From: Aurantiacibacter xanthus
GTDB taxonomy: Bacteria > Pseudomonadota > Alphaproteobacteria > Sphingomonadales > Sphingomonadaceae
Length of the DNA: 63,115 nt
Direction of reading: 5' to 3'
Assembly: GCF_003584015.1 (NCBI RefSeq)
Contig: NZ_QXFM01000064.1
Coordinates: 1-63,115, forward strand
Made by a program: the position numbers and the translations under genes. Shown here piece after piece: positions 1 to 63,115 of this stretch (within the stretch, counting starts at the first letter, position 1; every line of letters starts with the position of its first letter). The notes beneath the pieces are model-generated. The model searched no databases, had not been told where the DNA came from, and saw only the letters and a list, made by a program, of their open reading frames with translations.

Positions 1-1074
1 GCCGGTGCCGATGCCCGCGCGGTCGGCCCGCACGAAGTCACCGTGTCGGGCAGCTACAGCCGCCGCACCATCGACCGGGAGGGCACCTTCGACGAGTTCG
101 ACACCCAGCTGACCCGCGCCATTCGCCTGCCCGGCAAGGCCCGGCTCGACCGCGAGATCGGGGGCTATGCGGTCGATGCGGCCGAGAACATGGCCGAGGA
201 CGTGCGCCATCAGGCGGCGCTGTTGCTGGCGGGCTACTGGTGGGACTGGCTGGGTGCCAATGCCGAGTCTGAGGTCGACCGGCAGGCGGTCACGAACTAC
301 GCGCAGGCGCTGGCGGCAGTGAACCGGCGCGTGGAACTGGGCGATGCACCGCAGCTGGAGGCCGATCAGGCGCGCGCGGCGCTCGGCGCGGCGCGGATCA
401 GGGCCGAGCAATCTACCGGCCGCGCCGATCTGGCGCAGGCGCGGCTGCGGGCGCAATTCCCTTCGCTGCCGCTGCCCGCCGAGGCTCCCGCGATCCCGCT
501 GCCCGCAATGGCCGAGCCCGCGCTTGCCGCCTACCGTGACGAGATCATCGCCAACAGCCACGAGATCGCCGCCGCCGAGGCCGAGGCGCGCGCCGCTGCC
601 GCCTATGCCGACCGGCTACGGCTGGACCGGGTGGCCGATCCTTCGATTGGCCTGCGCCTGTTCTCGGAGCGCGGCGGCGAGGAGCAGGGCGCAGGCCTGG
701 TGTTCTCGATGCCGCTGGGCGGACGTCACCGCTCGGCCTTGGCCGATGAGGCGGGCTCATCGGCGAGCGCGGCGCTTGCTGACGAGCGGCTCGCCCGGTT
801 CTCGGTCGAAGAGACCGCCAGCGCCGATCTTGCCGAAGCGCGCTTCCGCCTCTCCGCCTGGCAGCGGGCGCGCGAAAGCCTCGCAGCGCAAATGGAAGTG
901 CTGGCAAAGCTGCGGCGGGGCAACGAGCTGGGCGAGATCGGCCTTGCCGACCTGCTGCTGGGTGAGCGCATGGTCCACGACGCCTTCAGCGCCGAGGTTG
1001 TGGCGCGCACCGATGCGCAGCGGGCGATCACCAAGCTGCGGATCGACGCGCACGAGCTGTGGCTGCACGATTGA
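1..1074 (+). CDS. TolC-family outer membrane efflux protein, 5'-truncated by the window edge
   Basis: The reading frame is open from the first base, so the true start lies upstream; 357 codons are visible. The protein is Ala/Glu/Arg-rich and mostly helical, with two long amphipathic helical stretches separated by a short segment (SIGLRLFSERGG, then GLVFSMPLGGR). That is the duplicated hairpin-plus-beta-strand layout of TolC/CzcC/CusC channels. Known role of the family: outer membrane exit duct of RND or ABC tripartite exporters. No inner membrane pump or adaptor gene is inside the window; they would be expected to the left. It is probably not part of the catabolic cluster to its right, because about 295 bases with a putative operator separate them. 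The family call is fairly safe; the substrate cannot be told. Confidence 0.75.
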   Translation, partial: AGADARAVGPHEVTVSGSYSRRTIDREGTFDEFDTQLTRAIRLPGKARLDREIGGYAVDAAENMAEDVRHQAALLLAGYWWDWLGANAESEVDRQAVTNYAQALAAVNRRVELGDAPQLEADQARAALGAARIRAEQSTGRADLAQARLRAQFPSLPLPAEAPAIPLPAMAEPALAAYRDEIIANSHEIAAAEAEARAAAAYADRLRLDRVADPSIGLRLFSERGGEEQGAGLVFSMPLGGRHRSALADEAGSSASAALADERLARFSVEETASADLAEARFRLSAWQRARESLAAQMEVLAKLRRGNELGEIGLADLLLGERMVHDAFSAEVVARTDAQRAITKLRIDAHELWLHD

Positions 1075-1123
1075 GCAGTTGCTGACCCGGATGATGGCAA
1101 GGAGTACAGGCGCGGCCAATTTG

Positions 1124-1153
1124 GTTGATTAGTCACGCAGTTCCCGTTAGTCA
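1124..1153. promoter_or_regulatory. Putative operator, GTTGATTAGTCA plus a second half GTTAGTCA
   Basis: The 12-mer GTTGATTAGTCA at 1124-1135 recurs exactly at 11230-11241 before the TonB receptor gene. A close relative with a perfect TGATTAATCA palindrome lies at 5255-5264, between marR and the first GMC gene. A partial copy, GTTAGTCA, follows at 1146-1153. The site lies in the 294-base gap upstream of the MFS gene. I infer a binding site for the cluster's MarR regulator; a LysR site is the alternative. Nothing else recognisable is in the gap. Confidence 0.5.
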
Positions 1154-1368
1154 CCCGCATCAAACGAAGCGGGTGTCCGGACGTCCCAATCGGATCACCT
1201 GCGAGCTGAGGATGCAGGCATGACCGATTACCCATCGCTCCATATGATGACTGGCGGTGCCGATGCGGCGGCTGGCAGCGCGCAGCGGCCCGGTTGCGGC
1301 AGCGAAGGTGCCCCGGCGCGCGCCACAGCCTGCATCGTCACCAACACCGTGCGCAAGGGGTAGGGCCG

Positions 1369-3021
1369 TTGTCGCGCGATCTCAACGACGGGCAGGCCGC
1401 CGCCACGGGTGGCGAGCCGGACAAGGCGCAGACCATCTCGCGGGCGGGGTGGTATGCGTTCGGCCTTGTTTCGCTGACGCAGGCCCTGAGCATGCTGGAT
1501 CGGAATATCCTCTCGATCCTGGCAGGCCATATCAAGGAAGACCTCGGCATTGGCGATGCCGAACTGGGCCTGCTCTATGGCACCGTGTTCGCGCTGTTCT
1601 ATGCGCTGTTTTCGCTGCCGCTCGGCAGACTGGCGGACGGCTGGGTGCGCACGCGGCTGCTGTCGATCTGCATTGCGATCTGGTCGGTTTCCACCGGGCT
1701 TGCCGCGATGGCGAGCGGGTTTGCCTTGCTGGCCGCCTCCCGCCTTGGCGTGGGCATTGGTGAGGCCGCTGCCCAGCCGGCGGGGACGAGCCTGCTGTAC
1801 GATTATTTCCCCCGCAACCGGCGCGGGCTGGCCATGGCCGGAATGGCCTCTGCCATTGCGCTGGGGCTGGGCCTTTCGCTCGTACTCGGCGGGGTGACGG
1901 CGGAATGGTGGGAAACCCGCTATGCAACCACCGGCGCGCCTCTGGGCCTTGCCGGCTGGCAGTTCGCCTTCCTTGTCGCGGCTTCGCCGGGGCTGATCCT
2001 GTCGATCCTGCTGTGGCGGATGAAAGAGCCGCGGCGCGGCGCGATGGACGGGGTGGAAACCGTGCCCGACCCGCATCCGTTCCGGTCTTCGGCCAGGGTG
2101 TTCGGGTCGGTGGTGCCGGTCTCCAACTGGTTCATGCTGTGGCGCGCCGATGCCGGGCGCAGGGACTGGCTGATCAATATCGGCGGCCTTGTCCTGATCG
2201 TGCTGGCGATGACCGGCGTTGCCCTTCTGACCGACAGCTTCTCGCCGCGTCCGGGGGTGGTGCTGGGCGCCGTGACGCTGAACCCGCACTATCTGCAATG
2301 GCTGATCGTGGGGATCGGCGCCTATGCCTTGCTCAACCTCGGGCAGTCGCTGCGGGTGGCCGATCCGCCGGTGTTTGCCGTGGTCGTTTCGCCCAGTGTG
2401 GTGATGGCGATGGTGGTCGGCGCGCTGCAATCGGTGATCAACTACGGCATTATGGGGTTCACTCCGCTGTTCATCATGCAGGAGTACAAGCTCAGCTCGG
2501 GCGAGACGGGTATCCTGTTCGGCATTCTCGTGACCGTGCTGGGCATTCTCGGGCCGATGATCTCGGGGCCGGTATCCGACTGGGCCCATTCGCGCTTGGG
2601 CGGGAAGGGCCGCCTGTGGGTGGTGATCGTTTCGCTCGGGTTGTCGCCGTTCCCCGGCATCGCCGCCTATACCGCGACAGACAGCACCACCTTCTTCGTC
2701 TGGTTTATCATCCACGCGCTGTTGCTGACGATGTGGCTGCCCCCGCTTTACGCGATCATGTTCGACCTTGTGTTGCCGAGAATGCGCGGGATGACCTTCT
2801 CGATCTATCTGGTGACCTATACGATTTTCGGCCTCGGGATCGGCCCCTATGCGGTCGGACTGGTCAGCGATGCGAACGGAGGGCAGCTGGGCATGGCGAT
2901 CCTCTCGGTCTTCGCGGTGTCGCCGGTGATCATCGGCATCCTGCTGCTGATGGGGCGGAGGCTGGGCAAGGACGAAGCCCTGATCCAGACCCGCGCCAGA
3001 CAGGCGGGCGAACCGATCTAG
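1369..3021 (+). CDS. MFS transporter, spinster-like
   Basis: A 550-aa inner membrane carrier of the major facilitator superfamily. The first half shows ML-DRNILSILAG in TM1, then LPLGRLADGW in the TM2-TM3 loop (the family's G-x-L-x-D motif) and RLGVGIGEAAAQPAG in TM4-5, all typical of the spinster-like subgroup. At least eleven hydrophobic segments are visible, with a long central loop near residues 200-260. I chose TTG at 1369 because AAGGGG lies 8 bases upstream; an ATG at 1294 in the same frame would add a basic, non-homologous 25-residue leader. It follows a putative operator and converges on the stilbene-dioxygenase-like gene, so uptake or export of an aromatic acid or dimer is likely. 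The substrate is inferred only. Confidence 0.85.
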   Translation: MSRDLNDGQAAATGGEPDKAQTISRAGWYAFGLVSLTQALSMLDRNILSILAGHIKEDLGIGDAELGLLYGTVFALFYALFSLPLGRLADGWVRTRLLSICIAIWSVSTGLAAMASGFALLAASRLGVGIGEAAAQPAGTSLLYDYFPRNRRGLAMAGMASAIALGLGLSLVLGGVTAEWWETRYATTGAPLGLAGWQFAFLVAASPGLILSILLWRMKEPRRGAMDGVETVPDPHPFRSSARVFGSVVPVSNWFMLWRADAGRRDWLINIGGLVLIVLAMTGVALLTDSFSPRPGVVLGAVTLNPHYLQWLIVGIGAYALLNLGQSLRVADPPVFAVVVSPSVVMAMVVGALQSVINYGIMGFTPLFIMQEYKLSSGETGILFGILVTVLGILGPMISGPVSDWAHSRLGGKGRLWVVIVSLGLSPFPGIAAYTATDSTTFFVWFIIHALLLTMWLPPLYAIMFDLVLPRMRGMTFSIYLVTYTIFGLGIGPYAVGLVSDANGGQLGMAILSVFAVSPVIIGILLLMGRRLGKDEALIQTRARQAGEPI

Positions 3022-3029
3022 CAAAGACG

Positions 3030-3076
3030 GCGCTGGCCGGGTGCGGGCTTCGATGCAGCCCGCACCCGGCCAGCGC
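3030..3076. terminator. Bidirectional terminator-like inverted repeat, 20-bp stem
   Basis: Bases 3030-3049 and 3057-3076 are perfect inverted complements, giving a 20-bp GC-rich stem with a 7-base loop. The hairpin fills the gap between the convergent MFS and dioxygenase genes (stop codons at 3021 and 3079). There is no long T tract on either side, so the shape suggests termination or 3'-end protection for both transcripts. Confidence 0.6.
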
Positions 3077-3078
3077 GG

Positions 3079-4566
3079 TCAGACGGCTTCGGGTGCAGGT
3101 GCTGACAGGCCGATGTCTTCGGCCCGTGCGAAGTTGCCGTGCAGGCCGAAGCGCAGGCGGATGGGCACCTGAATGGTCGCCAGCGGGCCTTGCTCGATGT
3201 TCAATGCATCGAGGATCAGCAGGTCGCTGCGGTGCTCTTCCAACCGGTTGCAGACCAGCACGATCCAGCCCTCGCCTTCGGGTGCATCCTTGGTGCGCGG
3301 AATGAAGCAGGGCTCCTGCAACGAGGAAACCGGGCCGCACCACCAATGCTGTTCGCTCCCGCTGTCGAGATCTTTCAGGAACAGGCAGTTCATCATGAAG
3401 CCGGTGGCGCTGCCGCCCTTCAGTTCGACCGGGCGCTTCATATCGACCTCCAGCCCCCAGGTGTAGCGGTTCTTCCGCCCGGTGAAGCGATCGTCGATGC
3501 GGGGAAACTCGCTTACGGTGTCGGTCAGGCGGGTTACTTCGGCAAATTCGTCCGTGTTGCTGGCCATGTCCACCGTCCAGCGGGTCAGGCGCGGCATGCC
3601 GGCAACCGGATCGAATGGCGCGCCATGCACGTCGGGGAAGAACGGGAACATGTTGTTCTCAGCCTCGGGCACGATGAAGTGGACCTTCGTCCCCTCCTGC
3701 CAGGCGTTGACGGTGTGGCTGGCAAAGCAGTTGTCGCGCTTGAACCAGCGGATGTCCTCGTTCTTGAGATCGTCGCGCCGCGGGATGATGCCGAGATAGA
3801 CGGGCATCGTCGTGTCGAAGCCGAAATGTGGCTTGCCCTGTTCCAGCCGCTCCCAGCTGCCGATCGAGGGCACGATATGCAGCACGAGACAATCCTCGGT
3901 AATCGCGAAGTCGTGCATCATGCAGTAGTAGGGGGCCTTGAACCACTTCTCCCGCACCATCTGTCCGTCGGGGCCGATCTCCATATAGGAGACATCCTCG
4001 CTGCACAGGCCGCTGGCGGCATAGCCGATGGCGACCATGTTGCCGGTGGCCGGATCGAGCTTGGGGTGGGCGGTGAAGGTCTCGCTCTTCATCAGGCCGT
4101 CGAAGGTCTCGAAGTGCTGCGTTTCCATCGTCACCGGGTCCATGATGAGCGAGGGCGAATCCTCCTTCATCGCCCACAGCTTGCCTGCGAACAGCCAGGC
4201 ATTGGTGTTCGCCGTCGAGCGCAGCCTGCCCTTGACGCTGTCGTCATCGGTGAGGGGATTGCGATAGGCTCCGAACAGCGCCTTGCCGGCAGCCCGTTCC
4301 AGCTTCCACTTGTCGGTCTGGGCCCAGCGTTGCCGGAAGTCGCACTGGCCATCGTGGAAGTGGAAGCGGGTGATCATGCCGTCGCCGTTGAACGGAATGT
4401 CGTCGCCCAGGCGCGGCGGATACTGGGGGTCGGGCTGGACGCGGAAAAAGGCTCCGTTGAGGCCAGCGGGGATCTCGCCTTCATGCGGCAGGTCGAGAAT
4501 ATCCGCCTCGACCCGGCTGGGGGTGTTGAAGCCGGTGAAGTTGGGGGTATCGGGAAAGGTGCTCAT
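3079..4566 (-). CDS. Lignostilbene-alpha,beta-dioxygenase-like carotenoid oxygenase (NOV1-like)
   Basis: A 495-aa member of the carotenoid cleavage oxygenase family: non-heme iron enzymes that split a C=C bond with O2 to give two aldehydes. The four iron-binding His are H167 (TAHPKL), H218 (MMHDF), H284 (SHTVN) and H476 (LHGNF). F59, Y101 and K134 are also present. From memory, these are the same residue numbers as the iron ligands and phenol-recognising residues of NOV1, the stilbene-cleaving enzyme of Novosphingobium aromaticivorans, and Tyr plus Lys are the marks of lignostilbene/resveratrol cleavers as opposed to carotenoid cleavers. Neighbouring GMC oxidases, aldehyde dehydrogenase and a SnoaL-fold protein fit lignin-dimer degradation. 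No signal peptide is visible, so it is cytoplasmic. Family certain; a 4-hydroxystilbene substrate is strongly suggested but not proven. Confidence 0.9.
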   Translation of the reverse strand: MSTFPDTPNFTGFNTPSRVEADILDLPHEGEIPAGLNGAFFRVQPDPQYPPRLGDDIPFNGDGMITRFHFHDGQCDFRQRWAQTDKWKLERAAGKALFGAYRNPLTDDDSVKGRLRSTANTNAWLFAGKLWAMKEDSPSLIMDPVTMETQHFETFDGLMKSETFTAHPKLDPATGNMVAIGYAASGLCSEDVSYMEIGPDGQMVREKWFKAPYYCMMHDFAITEDCLVLHIVPSIGSWERLEQGKPHFGFDTTMPVYLGIIPRRDDLKNEDIRWFKRDNCFASHTVNAWQEGTKVHFIVPEAENNMFPFFPDVHGAPFDPVAGMPRLTRWTVDMASNTDEFAEVTRLTDTVSEFPRIDDRFTGRKNRYTWGLEVDMKRPVELKGGSATGFMMNCLFLKDLDSGSEQHWWCGPVSSLQEPCFIPRTKDAPEGEGWIVLVCNRLEEHRSDLLILDALNIEQGPLATIQVPIRLRFGLHGNFARAEDIGLSAPAPEAV

Positions 4567-4670
4567 GCTCGTGCATCCTCGCAGTCAGTTGGCTTTTTTC
4601 TCCTGATATCCGCAGCTTTCGGCCTTTGCCATCAACCGTCATGGTCGAACGAATCAGCCGGGCTAATGCC

Positions 4671-5168
4671 TCACAGCGCATCGACCTTGGCTTGCAGGGT
4701 CAGCCGGATCTTGTCGATCAGCCCGTCGAACTGCGCGATCTCCTCGGCTGAGAGCGCAGCGGTTATGCTCTGGTGAAAGGCGGTGCGGGTGCGGATCACC
4801 TTGCTGTAGAGTTTGCGCCCCTTCGCCGTCAGCCGCAGCACCTGCGCCCGGCGGTCGGACGGGTCTTCGGTGCGCGACAGCAATTGCTGCTCGGCAAGCC
4901 AGGATACCGCGCGGCTGACCTCGGCGCGGTCGGCCAGCGCCTGCTCGGCGATGCGGCCCACGGTGGCCCCGTCGCGCAATTCGCCCAGCCGTGCGATCAC
5001 CCGCCACTGGGCATAGGTGAGGCCGAATTCGTCGGCCAGCTGCCGGATCGTGAGGCGGTCCATCATCTTCGCCAGCAGAGCCATTCTGAAGGTGGGGTAA
5101 TTAAGCTCTCCCAGACGCCATCCGGGCAGCTCTTCTTCCGCCAGCAGCCTGTCTGCATTTTCGGCCAA
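4671..5168 (-). CDS. MarR-family transcriptional regulator
   Basis: A 165-aa winged-helix protein. A helical N-terminal part (residues 1-45) leads to the HTH (about 55-100: LTYAQWRVIARLGEL, then VGRIAEQALADRAEVSRAVSWLAEQQLL) and the wing with the family signature DPSDRRAQVLRLTAKG (about 102-117), followed by a dimerisation helix. MarR proteins are usually repressors released by a phenolic or similar ligand. The gene is divergent from the GMC/aldehyde dehydrogenase operon, and a palindromic operator lies between them. This makes it the best candidate controller of the cluster, and it probably autoregulates. Ligand unknown. Confidence 0.9.
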   Translation of the reverse strand: MAENADRLLAEEELPGWRLGELNYPTFRMALLAKMMDRLTIRQLADEFGLTYAQWRVIARLGELRDGATVGRIAEQALADRAEVSRAVSWLAEQQLLSRTEDPSDRRAQVLRLTAKGRKLYSKVIRTRTAFHQSITAALSAEEIAQFDGLIDKIRLTLQAKVDAL

Positions 5169-5254
5169 TTTTCGGTCTCCGTCTTAAACCTGGCGCATGC
5201 CGCACGTTGCGCCGACTTGTCTATACCGCTACTGGCCGGTCTGCCATGGAACAT

Positions 5255-5275
5255 TGATTAATCACCTAATAGGTG
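5255..5275. promoter_or_regulatory. Double palindromic operator in the marR/GMC divergent promoter
   Basis: TGATTAATCA (5255-5264) is a perfect 10-bp palindrome. It overlaps a second one, CACCTAATAGGTG (5263-5275), a perfect 6-1-6 palindrome. The pair lies 43 bases before the chosen start of the first GMC gene and 87 bases before marR. The first element matches the GTTGATTAGTCA sites at 1124 and 11230. A homodimeric regulator, most simply MarR, would fit both. Confidence 0.55.
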
Positions 5276-5317
5276 GGCATGGCATGGCGGTCAAAGCCGC
5301 GCAGAAAGAGCGTGGGA

Positions 5318-6979
5318 ATGGGTGAGGTTATGCAGGCGAATTCAGACAGCTTCGATTATATCGTTGTCGGGGCGGGCTCGGCCGGGTGCACGGTGGCTGC
5401 GCGGCTATCCGAAGACCCGCAGGTGCGCGTGCTGCTGGTCGAAGCGGGCAAGCGCGAGCGCGATCCGCTGCTCAGCATTCCGATCGCCTTTCCCATCGTG
5501 ATGAGCAAGCCGCGCTACAACTGGAGCTATTTCGGCGAGGAAGAACCCTATGCCGACAACCGCCGGATACGCCAGCCGCGCGGCAAGGGGCTGGGCGGTT
5601 CCTCGCTGATCAACGGGATGCTCTATGCCCGTGGCCATGCACGCGACTACGATGAATGGCGCCAGCTCGGGCTGGAGGGGTGGAGCTACGAGGACGTGCT
5701 GCCCTACTTCAGGAAATCGGAGAACCACTGGGGCGAGGCCGACGACTATCACGCCACCGGCGGCCCGCTCTCGATCACCAAACATGTCCCCGACAAGGAG
5801 CTGTTCCCGCGCTTCATCGCGGCGACCGAGAAGCTGGGCTACAAGTTTCAGACCGACCATCACGGGCCGGATCAGGAAGGCTGGGGTTCGCCCGATATCT
5901 CGATCCACAAGGGGCGGCGCGGCTCCACCTCCGCGCGGTTTCTGTTTCCGGCGATGGATCGCCCCAATCTCACGGTCGTCTCCAGCGCCCATGCGACGCG
6001 CATCGAGATCCGCGATGGCCGCGCCGTAGCGTTGCATTATCGGCAGGGCGGGCGCGCGGGCCGTGACCACCGGGTAGCGGCAAGCCGTGAGATCATCCTC
6101 AGCGGCGGCACCTACAATTCGCCGCAGCTGCTGATGCTGTCGGGTATCGGCCCGGTGGACGAACTGCGCGAACACGGCATCGACGTGGTTCATGCGCTCC
6201 CCGGCGTGGGGCGCAACCTGCAGGACCATCCCTCGATCGCGATGATCTGGCAGGCGGTTCGCAAGGTCACGCTCAACCCCGAGCTGCGCTATGACCGGAT
6301 CGCGCTGTCGGGCCTGCAATGGTTGCTCACCGGCAAGGGGCGGCTTGCCAACATGCCGGTGACGGCCAACGGTTTCATCAAGACCCGGCCCGATCTCGAA
6401 CGGCCCGATGCGCAATGCCTGCTGCAACCCACCACCATCTTTGCCCGCCCGTGGTTTCCGGGCATCCGCAAGTCGGCTGACGATGTGATCTCGATGGCCT
6501 GCGTGCTGCTGCGCGCGCAAAGTCGGGGCTGGGTCAAGCTGCGCTCGGCCGATCCGTTCGATGCGCCGCGCATCCTCAACAATGTGCTGAAGGAGGAGGC
6601 CGACCGCGCCTTCTTCCACCGCCTGATCCCGCAGATCCGCGAAATCATGGCCACCTCGCCCATGCCAGATGTGATCAGGGGCGAAATCGCGCCCGGTCCC
6701 GATGTGCAGTCGCCCGACGAGATCGACGGCTGGCTGCGGCAAGCCACCAACACCGCGCTGCACCCCACCAGCACCTGCGCGATGGGCATCGGCGAGGACG
6801 CCGTGTGCGATGCGCGGCTGCGGGTGCGCGGGCTGGCAGGGCTGCGCGTGGCCGACGCATCGGTGATGCCGCGCATCGTCGGCGGCAACACCAATGCCGC
6901 CGCCATCATGATCGGCGAAAAAGCCGCCGACCTTATCCGGCAGGACCGCCAGCAGACGCACAGCAAGGTGGCAGCATGA
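5318..6979 (+). CDS. GMC-family FAD-dependent alcohol oxidase/dehydrogenase 1
   Basis: A 553-aa glucose-methanol-choline oxidoreductase that oxidises a primary alcohol to an aldehyde with FAD. The FAD-binding GAGSAG lies at 18-23, GLGGSSLINGM (GMC signature 1) at about 91-101, SGGTYNSPQLLMLSGIGP (signature 2) at about 262-279, the catalytic His482 in LHPTSTCAMG, and the second active-site motif GGNTNA at 522-527. I chose ATG 5318 because AAGAG lies 7 bases upstream; GTG 5273 would start inside the operator palindrome and ATG 5330 has poor spacing. It overlaps the next gene by four bases (ATGA). Sphingobium SYK-6 PhcC and PhcD, which oxidise the side-chain alcohol of phenylcoumaran lignin dimers, belong to the same family. 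A similar role is inferred. Confidence 0.9.
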   Translation: MGEVMQANSDSFDYIVVGAGSAGCTVAARLSEDPQVRVLLVEAGKRERDPLLSIPIAFPIVMSKPRYNWSYFGEEEPYADNRRIRQPRGKGLGGSSLINGMLYARGHARDYDEWRQLGLEGWSYEDVLPYFRKSENHWGEADDYHATGGPLSITKHVPDKELFPRFIAATEKLGYKFQTDHHGPDQEGWGSPDISIHKGRRGSTSARFLFPAMDRPNLTVVSSAHATRIEIRDGRAVALHYRQGGRAGRDHRVAASREIILSGGTYNSPQLLMLSGIGPVDELREHGIDVVHALPGVGRNLQDHPSIAMIWQAVRKVTLNPELRYDRIALSGLQWLLTGKGRLANMPVTANGFIKTRPDLERPDAQCLLQPTTIFARPWFPGIRKSADDVISMACVLLRAQSRGWVKLRSADPFDAPRILNNVLKEEADRAFFHRLIPQIREIMATSPMPDVIRGEIAPGPDVQSPDEIDGWLRQATNTALHPTSTCAMGIGEDAVCDARLRVRGLAGLRVADASVMPRIVGGNTNAAAIMIGEKAADLIRQDRQQTHSKVAA

Positions 6980-8634
6980 CCTTTGATTACATCATCGTGG
7001 GCGCCGGTTCGGCCGGCTGCGTGCTGGCCAACCGGCTGAGTGCAGATCCGCGCAACAGCGTGCTGCTGCTGGAGGCGGGCGGGGAGCACCGCCATTTCCT
7101 GCTCGACATGCCGCTCGGCATGATGCGCGCGATGCTGAAGCCGCAGTTCACCTGGCGCTACAAGTCTCAGCCCGAGCCGCATCTGGGCGGACGCCAGATC
7201 ATGTTGCCGCGCGGGCGGGTGCTGGGCGGATCGTCGTCGATCAACGGCATGTTCTACATGCGCGGCCATTCGAGCGACTTCGACGAATGGCGCCAGCAGG
7301 GCTGCACCGGCTGGAGCTATGCCGAGGTGCTGCCCTACTTCAAGCGGATGGAAACGCACTGGAGCGACGACACCCGCTGGCACGGCCACGACGGCCCGCT
7401 CGAAGTGGTGCCGGTGCAGACGGCCAAGCGCCTCCATGAACCGCTGATGCAGACCGCAAAGGCCGCAGGCTTCAACACCAGCGAGAACCTGAACAGCGAG
7501 GTTGAGGAAGGCTTCGCCCGCGGCGAGCTGACCGTCGACCGCCATGGCCGCCGCGCCAGCACTGCGCGGGCCTATCTCGACCCGGCGCGGGGCCGGGCAA
7601 ACCTCACCGTGATCACCGGCGCGCTGACCCGCAAGGTGCTGCTCGATGGCAAGCGCGCGACCGGGATTGAGTTCGATCACGAGGGCGAACGCAAGACCGC
7701 CAGCGCGCGCACCGAGGTGATCCTGTGCGGGGGCAGTTACAATTCGCCGCAGCTGCTGATGCTGTCGGGCATCGGCCCGGCGGCGCATCTGCGCGACAAG
7801 GGCATCGCGGTCGCGCACGAGCTGCCCGGCGTCGGCCGCAACCTGTCCGAGCATCCGCGCGTGCCGGTCCATTTCGGGCTGCAGAAGCCGGTCAGCTTCC
7901 TTAACGAGCTGCGCGCCGACAAGGTGGCGCTGTCGGTGCTGAAATGGCGACTGCTGGGCACGGGCAGCTTTGCCAGCCAGCTCAACAGCTGCAACATCGT
8001 GATCCGCACGCGGCCCGAACTTTCGCGGCCCGATATCCAGTTGTGGAGCAACCCGGTGCGCATGGATGCGCAGATCTGGTTTCCCTTCTTCCGCAAGCGG
8101 CAGGACGATCGCATCACCGCCGACGTGATCCTGCTGCACCAGCAGAGCCGGGGCTGGCTCGAACTGGCCTCGGCCGACCCGGCGGATTTCCCGGCGATCA
8201 CGCTCAACCTCTTTGCCGATCCCGCCGACATGCGCACGGCCCGCGACGGCATCCGGCTGGCGCGGCGGATCTATCGCACCGAGCCTCAGGCGAGCCTGAC
8301 CGGCGAGGAAATCCTCCCCGGCGAGGACGTGCAGAGCGACGACCAGCTCGACGCCTATATCCGCGCCCGCGCCGAGGTGACGCAGCACCCGGTCGGCACC
8401 TGCGCGATGGGCACCGGCTCGATGAGTGTCGTCGATCCGCAGTTGCGCGTGCACGGCATCGCCGGTCTGCGCGTGGTCGATGCCTCGATCATGCCGACCG
8501 TACCGGGCGGCAACACCAATGCGCCCACGATCATGGTGGCGGAAAAGGCCGCCGACATGATCCTCGGCAAAGACCCGCTTCCCGCGCAGGATCTGCGCAA
8601 CTCCCCCCAAGACCAGTCAGGACACAGCCTATGA
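6976..8634 (+). CDS. GMC-family FAD-dependent alcohol oxidase/dehydrogenase 2
   Basis: A 552-aa paralogue of the preceding gene, with the same order of motifs: GAGSAG near the N terminus, LGGSSSINGM, GGSYNSPQLLMLSGIGP, the His of QHPVGTCAMG, and GGNTNA near the C terminus. It starts within the stop codon of the first GMC gene, and its own stop overlaps the aldehyde dehydrogenase start (ATGA both times), so the three are translationally coupled. Two similar GMC enzymes side by side suggest division of labour, for example the two enantiomers of a chiral dimer, as reported for PhcC/PhcD. An alternative is that they act on different alcohols. Confidence 0.9.
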   Translation: MTFDYIIVGAGSAGCVLANRLSADPRNSVLLLEAGGEHRHFLLDMPLGMMRAMLKPQFTWRYKSQPEPHLGGRQIMLPRGRVLGGSSSINGMFYMRGHSSDFDEWRQQGCTGWSYAEVLPYFKRMETHWSDDTRWHGHDGPLEVVPVQTAKRLHEPLMQTAKAAGFNTSENLNSEVEEGFARGELTVDRHGRRASTARAYLDPARGRANLTVITGALTRKVLLDGKRATGIEFDHEGERKTASARTEVILCGGSYNSPQLLMLSGIGPAAHLRDKGIAVAHELPGVGRNLSEHPRVPVHFGLQKPVSFLNELRADKVALSVLKWRLLGTGSFASQLNSCNIVIRTRPELSRPDIQLWSNPVRMDAQIWFPFFRKRQDDRITADVILLHQQSRGWLELASADPADFPAITLNLFADPADMRTARDGIRLARRIYRTEPQASLTGEEILPGEDVQSDDQLDAYIRARAEVTQHPVGTCAMGTGSMSVVDPQLRVHGIAGLRVVDASIMPTVPGGNTNAPTIMVAEKAADMILGKDPLPAQDLRNSPQDQSGHSL

Positions 8635-10145
8635 CCATGCCCGTCGACACCTCGATCCTTCCCGATCTGCGCCAGGATCTTGCCGCCCGCTCGCGCGAGC
8701 TTTTCATCGGCGGCAAGTTCCAGCCCGCCCAGTCGGGCGAGACCTTCGCCGTGATCGACCCGGCAACCGGCGAGGAATTCGCTTCGGTCGCATCGGGCGG
8801 CGCGGCGGATATCGACCTTGCGGTGAAGGCGGCGCGCAAGTGTTTCGATAGCGCGGCATGGTCGGGCAAGACCCCGGCGGAACGCGCCCGCGCGCTCACC
8901 CGGCTGGCCGATCTGGTGGAGGCCAATGGCAGCCGCATCGCGCTGACCGAAACGCTCGACAACGGCATGCCGATGATGATGGCCTTCTTCGGCGGAGTGG
9001 CCGCAGCCTCCGAGCAGCTGCGCTATAACGCGGGCTGGGCGACCAAGCTCAACGGCGAGACCTTCACGCCCTCCAACCCCGGCGAATGGCACGCCTTTAC
9101 CACGCGCGAGCCGGTGGGCGTGGTCGGCGCGATCGTGCCGTGGAACTTCCCCTTCGTGATGGCCGTGGCCAAGATCGCCCCGGCGCTGGCAGCGGGCTGC
9201 ACCGTGGTGCTCAAGCCCGCCGAGCAGACGCCGCTGTCCGCCGTGATCCTCGCCGAACTGATCGCCGAAGCGGGCTTTCCCGAAGGCGCGGTCAACATCG
9301 TGACCGGATATGGCAAGACGGCGGGCGCGGCGCTGGTGGAGCATCCGCTGGTCGACAAGATCTCCTTCACCGGCTCCACCGCCACGGGCAAGGGGATCGT
9401 CCATGCCTGCACCGGAAACCTCAAGCGCGTGACACTCGAACTGGGCGGCAAGAGCCCGGTGGTGATCTTCGACGACGCCGATCTCGCCAAGGCTATTCCG
9501 GGCACGGCGATGGGGATCTTCGGCAACGCCGGGCAGGTCTGCGCGGCGGGCTCGCGCCTGTTCGTGCACGAGCGGGTGCGTGACCAGGTCATGGAAGGGC
9601 TGGCGGGCTTTGCCCGATCGCTCAAGCTGGGATCGGGCCTGTCGCCCGACACGCAGATGGGGCCGCTCGTCAGCCAGGTGCAGTTCGACCGCGTGAGCAG
9701 TTATATCGACAGCGCCACCAGCGAGGGCGCAACGGCGGTGGCCGGCGGCGCTGCGGCAGCGGTGGAGGGGCACGAAGGCGGCTTCTTCATGCAGCCGACC
9801 GTGCTGAGCGACACCGCACCGGGCATGAAGGCCGTGGAAGAGGAAATCTTCGGTCCGGTCCTGTGTACGCAGACCTTCGGTGACGACGATCTGGAGCAGG
9901 TCGCCGCCGCCGCCAACAACACGACCTTCGGCCTCTCATCGGCGATCTGGACGCGCGACATGTCGACCGGCCTCAAGCTGGCGAAGCGTATTCGCGCCGG
10001 CATGGTGCGGATCAACGGCGGCGCGGGCGGCCCCGATCCGGCCATGCCGCTGGGCGGTTTCAAGCAGTCGGGCTGGGGCCGCGAAAATGGCCGCAACGGC
10101 ATCGAGGCCTATACCGAGATCAAGTCGGTAACGATTAACCTCTAA
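8631..10145 (+). CDS. NAD(P)-dependent aldehyde dehydrogenase
   Basis: A 504-aa member of the aldehyde dehydrogenase superfamily, which oxidises an aldehyde to a carboxylate. Visible landmarks: the IVPWNFP cofactor/oxyanion segment (168-174), VVLKPAEQTPL (192-202), FTGST (246-250), the general base E270 in VTLELGGKSP and the nucleophile C304 in GQVCAAGSR. The length is normal for the family. It is the third gene of the overlapping GMC operon, so it very probably receives the aldehyde made by the GMC enzymes. The start is fixed by the ATGA overlap. A substrate such as a phenylcoumaran or diaryl propanoid aldehyde is inferred from context. Confidence 0.92.
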   Translation: MTMPVDTSILPDLRQDLAARSRELFIGGKFQPAQSGETFAVIDPATGEEFASVASGGAADIDLAVKAARKCFDSAAWSGKTPAERARALTRLADLVEANGSRIALTETLDNGMPMMMAFFGGVAAASEQLRYNAGWATKLNGETFTPSNPGEWHAFTTREPVGVVGAIVPWNFPFVMAVAKIAPALAAGCTVVLKPAEQTPLSAVILAELIAEAGFPEGAVNIVTGYGKTAGAALVEHPLVDKISFTGSTATGKGIVHACTGNLKRVTLELGGKSPVVIFDDADLAKAIPGTAMGIFGNAGQVCAAGSRLFVHERVRDQVMEGLAGFARSLKLGSGLSPDTQMGPLVSQVQFDRVSSYIDSATSEGATAVAGGAAAAVEGHEGGFFMQPTVLSDTAPGMKAVEEEIFGPVLCTQTFGDDDLEQVAAAANNTTFGLSSAIWTRDMSTGLKLAKRIRAGMVRINGGAGGPDPAMPLGGFKQSGWGRENGRNGIEAYTEIKSVTINL

Positions 10146-10164
10146 GGCTTCCAAGGCCGTCATG

Positions 10165-10194
10165 CGGGGCGCAGTTGCTCATTTGCGCCCCGCG
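10165..10194. terminator. Stem-loop after the GMC/aldehyde dehydrogenase operon
   Basis: GCGGGGCGCA (10165-10174) pairs perfectly with TGCGCCCCGC (10185-10194) around a 10-base loop, 19 bases after the aldehyde dehydrogenase stop. There is no T tract, so it may be a weak terminator or a 3'-end stabiliser that separates the operon from the LysR gene. Confidence 0.45.
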
Positions 10195-10292
10195 CCCTGA
10201 AAAACGCCGTCGCGTGGCCGGAGAGGGCAATGGCCAGCTCCGGCAACGCCTGCTATTTGCCGGAGCAATTCAGGCTTGGAGAGGAGCTGGAT

Positions 10293-11213
10293 ATGCGGAG
10301 CGGGCGACTGAGAGATCTCAATCTCAACCATTTGCTGACGCTTGATGCCGTGCTCGAACACCGCAACCTGACGCGCGCGGCCGAGCAACTCGACGTGACG
10401 CAGGGCGCGATCAGCCAGTCGCTTTCCCGGCTGCGCAGCTTCTTCAACGACGAACTGCTGGTGCGGGTAGGCAACGCGATGGAGCCGACCGCGCTTGCCA
10501 GCAGCCTTCAGGGGCCGGTCGCCGAGGTGCTGGGGTCGATTGAATCGAGCATTCTGGCCAAGGCCAATTTCGACCCGCTGACGGCGCAGGGCACGCTCAA
10601 CATCTGCATGACGGATCTCGGCGAGTTTATCTTCCTGTCGGAACTCCAGTCGCGGCTGGCGCAAGCGGCCCCCAACATGAGCATCGCCACGCGCGCCCTG
10701 CCGGACACCGATCTTGCCGGATACATGGCGAAGGGAAAGATCGACCTCGCCTTTGCCGGACCGATTGATGAGGTCGCCGATCTGAAGGTGCAGAAAATTC
10801 TGGAGCATGAACTGGTCGCGCTCGTCTCGCGCGAATGCCCTTTGCCCGACCGGATCACGGCAGAGGAATACGTCTCGCTGCCGCATGTGGTGTTCGATTC
10901 TCCCTACATTAAGCGCGTCAGGATCGAGCAGACGATGGCGCGCATGGGGCTGACGCGCCAGATCGCCTTGCGCACACCCAACGCGCTCAGCCAGCCGTTC
11001 CTGCTGGAGCGGAACCCGAACCTGATCGTCACCGTGCCGCGCATCCTTGCTGAACGGATGGCGCGGGTGTTGCCGCTGCGCGTGTTGCAGCTCGATTTCG
11101 AAGTACCAAGGCTCGACGTGTTCCAGTATTGGCACCCGCGCTTCGACCGGCATGGCCCTTCGCAATGGTTGCGCAAGCTGGTCGTCGAGCTGTGCGCGGA
11201 AATCGCGCACTAG
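10293..11213 (+). CDS. LysR-family transcriptional regulator
   Basis: A 306-aa LysR-type regulator. The N-terminal HTH reads LNHLLTLDAVLEHRNLTRAAEQLDVTQGAISQSLSRLR in outline (about residues 10-47) and is followed by the periplasmic-binding-protein-like effector domain. ATG 10293 is chosen because GAGGAG stands 6 bases before it; the longer ATG at 10230 has no such site. LysR proteins usually activate neighbouring or divergent genes on binding a pathway intermediate. It lies between the GMC operon and the TonB receptor gene, so either could be a target. With MarR it gives the cluster two potential regulators. The effector is unknown. Confidence 0.9.
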   Translation: MRSGRLRDLNLNHLLTLDAVLEHRNLTRAAEQLDVTQGAISQSLSRLRSFFNDELLVRVGNAMEPTALASSLQGPVAEVLGSIESSILAKANFDPLTAQGTLNICMTDLGEFIFLSELQSRLAQAAPNMSIATRALPDTDLAGYMAKGKIDLAFAGPIDEVADLKVQKILEHELVALVSRECPLPDRITAEEYVSLPHVVFDSPYIKRVRIEQTMARMGLTRQIALRTPNALSQPFLLERNPNLIVTVPRILAERMARVLPLRVLQLDFEVPRLDVFQYWHPRFDRHGPSQWLRKLVVELCAEIAH

Positions 11214-11229
11214 TCCTCCCGCGAAATTC

Positions 11230-11241
11230 GTTGATTAGTCA
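11230..11241. promoter_or_regulatory. Putative operator upstream of the TonB receptor
   Basis: GTTGATTAGTCA here is identical to the copy at 1124-1135 and close to the palindrome at 5255-5264. It lies 175 bases before the receptor start, in the 202-base gap after the LysR gene, and is followed by TGCTAATGG. I read it as the third operator of the catabolic regulon. Confidence 0.5.
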
Positions 11242-11415
11242 TGCTAATGGTCGTGATTTGACCGGGTAAGTTGCCCGGCCGCCGGGACGCTGAGATCATC
11301 CCTGCGTTCGCTTGCGGGTGCCTTGGAGAGGGTCGCCTGAGGGAAACATGAATTCATGTCTCTCGGGCTGATCGCGGTGCGAACGCCAAAAATGTCCTTG
11401 GGAGGAGATAGGGTG

Positions 11416-13782
11416 ATGACGTTCAAGTCGAGGTTGTTGATGACGGCTGCTCTGGCGGCTGGTTATGCCGCATGTTCGGCTCCGGCGCTGGCGCAGGATG
11501 AAACGGAACGACCGGGGCAGGCGGCCGGGAACAATACCATCGTCGTGACCGCGCAGTTCCGCGAGCAGTCGCTGCAATCGACGCCGCTCGCCATCACCGC
11601 GATCTCGTCCGAGATGCTCGATGCGCGGAGCCAGACTTCGGTGGCCGAAATCGCCGGACAGGCGCCGTCGGTGACGCTCAAGCCGCAGGGCACGGCATTC
11701 GGTCCGGCGCTTGGCGCGTCGATCCGTGGTGTCGGTCAGTTCGACTTCAACCCCGGGTTCGAGCCGGGGGTCGGCCTTTATGTCGACGATGTCTACTACG
11801 CGACTTTGACCGGTTCGATCCTCGATCTGCTCGATCTGGAGCGGGTGGAGGTGTTGCGCGGACCACAAGGCACGCTGGCGGGCAAGAATTCCATCGGCGG
11901 CGCGATCAAGCTCTATTCGCGCCAGCCGAAGGGCGACGGATCGGGCTTTGCCTCGGTCACTTACGGCAGCCGCAACCGGCTGGACTTCCGCGGCGCCTAC
12001 GATCTGGGCATCGCCGAGAACGTCGCCTTCCGGGTTTCTGCCGTTTCCAAGGTGCAGGACGGCTATGTCGACCGTATCGACTATGGCTGCGCCTTCCCCG
12101 ACAGCGGCATTCCGGCGCTCACCACCACCGAGGAGGGCTGCGTCGTCGATCGCAACGGGCAGGTGAACTATCAGGCTGTGCGCGGGCAACTGCGGATCGA
12201 GGCGACCCCCGATATCGAGATCAACATCTCCGGCGATTACACCACCGACAACCGCAATTCGCCCGCCGGTGTCCTGACGGTTGCGGACTATCAGGGCGCG
12301 GGCTTCATCGACCCCTATGGCTCGGGCGCGAAGTACGATTCCCGGTTCATCTGCGGCAAGTTCTGCAACTATGCCGGGTTCCAGTCGCCGGCGCAGGCCG
12401 GGCCGCTGGGGCCACTCAGCCCCAATGGTTATGAGCAGTCGGTTTCGCGCGATGAGGTCGATCTGGAAGCCTATGGCTTTGCCGCCACGATCGACTGGAA
12501 GCTGGCCGACAATCTCGCGCTCAAGTCGATCACGGCCTATCGCGCCTATGAAGCGTTTTTCGGGAACGACGACGACTATTCGCCGCTCGCGCACAGCCTC
12601 GGGCGCAGCAACATCGACTTCTGGTCGTTCAGCCAGGAGCTGCGGCTTTCGGGCACGCTGGCCAACGGCCTGCTCGATTATACCGTGGGTGGGTTCTATC
12701 AGGATCAGAAGTCGGTCTATCTGACCTTCCAGGATCTGCGCTATGCCGCGCCCGGTTTCCCGCCCTTCATCGGCACCGATACCTTGCCGGCGGATACGAA
12801 GGCGGTGTTCGCCCAGCTAACCCTCAACCCGACCGAGCGGCTGACGCTGCTGGCGGGCATCCGCTATACCGAGGAATCGAAGAACACCACCTACATGCGC
12901 AATCGCCCCGATGGCACGCCGCATCCGCTGCTCGGATCGCTGAACGATGTCACCGGCAGCTATTCGGGCGATCAGGTAGATTACCGCCTGAGCGCGCAGT
13001 ATCAGATCACCGACGAGGTGATGGCCTATGCGCAGGTTTCCACCGGGTTCAAGGGCGGCGGCGTCAGCCCGCGTCCCTTCGCGGCGGCGCAGGTTATCGA
13101 CTTCGCACCGGAGACGCTCGACAGCTATGAAATTGGCCTGAAGTCCGACCTGTTCGATCGCATCGTGCGGTTGAACCTCACCGGGTTTTACATGCGCTAT
13201 GACGATATCCAGCTCAATCTGCTGGAGTGCCCCGATATCAGCCCGGCACTGCCCAGGCCGTGCCCGATCACCCGCAATGTGGGCGCGGCGAACATCAGCG
13301 GGTTCGAGGCCGAGGTGTTCATTCGGCCGGGCGGCGGGTTCCAGCTCGATGGCGCGCTGAGCCATATCGACTTCGACTTCCGCGAAAGCGCGAAGGCGCG
13401 GCTGGCAAGCGTGGGCATCCCGCTGAGCGACACCACACCCTACAACCCCGACTGGAAATGGAGCCTCGGCGCCCAGTACGAGGCTGCGCTCGGCAATGGC
13501 AGCACGCTGACGCCGCGCATCGATGCCTCCTATCAGAGCGACATCTATTCGCGCTCGCCCAACACCCCGTCCTCGAAGATCAGCGCCTACACCCTGGTCA
13601 ACGCGCGGCTGAGCTATTTCCATGCGCCGGGCGATTGGGAGCTTGCTCTGGAAGTCTCCAACCTGCTCGACAAATACTACTACGTCACAAGCTTCGACCT
13701 GCTCGGAGCTGGCGGCGGCATTGTGGCGGCCCAGCCGGGGCGGCCACGCGAATGGGCGGTGTCGCTGCGCAAGAACTTCTGA
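11416..13782 (+). CDS. TonB-dependent outer membrane receptor
   Basis: A 788-aa TonB-dependent transporter. A signal peptide (MTFKSRLLMTAALAAGY... with cleavage after ALA near residue 26) leads to a TonB-box-like NTIVVTAQ, the plug domain (IRGVGQF; VEVLRGPQGTLAGKNSIGGAI) and a long beta-barrel ending in an aromatic residue (RKNF), as outer membrane proteins do. The start is set by GGAGGAGATAGGGTG immediately upstream. Family members of this length in sphingomonads import non-siderophore substrates such as lignin-derived aromatics and plant compounds. The genetic context and the shared operator suggest this one imports the dimer or stilbene used by the cluster; I see nothing specific to iron uptake nearby. 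Confidence 0.92.
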   Translation: MTFKSRLLMTAALAAGYAACSAPALAQDETERPGQAAGNNTIVVTAQFREQSLQSTPLAITAISSEMLDARSQTSVAEIAGQAPSVTLKPQGTAFGPALGASIRGVGQFDFNPGFEPGVGLYVDDVYYATLTGSILDLLDLERVEVLRGPQGTLAGKNSIGGAIKLYSRQPKGDGSGFASVTYGSRNRLDFRGAYDLGIAENVAFRVSAVSKVQDGYVDRIDYGCAFPDSGIPALTTTEEGCVVDRNGQVNYQAVRGQLRIEATPDIEINISGDYTTDNRNSPAGVLTVADYQGAGFIDPYGSGAKYDSRFICGKFCNYAGFQSPAQAGPLGPLSPNGYEQSVSRDEVDLEAYGFAATIDWKLADNLALKSITAYRAYEAFFGNDDDYSPLAHSLGRSNIDFWSFSQELRLSGTLANGLLDYTVGGFYQDQKSVYLTFQDLRYAAPGFPPFIGTDTLPADTKAVFAQLTLNPTERLTLLAGIRYTEESKNTTYMRNRPDGTPHPLLGSLNDVTGSYSGDQVDYRLSAQYQITDEVMAYAQVSTGFKGGGVSPRPFAAAQVIDFAPETLDSYEIGLKSDLFDRIVRLNLTGFYMRYDDIQLNLLECPDISPALPRPCPITRNVGAANISGFEAEVFIRPGGGFQLDGALSHIDFDFRESAKARLASVGIPLSDTTPYNPDWKWSLGAQYEAALGNGSTLTPRIDASYQSDIYSRSPNTPSSKISAYTLVNARLSYFHAPGDWELALEVSNLLDKYYYVTSFDLLGAGGGIVAAQPGRPREWAVSLRKNF

Positions 13783-13918
13783 TCGAACCGCGCCGGGTTC
13801 CTGCACCTCCCAAGGAGCCCGCCACGGTCATATCTCGCCAGTGGAGCGTGATTGCCCCTCGCTTCGCTGGCATTTTTTGGCCGAATGTCTGCTGATTCCA
13901 AATAATTGAAAGGGTTGT

Positions 13919-15571
13919 ATGTCGTTGCCAATTGTCATCGTGGGGGCGGGGCCGGTCGGCCTGTGCCTGGCGATCGATCTTGCCATGAGAGGGGTCGAGG
14001 TGACGGTAGTCGACACACGTCACCCGCGCGAAATACCCACCGTGCGGTGCAATCACGTCTCGTCCCGAACGATGGAGACCTTCCGCCGCATGGGCATCGC
14101 CGGGAAGGTCCGCGAGGCGGGGCTGCCCGACGACTATCCCAACGACATCGTGTTCCGCCCGGTGGCGACGCGCGAGGAATTCGCGCGCATCCACATCCCC
14201 TCGCGCCGCGACCGCTTTTCCGACACCGGTTCGCCCGATGCATGGTGGCCCACGCCCGAGCCGCCGCATCGCTGCAACCAGATCTTCTTCGAGCCGCTGC
14301 TGTTCGATCGCGCCGCTTCGCTTGACCGGATCACGATCCTCAACCGCACGAGCGCCGAGGCCTTTACCCAGGGCCCTGACAGTGTGACCCTGTCGCTGCG
14401 CGATCTCGACACGGGCCGGGACTATGAGCTTGAGGGGGCCTATCTGGTGGGCTGCGATGGCGGTCGCTCGATGGTGCGCAAGGGGATCGGCGCAAGGTTG
14501 CAAGGCGATGCCGAGATCCAGAAGGTGCAGTCGACCTATTTCCGTTCGGCCGAACTGGCGGCACTGATACCGGGCGAACCGGGGTGGATGACCTACCTCT
14601 ATCACCCCGAGCGCGCCGGCAACCTGCTGGCGATCAACGGGATCGATACCTGGCTGCTGCACAACTACCTGCTCCCCGGAGAGAGCGATTTCGACGCAGT
14701 CGACCGCGATGGCTGTCTGCGCATGGTGCTGGGGGTGGGGCCGGAGTTCGAATACGAATTCCTCGCCTGCGAGGACTGGATCGGACGCCGCCTGGTTGCC
14801 GATTCCTTCCGCGACCGGCGGGTATTCCTCGCCGGCGATTCCGCGCACCTGTGGGTGCCCTATGCCGGGTATGGCATGAACGCAGGCATTGCCGATGCGA
14901 TGGACCTCTCGTGGCAACTGGCCGCCTGTGTGCAAGGGTGGGGCGGCGAGGCGATGCTCGAAGGCTATGTGGCCGAGCGCAAGCCGATCACCGAGCAGGT
15001 CTCGCGCTTTGCGATGAACCACGCGGGCAAGGCGATTGCCGAACGCACGACAATCCCGGGCAATTTCCTCGACGAAACGCCCGCAGCGCAGGAGGCTCGC
15101 GCCGCCCTAGGTCGCGAGGCCGAGCGCCTGCACGTGCAGCAATTCGCCTGCGCGGGCCTGAACTTCGGCTATTTCTACGACCAGTCGCCGCTGATCGCCT
15201 ACGATGGCAGCGCGATGCCCGCCTATACCATGGCAGACTACACGCCCTCCACGGTGCCGGGGTGCAGGGCGGCGCACTTCTGGCTTGCTGACGGACGTTC
15301 GCTCTATGACGCGCTCGGTCAGGGTTACACATTGCTGCGGCGCGATGCCGATGTCGCGATCGCCCCGCTGGTAGCGACGGCGCAGAGCTTTGACATGCCG
15401 CTGGAGGTGCTCGATCTGGCTGCGGAGCAGGTGCCCGGCTGCTACGAGCACGGTCTGCTGATCGTGCGGCCCGACCAGCATGTCGCCTGGCGCGGCAATG
15501 CGCTTCCCGATGATGTGGAGGCGCTGGTGAAGACATTGTGCGGGCACATCGCCGTGCCTGCGTCAGAGTGA
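13919..15571 (+). CDS. FAD-dependent aromatic hydroxylase, class A flavin monooxygenase
   Basis: A 550-aa flavoprotein of the para-hydroxybenzoate hydroxylase / MhpA-like class, which inserts one oxygen atom into a phenolic ring using NAD(P)H. The three hallmark motifs are present: GAGPVG near residue 9 (FAD), the DG motif LVGCDGGRSMVRKGIG near 176-191, and the GD motif VFLAGDSAHLWVPYAGYGMNAGIADA near 302-327. The C-terminal 150 residues form the thioredoxin-like tail of the longer subgroup. AAAGGG precedes ATG 13919 by four bases. It lies 11 bases before the SnoaL-like gene and is probably co-transcribed with it. Hydroxylation of a monoaromatic product of stilbene cleavage is one possibility. 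The substrate is not determinable. Confidence 0.88.
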   Translation: MSLPIVIVGAGPVGLCLAIDLAMRGVEVTVVDTRHPREIPTVRCNHVSSRTMETFRRMGIAGKVREAGLPDDYPNDIVFRPVATREEFARIHIPSRRDRFSDTGSPDAWWPTPEPPHRCNQIFFEPLLFDRAASLDRITILNRTSAEAFTQGPDSVTLSLRDLDTGRDYELEGAYLVGCDGGRSMVRKGIGARLQGDAEIQKVQSTYFRSAELAALIPGEPGWMTYLYHPERAGNLLAINGIDTWLLHNYLLPGESDFDAVDRDGCLRMVLGVGPEFEYEFLACEDWIGRRLVADSFRDRRVFLAGDSAHLWVPYAGYGMNAGIADAMDLSWQLAACVQGWGGEAMLEGYVAERKPITEQVSRFAMNHAGKAIAERTTIPGNFLDETPAAQEARAALGREAERLHVQQFACAGLNFGYFYDQSPLIAYDGSAMPAYTMADYTPSTVPGCRAAHFWLADGRSLYDALGQGYTLLRRDADVAIAPLVATAQSFDMPLEVLDLAAEQVPGCYEHGLLIVRPDQHVAWRGNALPDDVEALVKTLCGHIAVPASE

Positions 15572-15582
15572 GGAGAGATACC

Positions 15583-16092
15583 GTGACGAACCAGGTCTAT
15601 TCTGCAAGCTATGCGCAGGATCGCGCAGAAATCGAAGATCTGCTGGCGCGATACCTGTTCGCGCTCGACTGGAACGACTTCGAAACCTTCGGCGAGACTT
15701 TCACCGAGGATGCGACCTTTGAATATGCGCGCGGCACCGCCTCGGGACGCGATGCCATCGTCGCGACCATTCGCGGCTTCAAGGAGCGGATCGGCACGCT
15801 CTACACAGATGACAAGGGCAACCCGGCGATATTGCGCCATGTGCTCGGACAGACGGTGATCCGCATGGAGGGCGAGCGCGCATGGACCACCGCATTCTGG
15901 TGGGAGATGGCCAACAACGGGCCGGGAAACTCGCCGCTGATCGGCACCTTCGGGATTTACGAGGACGAACTGCGCAAGGACAATGGAGCATGGAAGTTCA
16001 GCCGCCGCCGCGTGCTCAACGAGTTCCTTGAAGGACGGCAGTCGAGCGTTGAAAACCCGGTTCTTGCGATGGATGCCATTGCCAGCGCCTAG
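15583..16092 (+). CDS. SnoaL/NTF2-fold protein, possible lignin-dimer lyase
   Basis: A 169-aa single-domain protein of the SnoaL-like / nuclear transport factor 2 superfamily. It has the usual N-terminal helices (AEIEDLLARYLFALDWNDFETFGETFTEDATFEY) and the curved sheet (RHVLGQTVIRMEGERAWTTAFWWEM). GTG 15583 is preceded by AGGAGAG at 5 bases; the gene begins 11 bases after the flavin hydroxylase. The superfamily includes SnoaL cyclases, steroid isomerases, scytalone dehydratase and the cofactorless sphingomonad gamma-formaldehyde lyases LdpA and PcfL, which turn lignin dimers into stilbenes. Because a NOV1-like stilbene cleaver is in the same cluster, a lyase role is an attractive but unproven inference. 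It could also be a dehydratase or an accessory protein. Confidence 0.8.
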   Translation: MTNQVYSASYAQDRAEIEDLLARYLFALDWNDFETFGETFTEDATFEYARGTASGRDAIVATIRGFKERIGTLYTDDKGNPAILRHVLGQTVIRMEGERAWTTAFWWEMANNGPGNSPLIGTFGIYEDELRKDNGAWKFSRRRVLNEFLEGRQSSVENPVLAMDAIASA

Positions 16093-16134
16093 CTGATGAG
16101 GCGGGCGTTATATCGACATGCTAGGGCAGCATGC

Positions 16135-17184
16135 CTAGTCTGCTTCCAATTCCTCGAGCCGCTTGAGGATTGCCTCTTCGTGCTGGTAGATGTCGATGGG
16201 AGCACCGACGGGGTGGCGGGTTTCGTCCTTGCCCGCAAAGGTCCCGAAGTGCCGGCTGGTGGGGCTGTTGAAGTGTAGCCGGGCGATACTCTTCCGGTTG
16301 TTGTCGTCGAGCAGGATCGCACAGTACGACTTCGCGTCGCGCATGACGATGCGCTTGGGATCGACCTTGCGCGCGCCAATGGCCCGCACGATGTTGAAGC
16401 CTTCGATCTCGTCTTCGGTGGTGATGATCTCGCCCTGCGGATCTGCGGGCAGTTCCTCAAGGTCTTCCCCACCATTGTTGAGAGCTGATGTCAGTCGCGC
16501 ATTCACTCGATCGCGGACGAGGCTCGCCATTGAGCTTACGATCAGCGCGCTGAAGGTCTCCTTCACGGCGGAAGTGAAGCGGCCGGGTGAGACGCGGGCA
16601 GCAATCAGCCGCACAAAGTCTTCCGAAGGTTCTTGCATCTCCTTCTCAAGCTCTTTGTAGACCAGGCTCTGAAGCTTCAGCTTACCCGCTTCCTGAACGA
16701 TCATCTCGACGTCGAAACGTCCCTTGGTGAAGGCCTCCAGCGTCCGCAGGTCTGCCTTGCGAACCGCTTCCACGTCGAGCGTGAAGAACGGGCGCTCGTC
16801 CATGCGATTGGGCACGTCGATGTCGGAAAAGAATTTGTAGACGACGCCGTTTGTCAGAATAGCGAGCCGCGCGTCGGTGACGCTGAAGTAACGAAACAGT
16901 TGCGAGGCATGATTGATGCTAAGTTCGGATTGCGCGGGCTTGCATTCGAGGAGAATGGCGATCTGGTCGCCGTTGCGAATGGCGTAATCGACCTTTTCGC
17001 CCTTCTTGGTCCCCACGTCGCAGGTGAATTCCGGCACCACCTCGGACGGGTTGAACACGTTGTAGCCAAGTGCCTGAATAAACGGCATCACGAGGGCATT
17101 CTTGGCGGCCTCTTCGGTTGCGAGTACGTCCCTGTGATCGCGAATTGTCTTGGCCAGATCTGCGAGCTTGCTTTCCAATTCCAT
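16135..17184 (-). CDS. Orphan HsdR-N-domain (PD-(D/E)XK) restriction-type protein
   Basis: A 349-aa protein with an N-terminal domain like that of type I restriction subunit R. ATEEAAKNALVMPFIQALGY is followed by the nuclease core: D66 in KVDYAI, then E80-C-K82 in LLECKPA. Thus D66-x13-E80-x-K82 is the PD-(D/E)XK signature, with E25 as the helix Glu. No helicase motor follows, and no methylase or specificity gene is adjacent. Residues about 240-349 form a separate domain that I do not recognise. Related stand-alone proteins are widespread and usually uncharacterised; defence against foreign DNA or a DNA-processing role is possible. The surrounding bases look less GC-rich than the neighbours, and the gene abuts a tRNA, both mild signs of acquisition. 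Confidence 0.75.
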   Translation of the reverse strand: MELESKLADLAKTIRDHRDVLATEEAAKNALVMPFIQALGYNVFNPSEVVPEFTCDVGTKKGEKVDYAIRNGDQIAILLECKPAQSELSINHASQLFRYFSVTDARLAILTNGVVYKFFSDIDVPNRMDERPFFTLDVEAVRKADLRTLEAFTKGRFDVEMIVQEAGKLKLQSLVYKELEKEMQEPSEDFVRLIAARVSPGRFTSAVKETFSALIVSSMASLVRDRVNARLTSALNNGGEDLEELPADPQGEIITTEDEIEGFNIVRAIGARKVDPKRIVMRDAKSYCAILLDDNNRKSIARLHFNSPTSRHFGTFAGKDETRHPVGAPIDIYQHEEAILKRLEELEAD

Positions 17185-17349
17185 GTCGCCGTCCCCTGAT
17201 ATGTCATTGCAAGCTATCGTAACGATTTATGGGTGCAAGCATATTTGGGATTGTCAGAAAAGTATTGGCAAGCCGACACCGGCAATGCGGCCCTCGAACG
17301 GGGCGCCTTGCGGCGGTTAGTCGCGTGACATTGTCATGAAGAAATAAAA

Positions 17350-17426
17350 TGGTCGGGGAGAGAGGATTCGAACCTCCGGCCCCTGCCTCCCGAAGACAGT
17401 GCTCTACCAGGCTGAGCTACTCCCCG
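17350..17426 (-). tRNA. tRNA-Pro (anticodon CGG)
   Basis: A 77-base cloverleaf on the minus strand. The acceptor stem is CGGGGAG/CTCCCCG with discriminator A and a genomically encoded CCA. The D stem is GCTC/GAGC, the anticodon stem CTGTC/GGCAG with loop TTCGGGA (anticodon CGG), and the T arm GGAGG-TTCGAAT-CCTCT. Starting with C1 and pairing to G72 is usual for bacterial tRNA-Pro. Confidence 0.95.
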
Positions 17427-17466
17427 ACCGGAGCCAACAGACGTTGTGCTGTAAGGCAGGAGCGCG

Positions 17467-17495
17467 CCTATATGCAGGCTCGGCAATGCACGCAA
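17467..17495 (-). promoter_or_regulatory. Probable sigma-70 promoter of tRNA-Pro
   Basis: On the minus strand, TTGCGT (17495-17490) and TATAGG (17472-17467) are separated by exactly 17 bases. The -10 hexamer lies about 40 bases upstream of the tRNA 5' end. Confidence 0.55.
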
Positions 17496-17803
17496 GCGCT
17501 TTGTTACGCAATTCGCCAGAGATCTGCGGGCAATGCGGCCTTTCTCCTTGGCGAGGCAGCCGAAAACCTCCTTCGCCATTTCGCACCGCAAGGCCGTTCT
17601 CCCTGATCCCGGCGCTGAGCCTCAGGCGAATCGTCTGCCGTTCCGCTGCCTGCGATTAGCCGCTGTGGCAGCTGTCCGGTCTGGCTCGGGTGCGGGCATG
17701 CCGGTTGCAATCACCCTCTGACATGGCGCAAGGGTTCTGGCACTCTCGGCACCTCGGACATGCAACGTGTTCGCCGCGCACGAGTATCTAGTCAGGAGCG
17801 ATT
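17496..17803. other. Gene-free gap between tRNA-Pro and the epimerase gene
   Basis: Apart from the tRNA promoter at its left edge and AGGAG before the epimerase start at its right edge, I see no supported gene, hairpin with T tract or repeat here. Short open frames in it lack ribosome binding sites and recognisable sequence. Confidence 0.5.
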
Positions 17804-18802
17804 ATGCGGGTTTTGATCACAGGTGCGGCCGGGTTTATCGGGGCCGAACTGGCCATGCGCCTGCTGGCCCGTGGCGACCATGTGATCGGCGTCGACAACT
17901 TCAACGACTACTACGAGCCTTCCCTCAAATACGCCCGGCGCGACCGCTGGCTGGCCGCAGGCGGCGACCGCGCGAAAAGCCTGACGCTCGACTTTGCCGA
18001 TCACGCTCAGCTCGAACGTGCGCTCGAAGACGAACAGTTCGACCGCATCGTCCATCTCGGCGCGCAGGCCGGTGTGCGCTATTCGCTCGAGAACCCGCAC
18101 GCCTATGCGCAGTCGAACCTCGTCGGCCATCTCAACATGCTGGAGATCGCGCGCCACCGGCAGCTCGATCACATGGTCTATGCCAGTTCGTCGTCGGTCT
18201 ATGGCGGCAACGCCAAGCTGCCTTTCGCGGTGGAGGACCGGGTCGACCACCCGCTCAGCCTCTATGCCGCCACCAAGAAGGCCGACGAGCTGATGAGCGA
18301 GACCTACGCTCACCTCTACCGCCTGCCGCAGACGGGCCTGCGCTTCTTCACTGTCTACGGCCCCTGGGGGCGGCCCGACATGATGATGTGGATATTCACC
18401 CGCAAGATCCTCGCGGGCGAGCCGATTCCGGTGTTCAATCACGGCGAGATGTTCCGCGACTTCACCTTTATCGACGATATCGTGACCGGTGTCGTGGCGA
18501 GCCTCGACAACCCGCCTGCCGACGATGGCGCCGTAAAGCCGGGTGGCAGCGTGAAGCCTCATGCGCTCTACAACATCGGCAACCACCGCAGCGAGCACCT
18601 GATGAAGGTGATCGGCCTGCTGGAAGAGGCTTGCGGGCGCAAGGCCATGATCGACATGCAGCCGATGCAGAACGGCGACGTCGAGCGGACCTTCGCCGAT
18701 ATCGACGCGATCCGGCAGGATCTCGGCTATCAACCGACCACCAGCATCGAGGCGGGCGTGCCTGCCTTCGTGCAGTGGTTCCGCGACTATCACAGGATCT
18801 GA
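17804..18802 (+). CDS. NAD-dependent epimerase, UDP-glucuronate 4-epimerase-like
   Basis: A 332-aa extended short-chain dehydrogenase. The NAD-binding GAAGFIG is at 7-13, the HLGAQAGVRYSLENP segment near 84-98, the catalytic Ser in YASSSSVYGG near 126-135, and the YxxxK pair in LYAATKKADE near 152-161. TVYGPWGRPDM and MFRDFTFIDD follow. AGVRYS, YGPWGRPDM and RDFTFIDD are typical of UDP-glucuronate/galacturonate 4-epimerases (LpsL, WbnF, CapI type) used for surface polysaccharide precursors. AGGAG lies 6 bases before ATG. It stands 15 bases before thyA, which is probably read from the same promoter; no other polysaccharide gene is near. Sugar specificity is inferred. Confidence 0.88.
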   Translation: MRVLITGAAGFIGAELAMRLLARGDHVIGVDNFNDYYEPSLKYARRDRWLAAGGDRAKSLTLDFADHAQLERALEDEQFDRIVHLGAQAGVRYSLENPHAYAQSNLVGHLNMLEIARHRQLDHMVYASSSSVYGGNAKLPFAVEDRVDHPLSLYAATKKADELMSETYAHLYRLPQTGLRFFTVYGPWGRPDMMMWIFTRKILAGEPIPVFNHGEMFRDFTFIDDIVTGVVASLDNPPADDGAVKPGGSVKPHALYNIGNHRSEHLMKVIGLLEEACGRKAMIDMQPMQNGDVERTFADIDAIRQDLGYQPTTSIEAGVPAFVQWFRDYHRI

Positions 18803-18817
18803 CGCGAGGAGCGTGCA

Positions 18818-19744
18818 ATGAGCCATCCCGAGCAGCAATATCTCGATCTTATGCGCCGTATCTGGACCGAGGGCGACGAGCGCATCGATCGTACCGGCGT
18901 GGGCACCCGTTCGGTGTTCGGCCCGCAGCTGCGCTTCGATCTCGGTGACAAGCGGGTGCCGCTGCTGACCACCAAGCGGGTGTTCTGGAAGGCCGCGGCG
19001 CGCGAGATGCTGTGGTTCCTCACCGGCGAGACAAATATCCGCCCGCTGCTTGAGCAGAAGGTGACGATCTGGACGGATTGGCCGCTGGCGAAATACCGCA
19101 AGGCGACCGGCGATGAAATCTCGCAGGAAGCGTTCGAAGCGCGGATCGTGGCCGATGCCGGGTTTGCCGCCGAATGGGGCGATCTGGGGCCTGTCTACGG
19201 CAAGCAGTGGGTCGACTGGCCCACCTACGAGGCGCAGGCCGACGGTACCTATCGCAGCGGGCCGGGGATCAACCAGGTGGCGCTGCTGGTGGAGGGGCTG
19301 AAGAGCAACCCGGGTGGGCGCCGCCACATTGTCGAGGGCTGGAACGTCGCGGAGTTGGACCGGATGGCGCTGCCGCCGTGCCACAAGACCTATCAGTTTC
19401 ATGTCGGGGCAGGGGGCACGCGGCTCAACTGCCAGCTGTATCAGCGCAGCTGCGACGTGGCGCTGGGTCTGCCGTTCAACCTGTTCGGGGCGGCGCTGCT
19501 GACGCGCATGGTGGCGCAGCAGGTCGGGCTGGAGCCGGGCGAGCTGGTCTGGACCGGCGGTGACACGCACCTCTACCTCAATCACGGGGAGCTTATCGAC
19601 GCACAGCTGTCGCGCGTGCCCGAGGGCGAGCCGACATTGGCGATTCTGCGCAGGCCCGAATCTATCTTCGACTACCGAATCGAGGATTTCGAGGTTCGCG
19701 ACTATGTGCCGCAGGGCCGCCTGACCGCGCCGGTCGCGGTGTAA
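18818..19744 (+). CDS. thyA: Thymidylate synthase
   Basis: A 308-aa thymidylate synthase that methylates dUMP to dTMP with methylene-tetrahydrofolate and yields dihydrofolate. The nucleophile is C188 in ALPPCHK. The phosphate-binding RTGVGTRS is near 25-32, the folate-facing WFLTGETNI near 66-74, and the Q-R-S-x-D-VALGLPFN stretch near 210-223. There is an insert near 90-118 relative to the short E. coli-type enzyme, as in other forms of about 300 aa. ATG follows GAGGAGCG closely. Downstream come the tRNA-Asp promoter and tRNA. Confidence 0.97.
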   Translation: MSHPEQQYLDLMRRIWTEGDERIDRTGVGTRSVFGPQLRFDLGDKRVPLLTTKRVFWKAAAREMLWFLTGETNIRPLLEQKVTIWTDWPLAKYRKATGDEISQEAFEARIVADAGFAAEWGDLGPVYGKQWVDWPTYEAQADGTYRSGPGINQVALLVEGLKSNPGGRRHIVEGWNVAELDRMALPPCHKTYQFHVGAGGTRLNCQLYQRSCDVALGLPFNLFGAALLTRMVAQQVGLEPGELVWTGGDTHLYLNHGELIDAQLSRVPEGEPTLAILRRPESIFDYRIEDFEVRDYVPQGRLTAPVAV

Positions 19745-19778
19745 TTTCAATGGTCTGCAAAAAGTCTGGAAATGTGCG

Positions 19779-19807
19779 TTGACAGCCCGGAAACGGTGGC
19801 CTAGAGG
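19779..19807 (+). promoter_or_regulatory. Sigma-70 promoter of tRNA-Asp
   Basis: A consensus TTGACA (19779-19784) and TAGAGG (19802-19807) are separated by 17 bases, about 36 bases before the tRNA. It is the best housekeeping promoter visible in the window. Confidence 0.75.
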
Positions 19808-19842
19808 CGCGCTTCCCAAGAGGCGCTGCCGCCGCAAAATGC

Positions 19843-19919
19843 GCGGGTGTAGCTCAGTTGGTTAGAGTATCGGCCTGTCACGCCGAGGGTCGCGGGTTCG
19901 AGTCCCGTCACTCGCGCCA
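19843..19919 (+). tRNA. tRNA-Asp (anticodon GTC)
   Basis: A 77-base cloverleaf. The acceptor GCGGGTG pairs with CACTCGC (one G-T pair), with discriminator G and encoded CCA. The D arm is GCTC-AGTTGGTTA-GAGT, the anticodon arm TCGGC-CTGTCAC-GCCGA gives anticodon GTC, and the T arm is CGGG-TTCGAGT-CCCG. Confidence 0.95.
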
Positions 19920-19951
19920 CTTGGGACTTTCCTTTGATAAGAAGGGCTATG

Positions 19952-19977
19952 AGGGCGGCCTTCGGGTCGCCCTTTTT
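19952..19977 (+). terminator. Rho-independent terminator of tRNA-Asp
   Basis: AGGGCGGCC and GGTCGCCCT pair around a TTCG tetraloop and run straight into TTTTT, 32 bases after the tRNA. This is a textbook intrinsic terminator. Confidence 0.85.
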
Positions 19978-20101
19978 GCGTTATGGGCAGGGTGAGCCTG
20001 GGGCGGCATGGTCGTCTGACTTGTTTCGGGCAGTGGCAGTGAGTTCTGCAATGTCAGGGATGGGGTGGTAAGCCGCCAATTGGTATGAGACGCTTGCAGC
20101 C

Positions 20102-20623
20102 ATGAGCTACCGAACTCGAAATCTCTTTCGCACCATCAGCGCATTGATTGCGGTTCCGGCATTCGTGGCATGCGATAATCGAGTGCCTCGAATGTCGGAG
20201 GAAGAGATAGCTGAACTAAAAGCACTCTCTCCCGGCATGACTACCGACTGCGTAGAGAAAGCGCGTTTCGGGGGACTTAATGCAATCAGCAGCCTCTCCG
20301 TGGAGCAATGCTTCGATATGGCTCCCGCTCGAAGATGGCGAGGGCTGTGGCGAAATGACTTCGAGGGTTCGCGGTTTTGTCCCGAACCGATGCAGGAGTG
20401 CGGCTACGACGCGCCCGGCGATGACGTATGGCTGTCGTATTCCGAGAGCTTGCAGCCGCCACCGTCATGGCCACAGGTAGGCTCTGGCGGAATGTATGAA
20501 GTGGAGTTCGTCGGCCGACGGACCGCAAAAAGAGGTCATTATGCTCATTCCGGATCGTCAGACCATGAACTTGTCGTTGATCGGGTCATTTCAATTCGGC
20601 CTTTGCTGGCACCTAAAAACTAA
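20102..20623 (+). CDS. Hypothetical lipoprotein
   Basis: A 173-aa protein that I do not recognise by name. The N terminus (NLFRTISALIAVPAFVAC) is a signal peptide ending in a lipobox-like FVAC, so Cys24 is likely lipidated. The mature part is polar, with four further Cys and several Trp, and a C-terminal block (MYEVEFVGRRTAKRGHYAHSG) that looks conserved in character. Base composition is visibly less GC-rich than the flanking genes. It sits alone between the tRNA-Asp terminator and the convergent DUF2842 gene. Function unknown. Confidence 0.7.
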   Translation: MSYRTRNLFRTISALIAVPAFVACDNRVPRMSEEEIAELKALSPGMTTDCVEKARFGGLNAISSLSVEQCFDMAPARRWRGLWRNDFEGSRFCPEPMQECGYDAPGDDVWLSYSESLQPPPSWPQVGSGGMYEVEFVGRRTAKRGHYAHSGSSDHELVVDRVISIRPLLAPKN

Positions 20624-20695
20624 TGGCAGAAAAGGGTCGTTTTAAGTCGGTCGGCTTTCAGCGCGAATAGCCTAAAAACCGTCGATTAGCGTTGT

Positions 20696-20911
20696 TCACC
20701 CCCAGCGCCCGGTCTCCATCCAGATCAGGAAGCGCCGCAGCGGCAGCAGCCACACCAACCCCAGCACGATGTAAACCGGCGTTTGCAGCAGTGCGTGCCA
20801 GCCGCCGATCAGTTCGGGCACATAGCGGGCCACCACGACGCAATAGATCGCAATGGCAATGGTCAGGCCGATCACGCCTGCTGGGATGCGCCAGGTTGGC
20901 TCGGTGCGCAT
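20696..20911 (-). CDS. DUF2842 small membrane protein
   Basis: A 71-aa protein with two transmembrane helices (about 12-32 and 43-62) and a short conserved end (LPLRRFLIWMETGRWG), matching the alphaproteobacterial DUF2842 family of unknown function. Its ATG overlaps the stop codon of the upstream 5-formyl-THF cyclo-ligase gene by one base (TGATG), so the two are translationally coupled. Confidence 0.8.
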   Translation of the reverse strand: MRTEPTWRIPAGVIGLTIAIAIYCVVVARYVPELIGGWHALLQTPVYIVLGLVWLLPLRRFLIWMETGRWG

Positions 20912-21495
20912 CAGAACGGCCCGTAGATGCGGGTGGAGGTGACGATGGCCTTCAGCGGCATGTCGTGGTCCTCAACCGGTAGCTCGTCGACGCGCTGGAT
21001 GTCCCAGGCCATGCCGATGGCCATGGTGTCCGGGTGTGCGGCCAGCCAGCGGTCGTAAAAGCCGCCGCCTTGCCCCAGTCGGTCGCCATCGGCGGTGAAG
21101 CCCACCAGCGGCATGAACAGTACCTCGGGCACGACGACAGGCGCATCCTCGGCGGGCTGGCGCAGGCCGAGCGGTCCGGCGACGAGGTCGCTTTCCTCGT
21201 AAGGGTCGGTGTGGAGGTGAAATGTCATCGGCTGGTCGAGCGTGGTGACGCGGGGCAGGGCGATGGGGTGGCCGCGCTCGTGGAAGAAGCGGATATAGCC
21301 ACCCGCCGGAGCTTCGCCCGGATCGGCGCGGTAAAGCCCGATGGTGGCGCCCTCAGGCACCATGTCGAGCACCGGGGCGGGCGGGCGTGCAAAGACCAGC
21401 GCGGAAACCTCGCGCGGAAGCGCGGCGGCGTGGTCGCGGCGGGCCTTGCGCAGCTCTTTGCGCAGCGCGGCTTTCTGTTCGGCTATCGTGGCCAC
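20911..21495 (-). CDS. 5-formyltetrahydrofolate cyclo-ligase
   Basis: A 194-aa enzyme that uses ATP to convert 5-formyl-THF to 5,10-methenyl-THF in the cytoplasm. Basic N-terminal residues (KAALRKELRKARRDHAA) and the C-terminal GQGGGFYDRWLA loop are the family's nucleotide and folate binding marks; PEVLFMPLVGFTADGDRLG precedes the latter. It lies downstream of zapA and a 6S RNA gene on the same strand, the arrangement known from many proteobacteria (ygfA in E. coli). Confidence 0.92.
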   Translation of the reverse strand: MATIAEQKAALRKELRKARRDHAAALPREVSALVFARPPAPVLDMVPEGATIGLYRADPGEAPAGGYIRFFHERGHPIALPRVTTLDQPMTFHLHTDPYEESDLVAGPLGLRQPAEDAPVVVPEVLFMPLVGFTADGDRLGQGGGFYDRWLAAHPDTMAIGMAWDIQRVDELPVEDHDMPLKAIVTSTRIYGPF

Positions 21496-21522
21496 CTTGA
21501 AATCCCGTTCTGTACCCTCGGC

Positions 21523-21724
21523 CCGCTCATCCTGAACTTGTCGAAGGATTGTCCTTGTTCACTCACCAATGCGCATGAAGGAAAGACGGCCCTTCGACAA
21601 GGTTCCCCGCGCCTTGCCTTATTGCTCTCCGTCCGCTCATCCTGAGCTTGTCGAAGGATTGCCCTTTTTGCTCACCGGGCGCGCTAAAAGGAAAGCAGCC
21701 CTTCGACAGGCTCAGGGCGAGCGG
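21523..21724. repeat. Paired dispersed palindromic elements
   Basis: Two near-identical 28-base cores begin CCGCTCATCCTGA and end TCGAAGGATT, at 21523-21550 and 21633-21660. Each is followed by an inverted partner starting GCCCTTCGACA (21589 and 21698-21724). Another copy of the partner lies between nuoJ and nuoK at 44121-44147. The arrangement is that of a BIME/REP-like mobile palindrome. No coding sequence is supported in this stretch. Confidence 0.75.
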
Positions 21725-21745
21725 GTTTGTGGGGGTGAACTCACC

Positions 21746-21850
21746 GCGCTCAAGCAGCGCAGCGATAGCGCGAGAATCCCGCGCTCAAGCAGCGAAGTGG
21801 TAGCGCGAAAATCGCGCACTCAAGCAGCGAAGCGGTAGCGCGAAAATCAA
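21746..21850. repeat. Three 35-bp tandem repeats beside the 6S RNA
   Basis: Three direct units of exactly 35 bases (21746-21780, 21781-21815, 21816-21850) share the core CTCAAGCAGCG...TAGCGCGA.AATC with few differences. They end at the 3' end of the 6S RNA gene. Units abut without spacers, so this is a tandem array and not CRISPR. Confidence 0.85.
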
Positions 21851-22010
21851 GTGGCGGAACCATCATGGGTCGTTTGCCGCGAAATCCTCTGACGCCTTCA
21901 CGTCAGGTGGGCGCCGTATATCCGGAACCAGGGTTCCAGTAGGGACAGCTCCCTTGGATTGCTTATAGCCTCAGGGATGTTCATGGGCTCGTGCCGGACA
22001 GTCCCGCCAC
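21851..22010 (-). ncRNA. ssrS: 6S RNA
   Basis: A 160-base minus-strand region between zapA and 5-formyl-THF cyclo-ligase. Its ends, GTGGCGG (22010-22004) and CCGCCAC (21857-21851), form a perfect closing stem. The interior can fold into a long interrupted hairpin with a purine-rich central part and GGAACC...GGTTCC pairing. Length, location and closing stem all fit alphaproteobacterial 6S RNA, which mimics an open promoter and sequesters sigma-70 RNA polymerase in stationary phase. No reading frame competes for the region. Confidence 0.85.
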
Positions 22011-22017
22011 CCCCTAT

Positions 22018-22323
22018 CTAGGATGCTTGCCCGGCATTCTCAAGCTGTCCCGCCAGCGCTTCGAGCCGCGCAGCGGTCGCTTCGTAGTCCTGCGCCAGCG
22101 CTTCCTCGGCGGCGCGGGCGCGTTCGGTCGCTTCCTGCGTCTCGTCGGCAAGCAGCAAGGCGGCATAGAGCAGCATCCGCGCTTCGGGCTGAGCGGCGGT
22201 GTTGCCCATGCCGGCAATCTTGCTCTCGATCAGCGCGCCAAGCCGCTCGACATGCGCTTCCTCGCCCGCACCGCAGGCGACGGTGTACTGCCGCCCGGAG
22301 ATGGTGATGGTCACGTTGCTCAT
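22018..22323 (-). CDS. zapA: Cell division protein ZapA
   Basis: A 101-aa FtsZ-ring stabiliser. The N-terminal VTITISGRQYTVACGAGEEAHVERLGALIESKI is the ZapA globular head, and the C-terminal half is an Ala/Glu-rich coiled coil that forms tetramers bridging FtsZ filaments. Its ATG overlaps the stop of the preceding small coiled-coil gene (ATGA). The 6S RNA gene follows 8 bases after the stop. Confidence 0.9.
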   Translation of the reverse strand: MSNVTITISGRQYTVACGAGEEAHVERLGALIESKIAGMGNTAAQPEARMLLYAALLLADETQEATERARAAEEALAQDYEATAARLEALAGQLENAGQAS

Positions 22324-22559
22324 TCTGAGGGGCTCTCTGAAGCCTCGGGCTCTTCGTAATTGTCAGGGTCAAGCCGGGTGATCAGCATGTCGAGCCCGGC
22401 CAGCGCTTCCTCGGCCTCGGCGCGCAAGGCGTTGTAGCGCGCCTCCAGCTCGGGGTCGCCCATCTGGCGCGCGCCTGCAAGTTTGCCTGCGGCGGCCTCG
22501 ATCCGGGCCGCAGCCGCCTCGATCCGGGCCTTTGCCTGCGCGATGCGATCACCTTCCAT
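22320..22559 (-). CDS. Small coiled-coil protein coupled to zapA
   Basis: A 79-aa acidic, Ala/Glu-rich protein predicted to be one continuous helix (residues 5-62) with an acidic tail (DPDNYEEPEASESPSE). ATG 22559 is preferred because an extended frame up to 22721 runs into a low-complexity basic leader. The four-base overlap with zapA implies co-translation. Its position resembles small ZapA-partner or ZapB-like coiled-coil genes, but I do not recognise a named family; a role in division is inferred only. Confidence 0.75.
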   Translation of the reverse strand: MEGDRIAQAKARIEAAAARIEAAAGKLAGARQMGDPELEARYNALRAEAEEALAGLDMLITRLDPDNYEEPEASESPSE

Positions 22560-22681
22560 TAACTCTATATAGCCGTCGAAGCGGGGCCTAGGCAAAGGTC
22601 TGCGGTGCAAATATGTGAATAATCGGAAGCTGCGGGTGAGCCTCCTTGCGGGACGGCTGGCCCGGCTGCGCTTGACGAGGG

Positions 22682-22703
22682 GGCTGTGTCTGCTCACACA
22701 GCC
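22682..22703 (+). other. Hairpin in the zapA/tkt divergent promoter region
   Basis: GGCTGTGT and ACACAGCC pair perfectly around a 6-base loop, 57 bases before tkt. It lies in the 200-base divergent gap and is not followed by T residues, so an operator or leader structure is more likely than a terminator. Confidence 0.4.
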
Positions 22704-22759
22704 GCCATCCGATTCGGCCACCTTTGTCTTTGGGCCAGAACCAACCGGGGAATTAGCGA

Positions 22760-24757
22760 ATGAGCGAGCAGGAAGTCAGCTTCACGGACATGGCCAACGC
22801 CATCCGCGCGCTGTCGATGGACGCGGTCGAGGCCGCCAATATTGGTCACCCCGGCATGCCGATGGGCATGGCCGATGTCGCCACCGTTCTCTATTCCGAC
22901 TTCCTCAAGTACGATCCCGCCGATCCTTCATGGCCCGACCGCGACCGCTTCGTGCTGTCGGCGGGCCATGGCTCGATGCTGATCTATTCGCTGCTCTGGC
23001 TGACCGGCTACGACTCGCCGACGCTCGATGACATCAAGAACTTCCGCCAGCTCGGCAGCCCCTGCGCCGGGCACCCGGAGAACTTCCTGATCGACGGCGT
23101 CGAATGCACCACCGGCCCGCTCGGGCAGGGCCTCGCGATGGGCGTCGGAATGGCGCTGGCCGAGCGGCACCTCAACGCCAGGTTCGGCAACGAGGTGATC
23201 GACCACAAGACCTGGGTGCTGGCGGGCGACGGCTGCCTGATGGAAGGCATCAACCACGAGGCGATCGGCCTTGCCGGTCACCTCAAGCTCGGCAACCTCA
23301 ACGTGCTGTGGGACGACAACAACGTCACCATCGACGGCAAGGTCGGCCTGTCCTCTTCCGAAGACGTGCTGGCCCGCTATCAGGCGACCGGCTGGCACAC
23401 CACCAGCTGCGATGGCCACGATCCGGCCGACATCAAGCGCGCGCTGGCCGAGGCGGCTGCCGATCCGCGTCCGTCGATCGTCGCCTGCAAGACCGTGATC
23501 GGCAAGGGCGCGCCCAACAAGCAGGGCACCTCCGGCATTCACGGCTCGCCGCTCGGCGCTGACGAGATCGCCGCCGCCCGCGTCGAGCTGAACTGGCCGC
23601 ATGCGCCTTTCGTAATCCCTGATGAAATCGTCTCGACCTGGCGTGCCGTGGGCGGCAAGGGCGCCGAAACGCGCCGTGCCTGGGAAGACCGTCTCGCCCA
23701 GAGCGGCAAGAAGGACGCGCTTGCCGCGCAGCTCGCCTCGGTGGCCGACAAGGCCGCGCCCGCGCTGCAGGATCACATCCGCGCGCTTGCTGCCGAGCCG
23801 CCCAAGGTCGCCAGCCGCAAGGCCAGCGAAATGGCGCTCGGCCCGCTGACCGAGCAGATCGAGCAGCTGATCGGCGGCAGCGCCGACCTCACCGGCTCGA
23901 ACAACACCAAGACCAAGGCCACGACCCCGCTCACCGCCGAGGATTATGCGGGCCGTTACGTCTATTACGGCATCCGCGAGTTCGGCATGGCGGCGGCGAT
24001 GAACGGGATGTATCTCCATGGCGGCGTGCTGCCCTATGGCGGCACCTTCCTGATCTTCTCCGACTATGCCCGCAACGCGATCCGCCTTTCGGCGCTGCAG
24101 AAGGCCGGGGTGGTCTATGTGCTGACGCATGACAGCATCGGCCTTGGCGAGGACGGCCCGACCCACCAGCCGGTCGAGCAGGTCATGAGCCTGCGCCTGA
24201 TCCCGAACCTCAACGTGTTCCGCCCTGCCGACGCCATCGAGACGGCGGAATGCTGGGCGCTCGCGCTGCAGACGCCCGCCACGCCCTCGGTGCTGGCGCT
24301 GTCGCGTCAGAACCTGCCACCGGTGCGCGGCGAGGGCGATGCCGAGTGGACCCCGGCCAGCAACCGCTCGGCCAAGGGCGCCTATCGCCTCAAGGCTGCT
24401 GACGCCGCGCGCAAGGTGGTGCTGATTGCCACCGGCTCGGAAGTGGCCGTCGCGCTCGACACCGCCAAGGCGCTCGAAGCGCAGGGCATCGGCGCCGACG
24501 TGGTCAGCGCGCCGTGTCTCGATCTGTTCGGCGCGCAAGACGCGGCCTATCAGGACGAGCTGCTGCCCGCCGATGCACTGATCGTCTCGGTCGAGGCGGG
24601 CGTGACGCAAGGGTGGGAACGCTACACGGGCAGGAACGGCCTCAACATCGGGCTCGACCGTTTCGGCGCTTCGGCTCCGGCGGAAACGCTGTTCGCGCAT
24701 TTCGGCTTCACTGCGGACAAGATCGTCCCGCAGATCATCAACAAATTGAACGCATAA
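22760..24757 (+). CDS. tkt: Transketolase
   Basis: A 665-aa thiamine-diphosphate enzyme that moves two-carbon ketol units in the pentose phosphate pathway. The ThDP/Mg motif runs from GDG at 156-158 to NN at 187-188. His30 and the GHPG...TTGPLGQG substrate and cofactor loops are visible. The pyrimidine domain has REFGMAAAMNGM and DSIGLGEDGPTHQP, and a C-terminal domain follows. It is the first gene of a block followed at 15 bases by gapA, then pgk and aldolase, grouping the carbon core in one probable operon. Confidence 0.96.
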   Translation: MSEQEVSFTDMANAIRALSMDAVEAANIGHPGMPMGMADVATVLYSDFLKYDPADPSWPDRDRFVLSAGHGSMLIYSLLWLTGYDSPTLDDIKNFRQLGSPCAGHPENFLIDGVECTTGPLGQGLAMGVGMALAERHLNARFGNEVIDHKTWVLAGDGCLMEGINHEAIGLAGHLKLGNLNVLWDDNNVTIDGKVGLSSSEDVLARYQATGWHTTSCDGHDPADIKRALAEAAADPRPSIVACKTVIGKGAPNKQGTSGIHGSPLGADEIAAARVELNWPHAPFVIPDEIVSTWRAVGGKGAETRRAWEDRLAQSGKKDALAAQLASVADKAAPALQDHIRALAAEPPKVASRKASEMALGPLTEQIEQLIGGSADLTGSNNTKTKATTPLTAEDYAGRYVYYGIREFGMAAAMNGMYLHGGVLPYGGTFLIFSDYARNAIRLSALQKAGVVYVLTHDSIGLGEDGPTHQPVEQVMSLRLIPNLNVFRPADAIETAECWALALQTPATPSVLALSRQNLPPVRGEGDAEWTPASNRSAKGAYRLKAADAARKVVLIATGSEVAVALDTAKALEAQGIGADVVSAPCLDLFGAQDAAYQDELLPADALIVSVEAGVTQGWERYTGRNGLNIGLDRFGASAPAETLFAHFGFTADKIVPQIINKLNA

Positions 24758-24772
24758 GCAGGAGTTCTTACC

Positions 24773-25780
24773 ATGGCGACTAAGGTAGCGATCAACGGTT
24801 TCGGGCGTATCGGACGTCTCGTGGCGCGCGCCATTCTCGAGCGCAGTGACCACGATCTCGAACTCGTGGCGATCAACGATCTGGCCGACACCAAGGCGAA
24901 CGCGCTGCTGTTCGGCTTCGACAGCACCCATGGCCGTTTCCCCGGCACCGTCTCGGTCGATGGCACCAACCTCGTCGTCAACGGCAAGACCATCGCCGTC
25001 ACCTCCGAGCGCGATCCGGGCAAGTTGCCGCACAAGGACATGGGCATCGACATCGTGCTCGAATGCACGGGCTTCTTCCAGAGCCACGATGCCGCCAAGC
25101 CGCACCTCGATGCCGGTGCCAAGCGCGTGTTGATCTCGGCTCCGGCGACCGGTGTTTCGGCGACCATCGTCTATGGCGTGAACCACGATGTGCTGACTGC
25201 CGACGACATCATCGTCTCGAACGCGAGCTGCACCACCAACTGCCTCTCGCCGGTGGCCAAGGTGCTGAACGACCTCGTCGGCATCGAGCGTGGTTTCATG
25301 ACCACGATCCACAGCTACACCAACGACCAGCGTATGCTCGACCAGATGCATTCGGACCTGCGCCGTGCCCGTGGCGGTGCGCAGAACATGATCCCGACCA
25401 CCACCGGCGCTGCCCGTGCGGTCGGCCTTGTGCTGCCCGAGCTGAAGGGCAAGCTCGATGGCTCGTCCGTGCGTGTGCCGACGCCGAACGTCAGCCTTGT
25501 CGACCTCGTGTTCACCCCCGGCCGCGACACCAGCGCCGAGGAGCTGAACGCGGCGCTGAAGGCTGCTGCCGAGGGCGCGATGAAGGGTGTGCTCGACTAC
25601 ACCGATCAGCCGTTGGTCAGCTCGGACTTCAACCATCACCCGGCCAGCTCGACTGTCGACAGCCTCGAAACCTCGGTGATGGAAGGCAAGCTTGCCCGCG
25701 TCGTTTCCTGGTACGACAACGAGTGGGGCTTCTCGAACCGCATGATCGACACTGCGGGTGTGATGGCGAAGTTCCTCTAA
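24773..25780 (+). CDS. gapA: Glyceraldehyde-3-phosphate dehydrogenase, type I
   Basis: A 335-aa tetrameric glycolytic enzyme. Rossmann motif NGFGRIGR at 8-15; D36 after the second strand favours NAD over NADP; catalytic C153 in [10 protein letters not shown]; the C-terminal [13 protein letters not shown] completes the active site. AGGAG precedes the ATG, 15 bases after tkt. A palindromic repeat cluster separates it from pgk. Confidence 0.97.
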
Positions 25781-25791
25781 ACACCAGACCT

Positions 25792-25913
25792 CCCCTCCCG
25801 TTCACGGGAGGGGCCGGGGGTGGGGCGCGAAGCGCTGGGCCGCAAGGCCCACCCCGTTGCGACTAGGCAGGCAAGCTGCCAAGTCTCACTACCCCTCCCT
25901 CCAGCGGGAGGGG
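25792..25913. repeat. Palindromic repeat cluster between gapA and pgk
   Basis: CCCCTCCCG (25792-25800) pairs with CGGGAGGGG (25805-25813) around TTCA. CCCCTCCC (25892-25899) pairs with GGGAGGGG (25906-25913). Between them, a GGGGTGGG...CCCACCCC region around 25815-25855 can also fold. The first and second hairpins are related, so this looks like a composite REP-like element. It may also act as an attenuator or mRNA stabiliser at the gapA-pgk junction. Confidence 0.7.
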
Positions 25914-25927
25914 GTTCGGAGCACTTT

Positions 25928-27133
25928 ATGGCTAGTTTCAAAACCCTCGACGACCTTCCTGACGATCTTTCCGGCCAGCGCGCGCTGGTCCGGGTCGATC
26001 TCAACCTGCCGATGGCCGATGGCCTCGCCACGGACCTCACCCGCGCCCGCGCGGTTGCTCCGACGATCCTCGAACTGGCCGACCGCGGCGCCAAGGTGCT
26101 GCTGCTCGCGCACTTCGGCCGCCCCAAGGGCCAGCGCAATTCGACCATGTCGATGAGCATGGTGCAGGGCGCGATCGAGGGCGTGCTCGGGCGCGAGGTG
26201 ATGTTCATCCCCGAAGTCTCCGGCTCGGTGGTGACGCAGGCGGTCGACATTCTCGGCAACGGCGATATCGGGATGCTCGAAAACACCCGCTTCTGGCCGG
26301 GTGAAGAAGCGAACGATGCCGACTTCGCCAAGGCCATCGCGGAAAACGGCGACTTCTACGTCAACGACGCCTTCTCCGCCGCGCACCGCGCCCATGCCAG
26401 CACCGAGGGCCTCGCGCATTTGCTGCCCGCCTATGCCGGTCGCTCGATGCAGAAGGAGCTGGAGGCGCTCGATTCGGCGCTTGGCAACCCGCAGCCGCCG
26501 GTCGCTGCCGTTGTGGGTGGGGCCAAGGTCAGCTCTAAGCTGGCGGTGCTGGAAAACCTTTCGGCCAAGGTCCAGCACCTGATTATCGGCGGCGGCATGG
26601 CCAATACCTTCCTCGCCGCCAAGGGCGTCGATGTTGGCAAGAGCCTGTGCGAGCACGATCTGGTCGATACCGCCAATGCGATCATGGAAGTAGCCGACCG
26701 CACCGGTTGCACGATCCATTTGCCTTATGATGTCGCCGTGGCGAAAGAATTTGCCGCCAATCCCGACAGCTACCGCGTTTGCAATGTGCACGAGGTGGCC
26801 GCCGATGAGATGATTCTCGATGTCGGCCCACAGGCGGTCGAATCGCTGGGCGATGTGCTCAAGACGTGCCGCACGCTGGTGTGGAACGGTCCGCTCGGTG
26901 CCTTCGAGATGGAGCCGTTCGATGCCGCTACCGTCGCTCTCGCACGCACGGCGGCAGCTTTGACGCAGGAAGGATCGCTCATTTCGGTGGCGGGCGGCGG
27001 CGATACGGTCGCGGCCATGGCCCATGCCGGAGTGACCGACCAGGTGACCTATATCTCGACCGCGGGCGGCGCTTTCCTCGAATGGATGGAAGGCAAGGAA
27101 CTGCCCGGCGTCGCGGCGCTTCAGCGCGCCTGA
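25928..27133 (+). CDS. pgk: Phosphoglycerate kinase
   Basis: A 401-aa two-domain kinase that makes ATP from 1,3-bisphosphoglycerate. The substrate loop RALVRVDLNLPM is near 18-29, the basic LAHFGRPKG near 59-67, ENTRFWPGEE near 118-127, the hinge region GGAKVSSKL near 198-206, and the nucleotide loop GGGDTVAAM near 358-366, followed by STAGGAFLEWMEGK. ATG 25928 is the first start that fits the family N terminus; longer in-frame extensions read through the upstream repeat. Confidence 0.97.
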   Translation: MASFKTLDDLPDDLSGQRALVRVDLNLPMADGLATDLTRARAVAPTILELADRGAKVLLLAHFGRPKGQRNSTMSMSMVQGAIEGVLGREVMFIPEVSGSVVTQAVDILGNGDIGMLENTRFWPGEEANDADFAKAIAENGDFYVNDAFSAAHRAHASTEGLAHLLPAYAGRSMQKELEALDSALGNPQPPVAAVVGGAKVSSKLAVLENLSAKVQHLIIGGGMANTFLAAKGVDVGKSLCEHDLVDTANAIMEVADRTGCTIHLPYDVAVAKEFAANPDSYRVCNVHEVAADEMILDVGPQAVESLGDVLKTCRTLVWNGPLGAFEMEPFDAATVALARTAAALTQEGSLISVAGGGDTVAAMAHAGVTDQVTYISTAGGAFLEWMEGKELPGVAALQRA

Positions 27134-27264
27134 TCCAAGGTTGATTGTGTCTGCCGAACTGTCCCGTCATCGCACGGGGCAGGCGGCGGCCATCTGCCCG
27201 GTTGTGCAGGCGCGAAATGCGCCATAACAGGCCTGTGCCAATTACTTGAGGAGAAGTAGGCGCG

Positions 27265-28155
27265 ATGAATACCGATCAGATCACGCAGAAGATTGCTGCC
27301 GGGCGGGGCTTTATCGCCGCGCTCGACCAATCGGGCGGTTCCACCCCCAAGGCGCTGCGCGCTTATGGCGTGGCCGATGACGAGTGGAACGGCGACGACG
27401 AAATGTTCGCCAGGATCCACGACATGCGTTCGCGCATCATTTCCAGCCCGGCTTTCAGCGGCGAGAAAATCCTCGGCGCGATCCTGTTCGAAAAGACCAT
27501 GGACGGTGAAGTCGGCGGCAAGCCCACGCCCACCGCGCTGCTCGACAAGGGCGTCGCCCCGTTCATTAAGATCGACAAAGGCCTCGAAGACGAGGCCAAT
27601 GGCGTTCAGCTGATGAAGCCGATGCCCGATCTCGATGCGCTGCTCACCCGCGCCAAGGCGCTCGGCGTCTATGGCACCAAGGAACGTTCGGTGATCAACG
27701 CCGCCAACCCCGAGGGCATCGCCGCAATCGTGGCGCAGCAGTTCGCGGTGGGTGAGCAGGTGATCGCGCATGGCATGATGCCGATCCTCGAACCCGAATA
27801 TACAATCACCGCCGAGGACCGTGAGGAAGGCGAGGAGATCCTCAAGAACGCAATCCTCAAGCAGCTCGATGCGCTGGACGAGGGCAAGCAGGTGATGCTC
27901 AAGCTGTCGATCCCGGCGAAGGCCAACCAGTACAAGGAACTGGTCGACCACCCCAAGGTGCTGAAGGTGGTGGCGCTCTCGGGCGGGTTCACCCGCGCCG
28001 AGGCCTGTGTCGAACTGGCCAAAAACATCGGCATGATCGCGAGCTTCAGCCGTGCATTGCTCGGCGACCTGCGTGCGCAGATGAGCGACGCCGAGTTCGA
28101 CGCGTCGCTCGGCGAAGCAATCGGCTCGATCTGCGAGGCTTCGATCGCCGGGTAA
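27265..28155 (+). CDS. fda: Fructose-bisphosphate aldolase, class I
   Basis: A 296-aa class I (Schiff-base) aldolase that cleaves fructose-1,6-bisphosphate. GRGFIAALDQSGGSTPKAL near 13-31, FEKTMDG near 74-80, PFIKIDKGL near 98-106, and LKLSIPAK near 212-219 containing the candidate Schiff-base Lys are visible. The length equals that of the Staphylococcus carnosus-type short class I enzyme. GAGGAGAAG precedes the start. The 131-base gap from pgk holds no hairpin with a T tract, so it could belong to the same operon. Confidence 0.93.
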   Translation: MNTDQITQKIAAGRGFIAALDQSGGSTPKALRAYGVADDEWNGDDEMFARIHDMRSRIISSPAFSGEKILGAILFEKTMDGEVGGKPTPTALLDKGVAPFIKIDKGLEDEANGVQLMKPMPDLDALLTRAKALGVYGTKERSVINAANPEGIAAIVAQQFAVGEQVIAHGMMPILEPEYTITAEDREEGEEILKNAILKQLDALDEGKQVMLKLSIPAKANQYKELVDHPKVLKVVALSGGFTRAEACVELAKNIGMIASFSRALLGDLRAQMSDAEFDASLGEAIGSICEASIAG

Positions 28156-28554
28156 TTACTCGGCGAGTTCGTATGTGAAACGGTAGTCGCGCGCGGTGAG
28201 GGTGGTATCGGTCATCCTCGCCGGCGCGACATCCACCAGCCGCACCGCATAGCCCAGCGCCTGCGCCGGTTCACCGAGCTTGAGATCGGTGGTGACGGTG
28301 CGTTCGCCATTGCTCAGGCGGGTCGTCACGATGGCCTCTCCCGCGCGGATGCACCGGGCGTTCATCGGGCAGCGGCTGTCTTCCACCACTTTCAGCGGGG
28401 TTGCCACCAGCGGCCCGACCGCCACGCTTTCGTTCAGCGCCGTGGCGCTGCCTGCGGGCAGAGCGCTCATGGGCGCGCCGGTCTGGGGAATGATCGCGCA
28501 GCCCGACAGGGCGGCGGCGAGGGCGATTGGCGTCAGAAGAGTGTTCATGGTCAT
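28156..28554 (-). CDS. Hypothetical lipoprotein
   Basis: A 132-aa exported protein. LLTPIALAAALSGC is a signal peptide with a canonical LSGC lipobox, and the mature part is a small beta-rich domain with a Cys pair (SRCPMNARC). I do not know a named family. The start is either ATG 28554 or ATG 28548. It is convergent with the aldolase (stop codons adjacent) and divergent from thiE by 35 bases. Confidence 0.8.
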   Translation of the reverse strand: MTMNTLLTPIALAAALSGCAIIPQTGAPMSALPAGSATALNESVAVGPLVATPLKVVEDSRCPMNARCIRAGEAIVTTRLSNGERTVTTDLKLGEPAQALGYAVRLVDVAPARMTDTTLTARDYRFTYELAE

Positions 28555-28589
28555 TTGCGCATCGCTGCCCGATTGCTAATGGCCTGAAT

Positions 28590-29213
28590 ATGAACGCACC
28601 AACCACCAGCTGCTCGCTTTATCTGATCTCTCCGCTTGAGGTGGGGGGCGACTTTCCGGCGCGGCTTGAACGCGCGCTCGACGCCGGCCCGGTCGCGGCC
28701 TTCCAGTTCCGCGTGAAAGACGTCGACCAGCACGAGGCCGCGCGCCTTGCCGCGCCCTTGCAGGAAATCTGCCGCGCGCGCGATGTGGCCTTCGTGGTCA
28801 ACGATTCGGTGGCGCTGGCCAAGCGGATCAAGGCCGACGGCGTCCATCTCGGGCAGGGCGACGGCGACCCGCGTGAGGCACGCGAGGAACTGGGCCGTGA
28901 GGTCCAGATCGGCGTTACCTGCCACGCCAGCCGCCATCTCGCGATGGAAGCGGGCGATGCGGGGGCCGACTATGTCGCCTTCGGGGCCTTCTTTCCCAGC
29001 AGCACCAAACAGAGTGAGCACAAGCCGGACCTCGATCTGCTGCGCTGGTGGTCGAGCCTGTTCGAGATTCCTTGCGTCGCCATCGGCGGGATCACGCCCG
29101 ACAATGCGCCCGCGCTGATCGAGGCCGGGGCTGACTTCCTCGCGGTTTCCGGCGCGGTATGGAACGGCGATGAGGTCGCGGCGGTGAAGGCCTTTGCCAA
29201 ACTGCTGACGTGA
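28590..29213 (+). CDS. thiE: Thiamine-phosphate synthase-family protein
   Basis: A 207-aa TIM-barrel protein. AFQFRVKD (the Q-x-R phosphate-binding strand), FVVNDSVALAKRIKADGVHLGQGD, GVTCHASRHLAMEAGDAGADYVAFGAFFPSSTK and CVAIGGITPDNAPALIEAGADFLAVSGAV are in the order expected of ThiE, which joins the pyrimidine and thiazole phosphates of thiamine. In the first motif R-V-K-D replaces the more usual R-x-K, which is acceptable in the family. No TPP riboswitch or other thi gene is adjacent. Its stop overlaps the next gene start. A TenI-type relative is the alternative. Confidence 0.85.
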   Translation: MNAPTTSCSLYLISPLEVGGDFPARLERALDAGPVAAFQFRVKDVDQHEAARLAAPLQEICRARDVAFVVNDSVALAKRIKADGVHLGQGDGDPREAREELGREVQIGVTCHASRHLAMEAGDAGADYVAFGAFFPSSTKQSEHKPDLDLLRWWSSLFEIPCVAIGGITPDNAPALIEAGADFLAVSGAVWNGDEVAAVKAFAKLLT

Positions 29214-29788
29214 GGCGACGCTGGTTGATCGGGCTGGCCGGGCTGGTGCTGGTCTGGCTGGCGCTGGTTCTGGGCTGGATCTGGCAGGGAGCGGACAGCG
29301 CCCCCGATGCGCGGGCGGACATCGCGCTGGTTCTCGGCGCGGCGGTTGACGATGACGAACCTTCGCCAGTGTTTGCGGCGCGGATCGACCATGCCATCGC
29401 GCTGTGGAACGAAGGGCGGGTAAAGCGCATCCTGTTCACCGGCGGTCGCGCACAGGGTGACCGGCTCGGCGAGGCGCAGGCCGCCCGCCTGCGCGCTGTC
29501 GCAGCGGGAGTGCCCGATACGGCGATCCTAACCGAAGAGGCATCGCGCACGACGATGGAAAACCTCGTCTTCGCACAGCCGGGCAATCTCGGCCACACGG
29601 GCGGAAGCGTGCTGCTGGTGACGGATCCGCTGCATATGCGCCGCGCGCTGACCATGGCGCGCGATCTGGGCTACGATGCCCAGCCCGAACCCACTCCGCT
29701 GACGCGCTATCGGTCGCTGGCCGCAAAAGTGCCTTTCGCCCTGCGCGAGCTGTGGCTGATCCACCTGTACTGGCTGATCGGCGAGTAG
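29210..29788 (+). CDS. YdcF/SanA-like DUF218 protein
   Basis: A 192-aa protein with one N-terminal membrane helix (about 5-25) and a DUF218 domain: ADIALVLGAAV, RIDHAIALWNEGRVKRILFTGGRAQGD, EEASRTTMENLVFA, and VLLVTDPLHMRRALTMARDLG. The family includes ElyC and SanA, linked to envelope integrity, plus YdcF, whose role is unclear. GTG start overlaps the thiE stop, so it is coupled to it; no functional link is evident. Confidence 0.85.
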   Translation: MRRRWLIGLAGLVLVWLALVLGWIWQGADSAPDARADIALVLGAAVDDDEPSPVFAARIDHAIALWNEGRVKRILFTGGRAQGDRLGEAQAARLRAVAAGVPDTAILTEEASRTTMENLVFAQPGNLGHTGGSVLLVTDPLHMRRALTMARDLGYDAQPEPTPLTRYRSLAAKVPFALRELWLIHLYWLIGE

Positions 29789-29790
29789 CC

Positions 29791-30144
29791 TCAGCGCCCC
29801 AGACGGATGCAGCGCAGCTTGCCCGGCGTGCCGTCCCCGTCGAGCAGGCGCAGGAAGCTGCGGCTCATGATGCGGTAGACATTGCCGTTGCGCGGGCCGG
29901 AAGTCATCCGCACCTCGTTGCCGCGGCGTAGGTAGGTGCCGCTGCCTTGCGGGCTGGAATAGCGCGAGGCGTTGGTGATCGTGAAGCTCTCCTCCGGCTG
30001 CGGAATGCCCGCCGCGCCGCGCACGTCACCGGGCAGTTCGCAGATATAGGCCCCACGTTCGAGCGTGCCGATATCGTTTTGCGCCAGGGCAGGCGCGGCC
30101 AGCATGGCCGAAGCCAGCGCCAGAGTGGTGAGGGTCTTGTGCAT
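29791..30144 (-). CDS. Hypothetical periplasmic protein
   Basis: A 117-aa protein with a clear Sec signal peptide (MHKTLTTLALASAMLAAPALA, cleavage after ALA at 21) and a mature domain with a Cys pair (C35 and C112) that could form a disulfide. GTYLRRGNEVRMTSGPRNGNVYRI suggests a small beta fold. No named family recognised. It ends two bases from the convergent YdcF-like stop and follows amt on the same strand, so it may share amt's transcript. Confidence 0.75.
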   Translation of the reverse strand: MHKTLTTLALASAMLAAPALAQNDIGTLERGAYICELPGDVRGAAGIPQPEESFTITNASRYSSPQGSGTYLRRGNEVRMTSGPRNGNVYRIMSRSFLRLLDGDGTPGKLRCIRLGR

Positions 30145-30191
30145 GATGCGCCCCTTATGCGAGCAGCGCTGAACCTGAGCTTGACGAGCCA

Positions 30192-31487
30192 TCAATCGAA
30201 CATCCACCCGCGTTCGCCGTGGCTGGTCTGATCGAGCCCTTCGACTTCCTCCTCCGCGCTCACCCGCATCGGGATGAACAGCGAGACCGCCAGCGCGATG
30301 AGCGCGGTGACAATCGCCGAGAACAGCGCCACGACACCCACGGCAGCGACTTGCAGCGCCAGCATTCGGGCCATGCCCACGCCCTCGGCATAGCCGGTGC
30401 CGCCAAGCGCCGCCGAGAGGAACGGCGCCAGCAGCAGCGAGCCGAGCATCCCGCCCACGCCATGGACGGCGAAAACGTCGAGCGAATCGTCGATCCTGAG
30501 GTGATGCTTGACAAGACCGATGGCCCAGAAACACACTATCGCGGCCAATGCTCCGAACAGGATCGCAGCGCCCGGCGAGACGAACCCGGCGGCAGGCGTG
30601 ATCGTGGCCAGCCCGGCGATGGCGCCGGTGGCAAAGCCCACCGTGGTCGGCTTGCCGAACCTGATCTTCTCGATCAGCACCCATGTCAGCGCGGCCACGG
30701 CGGCGGCGGTGTGGGTGGCGATGATGGCGCTCGCGGCATCGTCGGTGGCGGTAAGGGCCGAGCCGCCGTTGAAGCCGAACCAGCCGACCCACAGCAGCAT
30801 CGCGCCGAGCATCGTCATGCCGGGGGCATGCGGCAGCAGCGAGGCGGTGGGAAAGCCCTGCCGCCGGCCCAGCAGAAGCGCGACGATCAGCGCCGAGACG
30901 CCCGCCGTGGTATGCACCACGATGCCACCAGCAAAGTCGAGCGCGCCCAGCTGCGCGAGCCAGCCGCCGCCCCACATCCAGTGTGCGACGGGCGCATAGA
31001 CGAGCAGGCTCCACAGCGCGGTGAAGGCCATGACCCAGCCGAACCGGGCGCGGTCGACCCAGGCGCCGACCATCAGCGCCGGGGTGATCGCGGCAAAGGT
31101 CATCTGGAACAGCACGAAGGCGCTTTCCGGGATCGTCAGTCCGGCGCGCACGGCGCCAAGGTCGATCAGCATCCATGCGCGGCCATTGCCGAGCACGCCG
31201 CCGGTGGTCTCGCCGAAGGCAAGCGTATAGCCCACGATCACCCACAGCACCGAGGCAAGGCCCGCCACCGCGGCGACCTGAATCAGCACCGAGAGGAAGT
31301 TCTTGGCCCGCACCAGCCCGCCGTAAAACAGCCCGAGGCCGGGCAGGCACATCAGCAGCACCAGCGCCGAACACACCAGAATCCATGCCGTATCGCCGCT
31401 ATCGCCGGCAGCGGGCACGAGGTCTTGTGCCATAGCGGCGTCGGATGCGGCGGCGAGCCACAGTCCGGTGGCGATTTTGCGAACCAT
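30192..31487 (-). CDS. amt: Ammonium transporter
   Basis: A 431-aa Amt/Rh-family inner membrane channel. There is an N-terminal signal-like segment and about eleven transmembrane helices. The twin pore histidines are H192 (GGIVVHTTAG) and H342 (DVFAVHGVGG). GLFYGGLVRAKNFLS near 52-66 is the family signature, and the C-terminal tail (EEEVEGLDQTSHGERGWMFD) matches the regulatory tail. No glnK PII gene is adjacent, which is less usual than the glnK-amt pair. Its promoter must lie in the 149-base divergent gap to the SH3 gene. Confidence 0.94.
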   Translation of the reverse strand: MVRKIATGLWLAAASDAAMAQDLVPAAGDSGDTAWILVCSALVLLMCLPGLGLFYGGLVRAKNFLSVLIQVAAVAGLASVLWVIVGYTLAFGETTGGVLGNGRAWMLIDLGAVRAGLTIPESAFVLFQMTFAAITPALMVGAWVDRARFGWVMAFTALWSLLVYAPVAHWMWGGGWLAQLGALDFAGGIVVHTTAGVSALIVALLLGRRQGFPTASLLPHAPGMTMLGAMLLWVGWFGFNGGSALTATDDAASAIIATHTAAAVAALTWVLIEKIRFGKPTTVGFATGAIAGLATITPAAGFVSPGAAILFGALAAIVCFWAIGLVKHHLRIDDSLDVFAVHGVGGMLGSLLLAPFLSAALGGTGYAEGVGMARMLALQVAAVGVVALFSAIVTALIALAVSLFIPMRVSAEEEVEGLDQTSHGERGWMFD

Positions 31488-31636
31488 GCGATGATCTTCC
31501 CCTGCAATTCGCCCCGGCAGGCCAAGCTGCCGATGGGCCTCTCCCCGTGGCGGAGCCTGTTAGAGCACAAACAGCGTTGCGGGCAAGATTGTGCGGGATG
31601 TTGCACCACATGTACTCACCGGACTATCACGCGGAA

Positions 31637-32125
31637 ATGTTTGCAAGGCAGATCATTCCGGCTGTTGCCGCCATCGGTTGCGTGCTCGGGGCAGGGCTAT
31701 CGGCTGTCGCGGCTTCGGCGCAGACTGCCGAGACGCCCTATTGGGCGAGCATTTCGGTCAGCAGGGTCTTCATGCGCGTCGGCCCCAGCATGAACTATCC
31801 GATCGAGTGGGTGTACAAGCGCGAGGGGCTGCCGGTGAAGGTGCTGCGCGTGAACGAGGGGTGGCGCTATGTCGAAGACCCCGATGGCAAGCGCGGCTGG
31901 ATGGCCTCGCGCATGCTCAGCCGCACCCGCGCCGCAATCGTGACCGGCGAGGGCAACGCGGCGATCCGGGCCGAGGGGAGCGCCTCTGCCGCGCTGCGCT
32001 GGCATGTCGCGCCGGGGGTGGTCGGCGAACTGGGCGAATGCAGCGCGGGCTGGTGCGCGTTTTCGGTGCGCGGTCATCGCGGCTTTGTCGAGGCCGACCG
32101 GCTCTGGGGCGACGGCGACCCCTGA
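31637..32125 (+). CDS. SH3-like domain periplasmic protein
   Basis: A 162-aa exported protein. The signal peptide runs from MFARQIIPAV to about ASAQ (residue 29). Two bacterial SH3-like repeats follow: SVSRVFMRVGPSMNYPIEWVYKREGLPVKVLRVNEGWRYVEDPDGKRGWM and a second with AAIRAEGS...ECSAGWCAFSVRGHRGFVEADRLWG. These domains often bind peptidoglycan or modulate envelope enzymes. ATG 31637 is chosen because it gives a clean signal peptide; ATG 31598 is the alternative. A bidirectional terminator follows. Confidence 0.82.
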   Translation: MFARQIIPAVAAIGCVLGAGLSAVAASAQTAETPYWASISVSRVFMRVGPSMNYPIEWVYKREGLPVKVLRVNEGWRYVEDPDGKRGWMASRMLSRTRAAIVTGEGNAAIRAEGSASAALRWHVAPGVVGELGECSAGWCAFSVRGHRGFVEADRLWGDGDP

Positions 32126-32150
32126 CCGCGGCGAACCATTGGCGACACAA

Positions 32151-32178
32151 AAAAGGGCGGCACCATGGCCGCCCTTTT
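32151..32178. terminator. Bidirectional rho-independent terminator
   Basis: AAAAGGGCGGC (32151-32161) and GCCGCCCTTTT (32168-32178) pair around six bases, giving a GC stem with an A tract on one side and a T tract on the other. It serves both the SH3 gene and the convergent lipoprotein gene. Confidence 0.85.
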
Positions 32179-32201
32179 CGTATCGAACTGGTCGAAACCG
32201 C

Positions 32202-32636
32202 TCAGTCGTCGCCGGCGGTGACGGCTTCGTCAGCCGGGGCCGGGCGCACGGTCGAGACATTGCCCGCATCCGAGGTGGTCTGCATCGAGCCGTCTGCCTG
32301 CACCGGGCCGTCGGTGAAGCAGCTGTGCCCTTCCACGCCTTCGACCACGAAGCAGGTCTTGCCGTCCTGCATGAAGATGGTGCCGCCCGAGGGCGTGCCA
32401 TCGGCAGAAATGCGTGAGAAGGTCATGCCGGGGTGGATGGTGATCGTATCGACATCGCCATTGGCATGTTCGACCGAATAGGTGCCCGGCGCGACCGCTT
32501 CGAATCCGGGTTCGGCCCCTGTCAGCACATTGCCGCTGGGGGCGGCTTCGGGTGCATCGGCAGGTGTCTCGCTCTGGCTGCAAGCGGCCAGCGCAAGGAC
32601 CGCGACGGCGGCGAAAAGGCTCTTCTTCATATCCAT
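32202..32636 (-). CDS. Hypothetical lipoprotein
   Basis: A 144-aa protein. MDMKKSLFAAVAVLALAACSQSE is a signal peptide with lipobox LAAC (Cys19). The mature part contains a small beta domain (GTYSVEHANGDVDTITIHPGMTF; GKTCFVVEGVEGHSCF) and an acidic, low-complexity end. No named family recognised; similar small lipoproteins are common in sphingomonads. It follows the thiolase on the same strand after 59 bases. Confidence 0.78.
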   Translation of the reverse strand: MDMKKSLFAAVAVLALAACSQSETPADAPEAAPSGNVLTGAEPGFEAVAPGTYSVEHANGDVDTITIHPGMTFSRISADGTPSGGTIFMQDGKTCFVVEGVEGHSCFTDGPVQADGSMQTTSDAGNVSTVRPAPADEAVTAGDD

Positions 32637-32695
32637 GCTCCCTCTGTTGAGCGGGACATTCGTTGATTATGTCCGACTGGTCAACGGATAAGCCG

Positions 32696-33892
32696 TCAGA
32701 CCAGTTCCACCGCAATCGCCGTGCCTTCGCCGCCGCCGATGCAGAGCGAGGCCACGCCGCGCTTCTTGCCCTGCTGCTTGAGCGCATTGATGAGGGTGAC
32801 GATGATGCGCGCGCCGCTGGCCCCAATCGGGTGGCCGAGCGCAGTGCCGCCGCCGTTCACGTTGATCTTGTCGTGGGCGATGCCGATGTCCATCATCGCG
32901 AACATGGCGACGCAGGCGAAGGCCTCGTTCACTTCCCACAGGTCGACGTCATCGACGCTCCACCCGGCCTTTTCGAGCACCTTGTTGATCGCACCCACCG
33001 GCGCGGTGGTGAAGGCGGCCGGGTCTTGCGCATGGGCGGCGGTGGCGATCACCGTGGCGACGGGGGTGAGGCCCTTCTCGTCGGCCACGCTCTTGCGGGT
33101 GAGCACCATGGCCGCCGCGCCGTCGGAGATCGACGAGGAGGTGGCGGCGGTGATGGTGCCGTCCTTGGCGAAGGCGGGGCGCAGCTGCGGGATCTTGTCG
33201 GGACGGCCATTGCCGGGGCCTTCGTCGGTGTCCACGGTCACATCGCCCTTGCGGGTGGTGAAGGTGACGGGCACGATTTCATCGGCAAAGGCACCGCTGG
33301 CGATGGCGGCATTGGCACGCTCAAGCGAGGCGATGGCGTAGCTGTCCATGTCCTCGCGGGTGAGCTGGTATTCGTTGGCCATGTCCTGTGCATAGGCACC
33401 CATGGCGGTGCCAGCCTTGTAGGCGTCTTCCAGCCCGTCGAGGAACATGTGGTCATAGGCGGTGTCGTGGCCGAGCCGCGCGCCGCCACGGTGCTTCTTG
33501 AGCAGGTAGGGGGCGTTGGTCATACTCTCCATGCCGCCCGCCACGATCACATCCGCGCCGCCCGAAGCGAGCGCCTCGGAGCCCATGATCACGGTCTGCA
33601 TGCCGCTGCCGCAGACCTTGTTCACGGTGGAGGCCTGCGCCGAGAGCGGCAGGCCCGCCTTCAGCGCCGCCTGACGCGCCGGAGCCTGGCCGAGGCCGGC
33701 AGGCAGTACGCAGCCCATGTAGACCCGGTCCACATCTTCGCCTGCAACACCGGCGCGCTCCATCGCTGCCTTGACTGCCGTGGCGCCCAGATCGGTGGCG
33801 GTAACCTCGGACAGTGCGCCCTGCATCGCGCCCATGGGGGTGCGCGCATAGGACAGAATAACGATAGGATCGGCGGAATTGAAAGTGGCCAT
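32696..33892 (-). CDS. Acetyl-CoA C-acetyltransferase (thiolase)
   Basis: A 398-aa type II thiolase that condenses two acetyl-CoA or cleaves acetoacetyl-CoA. Nucleophile C94 is in NKVCGSGMQ. The C-terminal catalytic pair lies in GGGTALGHPIGASGAR and SLCIGGGEGTA, and the NEAFA motif precedes them. The length and the ending are typical of biosynthetic acetoacetyl-CoA thiolases, such as PhaA/AtoB. No PHB or fatty acid gene is adjacent, so the pathway is open. Confidence 0.93.
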   Translation of the reverse strand: MATFNSADPIVILSYARTPMGAMQGALSEVTATDLGATAVKAAMERAGVAGEDVDRVYMGCVLPAGLGQAPARQAALKAGLPLSAQASTVNKVCGSGMQTVIMGSEALASGGADVIVAGGMESMTNAPYLLKKHRGGARLGHDTAYDHMFLDGLEDAYKAGTAMGAYAQDMANEYQLTREDMDSYAIASLERANAAIASGAFADEIVPVTFTTRKGDVTVDTDEGPGNGRPDKIPQLRPAFAKDGTITAATSSSISDGAAAMVLTRKSVADEKGLTPVATVIATAAHAQDPAAFTTAPVGAINKVLEKAGWSVDDVDLWEVNEAFACVAMFAMMDIGIAHDKINVNGGGTALGHPIGASGARIIVTLINALKQQGKKRGVASLCIGGGEGTAIAVELV

Positions 33893-34085
33893 TGGACGGT
33901 CGCTCCGTTGAGGTGATAGGCGAAAGGTAACTGGCTTCGATTACGTCTTAACGGCTAGGCACATGGGGGCCAAGCGCCGTGCTCGCAATGACTTGTCAGC
34001 GGGTTTGGCCTTGAGAACGATTCGCATCATGCTGCTTTGCGGCAAGAAACGCACAGAAAGGCCCGAAATCAGCGCCAGCCGTGCC

Positions 34086-34114
34086 TTGCGCTTGGCTCGA
34101 CCATTGCCTAGACG
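34086..34114 (+). promoter_or_regulatory. Candidate nuo operon promoter
   Basis: TTGCGC (34086-34091) and TAGACG (34109-34114) are spaced by 17 bases, with the -10 hexamer ending 39 bases before nuoA. It is the best match in the 261-base gap after the divergent thiolase, which otherwise holds nothing that I can support. The hexamers resemble the two tRNA promoters in the window. Confidence 0.45.
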
Positions 34115-34153
34115 CGCTCAAATCGTCGCGCCGAACAACCGAGTCCGTACCCT

Positions 34154-34537
34154 ATGGCTACACCCATCGATCTGACCGAATATCTGCCGATCCTCATCTT
34201 TCTGGGAATCGCGGTGATTCTGTCTGCCGCCTTCGTGTTTCTGCCCATGGGCGTGGCCCGGCTGACCGGCGCCCACGAGCCGACCGCCGCCAAGCTCAGC
34301 GAATACGAATGCGGCTTCCCCGCCTTCGAAGATCCGCGCAGCCAGTTCGACGTGCGCTTCTATCTGGTGGCGATCCTGTTCATCATCTTCGATCTTGAGG
34401 CAGCCTTCCTGTTTCCCTGGGCGGTCAGCCTCGATCTCACCGGCTGGCCCGGCTGGATCACCATGATGGTGTTCCTCGGCGAATTGGCCATTGGCCTGGC
34501 CTATGCCTGGAAGAAAGGAGCTCTCGAATGGGAGTGA
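34154..34537 (+). CDS. nuoA: NADH:quinone oxidoreductase subunit A
   Basis: A 127-aa membrane subunit of respiratory complex I. Three transmembrane helices surround the conserved loop [24 protein letters not shown], with the family's EYECG motif. First gene of a complete nuo operon; overlaps nuoB by 10 bases. Confidence 0.96.
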
Positions 34538-35079
34538 ACGAAACGCTCGCGCCCGCTGCCACCGGCGGCGAAGTGCGCCAGCCCGATCAGGACTATTTCA
34601 ACGCCCTTTCCACCGAGGTGAATGACAAGGGATTCCTCGTTACCAGCACCGAGGACCTGTTCCAGTGGGCGCGCACCGGCTCGCTGTGGTGGATGACATT
34701 CGGGCTCGCCTGCTGCGCGGTGGAGATGATCCACGTCAACATGCCGCGCTATGATATGGAGCGGTTCGGCGTCGCCCCGCGCGCCTCGCCGCGCCAGTCG
34801 GACGTGATGATCGTGGCCGGCACCTTGTGCAACAAGATGGCCCCGGCGCTGCGCCGTGTTTACGACCAGATGTCGAACCCGAAATATGTCATTTCGATGG
34901 GCAGCTGCGCCAATGGCGGCGGCTACTATCACTACAGCTATTCGGTGGTGCGCGGGTGCGATCGCATCGTGCCGGTCGACATCTATATCCCCGGCTGCCC
35001 GCCGACAGCCGAAGCCCTGCTTTACGGCGTGATGCAACTGCAGCGGAAGATCCGCCGCGCCGGGACGATTGAGCGTTAA
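34528..35079 (+). CDS. nuoB: NADH:quinone oxidoreductase subunit B
   Basis: A 183-aa subunit holding the N2 [4Fe-4S] cluster that passes electrons to quinone. The ligands are the adjacent pair C62-C63 (ACCAVEM) plus C127 (GSCANGG) and C157 (IPGCPPTAE). A palindromic repeat follows before nuoC. Confidence 0.97.
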
Positions 35080-35101
35080 GATGGCCCATTTGCAATACCA
35101 G

Positions 35102-35166
35102 CCGATCGTGTCGAGCGAAGTCGAGACACGCCGCGCACCGCCTCTCGACTTCGCTCGAGGCGAACG
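35102..35166. repeat. Dispersed repeat, 65 bp, nuoB-nuoC spacer
   Basis: It begins CCGATCGTGTCGAG and ends CTCGAGGCGAACGG, and contains two inverted parts: GTGTCGA...TCGAGACAC and CTCTCGACTTCGCTCGAG. A near-identical copy lies at 43334-43399 between nuoI and nuoJ. Confidence 0.88.
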
Positions 35167-35181
35167 GAAAGGGTGCAATTG

Positions 35182-35928
35182 ATGGCTGCTGTCCTTCACT
35201 CCGCCCCCCGCATTGCCTCGAACGAGGGTGTGCTCGACACGCTGACCGCCGCGCTTGGTGACAAGGTTGTCGCCGCCAAGGAAGAGCATGGCGAGATCGT
35301 CATCACCGTCGCGCGCGGTGAGATCGAGAACGCGCTGCGCGCCCTGCGCGACGAACATGCCTACCAGCAGCTGATGGAAATCGCCGGGGCCGACTACCCG
35401 GATCGCGCCGAGCGGTTCGAAGTTGTCTACATGCTGCTCAGCCTGACGAAGAATCACCGCATCATCGTGAAGGTGCAGGCCGCCGAGGATACCCCGGTGC
35501 CAACCGTCACCACCTTGTGGCCGGTCGCAGGCTGGCTCGAACGCGAGGTGTTCGATATGTACGGCGTGCTGTTCGAGGGCAACACCGACCTGCGCCGCAT
35601 CCTCACCGACTACGGCTTCGAAGGGCATCCCTTCCGCAAGGACTTCCCGCTCACCGGCTATCAGGAGCTGCGCTATTCCGAAGAGGAAGGGCGCGTGGTC
35701 TATGAGCCGGTCGAACTGGCGCAGGACTTCCGCAGCTTCGACTTCATGAGCCCGTGGGAAGGGGCGGAATATATCCTCCCCGGCGACGAAAAGGCGAGCG
35801 AAACCCCCGCGCCGCCTCCGGTGGATAAGCCCAAGACCACGGAAAACGCCAAGGATACTGGCGCTGGCGCCAAGACTGATGCCAAGGCCGCCAAAGAGTC
35901 TGACGACAAGAAGGAGGAGGGCAAGTGA
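35182..35928 (+). CDS. nuoC: NADH:quinone oxidoreductase subunit C
   Basis: A 248-aa peripheral-arm subunit of complex I. The core (about 15-200) includes the signature [40 protein letters not shown]. Residues 203-248 form a Pro/Lys/Ala-rich charged tail absent from the minimal family; it could be a linker or a binding tail. ATG 35182 is supported by AAAGGG at 8 bases; GTG 35173 is the alternative. Overlaps nuoD by four bases. Confidence 0.95.
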
Positions 35929-37139
35929 GCGGCCTCGTCCAGGAAACCTCGCCCACCACCGGTGACGAGGAAATCACCAACTACACGATCAACTTCGGCC
36001 CGCAGCACCCGGCTGCGCACGGCGTGCTGCGCATGGTGATGGAGCTTGACGGTGAAATCATCGAGCGGATCGATCCGCACGTCGGCCTGCTGCATCGCGG
36101 CACCGAGAAGCTGATCGAGTACAAGACCTATCTTCAGGCGCTGCCCTATTTCGACCGGCTCGACTATTGTTCGCCGCTCGGGATGGAGCACTCCTATGTG
36201 CTGGCGATCGAGAAGCTGCTCAATCTGGAAGTGCCCGAGCGCGGCCAGTATCTGCGCGTGCTGTTCGCCGAGTTGACCCGCATCTGCAACCACCTGCTCA
36301 ACATGGGCAGCCACGTGATGGACGTGGGTGCGATGACGCCGAACCTGTGGATGTTCGAGCTGCGCGAGGACTGCCTCAACTTCTTCGAGCGGGCTTCGGG
36401 CGCGCGCATGCACTCGGCCTGGTTCCGCCCGGGCGGTGTGCATCAGGACGTGCCGCTCAAGCTGTTGACCGACATTGCCGACTGGTGCGACGGGCGTCTG
36501 CCCGAGCTGTTCGGCGATGCGATGAGCCTCGTTACCGACAACCGCATCTTCAAGCAGCGCAACGTCGATATCGCCGTGGTGAGCCAGGAAGACGCGATTG
36601 CATGGGGCTTCTCCGGCCCGATGATCCGCGCTGCCGGTATCCCGTGGGATATCCGCAAGAGTCAGCCTTACGACGTTTACGACCGGATGGAGTTCGACAT
36701 TCCCGTCGGCACCAATTCGGACTGCTACGACCGCTTCATGGTCCGCATGCAGGAAGTCTATCAGTCGGCGCGCATCATCAAGCAGTGCATCGAGCAGATG
36801 CCCGAAGGTCCGGTGGCTTCGACCGACCGCAAGATCGTGCCGCCGAAGCGCGGCGAGATGAAGCAGTCGATGGAAGCGCTGATCCACCACTTCAAGCTCT
36901 ACACCGAAGGCTTCCACGTGCCCGCGGGCGAGGTCTACGTGGCGACCGAGAGCCCCAAGGGCGAGTTCGGCGTCTATCTGGTGAGCGATGGCTCGAACAA
37001 GCCCTATCGCTGCAAGATCCGCCCGACCGCGTTCAGCCACCTTCAGGCGATGGATTTCATGTGCAAGGGCCACATGCTGCCCGACGCAACCGCCATCCTC
37101 GGCGCAATCGACGTCGTGTTCGGGGAGTGCGACCGGTGA
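35925..37139 (+). CDS. nuoD: NADH:quinone oxidoreductase subunit D
   Basis: A 404-aa subunit of the peripheral arm that helps form the quinone pocket together with Nuo[22 protein letters not shown] is in the N-terminal region, [28 protein letters not shown] follows, and the C terminus reads [15 protein letters not shown], all diagnostic. GTG start in GTGA overlap with nuoC; stop overlaps the SnoaL-like gene. Confidence 0.97.
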
Positions 37140-37486
37140 GCAATGTCGCAACCGCCGAAGCGATGATCGCGGCCTATAACGCGCAGGACGTGGATACTTA
37201 CGTCTCGTACATGACCGACGACGCCTGCGAAGCGAACTATCGCGGCGCGGTCGTGCGTGAGGGCAAGGAGGGCACCCGCTCCGGGCTCGCTGCCGCCTTT
37301 GCCAAGTGGCCGCAGAACCATGCCGAGATCGTCGAGAAGCAGGCCATCGGCGACTTCGTGATCTTCCGCGAACACGTCACGCGCGGCCCCGCTTCCGATG
37401 GCTCGGAGCTGGTCGAGCCGTTTGACGTGGTCGCCGTCTACAGCTTCGAGGGTGACAAGTGCAGCCGCGTGGAGTTCATTCGCTGA
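37136..37486 (+). CDS. SnoaL/NTF2-fold small protein inside the nuo operon
   Basis: A 116-aa protein with the cone-shaped SnoaL/NTF2 pattern: [28 protein letters not shown], then the beta segments ...[23 protein letters not shown]...[29 protein letters not shown] 37136 overlaps the nuoD stop and its own stop overlaps the next ATG by one base, so it is translated with complex I subunits. No complex I subunit of this fold is among the 14 core Nuo proteins. Its role could be assembly or an unrelated small-molecule function; unknown. Confidence 0.85.
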
Positions 37487-37671
37487 TGCTGCGCGAGATC
37501 ATCATCCTCATTGCCGTGCTGGCTGGTTTTGCCGCTGCGGTTGCGGGCTATCTCGCCGTGTTCCATGGCGAGGCACCGCTCAAGGAAACCCTGTCCACCG
37601 CCTTTGCGGCGGTGATCGGCCTCTATGCGGGCCGCTATCTGGAACGGAGGCTGGCCGATGGCCGCGCGTAA
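37486..37671 (+). CDS. Small membrane protein between nuoD and nuoE
   Basis: A 61-aa protein with an N-terminal transmembrane helix (about 4-27) and a second hydrophobic stretch (about 38-52), ending in a basic tail (RYLERRLADGRA). It starts one base inside the preceding stop codon and overlaps nuoE by 14 bases, so it is tightly coupled. No named family recognised. The close packing argues that it is translated and linked in function or regulation to complex I. Confidence 0.75.
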   Translation: MLREIIILIAVLAGFAAAVAGYLAVFHGEAPLKETLSTAFAAVIGLYAGRYLERRLADGRA

Positions 37672-38326
37672 GATCGCCCCTGATACGCCCGAACTGCGCG
37701 CGCAGTGGGGCAGCTGGACCTTCAACGAAGAAACGAAGGCCAAGGCCGACAAGGCCATCGCCCGTTACCCTGAGGGACGTCAGCGCTCAGCCACCATGCC
37801 GCTGCTCGACTATGCCCAGCGTCAGGTCGGCGCCGAGACCGACACGCAAGGCTGGTTGCCGCTGCCGGTGATCGAATATGTCGCCGCCTATCTCGATCAG
37901 CCGGTGATCCGCGTGCTCGAAGTGGCGACGTTCTACACCATGTATAACCTTGAGCCGGTGGGCAAATACCACGTGCAGGTCTGCGGCACGACGCCGTGCA
38001 TGCTGCGCGGCTCGGACGAGATCATCGCCACCTGCAAGAAGCGCGGGATGAAGGCGGGGCACGTGTCGGACGATGGCCTCTGGTCGTTCACCGAGGTCGA
38101 GTGCATGGGCAACTGCGCCACCGCGCCGATGGTCCAGATCAACGACGATAACTACGAAGACCTGACCGCCGAGCGGATGGACGCCGTGCTCGACGCGCTG
38201 GCCAAGGGCGAGAGCCCCAAGACCGGCACGCAGGAGCCTGGCCGCCACACCAGCGAGCCCGCCGGCGCGCTGTCGAGCCTCAAAGAGATGGTCGAGGAAA
38301 ACCACGACTATCGGGGTGAGTGGTAA
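37658..38326 (+). CDS. nuoE: NADH:quinone oxidoreductase subunit E
   Basis: A 222-aa thioredoxin-like subunit carrying the N1a [2Fe-2S] cluster. Ligands C109 and C114 (QVCGTTPCML), C149 and C153 (ECMGNCA). GGAGG stands 7 bases before ATG 37658. The end past about residue 190 is a charged tail. One base separates its stop from a 47-codon membrane gene. Confidence 0.96.
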   Translation: MAARKIAPDTPELRAQWGSWTFNEETKAKADKAIARYPEGRQRSATMPLLDYAQRQVGAETDTQGWLPLPVIEYVAAYLDQPVIRVLEVATFYTMYNLEPVGKYHVQVCGTTPCMLRGSDEIIATCKKRGMKAGHVSDDGLWSFTEVECMGNCATAPMVQINDDNYEDLTAERMDAVLDALAKGESPKTGTQEPGRHTSEPAGALSSLKEMVEENHDYRGEW

Positions 38327-38327
38327 G

Positions 38328-38471
38328 ATGGATCAGATCCTGCCCATCGTCATTGCGCTCATCCTGGTGGTGGTCGCGTGGAAGGTGCTCAAGGGCATCG
38401 TCAAGACGGTGGCGCTGGTGGTCATTCTGGCACTCGCCGCAGCATTTGTATTCGGAGGACTGGGCGCATGA
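38328..38471 (+). CDS. Tiny membrane protein (47 aa) between nuoE and nuoF
   Basis: ATG 38328 to TGA 38471 encodes 47 residues, with two hydrophobic helices (about 4-18 and 26-44) joined by a short basic loop (WKVLKGIVK). It begins one base after nuoE ends and its stop overlaps the nuoF start (ATGA), the same coupling used by the real nuo genes. It is too short to be identified by family. The overlap geometry and absence of internal stops support expression; function unknown. Confidence 0.65.
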
Positions 38472-39763
38472 GCCTGGCTGACAAAGACCGCATCTTCACC
38501 AACGTCTATGGCTTTCAGGACTGGGGCCTGAAGGCGGCACAGGCGCGCGGTGACTGGGACGACACCAAGAAGCTGATGGAAGTCGGGCAAGACGCCATCA
38601 TCGACGAGATCAAGGCCTCGGGCCTGCGCGGCCGGGGCGGGGCGGGCTTCCCAACGGGTATGAAGTGGAGCTTCATGCCGAAGGAAAGCAAGGACGGACG
38701 GCCCAGCTTCCTCGTCATCAACGCCGACGAGTCCGAGCCCGGCTCGTGCAAGGACCGCGAGATCATCCGCCACGATCCGCACAAGCTGGTCGAAGGCGCG
38801 CTGATCGCCGGTTTCGCCATGCGCGCAAGGGCGGCCTACATTTACATTCGCGGCGAATATATCCGCGAGGCCGAGACGCTGTTTGCCGCCGTCGAGCAGG
38901 CCTATGACGCCGGCCTGCTGGGCAAGAACGCCGCCGGGTCGGGCTACGATTTCGACGTTTACGTTCATCGCGGCGCGGGCGCTTACATCTGCGGCGAAGA
39001 GACCGCGATGATCGAGAGCCTCGAAGGCAAGAAGGGCCAGCCGCGCCTCAAGCCGCCGTTTCCGGCGGGTGCGGGCCTCTATGGCTGCCCGACCACGGTC
39101 AACAACGTGGAATCGATCGCCGTGGTGCCGACGATCCTGCGGCGCGGGGCTGCGTGGTTCTCGTCCTTCGGGCGCGAGAACAACAAGGGCACCAAGCTGT
39201 TCCAGATCTCGGGGCACGTGAACAAGCCCTGCGTCGTTGAAGAGGCGATGAGCATCACCTTCGAGGAGCTGATCGAGAAGCACTGCGGCGGCATTCGCGG
39301 CGGGTGGGACAACCTGCTCGCGGTGATCCCCGGCGGCTCGTCGGTGCCGCTGGTGCCGGGCGAGCAGATCCGCAATGCCTTCATGGACTTCGACGGGCTG
39401 AAAGAGCTTGGCTCGGGCCTCGGCACCGCTGGCGTGATCGTGATGGACAAGAGCACCGACGTGGTGCGCGCGATCTCGCGTCTGAGCTACTTCTACAAGC
39501 ACGAGAGCTGCGGCCAGTGCACCCCCTGCCGTGAGGGCACGGGCTGGATGTGGCGCGTGATGAAGCGGCTTGAGACCGGCGATGCCGAGATCGAAGAGAT
39601 CGACATGCTGCAACAGGTCACCAAGCAGGTGGAAGGCCACACGATCTGCGCCTTGGGCGATGCCGCCGCCTGGCCCATCCAGGGCCTGATCCGCCACTTC
39701 CGCCCCGAAATCGAGCGCCGCATCAATGAGCGTGCGGGCGCTATGCAAGAGGCAGCCGAATAA
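38468..39763 (+). CDS. nuoF: NADH:quinone oxidoreductase subunit F
   Basis: A 431-aa NADH dehydrogenase module subunit that binds NADH, FMN and the N3 [4Fe-4S] cluster. [18 protein letters not shown] (NADH loop) near 53-70, [16 protein letters not shown] near 88-103, [20 protein letters not shown] near 174-193, and the cluster motif [13 protein letters not shown] near 345-357 are present. TAATG overlap with nuoG. Confidence 0.97.
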
Positions 39764-41772
39764 TGCCTAAAGTCACCGTAGACGGACAGGAAATCGAGGT
39801 TCCCGCTGGTGCCACCGTGCTCCAGGCGTGCGAGCTGGCGGGCAAGGAAATCCCGCGTTTCTGCTATCACGAACGTCTCTCCATCGCGGGCAACTGCCGC
39901 ATGTGCCTCGTCGAGGTGAAGCCGGGGCCGCCCAAGCCGCAGGCCTCCTGCGCGCTGCCCGCCACCGAGGGGCAGGAAATCCGCACCGATAGCGAGATGG
40001 TCAAGAAGGCGCGCGAAGGGGTGATGGAGTTCCTCCTCATCAACCATCCGCTCGATTGCCCGATTTGCGATCAGGGCGGCGAGTGCGACCTGCAGGACCA
40101 GTCGGTCGCCTATGGCCGCGGGGGCTCGCGCTATCACGAGCACAAGCGCGCGGTGACCTCGAAGAACATGGGCCCGCTCATCAAGACCACGATGACGCGC
40201 TGCATCCACTGCACCCGCTGCGTGCGCTTCTCGGAAGAGATTGCGGGCGTCGACGAGATCGGCGCGCTCTATCGCGGCGAGGACATGCAGATCACCACCT
40301 ATCTCGAACAGGCTGCCAAGCACGAGATGAGCGCCAATGTGATCGATCTGTGCCCGGTCGGCGCGCTCACCAGCGCTCCCTACGCCTATGAGGCACGTCC
40401 GTGGGAGCTGAAGAAGACGCTCTCCATCGACGTGTCCGACGCGATCGGCGCGAACATCCGCCTCGACAGCCGTGGCCGCGAAGTGCTGCGCGCGCTGCCG
40501 CGCGTCAACGACGACGTCAACGAGGAGTGGATCAGCGACAAGGCGCGCTATCAGGTCGATGGCCTGATCCGCCGCCGCCTCGACAAGGTGTGGGTCCGCA
40601 AGGACGGCAAGCTGGCGCAGGCAAGCTGGGCCGAGGCATTTGACGCCATCGCGGCGGCCAAGCCCGGCGCTTCGATTGCTGCTGTGGCAGGCGACCTGCT
40701 CGACTGCGAGACGATGTTTGCGGCCAAGGCGCTGCTCAAGGCCTCAGGGTCCTCGCTGATCGAGAGCCGCCAGACCGGCATGGACTACGATTGCACGAAC
40801 CTCGCGGCGATCAATTTCAATTCGACGCTGGCCGGGATCGAGACCGCCGACGCAGTGCTGATCATCGGCGCGAACCTGCGCTGGGAAGCGCCGCTGGTGA
40901 ACGTGCGGCTGCGCAAGGCGGCCAAGCGCGGGGCCAAGGTCTTCGTGGTCGGACCCGAATGGGAGACCACCTATCCGGCGATGTTCCTCGGGGCCGATGC
41001 CTCGGCGTTGGGCAATCTGCCCGCCGAACTGACCGAGGCCTTCAAGGCCGCCGAACGTCCCGCCGTGATCCTCGGCGCGGGTGGCTTTGCGGCCGGTGCC
41101 CATGCCAAGGCGCTCAGCCTCGCGCACGAGCTGGGCTGCGTGAAAGAGGGCTGGAGCGGCTTTAACGCGCTGCACATTGCGGCGGCGCGGATGGGCGCGG
41201 TGATGCTCGGCTTCGCGCAGCAGGGCGGCATTGCCGATCTGGTCGCGGCCAGGCCCAAGGTGCTGCTGGCGCTGGGCGCGGACGAGGTCGACTTCGCGAA
41301 GTTCGAAGGCAGTCTCAAGGTCTATATTGGCCACCACGGCGACAAGGGCGCTCACGCAGCCGACATCATCCTGCCCGCCTCGGCCTTCTCCGAGAAGGCG
41401 GGGACCTATGTGAACACCGAAGGCCGCGTGCAGATGGCCGACAAGGCCGTCTTCGCGCCGGGTGACGCGCGTGAAGACTGGACGATCCTGCGCGCGCTTG
41501 CCGATGCGCTGGGCGTGACGGTCGGTTTCGACAGCTTCGACCAGCTGCGCGCCGCCATGATCGCCGAGGTTCCGGCGCTGGGCGAAGAGGGGCTGGCCGA
41601 CTATGGCGCGCTCGCCGCTTCGGTTGCGGGCAACACCTCGCCTTCGGGCCCGATCCCGAGCCCGATCAAGGATTTCTACCTCACCAACCCGATCGCCCGC
41701 GCCAGCGTGGTGATGCAGCAGTGCTCGAACGAACTGCTTTTGGGTGACGCCCTGAAGGAGGCCGCGGAATGA
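39763..41772 (+). CDS. nuoG: NADH:quinone oxidoreductase subunit G
   Basis: A 669-aa subunit with several Fe-S clusters. The N-terminal [2Fe-2S] ferredoxin domain has [15 protein letters not shown] and a later Cys in QASCALP. A His/Cys [4Fe-4S] motif reads [18 protein letters not shown] further [4Fe-4S] site reads [13 protein letters not shown]...CPVGALTS. The C-terminal molybdopterin-oxidoreductase-like part is short, as in alphaproteobacteria and mitochondria, with no extra N7 Cys set seen. Overlaps nuoH by four bases. Confidence 0.96.
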
Positions 41773-42821
41773 CCGCCACTTTCATCGAATGGGGCATGGA
41801 CTCTGGCTGGGCGATGATCGTCTCGGCCATCATCGGCTCGCTGCTGATTGCGCTGCCGCTGATGCTGGCCGTGGCCATGATCATCTATGTCGACCGCAAG
41901 GTCTGGGCCTCGATCAACCTGCGCCGCGGGCCGAACGTGGTCGGCCCCTTCGGCCTGCTGCAAAGCTTCGCCGACGGCCTCAAGGTCATGCTGCAGGAAA
42001 CCATCATTCCTTCGGCAGCGAACAAGGGCATCTTCCTGATCGCGCCGGTCGTCACCTTTACCGTGGCGCTGGCCGCCTGGGCGGTGATCCCGTTCGACGC
42101 GGGCGTGGTGCTGGCCGACATCAACGTTGGCCTGCTCTACATTCTCGCGATCAGCTCGCTGTCGGTTTACGGCGTGGTGATGTCGGGTTGGGCGTCGAAC
42201 TCGAAGTACCCGTTCTTCTCCGCTATGCGCGCCTCGGCGCAGATGATTTCGTACGAAGTCTCGATCGGCTTTATCCTCGTCTGCGTGGTGCTCTATGCGG
42301 GTTCGTTCAACCTCTCGGCCATCGTCGAGGCGCAGAAGGGCCACGGCTTCGGGATCATCAACGGCTACTGGTTCAACCTGCTGCTGTTCCCGATCTGGGT
42401 GATGTTCTTCATCTCGGCACTGGCGGAAACGCAGCGCGTGCCGTTCGACCTCACCGAGGCGGAGTCTGAGCTGGTGGCAGGCTATCAGACCGAATATTCG
42501 AGCATGAGCTTCGCGCTGTTCTGGCTCGGCGAATATGCCAACATCCTGCTGATGTGCTCGCTGAACACGCTGCTGTTCTGGGGTGGCTGGCTGCCGCCGC
42601 TCGATATTCCGGTGCTGTACTATGTGCCGGGCATCATCTGGTTCCTGCTGAAGACGTTCTTCTTCTTCTTCATGTTCAGCTGGGTGATGGCGACGGTGCC
42701 GCGCTACCGGTATGACCAGCTGATGCGGCTGGGCTGGAAGGTGTTCCTGCCGCTGAGCCTGTTCTTCGTCGTCGCCATCTCGGGCTGGCTGATGTTTACC
42801 CGTTACGGAGTGGCAGCATGA
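41769..42821 (+). CDS. nuoH: NADH:quinone oxidoreductase subunit H
   Basis: A 350-aa membrane subunit at the join of the two arms, next to the quinone channel. About eight helices are visible. [24 protein letters not shown] near 40-63 and [24 protein letters not shown] near 221-244 are the signature loops. Overlaps nuoI by four bases. Confidence 0.97.
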
Positions 42822-43303
42822 CCGCCGCACAACTCATCAAGTCGTTCACCCTGTGGGAATTCGTGAAGGCCCACATGCTGACGCTCAAGTACTTCTTCAA
42901 GCCGAAGGTGACGATCAACTATCCCTTCGAGAAGAACCCGCTTAGCCCGCGCTTCCGCGGTGAGCATGCGCTGCGCCGCTATCCCAACGGTGAGGAGCGT
43001 TGCATCGCCTGCAAGCTGTGCGAGGCGACCTGCCCGGCGCAGGCCATCACCATCGAGGCCGAACCGCGCGACGACGGCAGCCGCCGCACCACGCGCTACG
43101 ACATCGACATGACCAAGTGCATCTACTGCGGCTTCTGCCAGGAAGCCTGCCCGGTGGATGCGATCGTCGAAGGGCCGAACTTCGAATATGCGACCGAAAC
43201 GCGCGAAGAACTGCTTTACGACAAAGCAAAACTGCTGGCGAACGGGGACAAGTGGGAGCGGGCCATCGCCGCGAACCTTGAAGCCGACGCGCCGTATCGA
43301 TAG
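42818..43303 (+). CDS. nuoI: NADH:quinone oxidoreductase subunit I
   Basis: A 161-aa subunit with the two [4Fe-4S] clusters N6a and N6b. The eight ligands are in [12 protein letters not shown] and [15 protein letters not shown]. The N-terminal amphipathic stretch is typical. A 66-bp palindromic element separates it from nuoJ. Confidence 0.97.
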
Positions 43304-43333
43304 GGGCCGCACGTGAACCGGGGAACCACTCAA

Positions 43334-43399
43334 CCGATCGTGTCGAGCCTAGTCGAGACACTTTGCGCCGCGCCTCTCGGCTCCGCTCGAGGCGAACGG
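43334..43399. repeat. Dispersed repeat, 66 bp, nuoI-nuoJ spacer
   Basis: Second copy of the element at 35102-35166: it begins CCGATCGTGTCGAG and ends CTCGAGGCGAACGG, differing by a few substitutions and one base in the centre. Some changes fall in both arms of a stem (GACTTCGCTC versus GGCTCCGCTC). Confidence 0.88.
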
Positions 43400-43410
43400 G
43401 GGCTTAGCTA

Positions 43411-44025
43411 ATGCTGCACATCATCGCCTTTTACCTGTTCGCCGCGCTGGTGATCGCCAGCGGAGCGATGACCATATTGTCCCGCAACCCGGTTCATTCG
43501 GTGTTGTGGCTGATCCTCGCGTTCTTCAACGCGGCGGGCCTGATGGTGCTCGTGGGCGCCGAATTCATCGCCATGCTGCTGGTGATCGTTTACGTCGGCG
43601 CGGTTGCGGTGCTGTTCCTGTTCGTTGTGATGATGCTCAACATCGACTTCGCCGAACTGCGCGCCGGGTTTGTGAAGAACGCGCCGCTCGGCGTGGTGAT
43701 CGCGCTGGTGCTCGTGTGCGAGCTGGTGCTCGGTCTGGGTGCCTATCGCGCTGGCATAATCGAGCTGGGCACGCCCTCGGGTGAAGTGCTGCTGGGCCAG
43801 ACCAACATCGCCCAGATCGGTGAGCTGCTCTATGGCCGCTACCTGTTCCTGTTCGAAAGTGCCGGCATCATTCTGCTGGTGGCGATGATCGGCGCGATCG
43901 TGCTGACTCACCGCGAACAGCGCAGCGCGCGTGGTCACCAGAACATCGCCAAGCAGAACGCGCGGCGTCCTGAAGAGGCGACCGAACTCAAGCAGCCCGT
44001 CAGCGGGCAGGGGGTCGAGCTGTGA
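43411..44025 (+). CDS. nuoJ: NADH:quinone oxidoreductase subunit J
   Basis: A 204-aa membrane subunit with five predicted helices. NPVHSVLWLILAFFNAAGLMVLVGAEFIAMLLVIVYVGAVAVLFLFVVMM covers helices 2-3 with the conserved Glu and Tyr-Val-Gly. A hydrophilic C-terminal tail of about 35 residues follows. Confidence 0.96.
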   Translation: MLHIIAFYLFAALVIASGAMTILSRNPVHSVLWLILAFFNAAGLMVLVGAEFIAMLLVIVYVGAVAVLFLFVVMMLNIDFAELRAGFVKNAPLGVVIALVLVCELVLGLGAYRAGIIELGTPSGEVLLGQTNIAQIGELLYGRYLFLFESAGIILLVAMIGAIVLTHREQRSARGHQNIAKQNARRPEEATELKQPVSGQGVEL

Positions 44026-44120
44026 TTTCGGTTCGCACCCAAGACCCGCTCAGCCTGAGCCGGTGTGCTTTCAGCACAGCTTCGCTTCCGAAGGCCATGC
44101 GCCGGGCTGACCTCATGCCT

Positions 44121-44147
44121 GCCCTTCGACAAGCTCAGGGCGAGCGG
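44121..44147. repeat. Dispersed palindrome half, nuoJ-nuoK spacer
   Basis: GCCCTTCGACAAGCTC...GCGG is a copy of the element half at 21698-21724. It lies in the 151-base nuoJ-nuoK gap, which also holds a small GTGCT/AGCAC hairpin near 44061-44075. No gene is supported in the gap. Confidence 0.75.
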
Positions 44148-44176
44148 ATGTGTAACATTCATTGTGGAGCCGTCTC

Positions 44177-44482
44177 ATGATCGGCATCGAACATTACATC
44201 GTCGTCAGCTCGATCCTGTTCGTGCTGGGCGTGCTGGGGATCTTCCTCAACCGCAAGAACATCATCGTCATCCTGATGGCGATCGAGCTGATCCTGCTCA
44301 GCGTGAACATCAACCTGGTGGCCTTCAGCGCCTTCCTTGGTGATCTCACCGGGCAGATCTTCGCCATGTTCGTGCTCACCGTGGCGGCGGGCGAAGCGGC
44401 CATCGGCCTTGCCATTCTCGTTATCTACTTCCGTTCGCGCGGCACGATCGCCGTGGACGATGTCAACCGGATGAAGGGCTGA
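44177..44482 (+). CDS. nuoK: NADH:quinone oxidoreductase subunit K
   Basis: A 101-aa membrane subunit with three helices and the conserved membrane Glu of [19 protein letters not shown]. Length equals the family norm. ATG 44177 has GGAG 8 bases upstream; an in-frame GTG-type extension is not needed. Confidence 0.96.
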
Positions 44483-44512
44483 GCGTGATCTTGTCGTACT
44501 CATCCAACACCT

Positions 44513-44614
44513 CGTCATTGCGAGGAGCCGCAGGCGACGCGGCAATCCAGTTCGCAACGCGGCATTCTCGCGCAACCTCGGGAGCTGGATTGCTTCGCTC
44601 CGCTCGCAATGACG
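44513..44614. repeat. 102-bp inverted-repeat element, nuoK-nuoL spacer
   Basis: The outer arms CGTCATTGCGAG and CTCGCAATGACG are perfect inverted complements (44513-44524 and 44603-44614). Inner arms GCAATCCAG and CTGGATTGC (near 44542-44550 and 44585-44593) also pair. This layout belongs to a widespread class of short non-coding inverted repeats seen in many proteobacteria. Confidence 0.88.
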
Positions 44615-44627
44615 AAGGGGAAATGAA

Positions 44628-46628
44628 GTGACTACTTCCGCTTCGATCCTGATTATTGTTTTCGCCCCGCTGCTGGCGGCGATCATCGCCGGACTGGGCA
44701 ACCGCAAGCTCGGGAACATGCCCGCGAAGGTGATCACCACCGGCGGCCTGTTCCTGTCGTGCGCGCTGAGCTGGCCGATCTTCCTCCAGTTCCTCGGCGG
44801 TGAGGTTCCGGCGACCGTGGTGCCCGTGCTCAAGTGGGTGCAGTCGGGCGCGATGAGCTTCGACTGGGTGCTGCGGGTCGACACGCTGACCGCGATCATG
44901 CTTGTGGTCATCACCAGCGTCTCGGCGCTGGTTCACCTCTACAGCTGGGGCTACATGTCCGACGATCCGGACCAGCCGCGCTTCTTTGCCTATCTGTCGC
45001 TGTTCACCTTCGCGATGCTGATGCTGGTGACCGCCAACAACCTGGTGCAGATGTTCTTCGGTTGGGAAGGCGTGGGCCTCGCCTCGTACCTGCTGATCGG
45101 GTTCTGGTTCCAGAAGCCCTCGGCCGGTGCCGCCGCGATCAAGGCCTTCGTGGTCAACCGCGTGGGCGACCTTGGCTTCATGCTCGGCATCTTCGGCACC
45201 TTCCTGGTGTTCCAGACCACCTCGATCCCCGAGATCCTCGCCGCCGCGCCCTCGATGGCGGGCAGCACGATCACCTTCCTCGGCCTGCGCTGGGACACGA
45301 TGACGATCCTGTGTCTGCTGCTGTTCGTCGGCGCGATGGGCAAGTCGGCCCAGCTCGGCCTGCACACCTGGCTGCCCGACGCGATGGAAGGCCCGACCCC
45401 GGTTTCGGCCCTGATCCACGCTGCCACCATGGTGACCGCGGGGGTGTTCATGGTCTGCCGCCTGTCGCCGATGTTCGAGGCGGCGCCTGCCGCGCTGACC
45501 GTGGTGACGATCGTCGGCGGGGCCACCTGCTTCTTCGCCGCCACCATCGGCACCACGCAGTGGGACATCAAGCGCGTGATCGCCTATTCGACCTGCTCGC
45601 AGCTCGGCTACATGTTCTTTGCTGCCGGTGTCGGGGCCTATGGCGCGGCGATGTTCCACCTGTTCACGCACGCCTTCTTCAAGGCGCTGCTGTTCCTGGG
45701 GGCAGGCTCGGTCATCCACGCGATGCACCACGAGCAGGACATGCGCTATTATGGCGGCCTGCGTAAGCACATCCCGATTACCTTCTACGCCATGCTTGCG
45801 GGCACACTCGCGATCACGGGTCTGGGTGTCTATCACCTCGGTGCGGGCTTCGCGGGCTTCTGGTCGAAGGATGCGATCCTCGAGGCGGCCTATGCTTCGG
45901 GCACCTCGGCCGGCAATGCGGCCTTCTGGCTCGGTACGGCGGCTGCGCTGCTCACCAGCTTCTATTCATGGCGTCTGATGTTCCTCACCTTCTGGGGCAA
46001 GCCGCGCTGGATCGAGAGCGAGCACATTCAGCACTCGGTTCACAAGACGCCGGAACAGGCGGGCGCGGACACCACCGGTGGCTACCACCCGCATGAGAGC
46101 CCGTGGGTCATGCTGACCCCGCTGGTCGTGCTCAGCGTCGGCGCGGTGCTGGCCGGACAGGTGTTCCACACCCAGTTCATCGACACCGAAGCGTTCTGGA
46201 ACGGTGCCATCGCCTATAACGAGCACCTGATCCACGCGATGCACGGGGTGCCGACGCTGGTGAAGTATGCCGCGTTCATCGTGATGGTGCTCGGCTTCAT
46301 CGCGGCCTGGTATGCCTACATTCGCAAGCCTTCGGTGCCTGCGGCGGTGGTTCAGCAGCTCGGCCCGATCTATCGCTTCGTTTACCGCAAATGGATGTTC
46401 GACGAGCTTTACAACTACGTGTTCGTGAAGCCCGCCTTCTGGCTCGGCCGCCTGTTCTGGAAGGCCGGTGACGAAGGTACGATCAACCGCTTCGGCCCCG
46501 ATGGCGCGGCATGGCTTGTCATGCGCGGCTCGGGCCTCGCCGCCCGCGTGCAATCGGGCTATCTTACCAGCTACGCGCTGATCATGCTGCTCGGCCTTGT
46601 TGCCGCCATCACCTGGGTGTTGTTCTGA
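44628..46628 (+). CDS. nuoL: NADH:quinone oxidoreductase subunit L
   Basis: A 666-aa antiporter-like proton-pumping subunit with about 16 helices. [24 protein letters not shown] near 144-167, [34 protein letters not shown] near 241-274 with the conserved Lys/His, and a C-terminal lateral helix region are visible. GTG start 13 bases after the upstream repeat. Overlaps nuoM by one base. Confidence 0.97.
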
Positions 46629-48160
46629 TGGGGGGCTTTCCGATCCTTTCCGCCATGCTGCTGGTGCCGCTCGTCGGTGCCATCGCCTGCCTGTTCTCCG
46701 AGGCTAAGACCGCCCGGGTGATCGCGCTTGTCGCCACCTTGATCGACCTTGCCCTCGGCATCGTGCTGTGGATGAACTTCGACGTGGGCGGGGCCCAGTG
46801 GCAGTTCACCGAACGCGCCGCGCTGTTCGCAGGCTTCGACTATGCGCTCGGCATCGACGGCATTGCGCTGATGCTGATCATGCTCAGCGTGTTCCTGATG
46901 CCGGTCTGCATCGGGGCAAGCTGGACTTCGATCACCAAGCGCGTGGGCGAGTACATGGCGGCCTTCCTGCTGATGGAAGTGCTGATGATCGGCGTCTTCA
47001 TGGCGCAGGACATCCTGCTGTTCTACATCTTCTTCGAAGCCAGCCTGATCCCGATGTATCTGATCATCGGTATCTGGGGCGGCGACAACCGCATCTACGC
47101 TTCGTACAAGTTCTTCCTCTATACGCTGCTCGGCTCGGTGGTGATGCTGATCGCCATGCTGTGGATGGTGATGGAAGCCGGCACCACCAGCATTCCCGAG
47201 CTGATGGTCTACGACTTCCCGCCGCAGGCGCAGACCTGGCTCTGGCTCGCCTTCTTCGCCAGCTTCGCGGTGAAGATGCCGATGTGGCCGGTCCACACCT
47301 GGCTGCCCGACGCGCACGTGCAGGCACCCACCGCCGGTTCGGTGATCCTCGCGGGCGTGATGCTCAAGCTCGGCGGCTACGGCATGATCCGCTTCAGCCT
47401 GCCGATGTTCCCCGAGGCCAGCGCGCAGTTCATGTGGCTGGTGCTCGGTCTCTCGATGGTGGCCGTGGTGGTCACCAGCCTGATCGCGCTGGTCCAGCAC
47501 GACATGAAGAAGCTGATCGCCTATTCGTCGGTCGCCCACATGGGCATCGTGACGGCGGGCCTGTTCGCCTTCAACACCCAGGGGCTCGAGGGCGCCATGG
47601 TGATGATGCTCAGCCACGGCCTCGTTTCGGGTGCGCTGTTCCTGTGCGTGGGCGTGATCTACGACCGGCTGCACACCCGCGAGATTTCGCGCTACGGCGG
47701 CCTTGCGATCAACATGCCGGCCTATGCCACGATCTTTCTGTTCTTCACCATGGCCTCGATCGGCCTGCCGGGTACCAGCGGCTTCGTTGCCGAGTTCCTG
47801 AGCCTCGCGGGCGTTTACCAGATTTCGAGCTGGGCCGCCTTCGTGTGCACCACCGGCATTATCCTTGGCGCTGCCTACATGCTTTACCTTTATCGCCGCG
47901 TCGCCTTCGGCGCCCAAGTCAACGAAGACGCCGCTGCCATGCCTGACCTTTCGACGCGCGAATATCTGCTGCTGGTGCCCATTGCGGCCGCCGCCTTGTG
48001 GATGGGTGTCTACCCGGAGAGCTTCCTCGCCCCGATGAGGCAGGATATCGCCGTGCTCGACGCGCGTGTGTCGCGCGCCGCGCCGCAGGGCGATGCGCAT
48101 TTCAAGATGGGAACGGGCGTGTCTGCCGAAGAAGCCCATGCTGAAGGGGAGGCCCACTGA
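46628..48160 (+). CDS. nuoM: NADH:quinone oxidoreductase subunit M
   Basis: A 510-aa antiporter-like subunit. FYIFFEASLIPMYLIIGIWGGDNRIYASYKFFLYTLLGS and KMPMWPVHTWLPDAHVQAPTAGSVILAGVMLKLGGYG are the proton-channel signatures. ATG inside the nuoL stop (TGATG), and its stop overlaps nuoN by one base. Confidence 0.97.
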   Translation: MGGFPILSAMLLVPLVGAIACLFSEAKTARVIALVATLIDLALGIVLWMNFDVGGAQWQFTERAALFAGFDYALGIDGIALMLIMLSVFLMPVCIGASWTSITKRVGEYMAAFLLMEVLMIGVFMAQDILLFYIFFEASLIPMYLIIGIWGGDNRIYASYKFFLYTLLGSVVMLIAMLWMVMEAGTTSIPELMVYDFPPQAQTWLWLAFFASFAVKMPMWPVHTWLPDAHVQAPTAGSVILAGVMLKLGGYGMIRFSLPMFPEASAQFMWLVLGLSMVAVVVTSLIALVQHDMKKLIAYSSVAHMGIVTAGLFAFNTQGLEGAMVMMLSHGLVSGALFLCVGVIYDRLHTREISRYGGLAINMPAYATIFLFFTMASIGLPGTSGFVAEFLSLAGVYQISSWAAFVCTTGIILGAAYMLYLYRRVAFGAQVNEDAAAMPDLSTREYLLLVPIAAAALWMGVYPESFLAPMRQDIAVLDARVSRAAPQGDAHFKMGTGVSAEEAHAEGEAH

Positions 48161-49626
48161 TGGAACTCTCGACCTCGCTCGGCCTCGTCCTGCCCGAACT
48201 GATCCTGTCGCTTTCGGGTCTGGTCATGCTGCTGTTTGCCGCCTGGGGTGGTGATCGGCTCTCCAGCTCCATTTCGGTCGCCTGCTGTGTGGCGCTTGGT
48301 GCTGCCTTCGCTCTGGTTGCGCCCTCGGTCTGCGCTGGTGCTTCTGGCCCCGGCACGATGGCCTTCTTCGGCCAGTTCAGCGCCGACGCCTATGCGGGCA
48401 TGGCCAAGCTGATGATCTACGCCGCCAGCGGTGCGGCGCTGATTGTCGCCCCGCGCTATTTCGACCGGCTCGGGGCGATGCGCGCCGAATATCCGGTGCT
48501 GATCCTGTTCGCCGCGCTCGGCATGAGCATCATGGTTTCGGCCAGCGACCTGCTCACGCTCTATATCGGCCTCGAGCTGAACTCGCTGTCGTCCTACGTG
48601 CTGGCGAGCTTCCTGCGCTCCAACGAGAAGTCGGCGGAAGCGGGCCTCAAGTACTTCGTGCTGGGTGCGCTGGCCTCGGGCATCCTGCTGTTCGGCATGA
48701 GCCTGACCTACGGCTTTACCGGCGGCACCAGCTTCGCTGCCATTCAGGCCGCCGCATCGGCGGGCGAGATGAGCACCGGCATGCTGTTCGGGCTGATCTT
48801 CGTGCTGGCGGGCCTTGCCTTCAAGATCAGCGCGGTGCCGTTCCACATGTGGACGCCCGACGTCTACGAAGGCGCGCCGACCCCGGTGACGATGTTCTTC
48901 GCCAGCGCGCCCAAGGTGGCGGCGGTGGTGCTGCTCGGACGGGTCGCGGTCGAGGCCTTCGGCTCGCAGGCCGATGCCTGGCGGCAGGTGGTGATCTTCG
49001 CTGCGCTCGCCTCGATCGTGGTCGGTGCGCTTGGCGCGATCGGTCAGAAGAACCTCAAGCGTCTGCTCGCCTATTCGTCGATCAACAACGTTGGCTTCCT
49101 GCTGGTCGGTCTTGCCGCCGCCACGCAGGCGGGCCTGGCAGCGATGCTGGTCTACCTCGCGATCTACGTCGTGATGACCATTGGCAGCTTCACCGCGCTG
49201 CTGCTGCTGCGCGATGCCGAGGGTAATCAGCTTGAGACCTTTGCTGACATTGCCGGTCTGTCGACCACCCGCCCGGCGCTGGCCTGGTGCCTGCTGCTGA
49301 TCATGTTCAGCCTTGCCGGTATCCCGCCGCTGATGGGCTTCTGGGGCAAGCTGGTGGTGTTCTGGGCCGCGGTCGAGGCGAACCTGCTGGCGCTCGCCGT
49401 GCTCGGCATGGCCGCCTCCGTGATCGGCGCGTTCTACTATCTCAAGTTCGTGAAGGTGATGTTCTTCGACGAGCCTATTGACCGGGTGAAGGGCGAAGCC
49501 GACACCGCGAACTGGGTGCTGCTGGCGATCTGCGCGGTGCTGATCTCGCCGGTCGGCTATCTGCTCACGGGCTGGCTGGTGTCGGTTGCCAACACGGCCG
49601 CAGGATCGCTGCCGCTGGCAGGATAG
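48160..49626 (+). CDS. nuoN: NADH:quinone oxidoreductase subunit N
   Basis: A 488-aa antiporter-like subunit that completes the set. LYIGLELNSLSSYVLASFLRSNEKSAEAGLKYFVLGALASGILLFG and KISAVPFHMWTPDVYEGAPTPVTMFFASAPKVAA are diagnostic. birA begins 7 bases later. Confidence 0.97.
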   Translation: MELSTSLGLVLPELILSLSGLVMLLFAAWGGDRLSSSISVACCVALGAAFALVAPSVCAGASGPGTMAFFGQFSADAYAGMAKLMIYAASGAALIVAPRYFDRLGAMRAEYPVLILFAALGMSIMVSASDLLTLYIGLELNSLSSYVLASFLRSNEKSAEAGLKYFVLGALASGILLFGMSLTYGFTGGTSFAAIQAAASAGEMSTGMLFGLIFVLAGLAFKISAVPFHMWTPDVYEGAPTPVTMFFASAPKVAAVVLLGRVAVEAFGSQADAWRQVVIFAALASIVVGALGAIGQKNLKRLLAYSSINNVGFLLVGLAAATQAGLAAMLVYLAIYVVMTIGSFTALLLLRDAEGNQLETFADIAGLSTTRPALAWCLLLIMFSLAGIPPLMGFWGKLVVFWAAVEANLLALAVLGMAASVIGAFYYLKFVKVMFFDEPIDRVKGEADTANWVLLAICAVLISPVGYLLTGWLVSVANTAAGSLPLAG

Positions 49627-49633
49627 GGCGCTG

Positions 49634-50353
49634 GTGCAAATCGACACCATCGGCGAAACCGGCAGCACCAACGCCGATCTCGCCGCGCGCCTGCTCGCTG
49701 GCGAGACGCTGGCCGAGGGCTACTGGCTGGTCGCCGACCGCCAGACTGCCGGGCGCGGACGGCAAGGGCGGCAGTGGCTCGATACACCGGGCAACTTCAT
49801 GGGCTCGACAGTGGTTACGCTGCGCGCTGACGATCCGCCGGCGATGCAGCTGAGCATGGTTGCCGCGCTGGCGCTGCTTGAGACGGTGATGCAACGCTTG
49901 GCCGATCCTTCGCGGGTGCGGCTCAAGTGGCCGAACGACGTGCTGCTCGATGGCGCCAAGTTCAGCGGTATCCTGCTGGAGCGGGTGAAGGACCATGCGG
50001 TGATCGGCATCGGGGTGAACCTTGTGGCCGCTCCGCCTGTCGAGGGCCGCGAGACGCGGGCGCTGTCGGCGCTGGGTCCGGCCCCGCAGCGTGACGCCTT
50101 CGCGCGCGATCTCGCCGCAGCATTCGCCAGCGAAGTTGCGCGCTGGCGCAGCCATAGCGGCGACGATCTGCGCACCCGCTGGCTGGCCGCGGCCCACCCG
50201 CTCGGCACCCCGTTGTCGGTTCATGACGAGCGCGGCCTTGCGGTTTCCGGCCAGTTCGCCGGTCTTGCCGACGACGGCGCGCTGATCCTTCGCTTGGACG
50301 ATGGCAGCCAGCGTGTCATTCACGCAGGCGACGTGACCGAGGAGAAAGCCTGA
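49634..50353 (+). CDS. birA: Biotin--protein ligase, monofunctional
   Basis: A 239-aa enzyme that activates biotin with ATP and attaches it to carboxylase carrier proteins. [16 protein letters not shown] (biotinyl-AMP loop) near 44-59 and [21 protein letters not shown] near 97-117 with its catalytic Lys are present. The DNA-binding HTH of bifunctional BirA is absent, so it does not repress transcription. GTG 49634 is my best start. Its position after nuoN and before coaX is conserved in alphaproteobacteria. Confidence 0.92.
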
Positions 50354-51144
50354 TGCTGCTGGCGATTGATGTTGGCAACACCAATGTCGTGTTCGCGCTG
50401 GTCGAATATGGCGAGGGCGGACACACGATCCGCACCCGCTGGCGGATCGCCACCGACCCGCGCCGCACCGCCGACGAATATGCGGTCTGGCTGGTGCAGC
50501 TCATGGCGATCGAGGGGATTGATCGCGCCGAGGTGAGCGAGGTCATCATCGGCTCGGTGGTGCCGCGCGCGGACCACAACCTCACCGTGCTGGCCGAGAA
50601 GTACTTCGGGGTCGAGCCGCTGTTCGCCGGGCAGGGCAAGGCCGCCTGGCAGTTCGAGATCGATGTCGAGCAGCCCAGCTCGCTCGGGGCGGACCGCGCG
50701 CTCAACTGCATCGCCGCGCACAAGCTGATCGGCGGAGACCTGATCGTGGTCGACTTCGGCACCGCCACCAAGTTCGAGGCGGTCGACTTCAACGGTGCCT
50801 ACAAGGGCGGCATCATCGCCCCCGGCATCAACCTCTCGCTCGACGCGCTGGTCGGCAAGACCGCCAAGCTCCCGCGCATCGCCATCGCCGCGCCCGAGAG
50901 CGACAGCGTGATCGGTCGCAACACCGAAAGCCAGATGCTGATCGGCGTCTACTGGGGCTATGTCGCGATGATGGAGGGCCTGATCGCGCGCATGAAGGAT
51001 GAGATCGGACGGCCCGTAAAGGTGCTCGCCACCGGCGGGCTTGCCGTGCTGTTCGACGAGCATACCCAGGTGTTCGACATGGTCGAACCCGAATTGACCC
51101 TGCATGGCCTCGCCATTCTCGCAACTCAGGCAAAGGCCACATGA
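50353..51144 (+). CDS. coaX: Type III pantothenate kinase
   Basis: A 263-aa ASKHA-fold kinase for the first step of CoA synthesis. ATP-loop [13 protein letters not shown] near 4-16, [48 protein letters not shown] near 112-159, and ATGGLAVLF near 224-232 are the family's marks. ATG overlaps the birA stop by one base and its stop overlaps rnj by four. Confidence 0.95.
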
Positions 51145-52799
51145 AAAAAGACTTTACTCCCGAAGACGAACTGCTGTTCCTCGCGCTTGGCGGCTCGGGC
51201 GAGATCGGGATGAACCTCAATCTCTACGGTTGCCGGGGCAAGTGGCTGATGGTCGATCTCGGCATGAGCTTCGGCGCGGCGGAATATCCCGGCACCGAGC
51301 TGATGTTCCCCGATCCCGACTTCATCGAGGACCGGCTCGACGACCTGATCGGCATCGTCCTCACCCACGCGCACGAGGACCATATCGGCGCGATCCCCTA
51401 TTTCGCTGCCGATTTCGGCGTGCCGCTCTATGCCACGCCCTTCACCGCCGACCTGATCCTGCGCAAGCTGGGGGAGGCGGGGCTGGTCGATGCGGTCGAG
51501 CTGAACGTGATCCCCGACGATCACGGCTCGATCACGCTCGATCCCTTCACCATCACCTATATCCCGCTCGCGCACTCGATTGCCGAGGGCAACGCGCTGC
51601 TGATCGAGACCCCGTTCGGCCACGTGTTCCACACCGGCGACTGGAAGCTCGACGACGAGCCGCAGATCGGCACGCCGGCCACTGAGGCCGAGCTGACCGA
51701 GATCGGCAACGAGGGTGTGCTGGCGCTGGTCTGCGATTCGACCAATGTGTTCAACGATGCCACCTCGGGCTCGGAAGGCGAGGTCTATCGCGGACTGCTG
51801 GAGGAGGTTTCGCTCCATCGCGGCAAGCGGGTGCTGGTCACCACCTTCGCCTCCAACGTGGCACGCTTGCAGACCCTGGGCGCGATTGCCGAGCAGACCG
51901 GACGGCGGCTGTGCGTGGCCGGACGCTCGCTCGACCGGATCATCGAGGTGGCGCAGGATAACGGCTATCTCGAAGACCTGCCCGAGCTGGTCGACTTCGA
52001 CACCGCGATGGGCCTGCCGCGCGGCGAGGTGCTGATCCTCGCCACCGGCGGGCAGGGCGAACCGCGCGCGGCGCTCGCCCGGATCGCGGAGGACAACCAC
52101 CCGCTGCAACTGGTCTCGGGCGACGTGGTGCTGTTCTCCAGCCGCCAGATCCCCGGCAACGAACTCGCCATCGGCCGGGTGCAGAACATGCTGGCCGAGT
52201 GCGGGATCACCATGGTCACCGACCGGCAGAGCGAAATCCACGTCTCGGGTCATCCGGGGCGACCCGACCTGAAGGCGCTCTATGGCTGGCTGCGGCCGGA
52301 GATACTGGTGCCGGTCCACGGCGAAATCCGCCATATGCAGGAGCAGGCCCGGTTCGGCGAACGCTGCGGGATCGAGCACAATGTGTTCCAGAAGAACGGC
52401 GATATCGTCCGCCTCGCGCCGGGTGCGCCGGGCAAGATCGGCGAGATCCACACCGGGCGTCTGGTGCTCGATGGCGACATTATCGTGCCCGCCGATGGCG
52501 ATGCGGTCACCATGCGCCGCCGCCTTGCCCGCGACGGCATCCTGATCGTCGTGCTGGGGCAGGGCGATGACCTCCGTATCGAGGGAATTGGCCTGCCGCT
52601 CGACGAGGACTATCCCGCCTTCGTCACCGAGGCGCGGGCCGACGTGCTGACCGCCATCGGCAAGCTGCGCGGTCCCGAGCGCAAGAGCGAGGACGCCATC
52701 GCCGAAGCCGCGCGCCTTGCCGCGCGCCGCTGTGCGCAGCGCTGGTCGGGCAAGAAGCCGCAGACCCGCGTGATCCTCGCCAGAACACCGGAAGTTTGA
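51141..52799 (+). CDS. rnj: Ribonuclease J
   Basis: A 552-aa metallo-beta-lactamase / beta-CASP nuclease that processes and degrades RNA from the 5' end or internally. The zinc motif HAHEDH is at 76-81. [18 protein letters not shown], the beta-CASP Ser/Thr region [14 protein letters not shown] and [29 protein letters not shown] follow in family order. Alphaproteobacteria carry RNase J together with RNase E. It is the fourth gene in the nuoN-birA-coaX-rnj chain. Confidence 0.94.
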
Positions 52800-52800
52800 G

Positions 52801-53073
52801 ATGAAAATCACCTCGATAATCGCGATCTATGGCCTGTTCTGGGTGATGAGCGCATTTCTGATGCTGCCGCTCGGCGTGAAAACGGCCGACGAAGTGGGCA
52901 TCGCCAAGGTGCCCGGACAGGCCGATAGCGCGCCTGCCCATTTCCACGGGTGGAAGGTGGTCTGGCGGGCGACGCTGCTGGCCGCTGCGCTGTGCGCGCT
53001 GTTCGTCGCCAACTACATCGAGGAATGGGTGGTGATGGACGATATCAACCTGTTCGGCGAACCGCCGGAATAA
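52801..53073 (+). CDS. DUF1467 membrane protein
   Basis: A 90-aa protein with two transmembrane helices (about 4-25 and 53-70). The middle carries the family motif PLGVKTADEVG...GQADSAPAHF. It is a conserved alphaproteobacterial companion of rnj with unknown role. It starts one base after rnj ends. A long inverted repeat covers its last codons and stop. Confidence 0.85.
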   Translation: MKITSIIAIYGLFWVMSAFLMLPLGVKTADEVGIAKVPGQADSAPAHFHGWKVVWRATLLAAALCALFVANYIEEWVVMDDINLFGEPPE

Positions 53074-53083
53074 GGTTGATATC
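53041..53083 (+). terminator. Inverted repeat across the DUF1467 stop codon
   Basis: GATATCAACC (53041-53050) and GGTTGATATC (53074-53083) are perfect inverted complements that enclose the last codons and the TAA, with a smaller GTTCGGCGAAC hairpin in between. No T tract follows, so termination of the nuo/rnj transcript is possible but not certain. Confidence 0.4.
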
Positions 53084-53098
53084 GCCTGAGCCGCCGGG

Positions 53099-55693
53099 TC
53101 AGTCGCGCAGGCGGTCGATCGCCTGCGCGAGCATCACGTAAAGCTTGCCCACATCGGACGACAGCAGCGTCACCGCCACGGCATTGCCGTCGCGGGTGGA
53201 GAGCACGTTGCGCAGCATCGCCTCGAAATCGTGGATGTAACGGTTGACCGTCTCGCGGAACTCGCTGTCGTTCATATAGATTTCGTGCACCGAGCGCGCT
53301 TCCTGCTTGTCGAGCAGGCGCACGGCGCGGCGGGTGAAGATGCCGCGGTCGCCGCGCAGATACTGCGCCCATTGCGTGTCGGCCACTTCGTCCTCGAACG
53401 CACGCGAAATGTCGATGGCCGAGGAATTGAGCGCTTCGGTAATCGCGGCCATGCGGCGGGTGAAGTCGTGGTCGACCTGCTCTTCCGCTCTTTCGCGCGC
53501 GGTGGCGACGCGCTGTTCGAGGTTGCCCGTCAGCTCGTTGACGGCGGCCAGCTGGTCGCGCAACTGGCGTGCGCTTTCGCGGCTCGCCTCGCTGGCGCGC
53601 TCGGTCGCTTCCTGCAGTTCGGTGATGGCCGATTGCGCTTCGCGGGCAAGTGCCTCGGCTATGGCGGCATTGCTGTCGCGCGCGATCGTGTCGGCCACCT
53701 CGCGGATCGCTTCGTTCTGGTCGGAGCGCAGGCTCTCCACCGCCGCCTGCGAACCCGCGGTGAGCGCGGCGATGGCGTCCTGCAACTCGCCGCGCGTCTG
53801 TTCGGCCAGGGCTTTCGAGCGTTCCGCCACGTCGGCCAGCTGCGCTTCGAGACGCTCCAGCACCTCCACTGCACCGGTGCCGTCGTTCTTCGCGGTCTCG
53901 ATGTGGCCGGCGAGAACCGCGCCGCGCGCTTCGGCGTCCTTCAAGAGGGCACCGACCCGTTCGGCATGACCGTGGAAGCCGGTCAGGCGGTCGCGGGCTT
54001 CGGCAATGGCGCCGGTCAGTTCGCCTTCGGCCTGCAGCTTGCCCGCTTGCAGAACTTCGAGCAGGCGCACGCTGTCGTCGGTCAGCGAGGCAACGGCCCG
54101 GCTGTTGTCGTCGAGCGTCTGCCTGCTGGCGTGGAGCCGCCCTTCAAGCTGCTCCATCGATCCGGCGATATCGCCATTGGTTTCGGTGAAGCGGCTGCCG
54201 AGGCTGGCGATATCGGCATCGATTGCGGCGAGCCGCTCGGCGATGCTTTCGCTGCGCTGCGCCAGTTGCTCGACATGCGCGAGATGGGCTTCCTCGCGCC
54301 CGGCGATCTGCTCGTCGAACTGCGCCATCCGGTGTTCGAGCGCGGCCAGCGCCTCGCGTTCGCGGCGGGCGGCTTCGTCCTGCCGCCGGGCCAGGTCAGC
54401 CTCGAACCCGGCAAAGCCCTGCGCGAGCGAAGCGTCGATGCGCGCCGCCTCTTCGGCCAGCGCCGAGAGCCGCGCGCGCGCATTGGCAATCGCGCCTTCG
54501 TCGGTCATCGCCACGCGGTCGATTGCCTCGGTGAGGCGGGTTTCGAGCGCTTCGATCATGTCGACCAGCTCACGGCCGGCCTGATCGCGGTTTTCGCCCA
54601 TCCGTTCGAGGATGTCGTCGCATTCGCTGGCGAGGATGTTCACCCGCTCGCGAATCTGCGCGATGCTGCGCTCCTCGATCTCGATCAGCTTGGCGTTGCG
54701 GCTGTCGAGGAAATCGACGAGCTTTTCGGCGCGGGCTTCGGTCTCGGCCAGAGCTTGCTGGTCGCGCTCGTAGATCTTGCGCTGGAAGTCCTCGCTCTGG
54801 CGGTTGAGGTCGGCAAAGGTCGCAAGCGCATTGTTGCCCAGCTGGCTCGATTGCTGCTCGAACTCGGCGATGGTGCGGGCGATCAGCGCGGTCATGGCCT
54901 CGACATGGGCGCGGCCCGCAGCGCCATGATCCTCCAGCTGGCCCATGGCCGAGGTGAGGGCGACGACCTGATCGTTGGCGATATTGCCGACGCTGCCGAT
55001 CAGATTGGTCATGTCGCGTGCGGCATTGCCGAGCACCGGGAACTGGTCGCGCAGCCGCTCCATATTGGCGACGGCGCTTTCGCCGACATGGCTGATTCGC
55101 TCGATCCGGTCGCCATTGACGGTGATCAGGCCCTGCAATGTCTCCGCACTGCCAGTCAAGCGCTCGGTCGCGACGCGGCCAAGCGATTCGAGATCGCGCG
55201 ATTGCGAGGCGATGAAGTCACGCGCAAGGCTCAGTTCGCGATTGACGACGGTGAGCCGCGCTTCAAGCGCGCTGCTTTCGGCGGCCAGCATGCGGGCGGT
55301 ATCGGCGAAGCGGCGTTGCTGGGCGCGGCCCGTGCGCAGCAACGCCTGCCACAGCAGCGCCAGCAACAGCAGCGGCACCAGCAGCTCGAACAGGCCCGAC
55401 ATCCAGTCGGACGGCGCAGCACCGCCCGACAGGCTATCGCGTTGCGCCCAGACGCAAAAACCAGCCCAGCCAACCATCAGCGCCCCGAACACGATCGCGA
55501 GCATGCGGTCGCGCGAGGATGCCTCGGAGGTCTCTTCCTCCACCCAGGCCTCTTCGTGGGCAGGCTGGTGTTCCTGCGACACATTGTCCGCCGCGTGCTC
55601 GTCGCTGCTCATATTGGTCGCTTCTGTCTGTTGTGCCGGGCTGTCGGCCATATCGATGTCGCCTAGCACGAGGACTCGTTTACGGTTGGTCAT
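53099..55693 (-). CDS. Large membrane-anchored coiled-coil protein, TipN-like architecture
   Basis: An 864-aa protein. An acidic N terminus (residues about 15-60) precedes two transmembrane helices (about 64-83 and 99-119), followed by some 650 residues of continuous Ala/Glu/Arg-rich coiled coil. A compact C-terminal part (about 765-864: DFTRRMAAITEALNSSAIDISRAFEDEV...RYIHDFEAMLRNVL) looks globular. Caulobacter TipN, a polarity and division landmark, has the same plan (two N-terminal helices plus a large coiled coil, about 888 aa). I recognise the architecture, not a sequence family. The start may be ATG 55651 instead of 55693. It is divergent from the Hpt gene and convergent with DUF1467. 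Confidence 0.75.
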   Translation of the reverse strand: MTNRKRVLVLGDIDMADSPAQQTEATNMSSDEHAADNVSQEHQPAHEEAWVEEETSEASSRDRMLAIVFGALMVGWAGFCVWAQRDSLSGGAAPSDWMSGLFELLVPLLLLALLWQALLRTGRAQQRRFADTARMLAAESSALEARLTVVNRELSLARDFIASQSRDLESLGRVATERLTGSAETLQGLITVNGDRIERISHVGESAVANMERLRDQFPVLGNAARDMTNLIGSVGNIANDQVVALTSAMGQLEDHGAAGRAHVEAMTALIARTIAEFEQQSSQLGNNALATFADLNRQSEDFQRKIYERDQQALAETEARAEKLVDFLDSRNAKLIEIEERSIAQIRERVNILASECDDILERMGENRDQAGRELVDMIEALETRLTEAIDRVAMTDEGAIANARARLSALAEEAARIDASLAQGFAGFEADLARRQDEAARREREALAALEHRMAQFDEQIAGREEAHLAHVEQLAQRSESIAERLAAIDADIASLGSRFTETNGDIAGSMEQLEGRLHASRQTLDDNSRAVASLTDDSVRLLEVLQAGKLQAEGELTGAIAEARDRLTGFHGHAERVGALLKDAEARGAVLAGHIETAKNDGTGAVEVLERLEAQLADVAERSKALAEQTRGELQDAIAALTAGSQAAVESLRSDQNEAIREVADTIARDSNAAIAEALAREAQSAITELQEATERASEASRESARQLRDQLAAVNELTGNLEQRVATARERAEEQVDHDFTRRMAAITEALNSSAIDISRAFEDEVADTQWAQYLRGDRGIFTRRAVRLLDKQEARSVHEIYMNDSEFRETVNRYIHDFEAMLRNVLSTRDGNAVAVTLLSSDVGKLYVMLAQAIDRLRD

Positions 55694-55762
55694 CAGTTCG
55701 ATTTATCACACCGGACCTGCGGAGAAACCCCGACTTAACACCTGATCCCCATATTCGCGGGA

Positions 55763-56068
55763 ATGGCTTACGAATCAGGCAGCTTCGAAGCGGCGATTGC
55801 CGCCGCGGCAGGCGCGGATGCGGATCTGCGCGCGCAGCTGATCGGCGGCTTTGTCGAGAGCGTGGTCACTCAGATCGACCTGCTCGGTCGTGCGCGGTGC
55901 GACGGGAACTGGCATGTTGCGGCACAGCGGCTCAAGGGTCTGGGGGCGAGCTTTCACGATGGCGAACTGGTCGCGCTGGCCGAGCGGGCGCTCGACAGCG
56001 CTCCGGGCGATCCGGTGGCGGTGCGTCATCTCATGGATTACTCGGTCCGGCTCACCGCGAAGACATAG
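55763..56068 (+). CDS. Hpt-domain protein lacking the phospho-accepting histidine
   Basis: A 101-aa single four-helix-bundle domain. The phosphotransfer signature is recognisable as W50-HVAAQRLKGLGASFHDGELVALAERAL, where Hpt proteins read AHxLKGxSxxLG. Here the catalytic His position is Q55 (A-Q-R-L-K-G), so it cannot accept a phosphoryl group in the normal way. H51, one turn away, is not in the usual place. It is divergent from the coiled-coil gene and precedes a membrane protein. It may be an adaptor, like other pseudo-Hpt domains, or a decayed copy. Confidence 0.7.
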   Translation: MAYESGSFEAAIAAAAGADADLRAQLIGGFVESVVTQIDLLGRARCDGNWHVAAQRLKGLGASFHDGELVALAERALDSAPGDPVAVRHLMDYSVRLTAKT

Positions 56069-56099
56069 GCATTCGGGGCGCTTGGCAGCAGGGGGGCAA

Positions 56100-56115
56100 G
56101 CGCCTAGCTAGGCGC
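56100..56115. promoter_or_regulatory. Perfect 16-bp palindrome
   Basis: GCGCCTAGCTAGGCGC is its own reverse complement and lies 27 bases before the membrane-protein start, in the 74-base gap after the Hpt gene. It is rich in CTAG, a rare tetramer in many bacteria. Operator-like placement; the binding protein is unknown. Confidence 0.45.
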
Positions 56116-56142
56116 GAATGATTTGCCCTGAGACCTGTTGAA

Positions 56143-57300
56143 ATGCGTGCCGCTCTAATAATCCTGCAACCCGTCGGCGCTGAGCCGGCGCCCGCCGTGC
56201 TGGGCCGCAGCCTTGCCCTGCGCCAACTCGATTTCGCCCGCCATTGCGAGTGCGATGTGCTCCTCCTGCTTGCTCGCGGTGTGACGGGCGAGGCCAACGA
56301 ATTGCGCCATGCGGCAGAGGATGCCGGAATGCGCGTGCAACTGCTCGGCAGTGCCGAGGCGCTTTCCGGCGTGGTCCAGCCAGGTGACAGCCTGCTGGTG
56401 ATGCACGAAGATCTGCTGCCGTTCTGCCACGAAGCCTCCTCGGCGCTGGTGGAAGACAACTGCGTGATCATTCTCGACGCTGGCGCGGGCACCCGCGCCG
56501 GGTTCGAGCGCATCGACATCGACCGTGCCTGGGGCGGGGCGCTGATGATCGACGGCGCGGCGCTGCGCGGCCTGTCGGGCCTCGGCGGAGATTTCGCCCC
56601 GGCCTCGGCGCTGTTGCGGATCGCCTTGCAGCAAGGCACGCGCCAGCGGCGGCTCGATGCGGGCACGCTCGGCAGCGGCGAGTGGCAACTCGTCGCCAGC
56701 GACGAACACGCCGCGCGGGTCGAGCAATTGTGGCTTGGCCACATGCTCGAACGGCCCGGCTTGCTGCGGCCCACGGCCTGGCTCGCGCATCGCCTGCTGA
56801 AGCCCTTTGCTGCCGGTCTGGCGAGCCGCACATCGGCGCGCGCGGGAATCGCGGCGGTCACGGTGCTGGCGCTGATTGGGGCGCTGGCGGCGGTCTATCT
56901 GGGGCATGTCGCGGCGGGGCTCGGCGGGATTCTCGTCGCCGCGCTGCTGCCCGAATTCGCGCGCCAGTTGGCGCAGGTGAGCGCGACACCCTCGGCCCCT
57001 TCGCGCAACTGGCCGTGGCTGGGCTGGCTGGTCGATGGCGCGCTGGTGGCGGCGCTGGCCTTGCCGATCGAGGGATCGTTGCATCATATGTTGTTCGCGC
57101 CGCTGATGGTCGGGGCGGCGCTGCTGCTGCTTGATCGCGCCAGCGGGCCGCGCTGGGTGACGCTGGTGCGCGATCGCGGGATCGTGCTGGTCGTGGCGCT
57201 GGTGGCGAGCGTGCTGCTGCCGGCCGAGGAGGCCGCGATGCTGCTGGCCGCGCTGCTGACGGTTTTCCTGCTGTTTTCGCGCCTGCGCGAAAGGGCATAA
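56143..57300 (+). CDS. Unknown membrane protein with soluble N-terminal domain
   Basis: A 385-aa protein that I do not recognise. Residues 1-215 form a soluble alpha/beta domain (LDFARHCECDVLLLLARG; GMRVQLLGSAEALSGV; GDSLLVMHEDLLPFCHEA), loosely like a sugar-nucleotide transferase. The C-terminal part has five or six hydrophobic helices (about 233-275, 296-313, 320-335, 346-378). It lies between the Hpt and DUF2336-like genes, with the latter 23 bases downstream. A signalling or envelope role is only suggested by neighbours. Confidence 0.7.
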   Translation: MRAALIILQPVGAEPAPAVLGRSLALRQLDFARHCECDVLLLLARGVTGEANELRHAAEDAGMRVQLLGSAEALSGVVQPGDSLLVMHEDLLPFCHEASSALVEDNCVIILDAGAGTRAGFERIDIDRAWGGALMIDGAALRGLSGLGGDFAPASALLRIALQQGTRQRRLDAGTLGSGEWQLVASDEHAARVEQLWLGHMLERPGLLRPTAWLAHRLLKPFAAGLASRTSARAGIAAVTVLALIGALAAVYLGHVAAGLGGILVAALLPEFARQLAQVSATPSAPSRNWPWLGWLVDGALVAALALPIEGSLHHMLFAPLMVGAALLLLDRASGPRWVTLVRDRGIVLVVALVASVLLPAEEAAMLLAALLTVFLLFSRLRERA

Positions 57301-57323
57301 CGCAGCCTTAACCAAAACCGCCT

Positions 57324-58283
57324 ATGGCCGGAGGGATGAGCGGAGATTCCCCCGGCACGCCGTCGATCGAACAGGTCGAGGCGGTGATGCGCTTCGAGCT
57401 GTCGCGCGGCGATGCCTTGCTGGCGTCCACGCAGCCCGTGCTGGCGCACCTGATCAGCAGCGGCGATCAGGTACAGTTCAGCGACGAGATCATCGCGCGC
57501 ATACGCGGCATGGCGGGCCATGCGGCGCGCCAGCTGCTCGATGCCGTGGCCGGGGCCGATGGCGCGCTCGACCGCGAGGCACTGCTTTCCCTCCACCGCG
57601 AGCCGCTGACCGAGGCGATCCTCGCCGACAGCGGCTTTCTTGCCCACGCTCATGCCCTCGCGCTGGAAACGCACTGGGCGGACAAGCTGCACCAGCGTTG
57701 CGGGCTCGACCCGGTGCTGACGCCGTTCCTGCAGGAGCTGACCGCAGTGGCCGATCCCGACATCGCGGGCGCCGCCATGCATGTGCTGGCGGCGCAGGCG
57801 CGCTTCGTGCAGCAACAGCGGCGCATGGAGCTGACGCTGGGCGAGCTGCCCGCCGATCTGTTCCACCGCCTGCTGCTTGCCCTGCGCGGGCTGGATGACT
57901 TGCCCGATCCGGCGGCTGAGCTGGCCGAGGCGCATCTGCGCCAGGCGTTCGACGAGGCGGCGAGCCGCGCCGGACAGATGGCGCAGTTGCTGCTGGCGCT
58001 GGAACACGAGGCTGACCGGGCGCTCGCCCTCGACCACGCGGGCCTCGCGCTGTTTGCGAGCGCGCTGGCACTTGCCACGGGCCAGAGCCGCGACCTTGCC
58101 ATTCACGCGCTGGGCGAAAATCAGCTCGCGCGGCTTGCCCTTGCCCTGCGTGCGGCGGGTCTGCCGCAAAGCGCGGTCGAGGCCCAGTTCCTGCTGCTTC
58201 ACCCCGAGATCACCCTGCCGCCGGGCTTCGACGGCCTCAGCGCCGAACGTGCTGCCGCCTTGCTCGCTCTGGCGCGGGACTGA
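57324..58283 (+). CDS. DUF2336-like helical repeat protein
   Basis: A 319-aa all-helical soluble protein. The C-terminal stretch LALATGQSRDLAIHALGENQLARLALALRAAGLPQSAVEAQFLL resembles the repeat region of DUF2336 proteins, which are common in alphaproteobacteria and of unknown function. ATG 57324 or 57336 could be the start; GGAGGG directly abuts the second. Four bases separate its stop from the kinase start, so the two are probably co-translated and may interact. Confidence 0.6.
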   Translation: MAGGMSGDSPGTPSIEQVEAVMRFELSRGDALLASTQPVLAHLISSGDQVQFSDEIIARIRGMAGHAARQLLDAVAGADGALDREALLSLHREPLTEAILADSGFLAHAHALALETHWADKLHQRCGLDPVLTPFLQELTAVADPDIAGAAMHVLAAQARFVQQQRRMELTLGELPADLFHRLLLALRGLDDLPDPAAELAEAHLRQAFDEAASRAGQMAQLLLALEHEADRALALDHAGLALFASALALATGQSRDLAIHALGENQLARLALALRAAGLPQSAVEAQFLLLHPEITLPPGFDGLSAERAAALLALARD

Positions 58284-58287
58284 GGCC

Positions 58288-59658
58288 ATGCCCGGCAGCT
58301 CCACCTTGCGCACCCACGCGCGGACCGACGGCGCGGACCGCCTGATCGCGGCGGACGAACCGCTGGCCGGTCTGCACCTGCGCTGCGGAGGAGAGGTGCC
58401 CGGAGCGATTGTCGCCCCGGCCTTGCGCGAAGTGGTGCAGATGGCGCGCGAATATGGCCTCAAGCTGGCGCGCCGCCTGCGCATGGCCGACGACCGCGAG
58501 GTCTTCTCCATGTGGGTCGAGGTCGAGCCGGAAGGCGAGGGGTGCCGGGTTGCCATCTCCAACTGGCGCAGCGAGGGCCGCCCGCCTGCCAACGTGAGCG
58601 ACGACGAGCACCGCATCGCCATGGCGCGCCACATGGCCGCGCTCAGCGCCCGGCTCGGGCCGCGACAGGAACTGCTTGCGATTGACAGTCACGGGGCCGA
58701 ACTGGCGCCGCTCGCACAGCAGATGACCAGTGGCGCCGGACGCCCCTGGACCGACTTCGTCTCGCTGGAGGGCAACGTTCACCAGCAGCCGCTGCACTGG
58801 CGCCTGCTCGATGGCGCGCGACTGCGGGTGGCGGGGCTGCCGCAATTGTGGACCGCGCACCTCGTCCCGCTCGGCGGCGGCGAACCGGGCAGCGGCGGTT
58901 TCGAGCTGTTGCTGGTCTCCGATGCGCCTGCACCTGCCGTGGCCCAGCCTGCGCCCGCTCCGGCGGCTCCGCGCCACAACGGGATCGACCGCAAGATCGC
59001 GCCGGTGCTGCGTCAGCCGGTCTCGCGCATCATCGCCAATGCCGAGACGATCCGCTCGCAGCTCTCCGGCCCGCTGGCCGACGAGTATACGAACTATGCC
59101 GCCGACATCACGGCGGCGGGCGAGCACCTGCTGGCCCTGATCGAAGATCTCACCACGCTGGAGCTGATCGAGGACGACAGCTTCTCGCCCGCGCCCGACC
59201 AGATCGACCTTGCCGACGTGGCGCGCCGTGCAGCCGGTATTCTCGGCATGCGCGCGCGTGACCGGCAGATCAGCGTCGATGTGCCGAAGGCCGGTGAGAG
59301 TGCGCCGGCTATCGGCGAGTTCCGGCGGGTGCTGCAGATCGTGCTCAACCTGCTCGGCAATGCGATCCGCTATTCGCCCGAGGGTTCGTCGATCTGGCTG
59401 CGCGCAGAGAGCGAAGGCGGCATAGCCAGCCTCACAGTGGCCGATCAGGGCGAGGGTTTGAACGCCGAAGAGATCCTCCGCGTCTTCACCAAGTTCGAGC
59501 GGCTCGGGCGCAGCGGCGACGGCGGCTCGGGGCTCGGCCTCTATATCTCGCGCCGTCTGGCCGAGGCGATGGGCGGCACCCTGACGGTCGAAAGCGCGAA
59601 GGGGCAGGGTGCCCGCTTCACGCTTTCGTTACCGGCGGACCAGGCCGCCACTTCCTGA
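58288..59658 (+). CDS. Histidine-kinase-like protein with Pro in place of the H-box histidine
   Basis: A 456-aa cytoplasmic protein without membrane helices. Residues about 1-210 form an unrecognised, possibly PAS-like sensor, then a Pro/Ala linker (212-228). The dimerisation domain begins RKIAPVLRQPVSRII, aligning with SHELRTPLNxII so that P239 takes the place of the phosphorylated His. The ATPase domain is intact: N358 in LNLLGNAIRYSPEG, D386-x-G388-x-G390, and GGSGLGLYISRRLAE near 412-426. It may therefore bind ATP but not autophosphorylate; Caulobacter DivL (Tyr) is a precedent for such pseudokinases. GAGG lies before ATG 58288. Confidence 0.82.
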   Translation: MPGSSTLRTHARTDGADRLIAADEPLAGLHLRCGGEVPGAIVAPALREVVQMAREYGLKLARRLRMADDREVFSMWVEVEPEGEGCRVAISNWRSEGRPPANVSDDEHRIAMARHMAALSARLGPRQELLAIDSHGAELAPLAQQMTSGAGRPWTDFVSLEGNVHQQPLHWRLLDGARLRVAGLPQLWTAHLVPLGGGEPGSGGFELLLVSDAPAPAVAQPAPAPAAPRHNGIDRKIAPVLRQPVSRIIANAETIRSQLSGPLADEYTNYAADITAAGEHLLALIEDLTTLELIEDDSFSPAPDQIDLADVARRAAGILGMRARDRQISVDVPKAGESAPAIGEFRRVLQIVLNLLGNAIRYSPEGSSIWLRAESEGGIASLTVADQGEGLNAEEILRVFTKFERLGRSGDGGSGLGLYISRRLAEAMGGTLTVESAKGQGARFTLSLPADQAATS

Positions 59659-59692
59659 TTTTGGCGGGCGCCGCAGCACCCGCCGCAACCGA

Positions 59693-60979
59693 TTACCGCT
59701 TCTCGACCGGCACGTAGTCGCGCTGCGTCGGCCCGGTGTAGAGCTGACGCGGACGGCCGATCTTCTGGCCGGGGTCGGAGATCATCTCGTTCCACTGCGC
59801 CACCCAGCCCACGGTGCGGGCCAGCGCGAAGAGCGCGGTGAACATCGTGGTCGGGAAGCCGATCGCGCTGAGGATGATGCCCGAGTAGAAGTCGACGTTC
59901 GGGAACAGCTTCTTCTCGGCGAAGTAGTCGTCCGACAGCGCCAGCTCTTCGAGACGCAGCGCGGTCTCGAACACCGGATCGGTGACCTTGAGCGCATCGA
60001 ACACCTCGCGCACGGTCTTCTGCATCACCGTCGCGCGCGGGTCGTAGTTCTTGTAGACCCGGTGGCCGAAGCCCATCAGACGGAACGGATCGTTCTTGTC
60101 CTTGGCGCGCTCGATGTAGTGCGGGATACGGTCGGGCGTGCCGATTTCCTGCAACATGTTGAGCGCCGCTTCGTTCGCGCCGCCATGCGCCGGGCCCCAC
60201 AGGCAGGCGATGCCGGCAGCGATACAGGCAAACGGGTTCGCCCCCGAGGAACCGGCGAGGCGCACGGTGCTGGTCGAGGCGTTCTGCTCGTGGTCGGCAT
60301 GGAGGATGAAGATCCGGTCCATCGCCTTTTCAACCGCCGGGATCACCTCATATTCCTCGGCCGGGACGCCGAAGGTCATCTTGAGGAAGTTGCCGGTGTA
60401 GCTCAGCGAATTGTCGGGATAGAGGAACGGCTGCCCCACCGAATACTTGTAGGCCATGGCCGCGATGGTCGGCATCTTGGCGATCAGGCGGTGGCTGGCG
60501 ATGCGGCGCTGCACCGGATCGGAGATGTCGGTGCTGTCGTGGTAGAACGCCGAGAGCGCGCCGACCACGCCGCACATGATCGCCATCGGGTGCGCGTCGC
60601 GGCGGAAACCGCGGTAGAAGGTCATCAGCTGCTCGTGCAGCATGGTGTGACGGGTGATGGTGTTCTCGAAGGTGTCGAGTTCGCTCTTGCTCGGCAGTTC
60701 GCCGTTCAGCAGCAGATACGAGACTTCCATGAAGCTGGAGTGCTCGGCCAGCTGCCCGATGGGGTAGCCACGGTGCAGCAGCACGCCTTCTTCACCGTCG
60801 ATGAAGGTCAGCGCGCTTTCGCAGCTGGCGGTCGAGGTGAAGCCGGGGTCGTAGGTAAAGGCACCCGTAGTTCCATAAAGCTTGCGGATGTCGACCACAT
60901 CGGGCCCGCAGCTCCCCTGCAACACCGGAAATTCGTGCGCTTTGCCGCCGATTTCGAGTTTCGCTTGCTTGTCCGCCAA
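59693..60979 (-). CDS. gltA: Citrate synthase
   Basis: A 428-aa type II citrate synthase that condenses oxaloacetate and acetyl-Co[25 protein letters not shown] and [15 protein letters not shown] hold the catalytic His and CoA loops, and the catalytic Asp lies further on in [24 protein letters not shown] start at 60979 is preferred: AGGAG stands at a good distance and [11 protein letters not shown] is the family N terminus. It ends in convergence with the kinase-like gene and follows gltX by 37 bases on the same strand. Confidence 0.95.
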
Positions 60980-61016
60980 AGCCTGTTCTCCTGTGTTAGT
61001 AGGTGTGTTTCCGCCG

Positions 61017-62444
61017 TCAGGACCGGGCCTGCGCGTCGATCCGCGCAAGGCTTTCGTCCCTGCCGAGCAGGACCAGTACATCGAAAATTCCGGGCGAAGT
61101 CGTTTGCCCAGTCAGAGCTGCGCGCAAAGGCTGCGCGAGCTTGCCGAGGCCGAGCCCCAAGTCTTCTGCGTAGGCCTTGAGATTGGCCTCCAGCGGCTCG
61201 GTTGTCCAGTCCTTCTCGGCTGCCAGACGCTGCGAAATCGTCGCCAGACGACTGCGCGCCTCGTCGTCGAGCAGGTCTGTCGCTTTTTCGGTCAGGCCGA
61301 GCGGGCGCTGCGCAAACAGGAAGCGCGCACCGTCGGCCAACTCGCCCAGATCGCGCGCGCGCGTCTTGAGCACGGGCATGGCCTCGGTCAGCAGCTTTTC
61401 ATCGGCCTCGGGGCCGATCCGTGCGGCCACCAGAGCGGCAAGGCGCGCATCGTCGGCCTCGCGGATGAAGTTGCCGTTCATGTTGGCGAGCTTCTTCATG
61501 TCGAAGCGGCTCGGGCCCTTGTTTACGCCGGAAAGGTCGAACAGCGCGATGGCTTCCTCGCGGGTGAACTCTTCCTTGTCGCCATGGCCCCAGCCAAGGC
61601 GCAGGAGATAGTTGAACAGCGTTTCAGGCAGGATGCCCAGTTCGTCGCGATAGGCATCGACACCGAGTGCGCCATGACGCTTCGAGAGCTTGGCGCCATC
61701 GTTGCCGTGGATCAGCGGGATATGGGCATAGACCGGCTCGTCCCAGCCATCCTCGATTCCCTGCATCGCGCGGATCAGCTGGAGCTGGCGGAAGGCGTTG
61801 TTGAGGTGGTCGTCACCGCGGATGATGTGGGTGACGCCCATGTCGACATCGTCGACCACCACGGCCAGCATGTAGGTAGGGGTGCCGTCGGCGCGCAGGA
61901 GGATGAAGTCGTCCAGCTCCTTGTTGGCGACCTTGACGCGGCCCTGCACGGCGTCCTCGATCACGGTGTCGCCGCCGGTCTCCGCCTTCAGGCGGATCAC
62001 GAAGGGCGCGCCTGCGGGGGCCTCGGAGGGATCGCGGTCGCGCCAGCGCCCGTCATAGCGCATCGGCTGCTTGTTGGCGCGCTGCTGCTCGCGCATTTCG
62101 GCGAGCTCCTCGGGCGTGGCGAAGCACTTGTAGGCCTTGCCCGCATCGAGCAGCTTCATCGCCACTTCGGCATGGCGCGGCGCGCGTTCGGACTGGAATA
62201 CCGGTTCCCCGTCGAACTCGAGCCCGAGCCAGTTCAGCCCGTCGAAGATGACGTCGATGGCTTCCTTGGTGCTGCGCTGCTTGTCGGTGTCCTCGATCCT
62301 GAGCAAGGCCTTGCCGCCGCAGTGGCGGGCATAGAGCCACGAGAACAGTCCGGTGCGGGCATTGCCGATGTGGAGAAAGCCGGTCGGGCTGGGCGCGAAG
62401 CGGGTGACGACCGGACGGTCTGCCGTGCTGCCTGCGCTTGCCAT
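61017..62444 (-). CDS. gltX: Glutamate--tRNA ligase
   Basis: A 475-aa class I aminoacyl-tRNA synthetase. HIGN at 25-28 within [14 protein letters not shown] is the HIGH motif, KLSKR at 252-256 is the KMSKS loop, and the anticodon-binding helical domain fills the last 150 residues. The zinc-binding Cys set of the E. coli form is not evident. ATG 62444 begins 7-9 residues before the conserved strand. It is divergent from comEC by 29 bases, so their promoters overlap. Confidence 0.96.
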
Positions 62445-62473
62445 ATTCACGTAATCCTGTCCTAATCTTGTTG

Positions 62474-63115
62474 ATGGCCACGCATTCGCCTCCGCAAGTT
62501 CCGCTAGGGGACGATACGGGCAATGCTGCGACGCAGCAGCCGCATAGGCTGAGGCGTGTCTCTTTGTCCAGTCTTGGCGACGGGGCCGAGGAATTCCTTG
62601 CCTCTGCGGGCTTCGATCGCGGGCCCTGGCTGGCGGTGGCCTTTGCCGGGGGCGTGGCGGCGTGGTTCGTGCTGCCGGGGCCTGCTGCGTGGGTCGCGAC
62701 GATAGCAGCGGGGGCCGTGGCCGCGCTGGGAGCACTCGCGGCATGGCGCGGACGTGAGGACCGGGCGCGGCTGACGCTGGCGATTGTCGCGGTCGGCCTG
62801 CTGGTCGCTGCCGGGGTGGCGACGGGCTGGGCGCGCTCGGCAATGGTGGGGACGGAAGCGTTCGCGCGTCCGGTGTCGGCTCATCTGGAGGGGCGTGTGC
62901 TCGAACGGATCGAGCAACCGGCGGACGAGCGCGTCCGGCTGGTGCTCGCGATCCGCGATCCCGACACCGGCGCGCCCGCCAAGGTCCGCATCAACGTGCC
63001 GCTGGCAGAGGACGACCCTGCCTATCGCGAGGGCGCGCTGATCGCCTTCACCGCGCGGCTGATGCCGCCCGCCGCGCCGATGCTGCCCGGCGGCTACGAC
63101 TTCGCGCGCAGCGCC
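62474..63115 (+). CDS. comEC: ComEC/Rec2 family protein, 3'-truncated by the window edge
   Basis: The frame starts at ATG 62474 and stays open for 214 codons to the last base. Residues about 55-120 hold two or three hydrophobic helices, then the DUF4131-type beta domain ([26 protein letters not shown]...KVRINVP) and the characteristic [11 protein letters not shown] at the cut end. ComEC is the inner membrane channel for DNA uptake in natural transformation; in sphingomonads the gene is widespread even where competence is unproven. The competence core and metallo-beta-lactamase domains lie beyond the window. Confidence 0.85.

Follow-up and report, generated by a model that had tools for sequence, protein, structure and literature searches.

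A compact gene cluster of Aurantiacibacter xanthus, probably acquired for beta-5 lignin-dimer catabolism, with its own MarR-family regulator

Introduction

The locus studied here raises the question of why a bacterium that already carries a lignostilbene dioxygenase gene should hold a second one, surrounded by oxidoreductase, transporter and regulator genes, and whether these genes serve one pathway. According to PMC11323797, beta-5 is the second most abundant linkage in lignin. The dioxygenase genes of Sphingobium SYK-6 are scattered, and the authors of PMC8191317 regard it as unclear which of them serves the pathway in that strain. The window, a 63,115-nucleotide stretch of the Aurantiacibacter xanthus genome, contains the locus near its left end (Table 1). 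We consider it probable that horizontal transfer brought in these genes as a compact form of the SYK-6-type route for beta-5 (phenylcoumaran) dimers of lignin, controlled by a MarR repressor of its own.

Results

All parts named by a first-pass annotation, which had described a lignin-dimer cluster anchored by a NOV1-type dioxygenase, were found in the window, although the MFS gene lies just beyond the interval given there (3079-16092). The MarR gene, the LysR gene and a rare intergenic site present in three copies had been omitted. The description of the two GMC oxidases as coupled agrees with the stop/start overlaps at both the GMC1/GMC2 and GMC2/ALDH junctions. An MFS gene of the type found here occurs near lsdD in 58 of 80 lsdD loci, these being the best 80 of 233 confirmed stretches, some of which end at contig ends.

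Table 1. Features of the A. xanthus locus (window coordinates)
Feature	Position	Strand	Remark
Inserted stretch, 16.2 kb	1076..17296		holds the whole cluster; absent from same-genus relative G308
Operator-like site TTGATTAGTCA	1125..1135	+	244 bases before MFS start
MFS transporter	1369..3021	+	type occurring near lsdD in other sphingomonads, 45-61% identity
LsdD/NOV1-type lignostilbene dioxygenase (LSD), 495 aa	3079..4566	-	second copy in genome
MarR-family regulator, proposed repressor	4671..5168	-	not Saro_0803 type; between dioxygenase and GMC operon
Operator-like site TTGATTAATCA	5254..5264	+	MarR/GMC1 divergent intergenic region, 64 bases before GMC1
GMC1, GMC oxidoreductase, PhcC clade	5318..6979	+	
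GMC2, GMC oxidoreductase, group sister to PhcD clade	6976..8634	+	4-base overlap with GMC1
Aldehyde dehydrogenase (ALDH)	8631..10145	+	4-base overlap with GMC2; 58% to SYK-6 ALDH adjoining phcCD
LysR-family regulator	10230..11213	+	
Operator-like site TTGATTAGTCA	11231..11241	+	209 bases before TonB receptor start
TonB-dependent receptor	11440..13782	+	start uncertain, alternative 11356
FAD aromatic-ring hydroxylase (FMO), PRK06126 subfamily	13919..15571	+	
SnoaL/NTF2-fold protein	15583..16092	+	begins 11 bases after hydroxylase stop
HSDR_N-domain (type I restriction) protein	16135..17184	-	within inserted stretch, outside pathway
tRNA-Pro (CGG)	17350..17426	-	just past right boundary of inserted stretch

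The iron- and phenol-binding residues that the first-pass annotation had named for NOV1 (F59, Y101, K134, H167, H218, H284 and H476) were read directly in the protein at the NOV1 numbering, together with E135 and S283, and its alignment with NOV1 (5j53) is gapless over residues 1-488 (931 bits). The protein scores 848.4 bits on the NCBIfam model LigStilDioxAlpha (NF053778; cut-off 800), and carotenoid cleavage was rejected because the carotenoid family model gives 221 against a cut-off of 675. In a tree of 31 hand-picked rows it pairs with its counterpart from A. rhizosphaerae (L009) at 100/100, inside a 27-row LsdD/NOV1 clade (100/100) that also holds LSD4 of SYK-6. The protein is an LsdD/NOV1-type lignostilbene dioxygenase, with cleavage activity predicted from its sequence.

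The phylogenies uphold the analogy drawn earlier with PhcC, PhcD and LsdD of SYK-6. GMC1 belongs to the 13-row PhcC clade (100/100) and shares 68% identity with the SYK-6 gene in the phcC position; the GMC tree, too, was built from 31 hand-picked rows. GMC2, with 62% identity to the SYK-6 gene in the phcD position, lies beside the PhcD clade: it joins L009, L208 and L139 in a group of four rows (95/90), sister to ten canonical PhcD rows, with a joint fork at 94/92. The matching GMC genes of SYK-6 stand together with an ALDH gene and a MarR gene (33%) near an LSD; if this LSD is taken as SLG_09440, gene counting places the GMC genes at SLG_09480 and SLG_09500, which PMC12997858 lists as phcC and phcD. 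Among the matches listed, all 13 fetched loci in which GMC1 reaches at least 65% have GMC1, GMC2 and ALDH side by side. The locus counts for GMC1, FMO and MarR relatives are lower bounds, obtained from the best few candidates scored per genome.

The stilbene-forming PhcF and PhcG genes are absent from the cluster, and relatives of both (PhcF 61%, PhcG 66%) lie on another A. xanthus contig (C134). The genome also keeps a standard lsdD next to a true Saro_0803-type MarR gene, and near it a FerD relative (76%, part of the gene) and a LigW-type relative (63%), the yardstick for the latter being the amidohydrolase gene next to ferD in SYK-6, which was labelled by its position, and not SLG_07850.

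Since a standard lsdD locus is already present, the second copy may serve another stilbene, and because GMC2 falls outside the clade of canonical PhcD proteins and both it and ALDH share only about 60% identity with their SYK-6 counterparts, the substrates of these enzymes may differ as well. The cluster could act on a different stilbenoid or dimer, such as resveratrol-type plant stilbenes or another phenylcoumaran, with the GMC and ALDH enzymes working on a related alcohol. The second LsdD copy, the GMC2 and ALDH identities of 58-62% and the different regulator would suit such a change, and the activities of the SYK-6 LSDs are described as overlapping (PMC8191317). However, Ser283, F307 and F309 of the dioxygenase match the residues described for LSD4 in the same paper, and GMC1 stays close to the PhcC-position gene. 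The neighbours of related loci argue in the same direction: in G327 a FerD gene (77% to SYK-6) adjoins a GMC1-GMC2-ALDH-MarR unit and the operator-like site precedes both FerD and GMC1, while in G375 PhcG and PhcF-like genes accompany a related MarR. We therefore hold a changed substrate to be unlikely, though it is the strongest of the competing explanations.

The operator-like site TTGATTARTCA occurs three times in the window (at 1125, 5254 and 11231) against 0.02 expected, a count that is post hoc because the window itself served to define the site. In the 4.38-Mb genome there are four copies, three of which stand before the MFS, GMC1 and TonB genes, and the reversed control pattern has none; the control occurs once in G328. 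No copy lies between MarR and LSD in the window. The 3.4-Mb genome of A. rhizosphaerae has a single copy, located in its MarR-GMC1 gap, and two further loci, with MarR (49%), LSD (59%), FMO (62%), a PhcF-like protein and a TonB receptor, carry three copies each. The site recurs near most, though not all, close MarR relatives, where it precedes LSD, FerD, PhcF-like or TonB genes. Nine MarR matches reached 43% or more, and the locus was checked for eight of them, the window's own included, a second match in G327 being left out; the exact site is missing at four of these eight, two of which (L184 and L185) lack even a one-mismatch version within about 1.5 kb. None of 14 phcCD loci holds the exact site, and a one-mismatch version was present only in L139. 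The cluster MarR is not an orthologue of Saro_0803, since it scores 31.4 bits on NF053777 (cut-off 200), whereas the MarR at the standard lsdD locus scores 234.5 bits. Among the literature matches listed, none described a regulator of this kind for this MarR.

The sites might also be bound by LysR instead of MarR. Dyads of such a length would also be suitable for LysR proteins, the LysR gene adjoins one of the sites, and in L212, a locus without the site, a LysR at 34% lies next to MarR. A. rhizosphaerae, however, keeps the site between MarR and GMC1, although the genes in the fetched 21 kb include no relative of this LysR (E<=1e-8), and the site also stands beside MarR in L174 and L175. Binding by LysR is therefore judged improbable, and MarR is preferred as the protein acting at the sites.

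The FMO gene is rare, being present in at least 6 of 298 family genomes, A. xanthus included, and in G115, G032, G375 and G357 it is found alongside MarR and LSD relatives. The SnoaL protein was considered as a stilbene-forming lyase, which its sequence does not support: a PcfL-type query (L069, labelled by gene position) left it unmatched and gave nine matches in the genome (E<=0.001), none on the window's contig, and in a fold search LdpA first appeared at rank 14 among many NTF2-like folds, with 20% identity.

These genes could belong to a neighbour of the cluster, so that a phc-lsd unit from MFS to ALDH would lie next to an unrelated LysR-TonB-hydroxylase-SnoaL operon for another aromatic compound. 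A. rhizosphaerae shares only the five-gene core, LysR directly precedes the TonB gene, and no LSD match was found in the stretches fetched around the FMO relatives of G191, G253 and G230, the latter two of which have neighbours that look, by eye, like ring-cleavage genes. Against such a division stand the rare site common to the MFS, GMC1 and TonB upstream regions and the company of FMO with MarR and LSD relatives in the four genomes named above, which leave it little probability. The view of the first-pass annotation that the parts fit one pathway is thus sustained by the shared site and the repeated gene neighbours, which tie together MFS, the GMC operon, the TonB receptor and the flavin hydroxylase. 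Its impression that the gene set and order were new holds for the full order with LysR-TonB-FMO-SnoaL, seen only here among the fetched loci, but not for the five-gene core, which recurs in A. rhizosphaerae and, with FerD replacing the dioxygenase, in G327.

Window positions 2-1075 and 17297-17505 align to a stretch (L160) of the same-genus relative G308 with 792 bases between them, and the OEP gene and tRNA-Pro that flank the cluster lie about 0.8 kb apart in that assembly (84% complete, 3% contamination). An insertion is argued from this gap in L160 together with the LSD tree. The cluster enzymes are 86-94% identical to their A. rhizosphaerae counterparts (MarR 68%), values that overlap the core identity between the two species (median 79.7% over 26 proteins, range 35-95%). 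In G314 and G328 the search covered the LSD genes. A classic integrative element at tRNA-Pro was rejected, as no integrase family (Pfam) was found among the 12 genes called in 1-17184 and no tRNA-end direct repeat among 16 families. Simple vertical inheritance of the cluster is disfavoured.

Discussion

The reading of the cluster as an acquired beta-5 dimer pathway rests on the family and phylogenetic identities of its enzymes, the GMC-GMC-ALDH overlaps, the genomic relatives of phcF, phcG, ferD and ligW type, the site that recurs with MarR relatives and the stretch missing in the relative. In the proposed sequence of events, the dimer would be taken up by the TonB receptor and the MFS carrier, and the PhcC-/PhcD-type GMC oxidases with the coupled aldehyde dehydrogenase would convert the alcohol on the coumaran side chain to a carboxylate. 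Decarboxylases of the PhcF/PhcG type, whose genes lie on another contig, would then open the ring to form a stilbene, which the LsdD-type dioxygenase would cleave into two aromatic aldehydes, and the FerD relative and LigW-type amidohydrolase of the standard lsdD locus could take the products further. By binding to TTGATTARTCA, MarR would shut the MFS, MarR-LSD/GMC and TonB promoters until a pathway intermediate releases it.

The chemistry is known, and the packaging and the switch look new. We suggest, tentatively and with rather less confidence than in the pathway itself, that a private MarR-TTGATTAATCAA switch, unlike the resveratrol-responsive Saro_0803 in both family and site, defines a transferable beta-5 dimer regulon across several sphingomonad genera, that it brought a second lsdD out of Saro_0803-type control, and that the regulon includes a new enzymatic branch of flavin hydroxylase and SnoaL protein. 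The LsdD-type dioxygenase standing beside PhcC-/PhcD-type genes with a shared site provides genetic support for LsdD. The cluster offers a compact gene set that could be moved between strains, MarR and the operator-like site are candidates for building a dimer biosensor, and the hydroxylase and SnoaL protein become testable.

Among known systems, the locus of A. rhizosphaerae GH3-10 (L009) is arranged like that of A. xanthus, with MarR-LSD divergent from GMC1-GMC2-ALDH and one site in the MarR-GMC1 gap. It differs in that the fetched 21 kb contain no relatives of the MFS, LysR, TonB, FMO and SnoaL proteins of the window, and it is flanked by what we take, by eye, to be copper-type genes. The pcfL-ferD-ligW-lsdD region of N. 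aromaticivorans with Saro_0803 is alike in that a dioxygenase of the same family (NOV1 is the LsdD of that strain) adjoins a MarR gene. The Saro_0803 site, however, is described as a GCAATA/TATTGC inverted repeat (PMC10046596) in contrast to TTGATTARTCA here, and the A. xanthus cluster has no PcfL-type gene, the GMC route replacing the formaldehyde lyase. The phcCD/phcFG/lsdD system of SYK-6 (SLG_09480, 09500, 09360, 09370, 12860) shares the PhcC/PhcD-type oxidases with linked ALDH and MarR, the LsdD-type dioxygenase, and PhcF and PhcG, whose relatives are present in the A. xanthus genome. About 0.4 Mb separates lsdD from phcCD in SYK-6, and the ALDH gene there is divergent from the GMC genes, whereas in A. 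xanthus GMC1, GMC2 and ALDH overlap, the divergent MarR-LSD pair stands alongside them and phcFG are located elsewhere.

Results

Gene content and relation to the SYK-6 genes

The window is a complete contig (C52, 63,115 bases); the genome comprises 146 contigs totalling 4.38 Mb. All genes named in the first-pass annotation were present with the expected domains, and the cluster also holds MarR and LysR genes, absent from that list. The dioxygenase (LSD) aligned with NOV1 without gaps across residues 1–488; direct reading bore out the seven NOV1 residues attributed to it (F59, Y101, K134, H167, H218, H284 and H476) and added E135, S283, F307 and F309. Its lignostilbene dioxygenase family score was 848 bits (cut-off 800). 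A carotenoid enzyme identity was rejected at 221 bits, below the cut-off of 675. The two GMC oxidases, described as coupled, indeed overlap by four bases, as do GMC2 and ALDH.

In Sphingobium SYK-6, relatives of GMC1 (68%) and GMC2 (62%) adjoin ALDH (58%) and MarR (33%), with an LSD upstream. The SYK-6 labels were obtained by counting called genes from LSD, and the published numbering was matched both ways (phcC SLG_09480, phcD SLG_09500, lsdB SLG_09440, phcF SLG_09360, phcG SLG_09370, ferD SLG_12800; PMC12997858, in part); the count starting at lsdD led to ferD. Because the count agrees with this numbering, GMC1 is the counterpart of PhcC, and GMC2 that of PhcD, enzymes described as GMC oxidoreductases with the substrate DCA-C (PMC8191317, in part). 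A tree built from 31 rows chosen by hand placed GMC1 within the 13-row PhcC clade (100/100); GMC2 grouped with its L009, L208 and L139 counterparts (95/90), and this group was sister to the ten rows of canonical PhcD, with 94/92 at the fork that unites them. The proposed analogy with PhcC, PhcD and LsdD was upheld, the dioxygenase being nested in the LsdD/NOV1 clade. GMC1 matched at E ≤ 1e-150 in at least 30 of 298 family genomes, our own counted. At each of the 13 other loci with GMC1 at ≥65% identity, GMC1 is adjoined by GMC2 and by an ALDH encoded on the opposite strand; within these 20 kb stretches, an LsdD-type gene was found in 0/13 and an LSD at 39–40% in 2/13. The co-directional GMC1-GMC2-ALDH order was seen in the window and the fetched loci L009 (Aurantiacibacter rhizosphaerae GH3-10), L139 and L208 (genome G327).

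Coordinates of the features discussed (L, fetched locus; C, contig of the own genome)
Feature	Stretch	Positions	Strand
Cluster genes	window	~1369–16092	
LSD dioxygenase	window	3079–4566	−
TTGATTARTCA before MFS	window	1125	
TTGATTARTCA before GMC1	window	5254	
TTGATTARTCA before TonB gene	window	11231	
tRNA-Pro	window	17350–17426	
Dioxygenase-family gene, C9	L095	9802–11487	
PcfL/LdpA-type protein, C132	L167	9784–10482	
GTTGTTGAATCATCA-like element, phcD/ALDH gap	L134	13259–13274	
GTTGTTGAATCATCA-like element, phcD/ALDH gap	L136	13382–13397	

Remaining pathway genes

The genome carries eight dioxygenase-family genes, the same number as the LSD homologues of SYK-6 (PMC8191317). None of its ten DUF3237 genes is on C52; C134 carries two of them, which share 66% and 61% identity with the SYK-6 genes at the phcG and phcF positions and lie among hydrolase, TonB, NTF2 and MFS genes in a neighbourhood judged SYK-6-like by eye. 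A second LsdD gene, 79% identical to the window copy, lies on C107 near FerD (76%, gene cut by the stretch end) and a LigW-type amidohydrolase gene (63%; the yardstick being the SYK-6 gene adjoining ferD, labelled by position). The MarR beside it scored 234.5 bits, above the Saro_0803 cut-off of 200; for the window MarR this identity was rejected at 31 bits. Elsewhere, C63 (L092, L163) looks like further dimer-catabolic loci, with two dioxygenase-family genes, GMC genes 55% and 43% identical to GMC2 and three DUF3237 genes. C132 encodes a PcfL/LdpA-type protein (45–46%) near two TonB receptors 41–47% identical to that of the window, and the formaldehyde-lyase route may also be present in this genome.

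The flavin hydroxylase (FMO) occurs in at least 6 of 298 family genomes, including our own. In four (G115, G032, G375, G357) a relative (61–62%) shares 20 kb with an LSD and a relative of MarR, and the one in G375 also lies beside PhcG (70%), FerD (62%) and a LigW-type gene (49%); no LSD match was found in the stretches fetched around the relatives of G191, G253 and G230. Because of this recurrent company, the FMO is probably part of dimer catabolism. The highest-scoring relatives of solved structure are RebC, 2,4-dichlorophenol 6-monooxygenase, RdmE and 2-hydroxybiphenyl 3-monooxygenase. The G375 locus (L209) holds, within about 20 kb, relatives of LSD7, FMO, PhcG, PhcF, MarR, TonB, MFS, LSD, FerD and LigW, a putative beta-5 pathway close to complete in one place.

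The SnoaL protein is 47% identical to a protein near FerD in SYK-6 and 54% to one beside another LSD of the own genome, and was not found with a PcfL-type query; its predicted fold (mean pLDDT 80.5) matches many NTF2-like proteins. The 54% relative adjoins a dioxygenase-family gene on C9, whose product has near its start what we take to be a twin-arginine-like export signal, which suggests an exported stilbene-cleaving enzyme.

Origin of the cluster

In G308, of the same genus and 84% complete, 792 bases separate the OEP gene from the tRNA-Pro flank, against 16.2 kb in the window. G314 and G328 (20 kb fetched) match the window only at the tRNA and rightward; each has one LsdD-type gene, at 78–79%, the next best reaching 49%. 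NuoG of G328 is 97% identical to ours. Among the best 80 of 233 lsdD loci, the five-gene core with LSD occurred in one, that of A. rhizosphaerae (LSD 88%, GMC1 86%, GMC2 91%, ALDH 94%, MarR 68%). Since 26 matched core proteins of the two species ranged from 35 to 95% (median 79.7%), identity by itself does not decide origin. In an LSD tree (31 rows, selected by hand), the window copy paired with the A. rhizosphaerae copy (100/100), and the standard copies of both species were placed elsewhere. The cluster showed neither an integrase family nor an end repeat. Taken together, the G308 gap, the G314 and G328 comparison, the core distribution and the LSD tree support probable acquisition by transfer. 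The region flanking tRNA-Pro on one side is different in each of the four genomes compared (window, L158, L159, L160), as might be expected at an insertion hot spot.

A shared site and its predicted regulator

A repeat search returned a 24-base repeat upstream of both the MFS and the TonB gene; its core was widened to TTGATTARTCA once a third copy was noticed by eye, so that the counts for window (three, 0.02 expected) and genome (four: three in the cluster, one on C86 upstream of a gene of unknown role) are post hoc. The reversed control pattern was absent from the whole own genome and occurred once, in G328, in the other genomes checked, which included G314, G165, G117 and A. rhizosphaerae. 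The 3.4-Mb A. rhizosphaerae genome has a single site, within the MarR-GMC1 gap; G314 and G328 have one each, both elsewhere, and G165 and G117 none.

Frequency of TTGATTARTCA by locus class
Loci	n	Length	Exact	≤1 mismatch
MarR ≥43%, window's own included	8	27.7 kb	4/8	6/8
MarR <42%	22	73 kb	1/22	7/22
GMC controls	29	132 kb	0/29	2/29
Other lsdD (from best 80 of 233)	79	1.52 Mb	1/79	5/79
phcCD	14	269 kb	0/14	1/14

The eight MarR loci were drawn from at least nine matches at ≥43%, a second G327 match being left out. L174 and L175 (MarR 49%, LSD 59%, FMO 62%) have sites upstream of a PhcF-like gene (42–43%) and of a TonB gene, as well as between MarR and LSD; L208 has them upstream of FerD and GMC1, L209 upstream of a PhcF-like gene, and the sole exact site among lsdD loci (L022) is upstream of FerD. 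At 13 of 15 collected sites, the start of the following gene is 48 to 244 bases away. As the site accompanies MarR in loci lacking the window's LysR, MarR is taken as its predicted binder. A GTTGTTGAATCATCA-like element common to the phcD/ALDH gaps of SYK-6 and a relative is perhaps the site of those loci's own MarR.

Discussion

The results support the lignin-dimer catabolic cluster originally proposed, as one of the SYK-6 beta-5 type; substrate and regulation we infer throughout from sequence. The packaging is new; the pathway is already known in this lineage, since the oxidation-decarboxylation route is reported as common in Erythrobacteraceae outside Novosphingobium (PMC11323797). The literature, seen in part, comprised PMC11323797, PMC12997858, PMC8191317, PMC12607616 and PMC10046596. 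Novelty lies in PhcCD-type genes being linked to a captured LsdD copy, in a separate MarR that has the rare shared site as its predicted target, in the repeated company that the FMO keeps with MarR and LSD relatives, and in the probable transfer. In SYK-6 the GMC relatives are split by a small gene; in the window they overlap. The Saro_0803 target contains the inverted repeat GCAATA-TATTGC (PMC10046596), whereas this cluster carries TTGATTARTCA, and the two switches therefore differ.
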